A stretch of DNA of 39,658 nt, from NCBI GenBank assembly GCA_900316395.1, contig ONCT01000013.1:1-39658 (forward strand), read 5' to 3'. Below are positions 1 through 39,658 of this stretch, one piece after another. The notes under the pieces were generated by a model. It saw nothing but the letters and a program-made list of their open reading frames with translations. It ran no database searches and was not told the origin of the DNA. Position 1 is the stretch's first letter. Every line of letters begins with the position of its first letter. The position numbers were made by a program, and so were the translations under genes. The stretch comes from an uncultured Lachnospiraceae bacterium. Its GTDB lineage: Bacteria; Bacillota; Clostridia; Lachnospirales; Lachnospiraceae.

Positions 1-12
1 CTTGTTTAACGA

Positions 13-49
13 CCCTCGCTGCTGTCTCAACGGCAGCGGGGGACTTTTT
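13..49 (+). terminator. Intrinsic terminator of an absent upstream gene
   Basis: A 12-bp stem (13-24 with 31-42, two G-T wobbles) encloses the loop TCTCAA and is followed by ACTTTTTA. This is a standard intrinsic terminator for + strand transcription entering from outside the window. It is more GC-rich than the hairpins elsewhere in the window and belongs to the unusual first 299 bases. Confidence 0.6.
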
Positions 50-167
50 ATGATCGACACGGCAAGTACAGCCTTGAAAAATCTGCAAAAATGTGATATT
101 ATCATATCAGACCCCGCCGAACAGCGGGGAAAATGACACCGATACCAAGCTTTACATAGGTGATACG

Positions 168-257
168 ATGAAACATACGGACGAACAAGCAGCTGTGTCC
201 AAAGACCGCCGCATCTGGTTAAGCAGGATGCTGAATAAGATAATCCATGTACTTTAG
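168..257 (+). CDS. Small ORF of 29 codons, unknown, possibly from a mobile element
   Basis: An ATG at 168 opens 29 codons ending at TAG (255-257). The product is basic, with a DRRIWLSRMLNKI core. I do not recognise a family with certainty. It lies in the GC-rich first 299 bases, after a terminator (13-49) and a second perfect 6-bp hairpin (112-117 with 124-129). No strong Shine-Dalgarno site precedes it. In Firmicutes this position normally holds rpsF, the first gene of rpsF-ssb-rpsR, so this ORF and its flanks look inserted or mis-joined. A short leader ORF of a mobile-element gene is one possibility, but that is inference. It may also be non-coding. Confidence 0.3.
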   Translation: MKHTDEQAAVSKDRRIWLSRMLNKIIHVL

Positions 258-299
258 TACTCGGAGAAAAACGCTGAGTAATGAAACGGAGGTTCCAGC

Positions 300-749
300 G
301 TGAATAAGGTTATTTTAATGGGAAGACTGACTCGTGATCCTGAGGTTAGATACTCACAGGGACAGAATGGCGAGCAGATGGCAATTGCCAGATATTCGCT
401 TGCTGTTGACAGAAGACGTGCGAGAAACACCGGAGATGATCAACAGTCAGCTGATTTTATTAACTGTGTAGCATTTGGCAGACAGGGTGAGTTTGCTGAG
501 AAGTATCTTAAAAAAGGTACTAAGATAGCCGTAACAGGTCGTATTCAGACAGGAAGCTATACTAATAAGGATGGCCAGAAAGTTTATACGACAGATGTAG
601 TTATAGAGGAACAGGAATTTGCTGAAAGTAAAGGAAGTGGCGAGGGCAGTACAGGTTATACACCTAGAGAGAGTGCTCCGTCAGCTGCAGATGCAGGCGG
701 TTTTATGCCGATACCTGATGGTATCGAGGGAGACCTTCCTTTTAAGTAA
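300..749 (+). CDS. ssb: Single-stranded DNA-binding protein
   Basis: SSB of 149 residues coats single-stranded DNA in replication, repair and recombination and recruits partner proteins. The N-terminal OB fold starts with the family sequence NKVILMGRLTRDPEVRYS and includes the conserved INCVAFGRQGEFAEKYLKKG stretch. A glycine- and serine-rich linker leads to an acidic tip ending DLPFK, close to the canonical DxPF partner-binding tail. The start is a GTG at 300 preceded by ACGGAGG. It is followed after 61 bp by rpsR, as in the conserved rpsF-ssb-rpsR operon, but rpsF is missing upstream. Positions 1-299 are atypical, so the native promoter is not in this window. Confidence 0.97.
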   Translation: MNKVILMGRLTRDPEVRYSQGQNGEQMAIARYSLAVDRRRARNTGDDQQSADFINCVAFGRQGEFAEKYLKKGTKIAVTGRIQTGSYTNKDGQKVYTTDVVIEEQEFAESKGSGEGSTGYTPRESAPSAADAGGFMPIPDGIEGDLPFK

Positions 750-810
750 AATCCTTGATTCCAAAGAGGTTACAGCAATTTTGTTGTAATACTGAAGAAG
801 GAGGAGAAAA

Positions 811-1077
811 ATGCCTTATAATAAGTCAGAGCAGGGTGCTACTGCTCCAATGAAGAGAAGACCTATGCGTAGAAGAAAGAAAGTTTGTGTATTCTGCGCA
901 GATAAGAATAATGAAATCGATTACAAGGATGTAAATAAGCTTAGACGTTACATCTCAGAGCGTGGTAAGATTCTTCCTAGAAGAATTACAGGAAACTGTG
1001 CAAAGCATCAGAGAGCACTTACAGTTGCTATCAAGAGAGCTAGACACATCGCTCTTATTCCATACGTAGTTGAGTAA
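811..1077 (+). CDS. rpsR: 30S ribosomal protein S18
   Basis: An 88-residue S18, a small-subunit protein that binds with S6 on the 30S platform. The first 25 residues are a basic extension rich in Arg and Lys. The conserved core follows ([42 protein letters not shown] and a C-terminal [12 protein letters not shown]). A strong GAAGGAGGAG site precedes the ATG. It is the last gene of its operon, since an intrinsic terminator follows 18 bp downstream. Its codons are revealing: 4 of 4 Leu are CTT and 4 of 7 Ile are ATC, unlike ribosomal protein genes to the right of position 5800. Confidence 0.98.
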
Positions 1078-1095
1078 TCAATTATAAAAGCTATG

Positions 1096-1123
1096 AGCCC
1101 GACATTAATTTGCCGGGCTTTTA
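1096..1123 (+). terminator. Terminator of ssb-rpsR
   Basis: AGCCCG (1096-1101) pairs with CGGGCT (1114-1119) around an AT-rich loop, followed by TTTTATT. It closes the ssb-rpsR transcript before the dapL promoter. Confidence 0.85.
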
Positions 1124-1193
1124 TTGTACATGAAAATAAATCATTAAAGAGGATTTTTGGACGGTTTACTAAGGGAATATCTCTTTCTTAAAA

Positions 1194-1221
1194 TTGACAT
1201 AAAATGGGGTGAAATTATAAT
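1194..1221 (+). promoter_or_regulatory. SigA-type promoter for dapL
   Basis: Perfect TTGACA (1194-1199), a 16-bp spacer and perfect TATAAT (1216-1221). The expected start site near 1228 leaves an AT-rich untranslated leader of about 110 bases before dapL. I see no strong fold in that leader. Confidence 0.85.
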
Positions 1222-1339
1222 TTTCCCTTTAAATTGTCAGAAAATTGTGATACAATATTTAAATGTATTATGTTACAAATATATTACATATTAATACAAA
1301 ATTGTTAAATCTATTTTTATATAAAGGAGACAAATAATA

Positions 1340-2557
1340 ATGTTCAGAGTTAATGAGGACTATTTGAAGCTTCCGGGAAGCTACCTTTTTTCTACAATAG
1401 CTAAAAAGGTGTCTGCGTTCAGTACAGAAAATCCGGACAAGAAGATCATAAGGCTTGGTATTGGAGATGTTACTCAGCCATTATGTCCGGCTGTTATAAA
1501 GGCTCTTCACAGTGCGGTTGATGAGATGGCAGATGCATCAACATTTAAGGGTTATGCACCTGATCTTGGATATGATTTCCTTAGAAATACAATTGCACAG
1601 GAAGATTATAAGAGCAGAGGATGCGATATTGCAGCAGATGAGATTTTTGTAAGTGATGGTGCAAAATCTGATTCTGGTAATATCCAGGAGATATTCTCAA
1701 AGGATACAAGAATAGCTGTTTGCGATCCTGTTTATCCTGTATATGTTGATACAAATGTTATGGCAGGAAGAACAGGTACATATGACAGTACTACAGGTCT
1801 TTGGAGCAATGTAATTTATATGCCATGTACAGCGGAGAACGGATTCAGCCCTGAATTTCCAAAGGAAGTTCCTGATCTTATCTATCTTTGCTATCCTAAC
1901 AATCCTACAGGTGCTTCAATCACAAAGGATGAGCTCCAGAAGTGGGTTGATTATGCAAATAAGAACGGCTCGGTAATTGTTTATGATGCGGCTTATGAAG
2001 CATATATTTCAGAGGAAAATGTTCCTCATTCTATATATGAATGCGAAGGCGCAAGAACATGTGCAATCGAAATAAGAAGTTTTTCAAAGAATGCCGGATT
2101 TACAGGAACACGTCTTGGATTCACAGTTATTCCTAAGGATATCAAGACAGCTGACGGCGTAACACTTCATCAGCTTTGGGCAAGAAGACACGGTACAAAG
2201 TTCAACGGAGCTCCTTATATCGTTCAGAAGGCCGGTGAAGCAGTATATTCTGCTGAAGGAAAAGCTGAGACAAAGAGCCAGATTGCATATTACATGAATA
2301 ATGCAAAATATATATATGACGGACTTAAGGCTGCAGGATACAGTGTTTACGGTGGTGTAAATGCTCCATATATCTGGCTTAAGACACCAAATAATATGAC
2401 ATCTTGGGAATTCTTTGATTTCCTTCTTGATAAGGCAAATGTTGTTGGTACACCTGGTTCAGGATTCGGACCAAGCGGTGAAGGATACTTCAGACTGACA
2501 GCATTTGGAAGCTACGAAAATACAGTCGAAGCTATTGACAGAATCAAAGCTATTTAA
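1340..2557 (+). CDS. dapL: LL-diaminopimelate aminotransferase
   Basis: A PLP enzyme of 405 residues that transaminates tetrahydrodipicolinate to LL-diaminopimelate. It is the one-step bypass in lysine and peptidoglycan synthesis used by many Clostridia, plants and Chlamydia. It is a fold-type I aminotransferase. Visible family motifs are [11 protein letters not shown] near residue 40, the [14 protein letters not shown] substrate loop, [11 protein letters not shown], and [14 protein letters not shown], which carries the Schiff-base lysine. The length matches the family (about 400-410). An AAAGGAG site precedes the ATG. It has its own consensus promoter at 1194-1221 and lies 44 bp upstream of the lysozyme gene with no terminator between, so the two may be co-transcribed. 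Confidence 0.96.
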
Positions 2558-2600
2558 GCTAATTTTATATACGCAGATATTTTACGTGCAGGGGGTTTTT

Positions 2601-4112
2601 ATGAAAAAAGCTTTTAACAGAGTTATCGGATTTATATTGGCGGTAGCAATCGTTTTAACAACGGTTATACAGGGTAAGACAGTTAAAGCGGCTACTCCGA
2701 TAGCAGATGGTAGAGGAAGAACTCATGATCACAGATTTGACGATTATGAACGAGTAGATGGAATCGACGTTTCATATGCTCAGGGTGATATTGATTGGAA
2801 GAAAGTAAAAGCGGCCGGAATTAAATTTGCATTTATCAGAGTCGGCGGTAGAGGTTACGGTCTTCCGGGGAATATGTATTTTGATGAAACATATATGGAC
2901 AATGTTAAGGGAGCGCTTGAGAATGGTATAGAGGTTGGACTTTATTTCTTCTCTCAGGCACTTACAGAGAAAGAAGCAGCTGATGAAGCAAAACAGTTGC
3001 TTGAATATCTCCATCCTAAGCAGGGAACATATCCACAGCTTAGAGGAGGAATTCCTCAGTATCTTAACAGAATCACACTTCCTATCGTTATGGACTATGA
3101 GTACAGTCCAAGCCAGAGTGGTAGATTTTTACATCATACACTCAGTAAATCACAGGCAACAAAAAATGTAGAAGCTTTCGTGAAGGTTATAAAGGGTGCA
3201 GGATACAGACCTTGTCTTTATGCGAGTGCTTCATTCCTTGAGGATCAGGTTGATGCAGACAGAATAAGTACTATGGCTGATATCTGGCTTGCTCATTACA
3301 CTGATGCTACTGATTATGATAAAGATTATACATATTGGCAGTATACAAGTATCGGTCGTATCGATGGTATCGATGAATATGTTGACCTTGATGTATGGTA
3401 TACAAAGGTTAAGAAAAGTAATGTTCAGTGTGTTAAGGACACTTACAAAGGTGTGACAGGATGGTATGCTGAAAGAAACGGAAAGATTCTTCCGAACTAT
3501 ACAGGTTTTGCAAAGAACTCAAATGGATGGTTCTATGTTAAAAACGGAAAAGTTGATTTCTCTATAAGTAATGTTATTAAGGGAGAGATTAATGGAAGAA
3601 GCGGCTGGTGGCATGTTAAAAATGCTAAAGTTATTTTCTCTGATACTGTCGCGAAAAATGAATATGGCTGGTGGCGTATAAGAGACGGTAAAGTTGATTT
3701 CGATTATACCGGAGCATCCAAGAATGAATACGGCTGGTGGAGAATTGTCGGCGGTAAAGTTGACTTCCAGTGTAATTCAGTAATCAAAAATGAAAATGGT
3801 TGGTTCAGATGCAAAGGCGGAAAGGTAGACTTTGGATTTAACGGACTTGCCAGAAATGAATACGGCTGGTGGTACTGCCGAACAGGTAAAGTTGATTTCA
3901 GTTACTGCGGACTTGCCAAGAATGAATATGGTTGGTGGTACGTAAAGGACGGTAGAGTAAGATTTGACTTTAACGGAATGGCTGAAAACCAGTACGGAAC
4001 ATTCCTTTGCAGAAACGGAAAAGTTGATTTCAATTATACAGGTATGTTCTATAGTAACTATGGTTATAGCTGCTATGTTGTAAATGGACGCGTGGTAGAT
4101 GTTTATTATTAA
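2601..4112 (+). CDS. Secreted GH25 (lysozyme-like) muramidase with C-terminal repeats
   Basis: A 503-residue secreted protein. I place the start at ATG 2601 (MKKAFNRVIGF) rather than further upstream inside dapL, because it follows GCAGGGGG and begins a signal peptide (KK, a hydrophobic core, cleavage near VKA). A glycoside hydrolase family 25 domain follows, with GIDVSYAQGDIDWKKVKAAG, GLYFFSQALTEKEAADEA, the catalytic-type segment IVMDYEY, and YASASFLED and TYWQYTS. Such enzymes cut the MurNAc-GlcNAc bond of peptidoglycan. From about residue 285 to the end there are about ten units of roughly 21-22 residues of the form GWWyvkdGKVDFdytGlaKNEY, probably a cell-wall-binding array. A role in wall turnover or attack on competitors is inference. 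Confidence 0.9.
   Translation: MKKAFNRVIGFILAVAIVLTTVIQGKTVKAATPIADGRGRTHDHRFDDYERVDGIDVSYAQGDIDWKKVKAAGIKFAFIRVGGRGYGLPGNMYFDETYMDNVKGALENGIEVGLYFFSQALTEKEAADEAKQLLEYLHPKQGTYPQLRGGIPQYLNRITLPIVMDYEYSPSQSGRFLHHTLSKSQATKNVEAFVKVIKGAGYRPCLYASASFLEDQVDADRISTMADIWLAHYTDATDYDKDYTYWQYTSIGRIDGIDEYVDLDVWYTKVKKSNVQCVKDTYKGVTGWYAERNGKILPNYTGFAKNSNGWFYVKNGKVDFSISNVIKGEINGRSGWWHVKNAKVIFSDTVAKNEYGWWRIRDGKVDFDYTGASKNEYGWWRIVGGKVDFQCNSVIKNENGWFRCKGGKVDFGFNGLARNEYGWWYCRTGKVDFSYCGLAKNEYGWWYVKDGRVRFDFNGMAENQYGTFLCRNGKVDFNYTGMFYSNYGYSCYVVNGRVVDVYY
3450..4106 (+). repeat. About ten tandem GWW/GKVDF protein repeats
   Basis: Within the lysozyme gene, a unit of about 63-66 bp recurs in frame. Each unit starts with GWW or GWF, has GKVDF about 8 residues later, and ends with KNEYG or a variant. 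The middle units are most alike at the DNA level (aatgaatacggctggtgg recurs). The first and last units have diverged. One unit is longer because of an added GEINGRS. Confidence 0.85.
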
Positions 4113-4118
4113 ATTCAC

Positions 4119-4147
4119 TTTACAAAGTGGAGAATCTATCATATAAT
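4119..4147 (+). promoter_or_regulatory. Promoter of the T-box aspS transcript
   Basis: TTTACA (4119-4124), a 17-bp spacer and TATAAT (4142-4147), starting just after the lysozyme stop codon. Transcription would begin near 4154 and read through the T-box leader. Confidence 0.75.
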
Positions 4148-4189
4148 CTATGAATATTATGGGTGAATGTTCAGATTTCACTTAAAAAA

Positions 4190-4453
4190 GATAAAAGCTG
4201 TGAAGGAGACGGAACACAGAAAGACATTGCAGGGATCGATGGTCATGGACTGGAAGCCATCGAATGAAAAACTGTGAAACCTAACACTCCGGAGCCGGTA
4301 TGAAGAAAAGCTTACCCGTAAGTAACGCGTTAAGTACGATTTGAGAGAATATTTTTTCATGATATTATATTATGGAAGATATTAATGCGGGTGGTACCGC
4401 GGAAATTATGATTTTCCGTCCCGGGATGCTGTAGAGGTGTCCCGGGATTTTTT
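4190..4453 (+). promoter_or_regulatory. T-box riboswitch leader of aspS, specifier read as AAC (Asn)
   Basis: The T-box bulge sequence GGGTGGTACCGCGG is at 4389-4402. It is followed by a transcription terminator (4419-4453) that competes with the antiterminator. Stem I is readable: CACAG pairs with CTGTG (4272-4276), an upper arm has CGATGG pairing with CCATCG, and GGAG pairs with CTCC (4287-4290) below the specifier loop. In the loop, the triplet immediately before A-CTCC is AAC at 4283-4285. By analogy with known leaders (codon, then A, then the lower stem) this is the specifier and would sense uncharged tRNA-Asn rather than tRNA-Asp. The T-box assignment is firm and the codon assignment is moderately sure. 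Confidence 0.9.
4419..4453 (+). terminator. T-box regulated terminator
   Basis: Two copies of the palindrome TCCCGGGA (4419-4426 and 4440-4447) pair around a 13-base loop, followed by TTTTTT (4448-4453). Binding of uncharged tRNA to the T-box bulge would favour the antiterminator and let RNA polymerase continue into aspS. Confidence 0.9.
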
Positions 4454-4504
4454 ATGAAATAAAATATACCGGGATCAAGAAAGTTTAGAATCAGGAGTAG
4501 AGAA

Positions 4505-5797
4505 ATGGATATCAAAAACATTTACAGAGACAAAACAATTGATAAGATGACAGAAGCAGACGTAGGAAGTGAAGTAAGACTTGCCGGATGGGTAGAGAAT
4601 ATTCGTGACCATGGTGGAGTTTCATTCATCGACCTTCGTGATATGTACGGAGTTATGCAGGTTGTTCTTCGTGATACTGCACTTCTTGACGGAATCTCAA
4701 GAGAGCAGGCAATCTCTGTTAAGGGACTTGTTGAGCACAGAGATGAAGAGACATATAACCCAAAGATCCCTACAGGAACTATAGAAGTTGAAGCTCATAC
4801 AATCGACATCCTCGGAAAAGTATATGAGCAGCTTCCTTTTGAAATCATGACATCTAAAGAAGTAAGAGAAGATGTAAGACTTAAGTATCGTTATCTTGAT
4901 CTTAGAAATGAAAGAGTTAAGGACAATATCCTTTTCAGATCTAAGGTTATCAGCTTCCTCAGAAAGAAGATGGAAGACATGGGATTTGTTGAAATTCAGA
5001 CACCTATCCTTTGTGCTTCTTCACCTGAAGGCGCAAGAGATTATATCGTTCCTTCAAGAAGATATAAGGGTAAGTTCTATGCGCTTCCACAGGCACCTCA
5101 GCAGTATAAGCAGCTTCTCATGGTTTCAGGTTTTGATAAATATTTCCAGATTGCACCTTGTTTCAGAGATGAGGATGCAAGAGCTGACCGTTCACCTGGA
5201 GAGTTCTATCAGCTTGATTTCGAAATGAGTTTTGCAACTCAGGAAGATGTATTTAAGATCGGTGAGGAAGTTCTTACAGCAACATTTAAGGAATTTGCTC
5301 CTGAAGGATTTGAAGTAACAGAAGCTCCATATCCTATCATCAGCTATAAAGAAGCGATGCTTAAGTTCGGTTCTGATAAGCCGGACCTAAGAAACCCGCT
5401 TAGAATCATTGATCTTTCAGAATTTTTTGAGAGATGTACATTTAAGCCTTTCCACGGAAAGACTGTACGTGCTATCAATGTCCCAAGAAAGCTTTCAAAG
5501 GGTCAGCATGAGAAGATGCTTAAGTTTGCTACAGGAATCGGTATGGGCGGACTTGGTTATCTTGAAGTTCTTGAAGATGGAAGTTATAAGGGACCTATCG
5601 ATAAATTTATTCCTGATGAACTTAAGGAAGAACTTAGAGAGAAGGCAAGTTTAAATATCGGAGATACTATTTTCTTCATAGCTGATAAGGAAGCTCAGGC
5701 AGCTAACTTTGCAGGTCAGATCAGAAATGAACTCGGTGCAAGACTTGATCTTATCGAGAAAAATGCATATAGATTCTGCTATATTAATGATTTCCCT
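4505..5797 (+). pseudogene. aspS: Aspartyl-tRNA synthetase, truncated at a sequence junction
   Basis: Class II AspRS charges tRNA-Asp (and tRNA-Asn if non-discriminating). AGGAG precedes ATG 4505. The OB-fold anticodon domain has GWVENIRDHGGVSFIDLRD. Catalytic motif 1 (GFVEIQTP), the LPQAPQQYKQLLM loop and motif 2 (CFRDEDARADR, EFYQLDFE) follow, then the bacterial GAD insertion. AspRS identity ends at YINDFP, residue 431. Bacterial AspRS has about 590 residues and continues here with the rest of the catalytic domain, including motif 3. The reading frame stays open for 75 more codons to 6025, but these are the reverse complement of the neighbouring gene. As written the protein cannot work. His36 matches the residue typical of non-discriminating AspRS. 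It is more likely a mis-join than a true pseudogene. Confidence 0.93.
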
Positions 5798-6448
5798 ATT
5801 AAGAGCACTTGCCTCAGTGTAACTAAGCTCTTCAGACGCAAGCATATCAGGAATGGCAGAAGACAATTCCGATATCATATTCATTACAGAAGCCTGGTTA
5901 GCCTTGTAATTCTCGAACTGACTTGCCAGCTGAGGATTAACCTCTATGCCAAGCTTACTCATTTGAATAATGGTAGCCACATCAATGTTGCTATTAGTGT
6001 TAACTACTCTTGCCATTTCATTTAGAGAGTTAGAATCAATTGGCATCTGTTCTCTCATCATATTATTAACCATATTAACATTTCTCTCATTAACAGCAAG
6101 ATTAGCAGAATCAAGCGCGTTAAGAAGAGTTGGATTGTTCATGGCATTATTGGAAATTGGTTTGATCTGAATGGTGTTACCATCATTAGATTTTACCTGA
6201 AAAAAAACAGACTGTCCTTGCTCTAACAGAATATCCTTCGCAAGAGTTGCTGTAATATTCTGTCCACTGCTCAGACCGAGAATTACGGTATTACCTTTTA
6301 CTGAATTAACTGTGCCTTCAAATACCTGACCGGCAGTGAGCTTCTGCACAGTTGAAACTAACTGCTCCACACCTTGTGACTTAGTAGATATCTCTCCGCC
6401 TGATGCAAGATTATTATTGTATTGATTAACAAGATTAGATATCTGCAT
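5798..6448 (-). CDS. FliK-like (flagellar hook-length control type) protein, 3' end missing
   Basis: About 217 residues remain of a protein starting MQISNLVNQYNNN at ATG 6448. Residues 30-100 (TAGQVFEGTVNSVKGNTVILGL..GQNITATL..GQSVFFQVKS..TIQIKPI) resemble the middle domain of Lachnospiraceae FliK or hook-length control-like proteins. The rest is Asn-rich and helical. It lies 9 bp after rnhB in the same orientation. Near 5798-5805 it meets the reversed aspS sequence. Codons downstream of that point continue to 5651 in frame but encode antisense aspS, so the true C-terminus is lost. The family call rests on the overall pattern and is tentative. Confidence 0.6.
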
Positions 6449-6457
6449 AGTTTAACC

Positions 6458-7225
6458 TCATACAAAGTTCCTAATGAATTTATCACGATGAACCGGTGTC
6501 CTGCCAAGTGTCTTAAGAGCATTAATGTGCTCCTTAGTTCCATATCCTTTATTGTCCTTGAAACCATATCCAGGATATATACTATCTAATTCAACCATTA
6601 TTCTATCTCTTGTAACCTTGGCAATAATAGACGCAGCTGCAATAGATATGGACTTAGCATCACCTTTGACAATAGGAACCTGCTTAATTGTAACCTCTGG
6701 AATTCTTACAGCATCAACAAGTAATAAATCAGGCTTAACCTCTAATTTATCAATTGCCTGTCTCATTGCTTCATGTACAGAAAGAGATATATTATCTGTC
6801 TCATTAATTGACTCCACACTAACAATTCCAACAGATGCTGCAACAGCCTTTTCCATTATTTCATCATAGAGCTTCTCTCTTCTTGTTTCGGATAATTTCT
6901 TAGAATCATTAATATAGTAGATTAGAAGGTCCTTCGGTAATATAACAGCCCCTGCAACAGTAGGACCAGCAAGAGGCCCACGACCTACTTCATCTATTCC
7001 ACATATATATTCATATTCGCTATATTTCTTCTCAAATTCAGTCATCTTCAATACACGAGCTCGTTCATGCTGAAGCTTAACCATCTTCTTTTGAGCTTGT
7101 GATATTATCTTAGATACACCCGGTCTTCCGTCCTTAATATATTCATCAATAAAAGCCGGAAGCATTGCATCAGAAGTATCCTTATATTCATCCTGAATCT
7201 GTCTGATTGATTTCTCATTATCCAT
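6458..7225 (-). CDS. rnhB: Ribonuclease HII
   Basis: RNase HII (255 residues) nicks 5' of ribonucleotides in DNA and starts ribonucleotide excision repair. A family-specific N-terminal extension of about 70 residues, as in Bacillus, precedes the catalytic core. The core contains GIDEVGRGPLAGP (Asp78 and Glu79 are metal ligands), NDSKKLSETRRE, LLVDAV, GDAKSISIAAASIIAKVTRD and GYGTKEH. An AGGTAG site precedes ATG 7225. The gene follows lepB by 9 bp in the rplS-lepB-ylqF-lepB-rnhB series, a common Firmicute order. Confidence 0.97.
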   Translation of the reverse strand: MDNEKSIRQIQDEYKDTSDAMLPAFIDEYIKDGRPGVSKIISQAQKKMVKLQHERARVLKMTEFEKKYSEYEYICGIDEVGRGPLAGPTVAGAVILPKDLLIYYINDSKKLSETRREKLYDEIMEKAVAASVGIVSVESINETDNISLSVHEAMRQAIDKLEVKPDLLLVDAVRIPEVTIKQVPIVKGDAKSISIAAASIIAKVTRDRIMVELDSIYPGYGFKDNKGYGTKEHINALKTLGRTPVHRDKFIRNFV

Positions 7226-7234
7226 ACAAACTAC

Positions 7235-7888
7235 CTATTTATCCGTCAAAGTTGTAATCTCATCAAATGGGTAAATTCTACAAAGTGCCCGTCCTGTAAA
7301 ATGTGAACCCTTAATCGGCCCCACATTGGCAAAACGACTATCACTAGAATTATTACGATTGTCTCCCATTACAAAATACTCATCCTCACCCAGCGTAAGG
7401 GGTTCCGCCGCAATTCCAGGATTACTTATCCTTGCCAAGCCATAATGCTCATCAAGCTTAACACCATTGATAAATATATTACCATCATAATCAATATAAA
7501 CTGTCTCCCCTGGAAGACCAATTATTCTCTTAATGTAATATGTCTTACTAAAGAATGAATTAGAAGAACCTGGTCCTTCATAAGGGAACACAACAATATC
7601 GAATCTCTCTGGGTCTGAGAATCTGTATGTTAACTTATCAACAATTAGGTTGTCTCCATCACTTAATGTAGCTTCCATTGATGAGCCACTAACTCTTGTT
7701 CTTTGTCCTAAAAAATGTAAGATACAGAAGGTAATTCCAATTATTACAAGAAAATATATAAATAGCTTTAGCACGTCCTTCTTAGTGATTTTCTCTTTGT
7801 TATCCTTATCACCATTCTTACCATCTTCATTATTATCTTCATTCACATTTACATTTTTGTTATATAACACATCTTCTTTTCTAGGCAT
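7235..7888 (-). CDS. lepB: Signal peptidase I
   Basis: A type I signal peptidase that removes signal peptides from exported proteins on the outer face of the membrane. I choose ATG 7888 (MPRKEDVLYN) over the ATG at 7897, because AAGAAGG abuts the earlier ATG but is 9 bases from the later one. With that start its first codon overlaps the ylqF stop by 8 bp, which suggests translational coupling. The Asn/Asp/Lys-rich cytoplasmic N-terminus is followed by one transmembrane helix (near residues 40-60), the catalytic-serine motif GSSMEATL, the catalytic-lysine motif YYIKRIIGLPGE, and GDNRNNSSDSR. It is the second of two paralogues flanking ylqF. Confidence 0.95.
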   Translation of the reverse strand: MPRKEDVLYNKNVNVNEDNNEDGKNGDKDNKEKITKKDVLKLFIYFLVIIGITFCILHFLGQRTRVSGSSMEATLSDGDNLIVDKLTYRFSDPERFDIVVFPYEGPGSSNSFFSKTYYIKRIIGLPGETVYIDYDGNIFINGVKLDEHYGLARISNPGIAAEPLTLGEDEYFVMGDNRNNSSDSRFANVGPIKGSHFTGRALCRIYPFDEITTLTDK

Positions 7889-8741
7889 TTTCTTCATCCT
7901 TCTTTAATTCATCTAATGTCACTTTACCGATTGTTCCACTTCGAAACTCATCTATAATTAGATTATACGTCTTATTATAGTCAATTTCTTCACCTTTTTT
8001 AATACAATTTCTATTCTTAGCAATATTATCAATGATATCAACTATATCATCAGACTCATCAACATCATATCTATCTCCAATGAGTCCAGGATAATTCTTA
8101 ATTATAAATTCAACAATTCCAGTCGCAATTTCAGAATTATCAAGAATATTATCATTCATTGAGCCAATGCATGCAAGATTAAATCCAACCTGCTTATCTT
8201 CAAACTTAGGCCACAGGATTCCTGGTGTGTCAAGAAGCTCTACATTCTTATTAAGCCTTATCCATTGCTTGCCCTTGGTAACTCCAGGCTTATTACCGGT
8301 CTTGGCAGATGCCTTGCCAGCATAGGTGTTAATAAATGTTGACTTTCCGACATTAGGAATACCAACGACCATTGCCCTTATTGGTCTATTCTTAATGCCT
8401 CTTTTTAAGTCTCTTTCCTTCTTCTTAGCACACGCCTTGTCAATTATCTTACTAACTTCCTTAATTGAGCTTTTCTTACGAGAATCAATAGCCACAACGT
8501 AGAAGCCTTTTTCTTTGAAATATTCAATCCATTCGGCGTTCTTACTTGAATCAGCAAGGTCACTTTTGTTAAGGATAATAATTCTTGCTTTATTATTGGC
8601 AAGTGAATCTATATCTGGATTCCTTGAACTATTAGGAACCCTTGCATCTACAAGCTCAACAACAATATCTATTAACTTAATATCTTCTTTCATCTGACGA
8701 ATAGCCTTCGTCATATGACCTGGATACCATTGATAATCCAT
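7881..8741 (-). CDS. ylqF: Ribosome biogenesis GTPase YlqF/RbgA
   Basis: A circularly permuted GTPase needed for late 50S subunit assembly in Firmicutes. The order of G motifs is permuted: VELVDARVPNSSRNPDI, then G4 LNKSDL, then G1 GIPNVGKSTFIN, then G3 DTPGILWPKFED. A C-terminal helical domain of about 100 residues follows. The length of 286 is normal for the family. A GAAGGTGGA site precedes ATG 8741. Both neighbours are signal peptidase genes, and rplS (a 50S protein) lies just upstream, which is the usual Firmicute context. Confidence 0.96.
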   Translation of the reverse strand: MDYQWYPGHMTKAIRQMKEDIKLIDIVVELVDARVPNSSRNPDIDSLANNKARIIILNKSDLADSSKNAEWIEYFKEKGFYVVAIDSRKKSSIKEVSKIIDKACAKKKERDLKRGIKNRPIRAMVVGIPNVGKSTFINTYAGKASAKTGNKPGVTKGKQWIRLNKNVELLDTPGILWPKFEDKQVGFNLACIGSMNDNILDNSEIATGIVEFIIKNYPGLIGDRYDVDESDDIVDIIDNIAKNRNCIKKGEEIDYNKTYNLIIDEFRSGTIGKVTLDELKKDEENA

Positions 8742-8761
8742 GTCTGTTCCACCTTCAATTA

Positions 8762-9385
8762 TTAATTAACAATTCCAAAATCTCCAAAGGATAGCTTGAA
8801 CCACACTTTACCCTTTATCTGCTTCTTACTTATTAGTCCTATGCTTTGATATCTGGAATCCTCACTATTATTCCTGTTATCTCCCAGCACAAAATACTCA
8901 TCCTCACCAAGAGTCAACTGAGTCTCAGCAAGTCCACTGTATGTAATAGATTCTGTGTCAGCAACATCATCGTATTTCTCACCGTTAACAAACAGCCTGC
9001 CTCCTTTAATAACTACAGTATCTCCAGGAACGGCAACTACGCGCTTAACATATATAGTATCCTGCTCATTAGACAATGATTCGAATGCAACAATATGATT
9101 ATGGCTTGGCTTCATGAACAGATAACGGCCTCTGTTAATAAGCAGATTCGTCTCATCTTCAATTGTAGGTCTCATAGACACTCCAGCCATCTTAACACTT
9201 GTAAAAAACGTAAACACAAGAAGAAATGCCACAAGAACAACAGCCACAACAATTCCTACATTAATTGCTGTCGCCTGTAATTCTTTGACCTTGAACCTTC
9301 TTCTTCGACGCCTAAAGTTAAGACCTCTTGAGAACTTACGGCTAATAAAGCTTGTAAATCTATCAAATAAATCCTTAAACCACAT
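8762..9385 (-). CDS. lepB: Signal peptidase I (second copy)
   Basis: A membrane serine peptidase of 207 residues. The basic N-terminus (RRRRRFKVKE) and one transmembrane helix (near 40-62) precede the catalytic-serine region AGVSMRPTIED, the catalytic-lysine region YVKRVVAVPGDTV and LGDNRNNSEDSR. It lacks the long acidic N-terminus of the other copy, so the two may differ in substrate or regulation. GGAG precedes ATG 9385. The rplS terminator lies about 45 bp upstream. A possible promoter (TTGTTC, 17 bp, TATTAT) overlaps the terminator stem and tail, so it may be transcribed separately. Confidence 0.95.
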   Translation of the reverse strand: MWFKDLFDRFTSFISRKFSRGLNFRRRRRRFKVKELQATAINVGIVVAVVLVAFLLVFTFFTSVKMAGVSMRPTIEDETNLLINRGRYLFMKPSHNHIVAFESLSNEQDTIYVKRVVAVPGDTVVIKGGRLFVNGEKYDDVADTESITYSGLAETQLTLGEDEYFVLGDNRNNSEDSRYQSIGLISKKQIKGKVWFKLSFGDFGIVN

Positions 9386-9428
9386 AATATCTCCAATATA
9401 TTCTTATGAAAATATAATACAATACTCT

Positions 9429-9457
9429 AAAAAAAAGAACAACCAAAGGTTGTTCTT
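9429..9457 (-). terminator. rplS terminator
   Basis: On the - strand GAACAACC (9455-9448 side) pairs with GGTTGTTC (9444-9437 side) around a 3-base loop and runs into eight T residues. It ends the rplS transcript before lepB. Confidence 0.9.
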
Positions 9458-9471
9458 TAATTAGTATCTAA

Positions 9472-9825
9472 TTATTGGATAGCTTCTTTAACCTTTGCTC
9501 TCTTACCAACACGATCTCTTAAGTAATTAAGCTTAGCTCTTCTAACCTTACCATTACGTACAATCTCAATCTTAACAACGTTAGGACTATGTAATGGGAA
9601 TGTCTTCTCAACTCCAACACCATTAGAGAACTTTCTTACAGTAAATGTCTCACGATTGCTACCGTTCTGTCTCTTAATTACTGTTCCTTCGAAAATCTGA
9701 ACTCTTTCACGATTTCCTTCCTTAATCTTACAATGAACCTTAACAGTATCACCTACTGCAAATTCATCAACAGATTCTTTTAACTCAGCATCTTCAATTT
9801 GCTTAATAATTTCACTAGCATTCAT
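9472..9825 (-). CDS. rplS: 50S ribosomal protein L19
   Basis: L19 (117 residues) sits at the subunit interface of the 50S particle. Conserved segments are [49 protein letters not shown] and [16 protein letters not shown]. An AGGAGG site precedes the ATG. It has its own promoter (9909-9937) and its own terminator, so its output can be set apart from trmD. Its codons (Leu TTA 3 of 4, Ile ATT 8 of 9) contrast with rpsR in the left block. Confidence 0.98.
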
Positions 9826-9829
9826 AATG

Positions 9830-9905
9830 TGACCTCCTATATATTCTTCGACATTCTTAATACCAATATACAGGTACCAGCGGACTATCTATCATTCACA
9901 ACTTG
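9830..9905 (-). promoter_or_regulatory. Putative rplS leader RNA
   Basis: Between the rplS promoter and its Shine-Dalgarno site lie about 75 transcribed bases. They include a GGTACC/GGTATT hairpin (near 9868-9887). Firmicutes are known to carry an L19 autoregulatory leader at this place. Position and hairpin fit, but I cannot test the consensus. Confidence 0.4.
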
Positions 9906-9908
9906 TTT

Positions 9909-9937
9909 ACTATACCACGAATCTATGTAAAACACAA
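9909..9937 (-). promoter_or_regulatory. rplS promoter
   Basis: On the - strand TTGTGT (9937-9932), a 17-bp spacer and TATAGT (9914-9909). It lies between trmD and rplS and gives rplS independent transcription. Confidence 0.65.
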
Positions 9938-9954
9938 GAAAAATATGGATTTTT

Positions 9955-10638
9955 TTAGTTGTCCTCTAACAAATCAGGTCTATACTTTCTTGTTCGCTCT
10001 ACTGACATATTGTAGCGCCACTCATCAACCTTAGCATGATTACCAGATAAAAGTATGTCTGGTACCTTCTTACCATTCCATGTCTCAGGTCTTGTATATT
10101 GAGGATATTCTAACAGATTATTGCTGAAGGATTCTTGTGTGGTAGATTCTTCGTTATGAAGAACTCCTGGCACAAGACGGGCAATGGCATCAACCATTAT
10201 CATAGCTGGCAGCTCTCCTCCAGTTAACACATAATCGCCAATTGACACATAATCTGTTACAATTTCTTCTAATACTCTCTCATCAATCCCCTCATAGTGT
10301 CCACATAATAGTACAACCTCATCTAAAGTAGCGTAAGTTTTTGCCATATTCTGATAAAATGTCTTGCCTTGAGGCGTTAGATATATGCAAGGTATTTTAT
10401 GCCCTGCCCTATTAACAATTGCCTGATACGCATCATACACAGGCTGCGCCTGCATTACCATTCCAGCACCGCCACCATAGGGATAGTCATCAACCTTATT
10501 ATGCTTATCAAGGGTGTAATCTCTTATATTGATAGCTTCAATCTCAATAAATCCATTATCAATAGCTCGGCCAATAATGCTTGTATTCAAGCCATCCATT
10601 ATCATTTCCGGGAATAATGTTAAGATATAGAATTTCAT
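9955..10638 (-). CDS. trmD: tRNA (guanine-37-N1)-methyltransferase
   Basis: A SPOUT-class knotted methyltransferase (227 residues) that makes m1G37 next to the anticodon and prevents +1 frameshifting. Motifs are YPYGGGAGMVMQ, LCGHYEGIDERV, and the S-adenosylmethionine knot segment YVLTGGELPAM, followed by RLVPGVLHNEEST and the C-terminal YTRPETWNGKKVPDILLSGNHAKVDEWR. It is immediately downstream of rimM, as in most bacteria. No clear terminator follows, only AT-rich sequence before the rplS promoter. Confidence 0.98.
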   Translation of the reverse strand: MKFYILTLFPEMIMDGLNTSIIGRAIDNGFIEIEAINIRDYTLDKHNKVDDYPYGGGAGMVMQAQPVYDAYQAIVNRAGHKIPCIYLTPQGKTFYQNMAKTYATLDEVVLLCGHYEGIDERVLEEIVTDYVSIGDYVLTGGELPAMIMVDAIARLVPGVLHNEESTTQESFSNNLLEYPQYTRPETWNGKKVPDILLSGNHAKVDEWRYNMSVERTRKYRPDLLEDN

Positions 10639-10639
10639 A

Positions 10640-11143
10640 TTATACCAATCCCTTCATAAGATGAATCTTCATGTAATTGTCAGTCATATTAACATCAAGA
10701 ATACATTCTTTTATAGCTGGAACTAATACTTCTTTGTCGTCATGCTCAATCACATATACATCATTCGCTCCAGTATGAAGTACATCCTTAACTATTCCAA
10801 ATGCCTCATCATCTTCTGTTACAACATTAAGTCCAATCAAATCAGCAACAAAATATTCATCCTCTTCTAGCGGAACAGCATCTTTCCTTGTAACGAATAT
10901 ACCTTTCTTAACATGCATTTCAATATCATTAATGCTATCAAATCCTTTGAATTTAAGGATTACTAAGTTTTTCTGGAATTTTACAGACTCTATTTCAAGT
11001 ATCATATTGTCTTTTTCAGGTTCAAGTATTACTTCTTTAAGCTTTTTGAACCTTTTTACATCATCTGTAAGAGGGAATACCTTAACCTCGCCCTTTATTC
11101 CATGTGTTTTAATTATTGCACCTACTTGTAATAAATCCTGCAT
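10640..11143 (-). CDS. rimM: Ribosome maturation factor RimM
   Basis: RimM (167 residues) assists 16S rRNA processing and 30S head assembly. The start is ATG 11143 (MQDLLQVGAIIKTHG), not an upstream in-frame codon at 11182, because TAGGAG lies 7 bases before it and the family begins here. The N-terminal domain has VGAIIKTHGIKGEVKV. A PRC-barrel C-terminal domain has EYFVADLIGLNVV and the segment ending VLVPAIKECILDV. A terminator-like hairpin (11165-11194) separates it from khpA and may attenuate rimM-trmD relative to the upstream ribosomal genes. Confidence 0.95.
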   Translation of the reverse strand: MQDLLQVGAIIKTHGIKGEVKVFPLTDDVKRFKKLKEVILEPEKDNMILEIESVKFQKNLVILKFKGFDSINDIEMHVKKGIFVTRKDAVPLEEDEYFVADLIGLNVVTEDDEAFGIVKDVLHTGANDVYVIEHDDKEVLVPAIKECILDVNMTDNYMKIHLMKGLV

Positions 11144-11164
11144 TAAAACTCCTATACTAAAATG

Positions 11165-11194
11165 TAAGAAAACTCCCACCAAAATGATGGGAGT
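11165..11194 (-). terminator. Attenuator-like terminator inside the operon
   Basis: On the - strand ACTCCCA (11194-11188) pairs with TGGGAGT (11178-11172), followed by TTTTCTTAC. It falls between khpA and rimM in an otherwise continuous operon, so partial read-through is likely. Confidence 0.65.
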
Positions 11195-11202
11195 AATTAA
11201 AC

Positions 11203-11430
11203 CTATAGAATATCTACAACTACCTTCTTATCAGTCTTTGTGGCAGCTGCTTTAACAACGTTACGAATTGACTTAGCAATACGTCCCTTCTTGCCGATAA
11301 CCTTACCCATATCAGAACTATCAACATGAAGTTCAAGCTCAATAGTGTTACCATTGACCTTCTCTTCAACATTTACAGCATCAGGGTTATCAACAAGAGC
11401 TTTAGCAATTACTTCTACTAATTCTTTCAT
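11203..11430 (-). CDS. khpA: KH-domain RNA-binding protein KhpA
   Basis: A single KH domain of 75 residues (YlqC/KhpA family), an RNA chaperone-like protein that pairs with KhpB in several Firmicutes and affects cell-division transcripts. The GxxG nucleic-acid loop is GKKG in MGKVIGKKGRIAKSIRNVVKAA. The family length is about 75-85. It sits between rpsP and rimM, the standard place. An AGGAAGGAG site precedes the ATG. A short hairpin (TAAGGAA/TTCCTTA) spans the rpsP-khpA gap. Confidence 0.95.
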   Translation of the reverse strand: MKELVEVIAKALVDNPDAVNVEEKVNGNTIELELHVDSSDMGKVIGKKGRIAKSIRNVVKAAATKTDKKVVVDIL

Positions 11431-11466
11431 TGATTACTCCTTCCTAATAAGGAAAATACAGCTTCC

Positions 11467-11709
11467 TTACTTAGTAACACCACATGCCTTAAAGATTCTT
11501 GCAACAGTTTCTGTTGGCTTAGCACCATTGTCTAACCACTTCTTAGCAAGCTCTTCATTAACATGGTATTCTGAAGGATCCTTAGTTGGATCATATGTAC
11601 CAATTTCTTCAATACATCTTCCATCTCTAGGTGCTCTTGCATCAGCAACAACAATACGATAGAAAGGTGCTTTCTTCTGACCCATTCTTCTTAATCTAAT
11701 CTTTACCAT
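11467..11709 (-). CDS. rpsP: 30S ribosomal protein S16
   Basis: S16 (80 residues), an early-binding 30S assembly protein. It begins [24 protein letters not shown] and continues with [14 protein letters not shown] and [14 protein letters not shown], all conserved. A strong AGGAGG site precedes the ATG. It lies between ffh and khpA. Leu is TTA in 2 of 3 and Ile ATT in 4 of 5, a pattern that differs from the left block. Confidence 0.98.
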
Positions 11710-11748
11710 TTTCTTTTCCTCCTAAATGTAAATTGTTATTTATCTATG

Positions 11749-13104
11749 TTAAAAAGGGAATTTCATTCTTCCTTTTTTACCACCTAACATACCTGGCATC
11801 TTCTTCATCATCTTCTTAGATTGCTCAAATTGCTTGATGAATCGATTAACTTCACTAATATCTAATCCAGCACCGTTAGCAATCCTCTTCTTACGAGATG
11901 GATTCATTAGCTTAGGATTAGCTCTCTCTTCAGGCGTCATACTAAGTATGATTGCCTCAACATGAGCAAGGCTCTTCTCGTCCATGCTTCCTTCTAGCTG
12001 TGACATTTGCTTAGAAGATAAGCCTTGCATTCCCATTCCTGGAAGCATATTAAGAACAGACGATAATCCTCCCATATTCTTCATCTGACTCATGGAGTCT
12101 AGATAATCATTATAGTCAAATTCAGCCTTCTTCATCTTACGAGACAGCTCTTTGGCCTTCTCGTCGTCAATGGCTTCTTCTGCCTTCTCAATTAATGTTA
12201 GCACATCTCCCATACCAAGAATACGAGATGCCATTCTATCTGGATAGAACTGCTCTAAGTCTGAGAGCTTCTCACCCATACCACAGAATATTATTGGCTT
12301 ACCAGTAACTGCTCTTGTAGATAATGCAGCACCACCTCTTGTATCACCGTCAAGCTTGGTTAGAATGATACCATCTATTCCAATAAGCTCGTCAAATGTC
12401 GATGCAACATTTACGGCATCCTGACCGGTCATAGCATCTACAACAAGAAATGTCTGTGTGACATTAACAGCATCCTTAATGGAAATAAGTTCATCCATCA
12501 TCTCATCATCGATGTGAAGACGACCAGCAGTATCAAGAATAACCACATTATCTCCCATCTTCTTAGCATGCTCAATAGCCGCTTTGGCAATGTCACTAGG
12601 CTTATTCTTATCTCCCATGGAGAATACTTCAACGCCTTGCTTTTCACCATTAACCTGTAACTGCTTAATAGCCGCAGGTCTATATATATCGCAGGCAACA
12701 AGAAGTGGCTTTTTGCCCTTCTCCTTAACCTTACCAGCAAGCTTGGCTGTAGTTGTTGTCTTACCAGCACCCTGAAGGCCAACCATCATATAGACAGTAA
12801 TCTCTTGTCCCTTGGCATAAGTAAGCTCAGTCTCAGTCTCACCCATAAGCTTGACCATTTCTTCATTAACAATCTTAATAACCATCTGACCTGGATTAAG
12901 ACCATTAAGAACATCCTGGCCAACAGCTCTTTCCTGAACAGACTTAATAAATGACTTAACAACCTTGAAGTTAACATCAGCCTCAAGTAATGCCATTTTA
13001 ACTTCCCTTAATGCCAGCTTGACATCCTCTTCAGTAAGAAGGCCTTTGCTTTTTAAGCCCTTGAATACATTCTGTAGTTTTTCTGACAGATTCTCAAATG
13101 CCAT
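11749..13104 (-). CDS. ffh: Signal recognition particle GTPase Ffh
   Basis: Ffh (451 residues) binds 4.5S/6S SRP RNA and signal sequences and delivers nascent membrane proteins to FtsY. I start it at ATG 13104 (MAFENLSEKLQ), with GCGAGG upstream; a GTG three codons earlier lies too close to that site. The N domain (1-95) is followed by the G domain with P-loop GLQGAGKTTTTAKLA near 109-120, DTAGRLHID and LTKLDGDTRGGAAL. The Met-rich M domain (from about 300) has NMLPGMGMQG, the RNA-binding helix SRKKRIANGAG, and a basic end. It is preceded by ylxM, its usual partner gene. Confidence 0.98.
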   Translation of the reverse strand: MAFENLSEKLQNVFKGLKSKGLLTEEDVKLALREVKMALLEADVNFKVVKSFIKSVQERAVGQDVLNGLNPGQMVIKIVNEEMVKLMGETETELTYAKGQEITVYMMVGLQGAGKTTTTAKLAGKVKEKGKKPLLVACDIYRPAAIKQLQVNGEKQGVEVFSMGDKNKPSDIAKAAIEHAKKMGDNVVILDTAGRLHIDDEMMDELISIKDAVNVTQTFLVVDAMTGQDAVNVASTFDELIGIDGIILTKLDGDTRGGAALSTRAVTGKPIIFCGMGEKLSDLEQFYPDRMASRILGMGDVLTLIEKAEEAIDDEKAKELSRKMKKAEFDYNDYLDSMSQMKNMGGLSSVLNMLPGMGMQGLSSKQMSQLEGSMDEKSLAHVEAIILSMTPEERANPKLMNPSRKKRIANGAGLDISEVNRFIKQFEQSKKMMKKMPGMLGGKKGRMKFPF

Positions 13105-13133
13105 ATTACGCACCTCGCCATGCTCGGAAAGCT

Positions 13134-13162
13134 GTCGTCACCCTGCTTCGCAGGCTTACGAC
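13134..13162 (-). other. Hairpin in the ylxM-ffh gap
   Basis: GTCGT pairs with ACGAC (outer) and CCTGC with GCAGG (inner) around a 3-base loop, in a gap of about 60 bp. No T-run follows, so it is not a terminator. It may be a processing site or a translation-control element of ffh. Confidence 0.55.
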
Positions 13163-13165
13163 ATA

Positions 13166-13498
13166 TTACAATTCCTCTAATATATCATTAGATATATCAC
13201 ATATCTTAGACAGATTATCTTCTGTAGCCTCATTGGCTAGTTCATTAATCTTCTTCACATCATCTCTAATGTGCATAAACTTCTCAACAAGATGTAGCTT
13301 GTCTTCATACTTTTGTAATTTATCATTACACCTCTTAATCAAATCATGAACACCTTGTCTTGATATACCCTGTTCTTCAGCTATTTCAGCCAAAGACAAG
13401 TCATCCATTATATAGCCTTCATATATTTCCCTTTGATGCTGATTAAGCAGCTCGCCGTAAAAATCATACAGAAAGCCTTGCCATACTTTATCTTCCAT
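13166..13498 (-). CDS. ylxM: YlxM family DNA-binding SRP operon protein
   Basis: YlxM/p13-like proteins are sigma-70 region-4-like helix-turn-helix proteins encoded before ffh in Firmicutes and Mycoplasma. Their precise job in SRP regulation is uncertain. The start is ATG 13498 ([15 protein letters not shown]), with AAAAGGAAA upstream, giving 110 residues, the family length. The HTH is visible at [24 protein letters not shown], followed by a coiled C-terminal part. It is the first gene of the ylxM-ffh-rpsP-khpA-rimM-trmD operon, driven by the promoter at 13558-13586. Confidence 0.92.
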
Positions 13499-13557
13499 AA
13501 CATTTTCCTTTTGCTGCAATATCCTTAAAATACAAAGTATTGCACACAACGTAATGT

Positions 13558-13586
13558 ATTATACTAATATCACAGAGTACTGTCAA
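13558..13586 (-). promoter_or_regulatory. Promoter of the ylxM-ffh-rpsP operon
   Basis: Perfect TTGACA (13586-13581), a 17-bp spacer and perfect TATAAT (13563-13558) on the - strand, between the ilvA terminator and ylxM. Confidence 0.9.
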
Positions 13587-13624
13587 GCATTTTTTCTTGA
13601 CACGCTTTTTATTTCTATTCAAAG

Positions 13625-13648
13625 AAAAATCCCAGCAAGGATGCTGGG
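13625..13648 (-). terminator. ilvA terminator
   Basis: On the - strand CCCAGCA (13648-13642) pairs with TGCTGGG (13637-13631) around a 4-base loop, followed by ATTTTTC. It closes the yceD-to-ilvA transcript. Confidence 0.9.
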
Positions 13649-13658
13649 AATATTATTA

Positions 13659-14870
13659 TTATAAATTAGTTCTTACAACCTTAGGCTTATATCCATCATC
13701 ATCAAGCGCCTTAAGAATATTCTCCTTGTGCTCCGTTCCAAAGGCTTCCATTGTTATTCTTAGCTCCACAGCAGCATTTCTATTAGTTGATACAAACTGG
13801 TTATGCTCTAGCTTAATTACATTACCTTGCATATCAGCTATAAGCTGTGACACCTTGGCAAGCATACCTGGCTTATCAGGAAGCAATACTGATACTGTAA
13901 ATATTCTGTCTCTGAAAATAAGGCCTTGCTGTACAACAGATGACATTGTAATAACATCCATATTACCGCCACTAAGGATGGATACAACCCTCTTGTTCTT
14001 AACCTTAAGCTGATTAAGGGCTGCAACAGTAAGAAGACCTGAATTCTCAACAACCATTTTGTGATTCTCCACCATATCAAGAAATGCTGTTATAAGCTCA
14101 TCATCCTCAACTGTAATTATATCGTCAAGATTCTCCTTAATATATGGGAAAATGTTCTCTCCAGGAGTCTTAACAGCAGTACCATCAGCAATTGTATTAA
14201 TTGAATCTAGAGATACCACCTTTCCCTGCTTAAAGGATTCCTTCATGCAGGCAGCACCCGCAGGCTCAACACCAATCACCTTAATCTTAGGATTAAGTAA
14301 CTTAGCAAGTGTAGATACACCTGTTGCTAATCCGCCACCACCAATTGGCACAAGTATGTATTCAACAAGTGGAAGCTCTTTGAATATTTCCATTGCAATT
14401 GTACCCTGACCAGTAGCTACTGCAAGATCATCAAATGGATGGATAAATGTTAATCCTTCCTTTTCTGCCAATTCAAGAGCCTTGGCACATGCTTCATCAT
14501 ATACATCACCTGATAATACAACCTCAGCGCCATAGTTCTTAGTTCTGTTAACCTTAATAAGAGGTGTTGTTGTAGGCATAACAATTGTAGCCTTAGCACC
14601 AAATAGTTTTGCTGCATATGCAACACCCTGAGCATGATTACCAGCAGATGCAGTAATAAGACCACGCTTTCTCTCGTCTTCTGTCAGAGTAGATATCTTA
14701 TAATATGCACCACGAACCTTGTATGCACCAGTAAACTGCATATTCTCTGGCTTAAGATATACCTGGTTATTACATCTTTCACTTAAGAAATCACTATATA
14801 CAAGCTTTGTTTCAAGTGTAACCTTGCTAACTATCTTACTAGCTTCTTCGAATTTGTCTAATGTAAGCAT
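13659..14870 (-). CDS. ilvA: Threonine ammonia-lyase with C-terminal ACT domain
   Basis: A PLP enzyme of 403 residues that deaminates threonine to 2-oxobutyrate, the entry to isoleucine synthesis or to catabolism. The PLP lysine lies in FTGAYKVRGAYYKI. The substrate loop is SAGNHAQGVAYAA, and the phosphate-binding glycine loop is PIGGGGLATG. The last 80 residues form an ACT domain (FTVSVLLPDKPGMLAKVSQLIADMQGNVI), typical of the ~400-residue form. AAGGAGAC precedes ATG 14870. The gene lies only 21 bp after ftsY and seems to be the last cistron of that transcript, an unusual neighbour for secretion and cell-cycle genes. Confidence 0.94.
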   Translation of the reverse strand: MLTLDKFEEASKIVSKVTLETKLVYSDFLSERCNNQVYLKPENMQFTGAYKVRGAYYKISTLTEDERKRGLITASAGNHAQGVAYAAKLFGAKATIVMPTTTPLIKVNRTKNYGAEVVLSGDVYDEACAKALELAEKEGLTFIHPFDDLAVATGQGTIAMEIFKELPLVEYILVPIGGGGLATGVSTLAKLLNPKIKVIGVEPAGAACMKESFKQGKVVSLDSINTIADGTAVKTPGENIFPYIKENLDDIITVEDDELITAFLDMVENHKMVVENSGLLTVAALNQLKVKNKRVVSILSGGNMDVITMSSVVQQGLIFRDRIFTVSVLLPDKPGMLAKVSQLIADMQGNVIKLEHNQFVSTNRNAAVELRITMEAFGTEHKENILKALDDDGYKPKVVRTNL

Positions 14871-14891
14871 CTTAGTCTCCTTATATGAATC

Positions 14892-15767
14892 TTATTCAAA
14901 TAATTTATTAACATATTCATCAACATCGAATTCCTTAAGGTCTTCTACACCTTCACCGTATCCAATGTATTTTACAGGAATGTTTAACTCCTCTTTAATG
15001 GCAATAGCTACACCACCTTTGGCAGTTCCATCCATCTTCGTTAAGATAATACCATTAACATCAGTTGCCTCTGCAAATTCCTTTGCCTGCATAAGTGCAT
15101 TCTGTCCAGTTGTGGCATCTAATACAACAAGAGTCTCTTTATTAGCTTCTTCATATTCCTTATCAACAATTCTGTTAATCTTCTTAAGCTCTTCCATAAG
15201 ATTCTTCTTATTGTGAAGCCTTCCAGCAGTATCTACAATAGCAACATCAACATTTCTTGATTTGAAAGCCTTCATACCATCAAAGACAACCGATGAAGGG
15301 TCACTGCCTTCGCTTCCACCAATCAAATCAACACCAGCTCTGTTAGCCCATTCCTGAAGCTGTTCTCTTGCAGCAGCACGAAATGTATCAGCAGCAATCA
15401 TTAATACCTTCTTGCCGCTGCTTTTATATTTCATTGCCAGCTTACCAATGGAAGTAGTCTTACCAACTCCATTAACACCTACAACAAGACAAACTGTATT
15501 ATTGTCAAGGAAATCATAAGCGTTATCATCAGTAGCCATTCTTCCTTTAATTATTTCCTTAAGAAGATTCTTACAATCTTCTGGTTTTTTTATCTTTTCT
15601 CTAAATACTGTATTCTTTAATTCATGAAGTATAGACTCAGTAGCATATACTCCTAAGTCACCCATAATTAACATTTCCTCAAGCTCTTCATAGAAATCTT
15701 CATCGATTTCAGAAAAACCTGTGAAAAGACCATTCATAAATTTAGAAAAGAATCCTTGTTCTGCCAT
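14892..15767 (-). CDS. ftsY: Signal recognition particle receptor FtsY
   Basis: The SRP-receptor GTPase docks Ffh-ribosome complexes at the membrane. I take ATG 15767 (MAEQGFFSKFMNG) as the start, because the GTG three codons earlier abuts the only purine-rich stretch. The amphipathic N-terminus and N domain precede the P-loop GVNGVGKTTSIGKLA. DTAGRLHNKKNLMEEL, LDATTGQNAL, LTKMDGTAKGGVA and the C-terminal YIGYGEGVEDLKEFD follow. At 291 residues it is the short form without the acidic A domain, common in Firmicutes. It directly follows smc (15 bp). Confidence 0.96.
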   Translation of the reverse strand: MAEQGFFSKFMNGLFTGFSEIDEDFYEELEEMLIMGDLGVYATESILHELKNTVFREKIKKPEDCKNLLKEIIKGRMATDDNAYDFLDNNTVCLVVGVNGVGKTTSIGKLAMKYKSSGKKVLMIAADTFRAAAREQLQEWANRAGVDLIGGSEGSDPSSVVFDGMKAFKSRNVDVAIVDTAGRLHNKKNLMEELKKINRIVDKEYEEANKETLVVLDATTGQNALMQAKEFAEATDVNGIILTKMDGTAKGGVAIAIKEELNIPVKYIGYGEGVEDLKEFDVDEYVNKLFE

Positions 15768-15782
15768 TTGTATCACTCTTTC

Positions 15783-18700
15783 TTATTCATCTAAATCATT
15801 CTCAATGAGGTTAACAGATACAAGAGTAGATACACCCTTCTCTTGCATTGTAATACCATATAATCTGTCTGCAGAATTCATGGTACCTCTTCTATGAGTA
15901 ATGATTATAAACTGTGTATTCTTCGTTAACTTATGTAGATAATTAGCAAATCTTGTAACATTAGAATCATCAAGGGCCGCCTCTATCTCATCAAGAAGAC
16001 AGAATGGAGATGGTTTAAGATTCTGAATTGCAAATAAAAGTGCAATTGCAGTAAGTGATTTCTCACCACCTGATAATTGCATCATATTCTGCAATTTCTT
16101 TCCTGGTGGCTGAGCAATAATCTTAATTCCAGTCTCAAGAATATCCTCACCTTCCACGAGTTCAAGAGTACCTTTACCACCACCGAATAGCTCCTTGAAA
16201 GCCTTGTTGAATTCTCTCTGAATGTCAGCAAATCCCTTCTCGAATTGTTCCTTCATTCCAGTATCTAATTCATCAATAATTCTAACTAAATCTTCTTCAG
16301 CTTCAACTAAGTCATCATGCTGAGATTTGAGGAAATTATATCTCTCGCTAACTTCTTTGTATTCTTCGATGGCGTTAACATTAACATTTCCCATAGCCCT
16401 TATTTCTTCTTTGATTGTCTTGATGTCAGCTCTTATAGCTGCCAAATCATCAAGGGCTTCATCTCGAAGTGACAAAGCATTGTGGTGAGTTAATTCATAT
16501 TCCTCCCACATATAATTATTACGAGCTTCTAGTCTCTCTGTTAGCTTCTCACGATTTGATTCAAGTGTTACCAGTTCCTTATCAATATTAGCAATTCTAT
16601 CACTAACATCCTTAATCTTATCGAAGAAGGTAGAATGCTTGGCATTCATCTCATCCTTGGATGCCAACTGTTTTTTCAATTCTTCTTCAAGCTTGGCAAA
16701 ATCTTCATCAGCATCGCCAATTGTACTCTTGATATCATCAATTTCCTTTTGCTTTTGTTCCGCTTCTACAATTGCCTTCTTAGTCTGCTCGTCTAATCCT
16801 TCAAGATCATTATTACATTTCTCTATATCAGCCTCTAATCTCTTGATATTCTCATCGACGAAACCAACCTTCTGTCTTGCATTAGCTTCTTCAATCTGTG
16901 CTTCTGATAGATTTCTTGTAGCAGAAGTCTCCATGTAAGTCTGCTCATCTAACTTCTCTTGAAGCTCTGTAATATTATTGTTAAGCTCTTCTTCTCTCTT
17001 AATTGAATCTTCTAATTCACTAGCAATCTCTTTCTTTTCAGCTTCAATTCTATTAATCTCAGCTTCAATCTCTTCGCTCTCGTGCTGGAGTGACTCGAAG
17101 GCTTTCTTCGCCTGTCCTTTCAAGTCTTCAACTCTGTCAAGATTAATCTTAGCCGTATTACATCTAATAGACACTTCATTAATCTTCTCCTGATGCTCCT
17201 TAATATCATCCTTAAGAAGCTCACGAGCAGTATCAATGTCTTCTATACGCTTCTTGCTCTGAGAGATATCCTCCTTAATCTTGGACAGTTCCTTCTCTAG
17301 CTCTTCAATCTCACGATTTCTTCCAATTAGATTAGAATTATTCTTAAAATGTCCACCAGATAAGGCTCCACCTGGACTTAAATATTCACCTTCTAATGTA
17401 ACAATGTGAAGTGAATAGTTATTATTCTTTGCCACCTTAATAGCATTATCAATATTATCAACAACAATAACTCTTCCAAGTAGATATGATACAACATCAT
17501 TATACTTCTTATCATTATCAACAAGTGTATTAGCAAGGCCTATTACACCTTTTTCCTTAAGGCAATCCTCTGACTTAAGACCACGAACTTTGACAGCCGT
17601 AAGAGGAAGGAATGTTGCACGTCCATATCTATTCTTCTTAAGAAATGCAACCATTTCCTTGGCGCATTTTTCATCAGCCGTAACAATATTCTGGATATTT
17701 CCACCAAGAGCAGTTTCAATGGCAATCTCATATTCTTTCTTAGTAGAGATAATATCAGATACAACGCCAATTATTCCTTTGTTGCTTTCGCGCTGCTCCA
17801 TAACCCTCTTAATAGAGTTGTTATATCCATCATATCTCTCGGAAATGTTCTTTAATGACTCTAGCTTAGATTCCTTCTTGTTGAATGTTGCATTAAGGTC
17901 ATCTAATGTAGCAAATTCATCTCTTTTCTTAATAACCCAGGTAGCATCCTTAGATTTTAACTCTTCTTCAACACTTTGAAGCTCCTTTAATTCATCACTA
18001 GCTTCCTTGAATTCCTTATCACATTTTGTGAATTCTTCATCTAGGTCACTGTCCTGAGTTTTTCTTGTAACAATCCTCTGAGTTAATTGAGCTTTTCTAA
18101 TATTAGTCTGCTCTAAAAGCGTACTATTCCTTTGCTCTTTAGACTTAATATTAGCTCTATTATCAAGAAGAGTCATTATCTCGTTCTTGTCTTTCTCAAT
18201 ACCCTCATTACAAGACTTAATTACTTCTTCTAACTGATTATAGTATTCCTTAACAGATTCAAGTCGTTTTATTCCTTCTTCAAGTAATTCATCAAGCTCT
18301 TTCTTGTCATCTAAATACTTATCTCTTTCCTCTGATTTTGACTTTAATTCATCCTTAATCTCGTCACGTCTTGAATCAACATTTTCTGTAAGCTTCTTGG
18401 CAGAATTAATCTGTTCCTCTAATATTCCAATCTGAGTCTCCAGCTTACCCTTCATCTGACTATTATTGCTTTGCTTACTTCTTATATCCTCAATAGTCTC
18501 TTCACAGGCCTTAATAGACTCCTCTATAGAAGAATACTGCTCCTTAATCTTCTCTTCTTCTGTTGTGGCATCCTTCTTATCGTCCTCTGCAATCCTTGCA
18601 TTCTTTTCAATCTGGGCAAGGTCAGAATTAATCTTCTCTATCTCAAGAAGGAACATATTAACATCGAGCTTCTCTAACTCACTCTTTTTCTTAAGATATT

Positions 18701-19340
18701 CCTTTGCAGTCTCTGACTGCTTCTCTAAAGGTCCTACTCGTCCTTCTAATTCACTTAAGATGTCATTTACTCTAAGAAGATTATCTCTTTCCTTCTCAAG
18801 CTGCTTTAGGGCAGAATCCTTGCGCTTCTTGTACTTAACAATACCAACAGCCTCATCAAAAAGCTCTCTTCTATCCTCTGGCTTTCCTGACAAAATCTTC
18901 TCAATCTGGCCCTGTCCAATTATAGAATAACCTTCCTTACCAATACCTGTATCATAGAACAATTCATGTACATCCTTAAGACGACATGGTGTACCATTAA
19001 GAAGATACTCACTTTCTCCAGAACGATATACTCGTCTGGCAACAGTAACCTCTTCATAATCGATTGGTAGCAAATGGTCAGAGTTATCCATTGTAATTGC
19101 CACATAAGCATAGCTTACAGGCTTACGATTCTCTGTTCCTGCAAATATTACATCCTGCATGGTGACAGAACGAAGCTGCTTGGCAGACTGCTCTCCAAGC
19201 ACCCATCTTACAGCATCAGATACATTAGACTTACCAGAACCGTTTGGTCCAACAATACCTGTTATACCATTATGAAAATCAAGTTTTATCTTATGAGCAA
19301 ATGACTTAAAGCCATTCATCTCAATACTTTTTAGATACAT
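15783..19340 (-). CDS. smc: Chromosome segregation protein SMC
   Basis: The SMC ATPase (1185 residues) is the condensin core that organises and segregates chromosomes with ScpA and ScpB. The N-terminal head has Walker A at GPNGSGKSNVSDAV (31-44) and the Q-loop WVLGEQSAKQLR. Long coiled coils (about 165-500 and 670-1000) flank the hinge (GIIGVVSDII.., RATFLPLTAVKV, LGRVIVVD). The C-terminal head has signature QLSGGEKSLTAIALLFA and Walker B PSPFCLLDEIEAALDD. The length is normal. It overlaps rnc by 10 bp, a standard Firmicute arrangement. Confidence 0.98.
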   Translation of the reverse strand: MYLKSIEMNGFKSFAHKIKLDFHNGITGIVGPNGSGKSNVSDAVRWVLGEQSAKQLRSVTMQDVIFAGTENRKPVSYAYVAITMDNSDHLLPIDYEEVTVARRVYRSGESEYLLNGTPCRLKDVHELFYDTGIGKEGYSIIGQGQIEKILSGKPEDRRELFDEAVGIVKYKKRKDSALKQLEKERDNLLRVNDILSELEGRVGPLEKQSETAKEYLKKKSELEKLDVNMFLLEIEKINSDLAQIEKNARIAEDDKKDATTEEEKIKEQYSSIEESIKACEETIEDIRSKQSNNSQMKGKLETQIGILEEQINSAKKLTENVDSRRDEIKDELKSKSEERDKYLDDKKELDELLEEGIKRLESVKEYYNQLEEVIKSCNEGIEKDKNEIMTLLDNRANIKSKEQRNSTLLEQTNIRKAQLTQRIVTRKTQDSDLDEEFTKCDKEFKEASDELKELQSVEEELKSKDATWVIKKRDEFATLDDLNATFNKKESKLESLKNISERYDGYNNSIKRVMEQRESNKGIIGVVSDIISTKKEYEIAIETALGGNIQNIVTADEKCAKEMVAFLKKNRYGRATFLPLTAVKVRGLKSEDCLKEKGVIGLANTLVDNDKKYNDVVSYLLGRVIVVDNIDNAIKVAKNNNYSLHIVTLEGEYLSPGGALSGGHFKNNSNLIGRNREIEELEKELSKIKEDISQSKKRIEDIDTARELLKDDIKEHQEKINEVSIRCNTAKINLDRVEDLKGQAKKAFESLQHESEEIEAEINRIEAEKKEIASELEDSIKREEELNNNITELQEKLDEQTYMETSATRNLSEAQIEEANARQKVGFVDENIKRLEADIEKCNNDLEGLDEQTKKAIVEAEQKQKEIDDIKSTIGDADEDFAKLEEELKKQLASKDEMNAKHSTFFDKIKDVSDRIANIDKELVTLESNREKLTERLEARNNYMWEEYELTHHNALSLRDEALDDLAAIRADIKTIKEEIRAMGNVNVNAIEEYKEVSERYNFLKSQHDDLVEAEEDLVRIIDELDTGMKEQFEKGFADIQREFNKAFKELFGGGKGTLELVEGEDILETGIKIIAQPPGKKLQNMMQLSGGEKSLTAIALLFAIQNLKPSPFCLLDEIEAALDDSNVTRFANYLHKLTKNTQFIIITHRRGTMNSADRLYGITMQEKGVSTLVSVNLIENDLDE

Positions 19341-20026
19341 ATATTTCCCTCTTTAATATTAAGTAAAGCCTGATAAGCCGCCTCCTGTTCAGCAGCCTTC
19401 TTCGTATGTCCCTTACCTGTTCCTAACACTTCATCATGATAAAGCACAGCAGAACTAAATGTCTTATTATGAGCTGGTCCTTCTTCAGACAAAAGCTTAT
19501 ATTCAACGTTACCATTATGCTTCGCCTGAACCACCTCTTGTAAATTAGTCTTACAATCATAGAACAGAATCTTATGTTCAATATCAGTAAGAATATATTT
19601 CTCAATAAAATCAGAAGCTTTATCCATACCACCATCGAGATAAATGGCGCCAATCAGAGCTTCTAACGCATCTGACAGAATCGACTTTCTAAGTCTGCCA
19701 CCGCTTTTATCTTCACCACGAGCAAGGAGTACATATTTGCCAAGGTCAATCTCCTTAGTACAATATGCCAAGGTAGGTTCACATACCAGACTTGCTCTTA
19801 ATTTCGTCAAATCTCCTTCAGAGTAATCAGGATAATTCAAATACAAAAACCTACTAGTAACAATTTCTAGTACGGCATCTCCTAAGAATTCCAATCGCTC
19901 ATTATCGCTGTGCTTACCCATGTGCATCTCATTAGCATAAGAGCTGTGGGTCATAGCTTGTACGATAAGGCTTTTGTCTTTGAATTCATAACCTATTACG
20001 GATTGTAATTCATCTACACTAGCCAT
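19331..20026 (-). CDS. rnc: Ribonuclease III
   Basis: A double-strand-specific RNase of 231 residues that processes rRNA precursors and structured mRNAs. The catalytic RNase III domain has HSSYANEMH, NERLEFLGDAVLEIVTSRFLY (signature ERLEFLGDA), and the second acidic cluster SDALEALIGAIYLD. The C-terminal dsRBD is TNLQEVVQAKHNGNVEYKLL..GKGHTKKAAEQEAAYQALL. A GAGAGGA site precedes ATG 20026. It follows acpP and overlaps smc. Several long intergenic hairpins in this window could be its substrates, which is inference. Confidence 0.97.
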   Translation of the reverse strand: MASVDELQSVIGYEFKDKSLIVQAMTHSSYANEMHMGKHSDNERLEFLGDAVLEIVTSRFLYLNYPDYSEGDLTKLRASLVCEPTLAYCTKEIDLGKYVLLARGEDKSGGRLRKSILSDALEALIGAIYLDGGMDKASDFIEKYILTDIEHKILFYDCKTNLQEVVQAKHNGNVEYKLLSEEGPAHNKTFSSAVLYHDEVLGTGKGHTKKAAEQEAAYQALLNIKEGNICI

Positions 20027-20047
20027 AACTATCCTCTCACATTATTT

Positions 20048-20071
20048 GAAGCCCTTAAAAATAAGGGCTTC
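20048..20071 (-). other. Perfect 10-bp hairpin after acpP
   Basis: GAAGCCCTTA (20048-20057) pairs with TAAGGGCTTC (20062-20071) around a 4-base loop, between acpP and rnc. The - strand tail is AAATAATG rather than a T-run, so termination would be weak. It may protect the abundant acpP transcript or be a processing site. Confidence 0.6.
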
Positions 20072-20091
20072 AACAGTTTCTATTATTATAA

Positions 20092-20319
20092 TTATCTTGT
20101 AGCCTTAATTAGTTCAACAGCATCTCCGACTGTAACAATGGATTCAGCCTTCTCTGCATCGACTTCGATTTTTAATTCATCCTCAATCCCCATAATAATC
20201 TGGAATACATCAAGAGAATCAGCACCTAAATCATCAATAAATGTTGTCTCCATTGTAATCTCGGCTTCGTCAACGCTAAGTACGTCAGCGATTACCTTCT
20301 TTAATACATCAAATTCCAT
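20092..20319 (-). CDS. acpP: Acyl carrier protein
   Basis: ACP (75 residues) carries growing fatty acids on a 4'-phosphopantetheine arm. The attachment serine is in DDLGADSLDVFQIIM. The protein is acidic and four-helical, and ends VGDAVELIKA. I use ATG 20319 (MEFDVLKK), because AAGGAG is 7 bases before it but only 1-2 bases before the ATG at 20325. It lies between plsX and rnc, the usual location in Firmicutes. Confidence 0.97.
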   Translation of the reverse strand: MEFDVLKKVIADVLSVDEAEITMETTFIDDLGADSLDVFQIIMGIEDELKIEVDAEKAESIVTVGDAVELIKATR

Positions 20320-20342
20320 ATTCATTCTCCTTTCTAGTCATT

Positions 20343-21356
20343 CTAAAGTGAATCATTAGCAATTGATTCACGAACTTTATTCGCAATGTCCTGCTCCTTA
20401 AAAGCAACACATTGGATAATGGAATTCTTAACCTCAGTATTAGTTGCACTACCATGTGTCTTAACAACTAATCCTTCTAATCCAAGAAGTGGTGCACCAC
20501 CATAAGTAGATGCATCAAATGACTTAAGAGTCTTCTTAAGAGCAGGCTTGGCAAGCAGTGCTCCAATCTTACTCTTAGTAGTACTCATTAATCCTTCTTT
20601 GATAACTGAAATAAGTGTGCCTGCAAGTCCTTCGTATAGCTTCAATATAACATTTCCAACAAAGGCCTCACATACTATAACATCACATGCGCCTTCAGGA
20701 ATCTCTCTAGACTCAACAGAACCAATAAAATTAATATCTGTGCATTCCTTAAGAAGTGGAAATGTCTCTTTGACTAAGGCATTACCCTTCTCTTCCTCGG
20801 CACCAATATTGACAATACCAACCTTAGGATTCTTAACACCAACCACGCGCTCCATATACATAGAACCAAGTCTGGCGAATTGAACTAACTGGTCTGCTCT
20901 TGCATCAACATTAGCTCCACAATCAAGAAGCAATGATACCCCTGTCTTAGTAGGAATTAATGGCGCAAAAGGAGCTCTCTTAATTCCACGGATTCTTCCA
21001 ACAACTGTCTGTCCTCCAACAAGAACAGCTCCAGAATTACCAGCAGTAACAAAAGCATCTGCCTTGCCTTCTTTTACAAGCTTCATTCCTACAACCATAG
21101 AAGAATCCTTCTTCTTCTTAATTGCATTAACAGGTGGCTCTGCCATCTCAATTTCTTCAGTAGCTTCAACTACTTCGATTTGTTCTGCAGGAAATGTATA
21201 TTTAGATAACTCTCCGTTAATAGCATCAACCTTACCTACAAGAAATACCTTGATATCATCTCTTTCATTAACAGCATCTATGGCACCCTGAACAATTGAG
21301 TGTGGTGCGTTATCGCCACCCATTGCATCTAATGCCACTCTTGTAATATCACCCAT
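20343..21356 (-). CDS. plsX: Phosphate acyltransferase PlsX
   Basis: PlsX (337 residues) converts acyl-ACP to acyl-phosphate for phospholipid synthesis. I start it at ATG 21356 (MGDITRVALDAMGGDNAP), with GGAGG five bases upstream; that site lies inside the codons that a start at 21368 would use. Conserved parts are DAMGGDNAP near the N-terminus, FVTAGNSGAVLVGG, LLLDCGANVDARADQLVQFA, GNVILKLYEGLAGTL and YGGAPLLGLEGLVVKTHGSA. It is followed by acpP (23 bp), whose product supplies its substrate. Confidence 0.97.
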   Translation of the reverse strand: MGDITRVALDAMGGDNAPHSIVQGAIDAVNERDDIKVFLVGKVDAINGELSKYTFPAEQIEVVEATEEIEMAEPPVNAIKKKKDSSMVVGMKLVKEGKADAFVTAGNSGAVLVGGQTVVGRIRGIKRAPFAPLIPTKTGVSLLLDCGANVDARADQLVQFARLGSMYMERVVGVKNPKVGIVNIGAEEEKGNALVKETFPLLKECTDINFIGSVESREIPEGACDVIVCEAFVGNVILKLYEGLAGTLISVIKEGLMSTTKSKIGALLAKPALKKTLKSFDASTYGGAPLLGLEGLVVKTHGSATNTEVKNSIIQCVAFKEQDIANKVRESIANDSL

Positions 21357-21450
21357 TACAGCCTCCATAAATTAATATGATATAACACAAAAAATATACA
21401 CTATATTATACTTAAAATCAAGAATAATAGACATAAAAATAGGCATAATT

Positions 21451-21507
21451 TAAGATGCAAGAACTGTACAAGGACATTCTTAGTCCAATACAGTTACTTG
21501 CATCTTA
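21451..21507 (-). other. Long imperfect hairpin between rpmF and plsX
   Basis: Two arms of 18-19 bases (21451-21468 and 21489-21507) are complementary with a single one-base bulge, and an inner GGAC/GTCC pair extends the stem. It lies inside a gap of about 175 bp. On the - strand it is followed by an A/T-rich stretch with TATTTTTATG about 15 bases later, so it is not a canonical terminator. It could be an RNase III site, an attenuator or a small element. Confidence 0.65.
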
Positions 21508-21532
21508 AATGAAGCACTAGACGTTATATCAA

Positions 21533-21712
21533 TTAATCTTGTGCAATAATCTCTCTCTTATTATAAGAGCCGCAATTCTTACAAACTCTATGAGGAATCA
21601 TAAGCTCACCACATTTGCTACAAGGCACTAATGTTGGGGCAGTCATCTTCCAGTTTGCTCTTCTTCTATCTCTTCTTCCCTTAGAAGATTTGTTCTTTGG
21701 ACAAATTGACAT
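21533..21712 (-). CDS. rpmF: 50S ribosomal protein L32
   Basis: A 59-residue L32. It starts MSICPKNKSSKGRRDRRRA, continues with NWKMTAPTLVPCSKCGELMIPHRVC in the middle and ends KREIIAQD. Two Cys pairs (CSKC and CKNC) form the zinc ribbon of the Zn-binding form of L32. It begins 3 bp after the yceD stop, as in the widespread yceD-rpmF operon, and an AAGGAGG site overlaps the end of yceD. A long hairpin (21451-21507) follows before plsX. Confidence 0.96.
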   Translation of the reverse strand: MSICPKNKSSKGRRDRRRANWKMTAPTLVPCSKCGELMIPHRVCKNCGSYNKREIIAQD

Positions 21713-21715
21713 TTG

Positions 21716-22237
21716 TTACACCTCCTTAAATTCTCTAAAAACATCTTGGAATTTAGCCATTCTTGGATCAATTTCTTTTATATCACAATCGCAAGGCGAT
21801 GTGTTAAGATTAGCACCGCACTTAGGACAAATGCCTCGGCAAGTCTCCTTGCACAGCACCTTAGACGGCCAACCCACCAAGATTTCATCGAATAAAAGTC
21901 TATCAACATCAAGCTCACCTTCATTGATATAAGATATATCTTCTTCATCCGATACAACTGTATCATCAATTATCTTGAAGGTTTTGTTAATGGAAATGTC
22001 AAATGAACAATCCACATCCTCTAGGCATCTGTCACAAGGAATAACAATCACAAGTGATGTGTTACAGCTTATACTAAGATGCTTAGCCTCTTCGTTAATA
22101 ACATTTAATTCGAATGGCTTACTATTCTTTATTGTAAATGAATTATGCTGATAACTAACAACCTCTGATTCTACAGAACAATCAAATACCTCTTTCTTGT
22201 TCTTGGTTAGTATAATCTTGGAAATATCAATTATCAT
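21716..22237 (-). CDS. yceD: YceD family (DUF177) protein
   Basis: A 173-residue protein of the DUF177/YceD family, linked to 23S rRNA accumulation and nearly always encoded just before rpmF. Visible features are a Cys pair in VIPCDRCLEDVDC and the C-terminal metal-binding-like CKETCRGICPKCGANLNTSPCDC, with the family sequence GICPxCGxxLN. TAGGAG precedes ATG 22237. A perfect promoter (22264-22292) lies directly upstream, making this the first gene of the yceD-rpmF-plsX-acpP-rnc-smc-ftsY-ilvA run. Confidence 0.93.
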   Translation of the reverse strand: MIIDISKIILTKNKKEVFDCSVESEVVSYQHNSFTIKNSKPFELNVINEEAKHLSISCNTSLVIVIPCDRCLEDVDCSFDISINKTFKIIDDTVVSDEEDISYINEGELDVDRLLFDEILVGWPSKVLCKETCRGICPKCGANLNTSPCDCDIKEIDPRMAKFQDVFREFKEV

Positions 22238-22263
22238 GGCATACTCCTATCCACACTTTGTCA

Positions 22264-22292
22264 ATTATACATACAAGACGAGATGTTGTCAA
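22264..22292 (-). promoter_or_regulatory. Promoter of the yceD-rpmF-plsX operon
   Basis: Perfect TTGACA (22292-22287), a 17-bp spacer and perfect TATAAT (22269-22264) on the - strand, about 27 bp before the yceD start. Confidence 0.92.
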
Positions 22293-22307
22293 TATAAATT
22301 TTTATTC

Positions 22308-23243
22308 TTACTCATTTATTTCCTTAGTATATTCATTTAGTAGATCGTTCCATGAAGGCGCAATATCTGTAAGTCTTTTGTCTGGTAATTCATATCTCTC
22401 ATTAAGCCACCTTCCAATATAGCCAGTAGCCTTAATAGCACCATATACATTTAAGTGGTCTCCACCATCCCTTGTGTCAGTTGTATAATCAATTTTCATC
22501 TCATCATTAGCAAGATTAAAGTCAATATATTCTACACCTAATTCCTTAGCTAGCTTGCTAAGTGCATTATGCTTGGCATAATTATAATTAGGTGGTGACG
22601 GCGCTGAATATAGGATTAATGTTGCATTGTTCTCCTTACACAAATCAACAATTTCCTTAAGGGTTTTATTATTATCACTTATAATACCCTCTTCCTTATC
22701 TGTAGGAATCATATAATCTGTATTCTCACAGGGGTCAACTGTGTGACTAATTGTAAATCCCTTATAATTACCTTCTCGTCTATCCTGAAATGGCACCTTC
22801 CAATTGTCATGATATTTTGTCACCGGTAGAACTTTATAAATCGTTCGTGTAATGAAATTATTAGCCTCGTCATTTCTTGTATCACCCCTATATAAAGCGT
22901 TAGTTTCAAGCAGCACTATCTTCGGCTGTTGCTTCGAAGTAATAGTTCTGTATGCCTCTTTAACATCTGACAAGGTCGCCCCTACCTGTCCAAAATTATA
23001 TGATGCATATCCATAGTTACGCCATAACTCCATTGGAGAAATGCTAGTATAGCTTTCACTATCTCCAAGGATAATTATGTCTAATGAATCAGGCTCTTCC
23101 CTGTCAAGTCTGGAATTAACGTCTCCCTTCTTATCAACTATATCATTCTTAGATAAAAAGTCTGGAGATAATACATATCCTAAAACAAGAAGAATCAATA
23201 TTAATATTATAAAAAATGCAATTCCACTAACTATTTTCTTCAT
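22308..23243 (-). CDS. Membrane-anchored SGNH-hydrolase-like protein (MBOAT partner)
   Basis: 311 residues from ATG 23243 (MKKIVSGIAFF), chosen because AGAGG lies 8 bases upstream. One N-terminal transmembrane anchor (about 5-28) leads to an extracytoplasmic domain of the SGNH/DltD/AlgJ type. Block I is ILGDSESYTSISP, the catalytic Asp/His pair is probably in DGGDHLNVYG, and YSAPSPPNY lies between. Such proteins work with MBOAT acyltransferases to put acyl (often acetyl) groups on exported polymers. It starts 11 bp after the MBOAT gene. The polymer is unknown: wall polysaccharide, teichoic acid or exopolysaccharide are all possible. Confidence 0.82.
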   Translation of the reverse strand: MKKIVSGIAFFIILILILLVLGYVLSPDFLSKNDIVDKKGDVNSRLDREEPDSLDIIILGDSESYTSISPMELWRNYGYASYNFGQVGATLSDVKEAYRTITSKQQPKIVLLETNALYRGDTRNDEANNFITRTIYKVLPVTKYHDNWKVPFQDRREGNYKGFTISHTVDPCENTDYMIPTDKEEGIISDNNKTLKEIVDLCKENNATLILYSAPSPPNYNYAKHNALSKLAKELGVEYIDFNLANDEMKIDYTTDTRDGGDHLNVYGAIKATGYIGRWLNERYELPDKRLTDIAPSWNDLLNEYTKEINE

Positions 23244-23253
23244 CAATAAACCT

Positions 23254-24777
23254 CTAGAAATTAGCATATATTAATTCAACGCTTCTATATGCTTCACCGT
23301 ACGCCCCAAATACTACTATCATAATAATCACAAAGTAATAGATTGCCCATCTTAAAGGCAGCGCAAGTGATGGGATTTTCTCTATAAAATCAGGCTTCTT
23401 CTCTAGGATTACATCACCAATAAATACTATTATTATACCTATTAATGCAATCACTAGATCTTCTCTCGAAAGCCCCATATCTATCAATGCTCCATTTAAC
23501 AAACCACCTTCAAAATGAGTAGTAAATATGTTGCCACATAGCTTAATAAATTGAGAGATACTTTCGGCTCTAAATAACATTTCACCTAGCACAATAATTA
23601 TCCATGTTCTAAGTAATCTTACTGCATTAACTACAAATCCATCCTCTTTAAGATGTACCATTTTCCAAAAAGCCTTGCCTGCAGGCTCAAAAGCAATCTC
23701 AAGTACAAGAATAACAAAATAATACATTCCGTAAGCAATATATGTTATCTTAGGCCCATGCCAGAGTCCGTTAATTAACCATACAGGAAATAATGCAATG
23801 GCAGAAGTCACAACCTTGGTAAAATGCTTTCCAACCTTCTTTTTAGCAAACTTATTCCATTTCTTAACAAGCTTAGATGTTGTCACAGGATAAAATACGT
23901 AATTTTTTAACCATACACCAAGTGTTATATGCCATCTTCGCCAGAACTCTGCAGCGCTTTTGGCCATAAAAGGCTGCCTGAAATTCTCAGGTAGTTTTAT
24001 ATTGAATATCAACGCCGAACCAATAACAATATCAATTGTTCCTGCAAATTCAGCATACAATTGAATGGTAGTTAGGATGGCACAAATTATTACAATTATC
24101 CCCTGGTGAGTAGGCTCAGTCATATAGAAATAATTTACAACAGCATTAAGCCTGTCAGCTATAATCATTCTTTTGAACAAGCCCCAGCCTATTCGAATGG
24201 CACCTTGCCTGAGACTGTTGGCACTAACAGCTTCTCCTTCGAACAATTGGTCCATTACATCACTATACCTGCATATTGGTCCTTCCATTAATGTTGGGAA
24301 GAACAGGATGAATAAAGACAGCTTTAATATATTATGTTCAGCCTTAATCCTCTCCCAATATACATCAAGCACATAGCCTACTGCCTGCAGGGTGTAGAAG
24401 GATATTCCAATTGGCACTGCAATGCTTTTAAATGATATTTCACTATTAGTGATGCTTCCAATTATTTCTAATGCAAAATTCGTATATTTTAAACCAACTA
24501 GAATTGCAATAATGGCACATATACCTAATAGCATTATGCATTTAATGGTACTATATTTACTTGTGGTTTCTCTCTTATATTCTATTAACCTCGCCGCAAT
24601 ATAAGCAATTATTATTGCCAGAAATGCCCAGAGAATTAGCCACTTACTAATTAGTGCAAAAAATACTATACTTGATACAAGCAGGCTAATATATCTGTAT
24701 CTCTTAGGAACAATGGAATACAATATTATTACAATTGGCAAAAATATAATAAAATATACATTAGTGTTATAAGCCAC
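23254..24777 (-). CDS. MBOAT family O-acyltransferase
   Basis: A polytopic membrane protein of 507 residues with about 11-12 hydrophobic segments, like AlgI, PatA and DltB. Family motifs are FFPTLMEGPICRY, FWRRWHITLGVWLKNYVFYP, and NGLWHGPKITYIAYGMYYF, which holds the invariant catalytic histidine. It moves acyl groups across the membrane to a partner that modifies an exported polymer; the partner is probably the SGNH protein 11 bp downstream. The start is a GTG at 24777 after GAGGAA. The gene follows the ackA terminator and may depend on read-through, since I see no strong promoter. Confidence 0.93.
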   Translation of the reverse strand: MAYNTNVYFIIFLPIVIILYSIVPKRYRYISLLVSSIVFFALISKWLILWAFLAIIIAYIAARLIEYKRETTSKYSTIKCIMLLGICAIIAILVGLKYTNFALEIIGSITNSEISFKSIAVPIGISFYTLQAVGYVLDVYWERIKAEHNILKLSLFILFFPTLMEGPICRYSDVMDQLFEGEAVSANSLRQGAIRIGWGLFKRMIIADRLNAVVNYFYMTEPTHQGIIVIICAILTTIQLYAEFAGTIDIVIGSALIFNIKLPENFRQPFMAKSAAEFWRRWHITLGVWLKNYVFYPVTTSKLVKKWNKFAKKKVGKHFTKVVTSAIALFPVWLINGLWHGPKITYIAYGMYYFVILVLEIAFEPAGKAFWKMVHLKEDGFVVNAVRLLRTWIIIVLGEMLFRAESISQFIKLCGNIFTTHFEGGLLNGALIDMGLSREDLVIALIGIIIVFIGDVILEKKPDFIEKIPSLALPLRWAIYYFVIIMIVVFGAYGEAYRSVELIYANF

Positions 24778-24797
24778 TTAATAATTCCTCATAAAAT

Positions 24798-24849
24798 AGG
24801 CACTGCCTACGTCATTACATATAGCAATAATAACGTTACGCCAGTGCCT
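24798..24849 (-). terminator. ackA terminator
   Basis: AGGCACTG and CAGTGCCT form the base of a long hairpin, with an inner ACGTTA/TGACGT pairing. On the - strand it is followed by ATTTTATG. It ends ackA about 35 bp after the stop codon. Confidence 0.75.
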
Positions 24850-24882
24850 TTTAATACAAATCTTCACTAAATGATATCAATA

Positions 24883-26070
24883 CTATTTAATTAAAGCTAC
24901 TGTTTCTCTTGCAATTGCAAGCTCCTCATTAGTAGGAATTACATATACCTTAATGCTTGAATTAGCAGTTGATACTAGCTTTTCTTCTCCAATTACCTTA
25001 TTAGCCTCGCTATCAAGCTCAAGACCTAAGAATGTAAGATAATCACATATCATTCCACGAATCATACCGTTGTTCTCACCAATTCCAGCTGTAAAGCAGA
25101 TAGCATCTACACCATTCATAGCAGCTGCGTAAGAACCGATGTATTTAGCAACTCTGTATGCGAACATATCAAGGGCTAGCTGAGCTCTGTCATTGCCCTT
25201 AGATGCAGCATCAGCAATATCTCTAAAGTCAGACATTCCATCACTTACTGCAAGTACACCCGACTCCTTATTGAATATCTTAAGAACCTCTTCAACACTG
25301 TAGCCTCTCTTCTTACATAAGAATTCAACAACGGACGGATCAATATCTCCACAACGAGTACCCATTACAAGACCATCAAGAGGTGTAAGACCCATTGAGT
25401 TCTCCATACATTTGCCATCGACCTCACATGATACAGAAGCACCATTACCAAGGTGGCATACAATAAGCTTAGAATGCTCTGGATTACCCATAAGCTCTAA
25501 TGCACGAGATGATACAAACATATGTGATGTACCATGGAAGCCATACTTTCTTACCTTGTCTTCTTCAAAATACTTATATGGAATAGCATATAGATACGCC
25601 TTAGGTGGCATAGTCTGTTGAAATGCTGTATCAAATACTACAACCATTGGTGTATTAGGCATAAGCTTCTGGCAAGCTCTAATACCAAGAATATGTGCAG
25701 GATTATGTAAAGGCGCCAAATCAGAACAACCTTCAATCTCCTTAATAACATCCTCGTCAATAATATATGAATGTGTTAAGTTAACACCACCATGTACAAT
25801 TCTGTGACCAACACAATCGATCTCGTCAAGTGAATTAAGAACGCCTGTGTCCTTGTTAGTAAGTGCTTCAATAACATAAGATACTGCTTCGTTATGTGTA
25901 GGCATTGGCTTCTCGCTCTCTTCCTTATCGCCACCTGCTGGCTGATATGAGAATACGCCATCAATACCAATTCTCTCACATAAACCTTTGGCTTCAACCT
26001 TCTCAGTCACTGAATCAATTACCTGATATTTTAGTGATGAACTACCACAATTAATTACTAATACATTCAT
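24883..26070 (-). CDS. ackA: Acetate kinase
   Basis: Acetate kinase (395 residues) interconverts acetyl-phosphate + ADP with acetate + ATP, a main ATP source in fermenting Clostridia. ASKHA-fold motifs are VLVINCGSSSLKYQ (phosphate 1), GHRIVHGG, FDTAFQQTMP, FHGTSHMFV, KLIVCHLGNGASV (phosphate 2), DPSVVEFL and ICFTAGIGENNG (adenosine). GAGGAGAC precedes ATG 26070. The promoter is at 26118-26146. No pta gene is next to it in this window. Confidence 0.98.
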   Translation of the reverse strand: MNVLVINCGSSSLKYQVIDSVTEKVEAKGLCERIGIDGVFSYQPAGGDKEESEKPMPTHNEAVSYVIEALTNKDTGVLNSLDEIDCVGHRIVHGGVNLTHSYIIDEDVIKEIEGCSDLAPLHNPAHILGIRACQKLMPNTPMVVVFDTAFQQTMPPKAYLYAIPYKYFEEDKVRKYGFHGTSHMFVSSRALELMGNPEHSKLIVCHLGNGASVSCEVDGKCMENSMGLTPLDGLVMGTRCGDIDPSVVEFLCKKRGYSVEEVLKIFNKESGVLAVSDGMSDFRDIADAASKGNDRAQLALDMFAYRVAKYIGSYAAAMNGVDAICFTAGIGENNGMIRGMICDYLTFLGLELDSEANKVIGEEKLVSTANSSIKVYVIPTNEELAIARETVALIK

Positions 26071-26117
26071 TATACGTCTCCTCTATGTATTTATTTACAA
26101 TTTACGCACCATTTAAG

Positions 26118-26146
26118 AGTATACCATCTTCGCTAATTCTTCGCAA
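26118..26146 (-). promoter_or_regulatory. ackA promoter
   Basis: On the - strand TTGCGA (26146-26141), a 17-bp spacer and TATACT (26123-26118), about 45 bases before the ackA start. Confidence 0.65.
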
Positions 26147-26160
26147 TATTTTGACATAGA

Positions 26161-26186
26161 AAAAAGTCCACTTAAAGTGGACTTTG
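26161..26186 (-). terminator. Terminator of the mgtC-like gene
   Basis: On the - strand AAAGTCCACTT (26186-26176) pairs with AAGTGGACTTT (26174-26164) around a single loop base and runs into a TTTTTT tract. The stem is nearly perfect. Confidence 0.9.
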
Positions 26187-26188
26187 TA

Positions 26189-26905
26189 TTATACGTGATT
26201 ACCTGAAATATCCTTAACTTCACTATGTTCTTCCATGAAATCAGCTAATTCCTTCGCATCATGTTGTTCACTAACGTGGAGATTGAATTTATAGGTAACT
26301 GTACCATCATCATTTTTCTCAATCTTCATCTTAGTAATCTGAGCTTTCATCTTCTCAGCCTGTTCATTAATTACATTAGAAAAACCGCTTCCTCCAGTAA
26401 CTGTTATAGTCAATCTATAATCAATGGCATTGTCTTTGCTACTAACAATCAAGCCTGTCTTAGATATAATAAGCATAAAGACAATTAGAAATACAGTAAC
26501 AAATACAGATATGAAATACATACCTGCTCCAATTGCAAGACCAATAGCTGCTGTTGACCATATTCCTGCAGCTGTTGTAAGACCTTTTATAGCATCTCTT
26601 TCCTTGTCCCTAAATATCATACCCGCTCCAAGGAAGGAAATACCTGTAACAACCTGGGCTGCGATACGGCTTGGGTCAGCTTCTCTTACACCAATCAAAC
26701 CATCTACATCAGCAAAGCCATAAATAGATACAAGCATAAATAATGCAGATGCACAGCACACTACAGTATGAGTACGAACACCAGCAGACTTCTGGCTCAT
26801 ATAACGCTCTAATCCAATGGCAAAACCACATACTCCTGCAAGCATAATCCTTAATACAAAAATAAAAAAAGGATATTTGTCTAAAATTTCCATAAAACTA
26901 TCCAT
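26189..26905 (-). CDS. MgtC/SapB family membrane protein
   Basis: A 238-residue membrane protein with four or five hydrophobic segments in the first 150 residues. The MgtC/SapB signature includes FAIGLERYMSQKSAGVRTHTVVC, GISFLGAGMIFRD and GLTTAAGIWSTAAIGLAIGAG. The last 80 residues form a cytoplasmic ACT-like domain (DYRLTITVTGG..). The family is linked to magnesium homeostasis and stress adaptation, and its transport role is disputed. Here it stands alone with its own promoter and terminator. Its first ATG lies only 6 bases after the -10 box, so the mRNA may be leaderless. Confidence 0.9.
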   Translation of the reverse strand: MDSFMEILDKYPFFIFVLRIMLAGVCGFAIGLERYMSQKSAGVRTHTVVCCASALFMLVSIYGFADVDGLIGVREADPSRIAAQVVTGISFLGAGMIFRDKERDAIKGLTTAAGIWSTAAIGLAIGAGMYFISVFVTVFLIVFMLIISKTGLIVSSKDNAIDYRLTITVTGGSGFSNVINEQAEKMKAQITKMKIEKNDDGTVTYKFNLHVSEQHDAKELADFMEEHSEVKDISGNHV

Positions 26906-26911
26906 ACTTAT

Positions 26912-26939
26912 ATTATATTGAATTAATTAGATTTATCAA
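26912..26939 (-). promoter_or_regulatory. Promoter of the mgtC-like gene
   Basis: On the - strand TTGATA (26939-26934), a 16-bp spacer and TATAAT (26917-26912). The predicted transcription start falls at or next to the ATG at 26905. Confidence 0.7.
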
Positions 26940-27011
26940 GTGATGCCATCTCTATTTCTTAAATTTTTCTTTAATTTTTGCATTATGAATGATAACAAAT
27001 CACTTCACCTG

Positions 27012-27020
27012 TGTTATAAT
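27012..27020 (+). promoter_or_regulatory. Extended -10 promoter for the PilZ gene
   Basis: TGT followed by TATAAT (27015-27020), with no good -35 box. It lies about 55 bp before the PilZ start. The extended TG may compensate for the missing -35. Confidence 0.55.
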
Positions 27021-27073
27021 TAAGAATAATAATGTGACGTGTTTTGTTTTGCTAGATTAGAGGGGTTACACAA

Positions 27074-27889
27074 TTGTATATTGAAGAGATTCTCAAAATA
27101 CCTGATGCTAAAATGAAATTATCCTGCTATGATCCGGAGAGGAAGAATCTCCTTGATTTTGATGCAAATCTTTTCACAAAGGAACCAATAAAAAGCAAAA
27201 TAGACTCTCTTCTGGCCAAGAAAAAACTTGACCACTATATTCTGGTAGAAAATATTTCATACGACAAGAAGAAAATCGACTTCTCTTCTAAAACTGTAGA
27301 TTGTACTCTCTATCTCAATCTTAAGAACGGAAAAACATACCGTTGGCAAAAGGTTGCTGTTAGTTTCATTAGAATTGCTAATGAGAATATTGCAACATGT
27401 ATTATCGCCAAGCAAAATGCTTTCCCTTATAACCGTCGTGATACATTCAGAATCCCTGTGGATTGTGAAGGCAAGGTATATTGGGACGAAGATGAGAAGC
27501 CTGAGTCTTGTATCGTTAAGGATGTAAGCCATGGTGGTCTTGGAATATTTATGGACAAATCAAATAGAAAACTATTTCGAGGTCTTCCTGCAAAAGTTAC
27601 ATGGGAAGAAACTGCCAATTTTGATAATAACGGTAACAGAACAACTCGTAAGTTCAATGTATCTGGAAGAATTGTTAGAAGACAGGTTACATTAGAAAAA
27701 GAGATAATTGTGGGGATTCAGATGAACGAGGAGCCTGATGCCATAAGAGACTATATTCAGTGGGCTCAGGTTCATAGAGGTTTCCAGAAAGAAAATGAAA
27801 AGCCATCTGTACCTAAGGGTGTTAACAAGCAGGAAAACTGGCAGCTTCAAAGACAGCTTGAACAAATGGCTTCGCAAGGTGATAATTAG
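27074..27889 (+). CDS. PilZ-domain c-di-GMP-binding protein
   Basis: A 271-residue protein. An N-terminal YcgR-like beta domain (about 1-115) is followed by a PilZ domain. The two c-di-GMP contacts are present: the RxxxR-type motif RRDTFR (121-126) and D-x-S-x-x-G as DVSHGG (150-155). YcgR-type proteins act as flagellar brakes or as regulators of secretion and polysaccharide when bound to c-di-GMP. The start is TTG 27074, preceded by AGAGGGG. The C-terminus is Gln-rich and polar. It lies 21 bp before tmcAL on the same strand. The 27074-29164 stretch is the only + strand block right of 6 kb. Confidence 0.9.
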   Translation: MYIEEILKIPDAKMKLSCYDPERKNLLDFDANLFTKEPIKSKIDSLLAKKKLDHYILVENISYDKKKIDFSSKTVDCTLYLNLKNGKTYRWQKVAVSFIRIANENIATCIIAKQNAFPYNRRDTFRIPVDCEGKVYWDEDEKPESCIVKDVSHGGLGIFMDKSNRKLFRGLPAKVTWEETANFDNNGNRTTRKFNVSGRIVRRQVTLEKEIIVGIQMNEEPDAIRDYIQWAQVHRGFQKENEKPSVPKGVNKQENWQLQRQLEQMASQGDN

Positions 27890-27910
27890 TCGCCTGATAA
27901 GTAATTGATT

Positions 27911-29164
27911 ATGGTTGTAGGAATTATTGCAGAATACAATTTATTTCATAATGGTCATGCTCTGCAGCTTGACTATGCAAGAAAAACTCTAGGGGCTGAC
28001 AAAATCATTGTTGCTCTAAGCCCTGATTTTACCCAAAGAGGCGAAATTGCTATTTTATCAAAATATGAAAGGGCCAGAATTGCCCTTGAGCTTGGTGTTG
28101 ACCTTGTTGTTCAAATACCTGTTAATTCTGCCACTGACTCTTCACTTGGGTACGCCTATGGGAGTATCAAAGTGTTAGACCGTCTGGGGGTTGTAGATAC
28201 TCTTCTATTCTCTTGTGAAGATAATGACATAAATACCCTTAACAGAATTGTCGAAATTGATATTAGTGAACCGGATTCTTATTATTCTACTCTCACTTCA
28301 TCTCTTAAAGTAGGTCAAAGTTTCCCTACCGCTCGTGAAAATGCAATATTATCCTGCTTTGATGAAGCTGATAAAGCCTATATCCAGGGTATATTATCTA
28401 AACCCAACAATATCCTTGCTATCGAATATATCAAAGCCATTAAGATTCTAAAAAGTAACATTACCCCTGTATGTATGAAACGCTTAGGAGCTTCTTATAA
28501 TGATAATAATATAAAGGGTAAATTCGCAAGTGCAAGCGCAATAAGATATGCTATTAGATGTGGCAATATTGATACGATTAAAGATACTGTGCCTCATAAA
28601 GCATATAGTAGTTACAAGGAGTTCTATAATGATAACTCATTCTTATATCCTGACGATGTATCCCCTATGCTGGGATATAAATTGCTACAGGGTAATCTTA
28701 CAGAATACAAGGATTGCAACGAAGAATTATCCAACAGAATAAACAACGAACTTCATAGCTTTACCAGGCTTACTTCATTTCGAAGTATCATCAACAGCAA
28801 GAATACAACTGAAGCACGAATATCCAGAGCACTATGCCATATCCTGCTTGACATAACTTATGACATGTATGAAGACATTGACGGCAGAATACTCCCTTAT
28901 ATACCGTATATCTACATACTAGGCTTTAACGCTAATGGTGCTAAGCTTATGTCCGATATTAAGGACAGATGTATGCTTCCCTACTTCACTTCGTATAATG
29001 ACGCTTTGGAATATAGCTTCAAAGAATCATCATATGATAATTCATCAGTCTTAAAGCTAATATCAACAGACATCAACGCCACTAGAATCTATAATATGAT
29101 ACTTGCCAATAAGACGAATAGTGAAGTTACCCCGGAGCTGTCAAGGAAGTTCCTTGTCGTCTGA
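27911..29164 (+). CDS. tmcAL: tRNA(Met) cytidine acetate ligase
   Basis: TmcAL (YlbM family, 417 residues) makes ac4C34 in the wobble base of elongator tRNA-Met, using acetate and ATP. The nucleotidyltransferase-like N-terminus VVGIIAEYNLFHNGHALQL contains the HxGH site (H13-H16). SPDFTQRGEIAILSKYERA, LGVDLVVQIPV, KPNNILAIEYIKA and SASAIR follow, as in the family. I use ATG 27911 rather than TTG 27905 because the conserved sequence begins there. No strong ribosome site is visible, so it may be coupled to the PilZ gene. Its last 24 bp overlap, tail to tail, the nucleotidyltransferase gene on the other strand. Confidence 0.93.
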   Translation: MVVGIIAEYNLFHNGHALQLDYARKTLGADKIIVALSPDFTQRGEIAILSKYERARIALELGVDLVVQIPVNSATDSSLGYAYGSIKVLDRLGVVDTLLFSCEDNDINTLNRIVEIDISEPDSYYSTLTSSLKVGQSFPTARENAILSCFDEADKAYIQGILSKPNNILAIEYIKAIKILKSNITPVCMKRLGASYNDNNIKGKFASASAIRYAIRCGNIDTIKDTVPHKAYSSYKEFYNDNSFLYPDDVSPMLGYKLLQGNLTEYKDCNEELSNRINNELHSFTRLTSFRSIINSKNTTEARISRALCHILLDITYDMYEDIDGRILPYIPYIYILGFNANGAKLMSDIKDRCMLPYFTSYNDALEYSFKESSYDNSSVLKLISTDINATRIYNMILANKTNSEVTPELSRKFLVV

Positions 29165-29860
29165 ATCAAAACCCTTTTCATTCAGTATTTTAATAATTTC
29201 ATCCACATTATCCTTACGAAGTACATCTTCATTCTGTGCCTCAAAACGTACAAGCTTGCTTTTGTTGTTAAGCTCCATTAAAGATATATTACGATAATCA
29301 TTAATTGAATGATTATCAAAGCATTTATCAAGAAAATCCCACATCTGACTATCCACATAAGAAGTATCACCATATATATCTGCAACCGCTGATTCTACCA
29401 TCTTGCGTGTAATATTGGGACTTTCACTGATGATTCCCACAATATCCGATAAGTCATTCTTATACTTACGAGCCGATACAAGCTTAGTTGCAATAAGATA
29501 CTCATTCTTAACAACTCTAACATGTAACACCTGATTGTATGTCTTGTAATAGGTACTGCACCCAATCAGCCTCCTGGAATATGATGAAGTCTTGGTAAAG
29601 TCATTATTAAGCCAATCATCCGGAAGACCAATCTGCTTAGCAACTCTGTACACAGATTCCTTGATAGAATACAAGCCATCAGATACAAGGGCGTCAATAT
29701 CAGTCGTTCCTTGCCTAAAAGAGTAATTAAGCGTAATAGATGCACCTCCAACAATTACTATCTCAACCACTGCTTTACGACCATATGTCTTCTTAATATC
29801 TTTGCTTAAAAGATTAAGCGCATTGTTGATGATACTACGGTCTAAAGTCTTAGCATACAT
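29141..29860 (-). CDS. Nucleotidyltransferase of an XRE-paired module (DUF6036/AbiEii-like)
   Basis: A 239-residue protein with a minimal nucleotidyltransferase fold. The motif IVIVGGASITLNYSFRQGTTDIDALV supplies the GG-x-S and the D-x-D metal residues. Such genes (DUF6036, AbiEii, MenT-like) are often toxin-like partners in toxin-antitoxin or abortive-infection pairs, where they may modify tRNA. Its start overlaps the upstream XRE gene by 11 bp, indicating coupled translation with antitoxin first. Its stop lies inside the end of convergent tmcAL. A toxin role here is inference; a repair or regulatory transferase is also possible. Confidence 0.75.
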   Translation of the reverse strand: MYAKTLDRSIINNALNLLSKDIKKTYGRKAVVEIVIVGGASITLNYSFRQGTTDIDALVSDGLYSIKESVYRVAKQIGLPDDWLNNDFTKTSSYSRRLIGCSTYYKTYNQVLHVRVVKNEYLIATKLVSARKYKNDLSDIVGIISESPNITRKMVESAVADIYGDTSYVDSQMWDFLDKCFDNHSINDYRNISLMELNNKSKLVRFEAQNEDVLRKDNVDEIIKILNEKGFDSDDKELP

Positions 29861-30389
29861 CCCTTATATCTCCTTCAATAATTCCGTGATCCCAGAATTC
29901 TTTGATAGAATTGTCAACAGTCTCATCACTCATCTTAACCGATAACGGTACAATAGGCGGCTCAATTCTAAACTGTCTGATATTGTCGTATCTGTTAGCA
30001 AGAGGAATATCATTAATATTAGATAGATAATCAAGCATAGACAGTAGGTACATCGCCTGCTCTTTCCTCTCATTCTTCCAATTAATCATTATGTCGTCCG
30101 ATTCAATCATATAACCAATAAAGCCTAAATCCCCTCTTCTCTTAACATCATGACACACATTGCTCTTAAATATTTCAAAATCATTGGCTGTATACACCCT
30201 GCATATCTCATAACATCTATCCATGGTCATTGACAGACAATCAGCTATACGCTTAAGATGGCCTACGCTACATCTGTCAATGTGCTGCTTGCCTGTAGCA
30301 ATGTTATGCAAGGTACTGTAAGCTACACCGCTGTCTTTACTCAATTCATATATACTAATATTATTGTCCTGCAAATAATCTATTAACAT
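29850..30389 (-). CDS. XRE-family regulator with a C-terminal extension, putative antitoxin
   Basis: 179 residues from ATG 30389 (MLIDYLQDNNISIYELS), chosen because AAGGAG lies 5 bases upstream. The N-terminal 65 residues form a Cro/CI-type HTH (YELSKDSGVAYSTLHNIATGKQHID). The remaining 110 residues are not a family I can name and would be the partner-binding or sensing part. It lies upstream of, and overlaps, the nucleotidyltransferase gene. The promoter contains two copies of a 13-bp site (30408-30420 and 30435-30447), which suggests autorepression. Confidence 0.8.
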   Translation of the reverse strand: MLIDYLQDNNISIYELSKDSGVAYSTLHNIATGKQHIDRCSVGHLKRIADCLSMTMDRCYEICRVYTANDFEIFKSNVCHDVKRRGDLGFIGYMIESDDIMINWKNERKEQAMYLLSMLDYLSNINDIPLANRYDNIRQFRIEPPIVPLSVKMSDETVDNSIKEFWDHGIIEGDIRDVC

Positions 30390-30407
30390 AAATACTCCTT
30401 GTATCAT

Positions 30408-30452
30408 TATACTGATATATACTTATTATATCAATATACTGATATATGTCAA
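30408..30452 (-). promoter_or_regulatory. Promoter with a duplicated operator for the XRE/nucleotidyltransferase pair
   Basis: On the - strand TTGACA (30452-30447), a 16-bp spacer and TATAAT (30430-30425). The exact 13-mer TATACTGATATAT (+ strand) occurs at 30435-30447, filling the spacer, and at 30408-30420, over the expected transcription start. The start-to-start distance is 27 bp. Placement is as expected for a repressor site bound by the XRE protein. Confidence 0.8.
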
Positions 30453-30455
30453 TGC

Positions 30456-30488
30456 AAAAACTCCCCACCACTATACACAGTGGGGAGT
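30456..30488 (-). terminator. Terminator upstream of the XRE promoter
   Basis: ACTCCCCAC (30460-30468) and GTGGGGAGT (30480-30488) form a perfect 9-bp stem. On the - strand it is followed by TTTTT. It insulates the XRE promoter from transcripts arriving from the remnant gene at 30499-30696. Confidence 0.88.
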
Positions 30489-30498
30489 TGTTACCGTC

Positions 30499-30696
30499 TT
30501 AACAAATCAATTCACGAATCTTTTTTTCTAAAATCAACCTTCGAGCATTATAGAACTCTTCAAAGTTTTCTAGCTCAAGTGATACATTTTCAGGTATCAA
30601 AGCTTGTTCGTAAAATACCTTTTGTTGTTCACTATTCATACTATTATAGTAATCAATCAACCTCATATCACTTTTACTCGTTCTTCGTTCAATCAA
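30499..30696 (-). pseudogene. C-terminal remnant of a DUF262/DUF1524-like protein
   Basis: About 65 codons. The last 45 residues, with EQALIPENVSLELENFEEF and ARRLILEKKIREL, resemble the usual tail of DUF262/DUF1524 (GmrSD-like, HNH-bearing) proteins, which end in a helix of the type NFEEFLEARRELI. No catalytic part and no convincing ribosome site are present: the in-frame TTG at 30696 and the internal ATG (30666) both lack a good one. I read it as the decayed 3' end of a larger defence-type gene. It could instead be a small expressed protein. It has a terminator right after its stop. Confidence 0.5.
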
Positions 30697-30776
30697 TTAC
30701 ATATACTTAGCGTAGAGTATTTAAGTACGGGACTACATTCCGTATAAGCTGCTCTAAACACTATGTATACTCTTTC

Positions 30777-31955
30777 CTAGTGATGGAACAATCTGATGCC
30801 TGTAAATGCCATTACCATATCATATTTATCACAAGTCTCTATTACATTATCATCTCTAATAGAACCACCTGGCTCTGCAACATATTTAACACCACTTCTG
30901 TGGGCTCTCTCAATGTTATCTCCAAATGGGAAGAATGCATCAGAACCTAATGCAACACCCTCCATCTTATCAAGCCATTCTCTCTTAGCTTCCTTTGTAA
31001 ATACATCTGGCTTAGTAGTAAATACATTTTCCCAAGCTCCATCAGCTAAGACATCCATATAGTCCTCGCCAATATATAAATCAATTGCATTATCTCTATC
31101 CACTCTCTTAACATCATCTCTAAATGGCAGGTTAAGAACCTGTGGCGATTGACGAAGCCACCAATTATCAGCCTTACTTCCTGCAAGACGAGTACAATGA
31201 ATTCTTGACTGCTGTCCTGCACCAATTCCTATTGCCTGACCACCCTTGGCGTAGCATACTGAATTAGACTGTGTATACTTAAGAGTAATCATTGCAATTG
31301 CAAGATCAATCTTAGCTTCCTTAGTTAAATCCTTATTCTTTGTAACAATGTTAGAGAAGAACTCGTCATCAATCTTAAGTTCGTTTCTTCCCTGTTCAAA
31401 TGTAATTCCATATACCTCTTTACGCTCTAATTCCTTAGAAACATAATTAGGATCAATCTCAATTACATTATAGTTGCCCTTTTTCTTCTGCTTAAGAATC
31501 TCTAAAGCTTCATCAGTATAACCTGGGGCGATAACTCCGTCAGACACTTCTCTTTTGATAATAAGAGCTGTTTCCTTATCACATACATCCGAAAGAGAGA
31601 TAAAATCTCCAAAAGATGACATTCTGTCAGCACCTCTGGCTCTTGCATAAGCATTTGCAAGAGGAGTAAATTCGAAATCCATATCATCTACCCAATAAAT
31701 CTTCTTCTCAACATCAGTAAGAGGAAGACCTACTGCAGCACCAGCTGGTGATACATGCTTAAATGAAGTTGCGGCAGGAAGACCTGTTGCCTTCTTCAAT
31801 TCCTTAACAAGCTGCCAACCATTAAAAGCATCAAGAAAGTTGATATATCCAGGCTTTCCTGATAGCACCTTAATAGGAAGCTCCCCCTCTTCCATAAATA
31901 TTCTTGATGGCTTCTGATTTGGATTACAGCCATACTTTAATTCTAATTCTTTCAT
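30777..31955 (-). CDS. purH: Standalone AICAR transformylase (PurH C-terminal type)
   Basis: Formylates AICAR to FAICAR with 10-formyl-THF, the penultimate step of IMP synthesis. At 392 residues it corresponds only to the transformylase half of PurH; the N-terminal IMP cyclohydrolase domain is absent. Features include [13 protein letters not shown], the AICAR-binding [13 protein letters not shown] with the catalytic Lys-His, [35 protein letters not shown] and [15 protein letters not shown] precedes ATG 31955. The missing cyclohydrolase step is supplied by the PurO gene immediately upstream (about 120 bp), separated by a long hairpin. Confidence 0.93.
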
Positions 31956-32003
31956 TCTATCTTCCTCCTATTATTGTTAGCTTATAGATATATAACTCTA
32001 ATT

Positions 32004-32072
32004 AGTTCTGAAGCTCCGAGAACTCCAGCACGATTTTCTCATGAGTGCGGAGTTACTCGTAGCTTTAGAACT
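32004..32072 (-). other. Long imperfect hairpin between purO and purH
   Basis: Arms of 28 bases (32004-32031 and 32045-32072) are complementary with a few mismatches and a bulge, around a 13-base loop. It begins 2 bp after the purO stop. No T-run follows on the - strand (AATTAGAG). It may tune purH expression, terminate weakly or be an RNase III site. Confidence 0.65.
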
Positions 32073-32073
32073 T

Positions 32074-32787
32074 TTACTTGTTTTTATTAACTATACGAGT
32101 AGTATATATACCATCAGCTATATTGATATATCTAACGAATAGAGACACCTTATTATCTTCATTAAGGTTATCCCATAACAACTTAGTATATTCATCAATA
32201 TCATCTACTACATCTACAAGCTTAGGCTCACCCTCAAAGCTTGGAAGTGGATTGCCATCCTGCATATATGTATGAATAAAATGTGCTTCACCATTAACAG
32301 GATTCTCATAGGCAAATGTGTATCTGTTACATGCCCTATCATTGCCATTATTACTCTTAAGAATTGACATTGCATAATTATAATTGCCATTATCAATATG
32401 CATAATTCCTGAAATTCTTGGTGTGAAATTAGGGCCATCCGGCTCGAACTCGCGAGTTCTAAGAGACTGTTCAAATGTCTGTTGTCTATCCATCCCCTCA
32501 TAGATAGTATCAGTCTGGTCACCATTAGTTACAATAGTCTTATTGCCAAGAACTCTTACAGGCGCATAGATAATAAGGCTTGGGTCCTCCACCTTAGACT
32601 CGTCAAAAGCCTGAGTTCTTATGCCTTCACCTTCTTCTACAAATACTCTATTACGGCTATTAGCACTTCTTCCCATGATAAAATATCCACATACGGCGAA
32701 CTTACCATTAGGTGATTTACCAATGACAATTCCTCTTCCTGGGTATGAGTTTGATGATAATTCTTTAGCAATTGATAATTTTTCCAT
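32074..32787 (-). CDS. purO: IMP cyclohydrolase, archaeal PurO type
   Basis: A 237-residue member of the PurO/IMP cyclohydrolase-like family, first known from methanogens and also present in Clostridia. It closes FAICAR to IMP. Recognisable parts are NSYPGRGIVIGKSPNGKFAV, YFIMGRSANSRNRVFV, DPSLIIYAPVR, TNGDQTDTIYEG and TFEPDGPNFTPRISG-like sequence (here REFEPDGPNFTPRISG). Pairing with a transformylase-only PurH next door strongly supports the role. AGGAGAATA precedes ATG 32787. A TGTTATAAT extended -10 (32828-32836) lies upstream. Confidence 0.9.
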   Translation of the reverse strand: MEKLSIAKELSSNSYPGRGIVIGKSPNGKFAVCGYFIMGRSANSRNRVFVEEGEGIRTQAFDESKVEDPSLIIYAPVRVLGNKTIVTNGDQTDTIYEGMDRQQTFEQSLRTREFEPDGPNFTPRISGIMHIDNGNYNYAMSILKSNNGNDRACNRYTFAYENPVNGEAHFIHTYMQDGNPLPSFEGEPKLVDVVDDIDEYTKLLWDNLNEDNKVSLFVRYINIADGIYTTRIVNKNK

Positions 32788-32827
32788 ATTTATTCTCCTA
32801 TATAATCTTTACACGCTACTAAAGGGT

Positions 32828-32836
32828 ATTATAACA
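32828..32836 (-). promoter_or_regulatory. Extended -10 promoter for purO
   Basis: TGT plus TATAAT on the - strand (32836-32828), about 40 bp before the purO start. There is no good -35 box. No PurR-type box or guanine riboswitch fold was evident in the short leader. Confidence 0.5.
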
Positions 32837-32865
32837 TAATTTATTTACCTGCACTAATCTATCTT

Positions 32866-32937
32866 CTATTTGTCATTAAGAGGCATTGCCTTAGAATACA
32901 AATATCCCTGATAACAGTCACATCCAATTTCATGAAT
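32866..32937 (-). pseudogene. EAL-domain C-terminal remnant
   Basis: Immediately after the ung stop, another frame on the same strand reads 23 codons to a [22 protein letters not shown] and four more. GCDYYQGYLYSKPMP-like sequence is the hallmark end of EAL-type c-di-GMP phosphodiesterases. There is no start codon and no remaining catalytic domain, so it is the last 70 bp of a deleted gene. Confidence 0.65.
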
Positions 32938-33593
32938 TATCCATAATTATCTTTAAGAAAAGAATTAAATCTCTTAAAATGATTATTTCCAAAAAAACCT
33001 CTACTAGCCGATAGCGGACTAGGATGTGCCGATTCAAGTACATATGCCTTAGGATTAGTTATCAACGACTTCTTACTTCTGGCAAAATTACCCCAAAGCA
33101 TATAGCAAATAGGTCTGTCAATCTCATTAATATACTTTATTACATTATCAGTAAATATCTCCCAACCATGACCTTTATGAGAATTGGCGGCCCCATCTCT
33201 TACAGTAAGTACATTGTTGAGTAGGAATATGCCTTTCTTAGCCCAGCTTGTAAGATCACCACTATCAGGCATCTTATAATCGTATTCCATCTCTATTTCC
33301 TTGTAAATGTTACATAGAGAAGGTGGCTTTTTTACTCCTTTAGGAACAGAAAAAGCAAGCCCCATCGCCTGCCCTTTCTCATGATATGGATCCTGTCCAA
33401 TAATTACAAGCTTTATATCATCAGTATCTGTCAATTCAAATGCCTTAAATATATTCTCCCTTGGAGGATATACAGTATTATTCTCATATTCAGCATCTAC
33501 AAAAGACGCCAAATCCTTGAAATACTCCTGCCTCTTTTGTTCTTCAAAAAAGCCACTCCAACCATTGCTAATATTATAATCTAACAGGTACAT
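32937..33593 (-). CDS. ung: Uracil-DNA glycosylase
   Basis: Family 1 UDG (218 residues) removes uracil from DNA and begins base-excision repair. The water-activating loop is [21 protein letters not shown]. The uracil-specificity Asn is in [12 protein letters not shown]. The minor-groove loop is [17 protein letters not shown]. The start ATG 33593 follows GAGGG by 7 bases and lies 20 bp inside the end of hisF, so translation is probably coupled. The gene ends exactly where the EAL remnant begins, a likely deletion boundary. Confidence 0.97.
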
Positions 33594-34332
33594 TATTATC
33601 CCTCAAATATTTCTTCAAATCCATAATCTCAATTTCTTTATAGTGAAACAAACTAGCTGCCAAAGCTGCCTCGGCACCACCTACAGTTAGCGCTTCTAGG
33701 AAATGCTCCATATTACCTGCGCCACCTGATGCAATTACAGGAATTGATACAGCGTCACTAATTGCCTTCGTCAACTCAATATCATATCCAGCTTTGGTAC
33801 CATCACAATCCATGCTGGTAAGAAGAATCTCTCCAGCACCTCTCTCTTCTGCCTCAATAGCCCATTTTACAGCATCTATTCCGCAATCAATTCTTCCACC
33901 ATGCTTATATATATTCCAGCCTTCGTCGTCTCGTCTCTTAGCATCAATAGCAACAACAACACATTGGGAACCGAATCTATTAGCCGCATCACTTATAAGA
34001 TTAGGATTGTCAATTGCAGAAGAATTAATGCTAATCTTATCTGCGCCTTCTCTAAGAAGGACCTTGAAATCATCTACTGTTCTAATTCCACCACCTACTG
34101 TAAATGGAATGAATACATTAGCTGCTACTTCTCTAACCATATCAACTACTGTATCCCTATGGTCAGAGCTGGCTGTTATATCAAGAAATACAACTTCATC
34201 TGCACCAGCTGCATCATATGCTTTAGCAACCTGTACAGGGTCTCCTGCATCTCTTAGGTCAACAAAGTTAACACCTTTTACTACACGATTATCCTTAACA
34301 TCAAGACATGGTATTATTCTCTTAGTATGCAT
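33574..34332 (-). CDS. hisF: Imidazole glycerol phosphate synthase, cyclase subunit
   Basis: HisF (252 residues) is a TIM barrel. It uses ammonia from HisH to turn PRFAR into IGP and AICAR in histidine synthesis. It opens with [21 protein letters not shown]. It also shows [18 protein letters not shown], the phosphate loops [13 protein letters not shown] and [13 protein letters not shown], and the two catalytic aspartates in CLDV and [13 protein letters not shown]. Its ATG shares one base with the hisH stop (TAATG). The AICAR by-product feeds the PurH encoded about 1.6 kb downstream. Confidence 0.97.
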
Positions 34333-34940
34333 TATTCTATCTCCGCAAAATTCTTAAGAATCTTAAGCCCAACCTTAGAGCTTTTCTCAGGGTGAAACTG
34401 ACAGGCAAATATATTGTCCTTTTCTACCGAAGCATGTACATTTACACCATAATCACATGAAGCTGTAACAATACTCTCATCCTCAGCTCTAAGATAATAT
34501 GAATGAACAAAATATACGAAGGAATTATCATCTATACCATCAAACAACCTACCATTATTAGATAGTTTTAGAGAATTCCATCCAATATGAGGAACCTTAT
34601 ATTCGTCACCTCCAGGGATTCTATGTATTCCGCCCTTAAGAATAGACAGGCCCTTACAACCAACATTTTCCTCAGACTCCTCGAATAGAAGCTGCAATCC
34701 AAGGCACACTCCAAGAAAAGGCACCTTCCTTTCACAGACTTCATATATAGCCTTGTCTAGTTCATATCTTCTAAGTTCGCCCATAGCATACTCAAAGGAG
34801 CCCACTCCAGGAAGAACTACACTGTCAGCCTTAAGTATATCGTGATAATCTCTTGTACATATTGCCTTCTTGCCTATGTAGTCAAAAGCCTTCATTACGC
34901 TTTTTATATTGCCTGCATTATAATCAATTATTGCTACCAT
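34332..34940 (-). CDS. hisH: Imidazole glycerol phosphate synthase, glutaminase subunit
   Basis: HisH (202 residues) is a class I glutamine amidotransferase that supplies ammonia to HisF. It begins [18 protein letters not shown]. The oxyanion segment is [14 protein letters not shown], the nucleophile elbow is [13 protein letters not shown], and the His-Glu pair is in [13 protein letters not shown]. It overlaps the upstream membrane-protein gene by 17 bp and hisF by one base. No other his genes are in the window, so the subunits form a separate small cluster. Confidence 0.97.
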
Positions 34941-37053
34941 TACTGTTATACATTCCTAACGCTTTAAGCTTGTTATTTATTGCTATCGTATAATTCGTTC
35001 TGCCCTTAATCTTATATAATTCTTGTGCCTCATTAGCAGATACACCAAACTGATCCTTGAGCTGACCTGTTATCATTGACTCAATTCCATCATATTCGGC
35101 AGTAATACCATACTCCTTGGCAGTCTCAAGATTCTCATTATATCTACCCACTCCAACAACTAGGGCATCAAAAGCATTCTGATAATCCTTCTTAGACATA
35201 AATGTGTCATATTCTTTCTTCTTATTCTGTAAATCAGCAAGAAGTCTAGCCTTGTTACATATCTCCTGATCTGTATCAGACAGTCCCGAGATACCAGACA
35301 GAGCGTTATAAGCACCTATATAGTCTCCAGAAGAATATTGTGTCTTGGCTTCACTAATGGCAGTTCTCTTACTAAATATATTACTTCCAATAATAATCAG
35401 CGCCACAAGTGTACCAACTAATAATACGAATACAACTATTACCTTGACAGGTACTTTTTTGGATTTATCATCCTTTAAAAATGTTGCAAGAGCTCCTGGC
35501 TTCTTCTCCTTGTTGGCTTTCTCTGCCTTAGCAGCAGCCTTTGCAGCTTTCTTTTCTTCTGCCGCAGCCTTTTTAGCTGCCTTCTTCTCTGCTTTAGCCT
35601 CAGCCTTAGCCTGCTTTTTCGCAGCTGCTTCAGCCTCCTCTTCATCCATTTCTTCAAGAATCTTCTGATTCTCAGCTGTTGTATCTTCTATTTCATTATT
35701 TCCAGCAACATTAAGTCGCTCTGTTTCACCTTCTTCTTCGCCTTTTTTCTTTTTGAATTTGCCAAATAACTTAGCAAAGAAGCCTACTTTCTTCTCGCCT
35801 TCACCTTCACCTTGGGATTCCTCGGCAGAAGACTCGGCCTTACCAGCAGATTCTTCAAACGCATCTCTGGCTTCATCTAATTCGATATCGTTCTCATCAG
35901 CGTTAAGCATGTCACCGATATCGTCCATACCACCTTCGCTTTCAAGAAGTTCATCAAGGTCAATATTCTCATCTACAAGGGATACTCCGTCTTCATTTAC
36001 TTCTAAAGCATCAGCCTCATCATATTCATCACTTTGGTATTCTTTAGATAGAATTGACTCATCATTTTCAGAGCCTTCAGAATCCTCTCCAACAATACTT
36101 TCTACTTCATCTAATATATTCTTAAGCTCTTCATCAGTATTAATGTTATCAGTATCTTCAGTACTTTCTGTTTCTCCAAGGGCCGATAGAAGTTCAGCAG
36201 CATCATCCTCGTCTGTTGATGTAGTTTCCGTATCAACTTCTGAGTCTTCTTCATCACTAGCAGCATCTTCAGTCTCTTCAGAAGCATTCGCTAAATCCTC
36301 CTGAATTGATTCAAACGCAGCAATAGCATCATTACTATCTCCCGTACTTTCATCTACATTGTCGCCAGCTTCTGCTGACTCTGGAACATCAGTATCTGCA
36401 TTTGAGGATTCATTATCTGCAACTGCTTCAGTATCTGGAACTATTTCAGTATCTGTAACTGTTGCATCATCTGTAGGTGCTTCGTTATCAACTGTCTCGG
36501 ACTCTGTTGAGATTGGAGCTTCTTCAGTAGATTCTTCTATTTCAGCGCTTTCTTCAACATCATCAGAAACAGCTTCACTTCCTGTATTAAAGTCCTCTAA
36601 TGAAGACGAATCAGGTGTATCTGAATCTTCCTCATCATTAACTTCCTCATCATAATCTACACCATCTTCTTCCATGAGGGAACGAATAAACTCTGTACCT
36701 GCATCATCAGGAATCTCTTCACCTCTCTGGAACATGGCCTCCTCTTCATCAATCTCCTGCTCGAAATCTCTAATGAAATCATCAGCAGCTCCAGATGATA
36801 GCTCATCTTCAAACTCCTTAAGGAAATCCGATTCAGAAAATGCTTGTCTAAGATTATCATGGGAAACCTTTTTAGCCTTAAAACCACTGATGCCAGTAGC
36901 CTCCATAAAATCATCATTAGGATCTACGCTACTCATATCAGCAATTTTGGCTTTAATGCTCTCTTCTTCTTCAAATTGTGCTTTCTCAACGTCTGTCTTT
37001 TTTTTATTAATAGAATCTAATAATCCGTCTAAATAATCTTCTGAATTAGGCAA
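34924..37053 (-). CDS. Large acidic single-pass membrane protein, function unknown
   Basis: I place the start at TTG 37053, because GGAGG lies 7 bases upstream and earlier in-frame codons fall inside the cheV terminator. This gives 709 residues. A short N-terminal motif (NSEDYLDGLLDSINKK) is followed by about 400 Glu/Asp/Ser/Thr-rich residues, a Lys/Ala/Glu coiled stretch (about 450-510), one transmembrane helix (about 535-558, VIVVFVLLVGTLVALIIIG) and a C-terminal region of about 150 residues outside the cell, helical and TPR-like (YSSGDYIGAYNAL..KKDYQNAFDALVVG). I cannot name a family beyond Lachnospiraceae-type hypothetical. A scaffold or wall-sensing role is speculation. It overlaps hisH by 17 bp. 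Confidence 0.8.
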   Translation of the reverse strand: MPNSEDYLDGLLDSINKKKTDVEKAQFEEEESIKAKIADMSSVDPNDDFMEATGISGFKAKKVSHDNLRQAFSESDFLKEFEDELSSGAADDFIRDFEQEIDEEEAMFQRGEEIPDDAGTEFIRSLMEEDGVDYDEEVNDEEDSDTPDSSSLEDFNTGSEAVSDDVEESAEIEESTEEAPISTESETVDNEAPTDDATVTDTEIVPDTEAVADNESSNADTDVPESAEAGDNVDESTGDSNDAIAAFESIQEDLANASEETEDAASDEEDSEVDTETTSTDEDDAAELLSALGETESTEDTDNINTDEELKNILDEVESIVGEDSEGSENDESILSKEYQSDEYDEADALEVNEDGVSLVDENIDLDELLESEGGMDDIGDMLNADENDIELDEARDAFEESAGKAESSAEESQGEGEGEKKVGFFAKLFGKFKKKKGEEEGETERLNVAGNNEIEDTTAENQKILEEMDEEEAEAAAKKQAKAEAKAEKKAAKKAAAEEKKAAKAAAKAEKANKEKKPGALATFLKDDKSKKVPVKVIVVFVLLVGTLVALIIIGSNIFSKRTAISEAKTQYSSGDYIGAYNALSGISGLSDTDQEICNKARLLADLQNKKKEYDTFMSKKDYQNAFDALVVGVGRYNENLETAKEYGITAEYDGIESMITGQLKDQFGVSANEAQELYKIKGRTNYTIAINNKLKALGMYNSNGSNN

Positions 37054-37087
37054 ATTAATAACCTCCACAATATGCGTTTTAACAAAA

Positions 37088-37113
37088 CAAGGGATGTGAT
37101 AAATCACACCCCC
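37088..37113 (-). terminator. cheV terminator
   Basis: GGGATGTGAT (37091-37100) pairs with ATCACACCCC (37103-37112), with one G-U wobble on the - strand, followed by TTGTTTTG. It lies between cheV and the acidic membrane-protein gene. Expression of that gene and hisHF then depends on read-through, or on a promoter I do not see. Confidence 0.7.
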
Positions 37114-37131
37114 TGACAATCACATTAATTA

Positions 37132-38046
37132 TTATCTTTGTGCTTCGTATCTCTCAATAAGTTCATCAACAGCCTCTACTAACTTACCAATCTCAGGCTT
37201 AGTCAACTGAGCATCGGCTCCTAGAGATTCACCTTTTCTTCTAATCTGGTCATTAATTAGAGATGAGAAGATAACTACAGGAATCTTCTTCATAACATTA
37301 TCTTCTTTAACAAGCTTAGTTAATCTATGACCATCCATAAGTGGCATCTCAATATCAGTGATAATACAGTGAACACTTTCTAATACATCACCATCTTCTT
37401 TAAACTCACATAGCTTATCCCAAGCTTCCTGACCATTATCATTAATAATAATCTTGGTATAGCCAGCCTTCTTAAGACACTCAACAATAAGCTTCTGCAG
37501 CAATGCTGAATCCTCGGCAATAAGAATTGGAGACTCTCCTCTGTCCTTCCTCTCGTAATTATCCATATCAGATACCTTAAGACTCGTCTCAGGATTGATA
37601 TCAGATACAATCTTCTCGAAATCTAGAATAACTACAAGTCTATCAGATAACTTAATTACACCAGTAGATACACCTGACTCATCTGAATTAATTGTTGAAT
37701 CAGGCTTGATGATTTCCTCCCATGATACACGATGAATACCAAGTACCTCATCAACGTGAAATGCTGTATTAAGACTATTGAAGTTAGTAATAACAAAAAG
37801 TCCATCATTATCAAACTTCTCATCAAGTCCAAGACATTTTCTTAAGTTAATAACAGATATCATTGTATCTCTTGGCATAAATATACCTTCAATACATGGA
37901 TGTGCGTTAGGAACAGGCGTCACCTGTTGATAAAGAAGAATCTCATTAATCTTAGCAACGTTAATTCCATAAAAATTATTACCTGCTCTAAATTCAAGTA
38001 TCTCTAGTTCGTTAGTTCCCGATTCTAGTAAAATATTTGTATCCAT
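37132..38046 (-). CDS. cheV: Chemotaxis protein CheV (CheW-receiver fusion)
   Basis: CheV (304 residues) couples chemoreceptors to CheA and helps adaptation. The CheW-like domain (about 12-155) has LEILEFRAGNNFYGINVAKINEIL and GIFMPRDTMISVINLRKCLGL. The receiver domain (about 173-300) has the acidic pair E178-D179 (ILIAEDSALLQ), the phospho-acceptor Asp231 (CIITDIEMPLMDG) and a conserved Lys in LTKPEIG. The length is typical. It follows the lipoprotein gene by 18 bp and is closed by a hairpin at 37088-37113. No other che or fla genes are adjacent. Confidence 0.95.
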   Translation of the reverse strand: MDTNILLESGTNELEILEFRAGNNFYGINVAKINEILLYQQVTPVPNAHPCIEGIFMPRDTMISVINLRKCLGLDEKFDNDGLFVITNFNSLNTAFHVDEVLGIHRVSWEEIIKPDSTINSDESGVSTGVIKLSDRLVVILDFEKIVSDINPETSLKVSDMDNYERKDRGESPILIAEDSALLQKLIVECLKKAGYTKIIINDNGQEAWDKLCEFKEDGDVLESVHCIITDIEMPLMDGHRLTKLVKEDNVMKKIPVVIFSSLINDQIRRKGESLGADAQLTKPEIGKLVEAVDELIERYEAQR

Positions 38047-38064
38047 CTGCTCTCCTCCCGATAC

Positions 38065-38775
38065 TTATAATATTATATCGTTAGTACTTCCATTCACTGT
38101 ACATTTTAATGAAGTACCCTGTATATTAGATAAATCAGCATCTTTGAATTGGAATAGAATAATCAAATCTCTACTCTCATTAGCCTTCAAAGTACCCTTA
38201 AATGTAGCTAAGTCCTCAGGCATCAATGTCAAATCATTATTAGCATTTGCCGAGCCATTAATTGTGGCTTTGAACTTAGGGCTAAGAGATAATATATCAA
38301 TATTAGCATCCTGCCCACTTGTATTAGTTGCCTTAAACTTCATAACAAGGAACTTATTCCCTGGATTAGGACTCATATCATATACATTAGTAGTATATCT
38401 ATCCTTTACTTCTACCCCTTGAAAAGCAAAATCAACTCCACTAATTCCTAGTGCTGCTCCAAGCGCAACAGGTGGTGTTGTCTGAGTAGTATTGCCTGTA
38501 GTTGAATTAGAAGACTTAGAAGAATTAGTAGAATTAGTTGTATTCGCCTTGGCTTTCTCCTTCTCCTGCTCCTTCGCTATAGACTTCAATTCATCAGAAT
38601 CATCAATATAGACTACTCCGTCTTTTTGCTTAGTATTATACTTAGCAACCATCTTAGCAGAATATGCGGCTATTGCATCCATATCCTTATCAGATACAGG
38701 CTCCATTAACGAACATCCACAAAAGCCCATACATACACATAATAGTACAATGCTAAGAATAATTTTCTTATTCAT
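38065..38775 (-). CDS. Lipoprotein with a DUF4352-like beta domain
   Basis: 236 residues from ATG 38775 (MNKKIILSIVLL), with GGAG 6 bases upstream. A lipoprotein signal ends at Cys21 in GFCGC, with an atypical Phe at -3. A charged helix and a Ser/Asn/Thr-rich linker (about 75-105) precede an immunoglobulin-like beta domain (VDFAFQGVEVKDRYTT.., NKFLVMKFKATNTSGQDANI). Such domains are often called telomeric-repeat-binding-factor-2-like or DUF4352 and sit on the cell surface. It lies between the histidine kinase and cheV on the same strand. The function is unknown. Confidence 0.75.
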   Translation of the reverse strand: MNKKIILSIVLLCVCMGFCGCSLMEPVSDKDMDAIAAYSAKMVAKYNTKQKDGVVYIDDSDELKSIAKEQEKEKAKANTTNSTNSSKSSNSTTGNTTQTTPPVALGAALGISGVDFAFQGVEVKDRYTTNVYDMSPNPGNKFLVMKFKATNTSGQDANIDILSLSPKFKATINGSANANNDLTLMPEDLATFKGTLKANESRDLIILFQFKDADLSNIQGTSLKCTVNGSTNDIIL

Positions 38776-38866
38776 TCCATACTCCGTATCAATAAACAAA
38801 CTACTATTATTTATGTTATCATTTTAGACCTTAATATTCAACAAAAATATACAAAAAAATCACAAT

Positions 38867-39658
38867 TTATTTGTATATTTCAAACCAAAAGACAACACCA
38901 TTATCTTTATTGTATACACCATACTTTCCATCTAATGCATCAATTGCAGCCTTAACTATGGAAAGTCCAACGCCACTTCCTCCATACTCTCTTGTTCTGG
39001 CTTTGTCAATCTTATAGAATTTATCCCAGATTCTATCCATCTCGTCCTCTGGAATACTATTACCAGAGTTGTATACACTAATACGTACACTATCTACTCT
39101 CTCTAGCTGAGAAATCTTAATTCTCTTCTTATCATCTGTATAATGAATAGCGTTGCTTAAAAAGTTAGAAAATACCATTTCTACCAAATATTCATCGCTA
39201 TTAACATATACATCATCACCAATCTCGTATTCAATCCTAATATTATTTTGCTCTATTAGAATCATTGATGAACCAACCAGGCTTCGAACTAATTCTGTTA
39301 TATTGAAGTTCGTCTTATTAACAGATATTTGTCCATATTCTAACTCATTTAATGACATTAATTGCTGAACCATCTTGTTCATCTTCTTGGATTCATCAAC
39401 AATTACTTCGCAATAGTATTCCCTACTTTCTGGGTCATCTGCCATACCCTCATTAAGACCTTCTGCATATCCTTGAATAAGAGCAATTGGCGTCTTAAGC
39501 TCATGAGACACATTAGATAAGAATTCCTTACGCATCTTCTCATTCTTTTCTTTGATTTCAATATCCTTCTTCAGCTCTTCATTAGCCTCTTGGAGCTTCT
39601 CAAGAGCATTTTCAAGGGAAGAGGACATAGTATTCATATGCTCACCAAGAATATCAAT
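38867..39658 (-). CDS. Sensor histidine kinase, C-terminal part (cut by the window edge)
   Basis: The frame is open to the window end, so the N-terminal sensor region is missing. The visible 263 residues start at the end of a HAMP-like linker (IDILGEHMNTMSSSLE) and a coiled coil. A HisKA domain follows with the phospho-acceptor His in FLSNVSHELKTPIALIQGYAEGL, then a HATPase_c domain with N-box FSNFLSNAIHYTDD, a G1-like NSGNSIPEDEMDRIWDKFYKID and G2 GGSGVGLSIVKAAIDAL. The upstream partner response regulator would lie outside the window. The lipoprotein gene 92 bp downstream may belong to the same unit. Confidence 0.93.
   Translation of the reverse strand: MDILGEHMNTMSSSLENALEKLQEANEELKKDIEIKEKNEKMRKEFLSNVSHELKTPIALIQGYAEGLNEGMADDPESREYYCEVIVDESKKMNKMVQQLMSLNELEYGQISVNKTNFNITELVRSLVGSSMILIEQNNIRIEYEIGDDVYVNSDEYLVEMVFSNFLSNAIHYTDDKKRIKISQLERVDSVRISVYNSGNSIPEDEMDRIWDKFYKIDKARTREYGGSGVGLSIVKAAIDALDGKYGVYNKDNGVVFWFEIYK

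Follow-up and report, generated by a model that had tools for sequence, protein, structure and literature searches.

A very probable assembly chimera: truncated aspS of another genus joined to the host's fliK-like gene within a shared 20-bp word

For metagenome-assembled genomes, the GUNC paper (PMC8201837) describes misassembly as joining fragments of several sources into chimeric contigs, an error regarded there as relatively rare beside mis-binning. The locus described here can be placed beside such contigs. The window, i.e. the whole stretch of DNA that was analysed (39,658 bp), covers positions 1-39658 of contig C25 (40,788 bp) in genome G000, the host, which is an assembly of 75 contigs and 2.17 Mb with a listed completeness of 98.61% and a listed contamination of 0.08%. 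Within a 20-bp word of this contig the kinship of the DNA changes from one genus to another, and two genes are cut there. With a probability of about 0.96, C25 is an assembly chimera in which a 5.6-kb stretch matching another genus (218-5799) has been joined at this word to DNA of the host's own genus. The features of the window are as follows.

1-217, no strand assigned: terminal piece, where the body of rpsF would be expected; no similarity to G191:C27 before 218
218-5799, plus strand: block collinear with G191:C27 (another genus of the same family), in one order and on one contig
300-749, plus strand: ssb, second copy in G000 (PF00436)
814-1077, plus strand, start approximate: rpsR, second copy in G000, aligned to an 87-aa ORF of G191
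1340-2557, plus strand: class I/II aminotransferase, second copy in G000 (PF00155)
2505-4112, plus strand: GH25 lysozyme-like protein with choline-binding-type repeats (PF01183 and PF21540), collinear in G191
4505-5799, plus strand: aspS, 5' part only (431 full codons), nearest relative found G191 (87% identical)
5780-5799, no strand assigned: shared 20-bp word and very probable mis-join; matches to the left side run up to 5799, those to the right side from 5780/5781 onwards
5780-6448, minus strand (start 6448): fliK-like gene, first 223 codons, within a 97% DNA match to G002
5800-30043, no strand assigned: host-genus DNA, collinear with congener G002:C24 by DNA alignment

The left block shares with G191 a collinear gene order comprising the end of rpsF, ssb, rpsR, the aminotransferase, the GH25 gene and aspS, of which rpsF and rpsR are presumed names and the aminotransferase is taken by us to be dapL-like. 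Identity to G191:C27 is 84% over 218-1077, 72% over 1340-4042 and 83% over 4191-5799. The listed start of the GH25 ORF, at 2505, is probably too far upstream. Ahead of aspS, 4191-4423 is 78% identical to G191, and the somewhat longer stretch 4191-4460 resembles a T-box leader, antiterminator and terminator included; Rfam at the gathering score returned no family for it. Several of these genes have counterparts elsewhere in the host: its own rpsF/ssb/rpsR region lies on C45, with rpsR at C45:35637-35864, and its aminotransferase gene, at C33:83079-84253, is 69% identical to the copy in the block.

In a sample of 397 genomes of the family, taken from a larger set, the nearest relative over the aspS part is G191 (genus g185), at 87%, and the best protein identity on that side is 91% among the best 80 of 586 named relatives, many of which are titled Eubacterium sp. 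or Lachnospiraceae bacterium, with several of ruminant origin. No genome in these two samples could be recognised as the source species of the block. The block resembles normal chromosomal DNA from a different organism, and the first 5.8 kb of the contig are most likely foreign to G000. Judged only from the 6.2 kb that G191 carries upstream of the block, there is no sign that G000 contains further parts of this foreign chromosome, since a search with this part gave short stretches of about 80 bases at 86-89%, others at 67-73%, and the host's rpsF region on C45 at 68%.

The block runs almost to the end of the contig. At 218, within the last part of rpsF, similarity to G191 begins without transition, and the sequence beyond it is different: 1-217 matches neither the G191 rpsF nor any other part of G000. 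A search with the terminal 1-235 in 391 class genomes (host included) matched seven others, those listed over about 35 bases or less, and the same query found no match in plasmids and phages. The left end of the contig may thus be a third piece, with a second switch near 218.

The aspS gene that closes the block is incomplete. The preliminary description had placed the end of AspRS identity at residue 431 (YINDFP), and this is borne out, as what the ORF from 4505 adds after this residue, up to its stop at 6025, is unrelated. In the window protein the match to the Pfam family tRNA-synt_2 (PF00152) breaks off at profile position 208 of 308, whereas the complete enzymes reach 307 (the host's copy on C27) and 306 (G191); the class II catalytic domain, of which we take motif 3 to be a part, is thus incomplete. 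The identity had been thought to end about 160 residues short and ahead of motif 3; the truncation stands, and a hand count against G191, for which the reference AspRS is a 592-aa ORF with an upstream start, gives about 150.

It had also been pointed out that a real rearrangement would call for another aspS. Such a gene is indeed present on C27, complete (594 aa) and of a different kind. As it is only 43% identical to the truncated copy, it was rejected as the parent of the latter; being no duplicate of the truncated gene, it makes a foreign block a better fit than a rearrangement. The missing 3' end of the truncated gene, looked for as had been proposed, did not turn up in the assembly. A longer probe, which covered the G191-type aspS 3' portion plus downstream sequence, had no match in G000, and a shorter 3' probe had none in G000 or in the three congeners probed, although it matched its own source and all four further genomes of other genera. 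Two diverged aspS-like genes are apparently present in some genomes of other genera, including G191 (L131 10527-12305; G191:C23:7348-7743 and 6432-6686). The congeners gave only short matches, consistent with an aspS of the C27 type.

To the right of the join the contig is of the host's genus. Identity to G002 is 97% over 5780-12934, 89% over 12934-24776, 80% over 24877-26129 and 83% over 26188-30043, the comparison covering the right part up to 30043. Collinearity with G001 and G006 extends to 13602 only, the next 17-19 kb fetched from them showing none, while with G002 it goes on to at least 30043. Position 13602 falls between what we take to be a small gene beside ffh and the next gene. The G+C content is 0.393 to the left of the join and 0.365 to the right, a small difference.

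The FliK-like gene read leftwards from 6448 had been described as losing its C-terminus at the join, which agrees with the comparison: the window keeps 223 codons of a gene that has 645 in G002. The FliK of G002 (645 aa) carries Flg_hook (PF02120) at 545-615. The window fragment has no Pfam match, so the name fliK rests on the G002 relative and on the end of C24 in the host assembly, where Flg_hook is matched. This end was located by searching G000 with congener DNA from beyond the break, which gave G000:C24:32402-38473 (6,072 bp, 96% identical to G002). The match reaches the terminal base of C24 (38,473 bp), and the contig end encodes 378 codons including Flg_hook; the missing 3' end, which had been suggested as a thing to look for, is thus present at the very last base of another contig. 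In the coordinates of G002, the part on C25 stops at 7155 and that on C24 starts at 7288, leaving a gap of 132 bp. The 223 codons of the window, 44 from the gap and the 378 of C24 add up to 645, the size of the G002 gene. A search of G000 with the sequence of the gap gave chance-level matches only (best E 0.08). In all four congeners examined (G001, G002, G003 and G006), the genes of the C24 end and the present locus adjoin on one contig and in the same order. On this alignment evidence, the contig that really adjoins the C25 locus is most likely C24, at a distance of about 132 bp as measured on G002:C24, and the host's fliK is in all likelihood intact, interrupted only by a gap in the assembly.

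The position of the join follows from the matches on its two sides. A DNA search with window 5000-6400 as query was run against 40 relatives. In all seven genomes of the host's genus the main match begins at window position 5780/5781 (query 781/782), and in all eight genomes of other genera with a left-side match of at least about 390 bits it ends at 5799 (query 800). None of the 40 relatives matched both sides of this query on one contig. The left-side aspS was found in none of the seven same-genus genomes beyond short matches at 72-77%, which are taken to be their own, different aspS. Pairwise alignments of the fetched regions agree: for G002 a single alignment covers 5780-12934 at 97% identity, and those of G001, G003 and G006 likewise begin at 5780/5781. 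The window was scanned with Rfam at gathering scores and for tRNA genes, neither of which revealed an element that would explain the break. A programmed or overlapping arrangement of the two genes was also considered and ruled out, as the full-length aspS and fliK of the relatives lie in separate places.

Between these limits lies the word 5780-5799, which is exact in the fliK of G002 and which on the aspS side spells Y-I-N-D-F-P and the first two bases of the next codon. A count anchored on the aspS alignment has ATG for this codon in all of the 80 aspS relatives fetched, vs ATT in the window; it replaces an earlier one, in which the closest inexact match at any place of a locus had given G as the base after the word in 77 of 80. 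Since the main alignments of separate genomes end at identical bases on both sides and the ATG is found in 80 of 80, the break is not a matter of chance. At the aspS position the exact 20-mer occurs in none of the 80 relatives, which carry one to seven mismatches (four in G191), so the aspS side of the word is read from the window only. Microhomology had been noted around 5786-5802; a shared word does exist, its true extent being 5780-5799 (20 bp). For genomes of 2.17 and 3.0 Mb, about 53 common 20-mers are expected by chance, with the base composition of the window applied to both and bases taken as independent. A shared 20-mer is consequently no sign of biology, and an assembly graph with short k could stumble there. 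A direct comparison of 78,336 bp of host DNA with 119,331 bp from aspS-side relatives (five named and three unnamed loci) gave one common 20-mer; as homologous regions were retained, this is no clean background rate.

How the join came about can be weighed against these observations. The preliminary description favoured a chimeric contig as the simplest reading, and the two-sided one-base break, the different kinship on each side and the remainder of fliK on C24 all speak for it. By kinship, different source genomes lie on either side of the join; what is most likely the true continuation of one side stands elsewhere in the assembly (fliK on C24, with the 132-bp gap remaining); and the shared word, at 20 bp and with its aspS side taken from the window itself, is long enough for a short-k graph. 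The 20-bp word common to the other organism's aspS and the host's fliK would have formed a crossing point in a graph of short k-mers. The assembly path may have left the host's fliK at this word and entered the aspS of the other organism on the opposite strand, while the true host locus would most likely go on, past some 132 bases that the assembly lacks, to C24. We infer that the join arose in the assembler, rather than in the library or the cell. A chimeric molecule made in the laboratory, by library ligation or by template switching at the 20-bp word in the course of amplification, and then extended by the assembler would look much the same, and the word fits template switching as well as it fits a graph crossing; but a lone chimeric molecule is, as general knowledge has it, normally outvoted by normal reads, and we hold this origin to be very unlikely.

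A real recombination in the host would have brought a core-gene block from another genus, 5.6 kb long or more, into fliK by means of the 20-bp microhomology, breaking the flagellar hook-length gene and adding extra core genes. If true, it would mean that the transfer of a core-gene block across genera broke the flagellar fliK in this population. C25 is contiguous as given and the shared word stands at its junction, as such an event would have it, and the complete aspS elsewhere would make a truncated copy dispensable. An insertion splitting fliK would likewise leave the end of the gene on another contig, so the evidence from C24 alone is not decisive. However, the insertion would need to have its second junction within the very 132 bp that are unassembled at the C24 terminus, the block consists of core genes in the order of G191, and near 218, inside rpsF, it switches to sequence that is matched nowhere beyond short hits (in G191, the rest of G000 and the class genomes). 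The join was, moreover, found in none of the seven same-genus genomes. A real insertion is highly improbable on three counts taken together: the block repeats core genes of the host in an arrangement known from another genus, it is cut within a gene at each end, and a second junction would have to lie in those very 132 bases. The assembly chimera is the reading we adopt.

The main import of the join in C25 is a warning about quality. Taken at face value, G000 would falsely appear to have a pair of aspS genes, an additional ssb and rpsR and a disrupted fliK, and to have recently received DNA across genera. As the contamination estimate is only 0.08% (with completeness at 98.61%), it does not reveal the join. 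The mis-join can be placed without reads, from the one-base breaks in two sets of relatives and from the contig end that carries the missing half.

The complete AspRS of C27 and G191 share with one another and with the window gene the same domains (OB fold, tRNA-synt_2 and GAD); the latter differs in stopping at tRNA-synt_2 position 208 of 308 and, as regards the C27 enzyme, in belonging to another lineage (43% identity). The first 223 codons of the FliK-like gene lie within DNA that is 97% identical to that of G002, the difference being that the window copy is without Flg_hook, which sits at the end of C24. The chimeric contigs treated in the GUNC paper (PMC8201837) resemble C25 in having more than one source within one contig, with a foreign part that duplicates core genes, and in a contamination estimate that stays low, here 0.08%. 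Relative to what is described there, the present case differs in that the base of the join and the likely true neighbour can be named.
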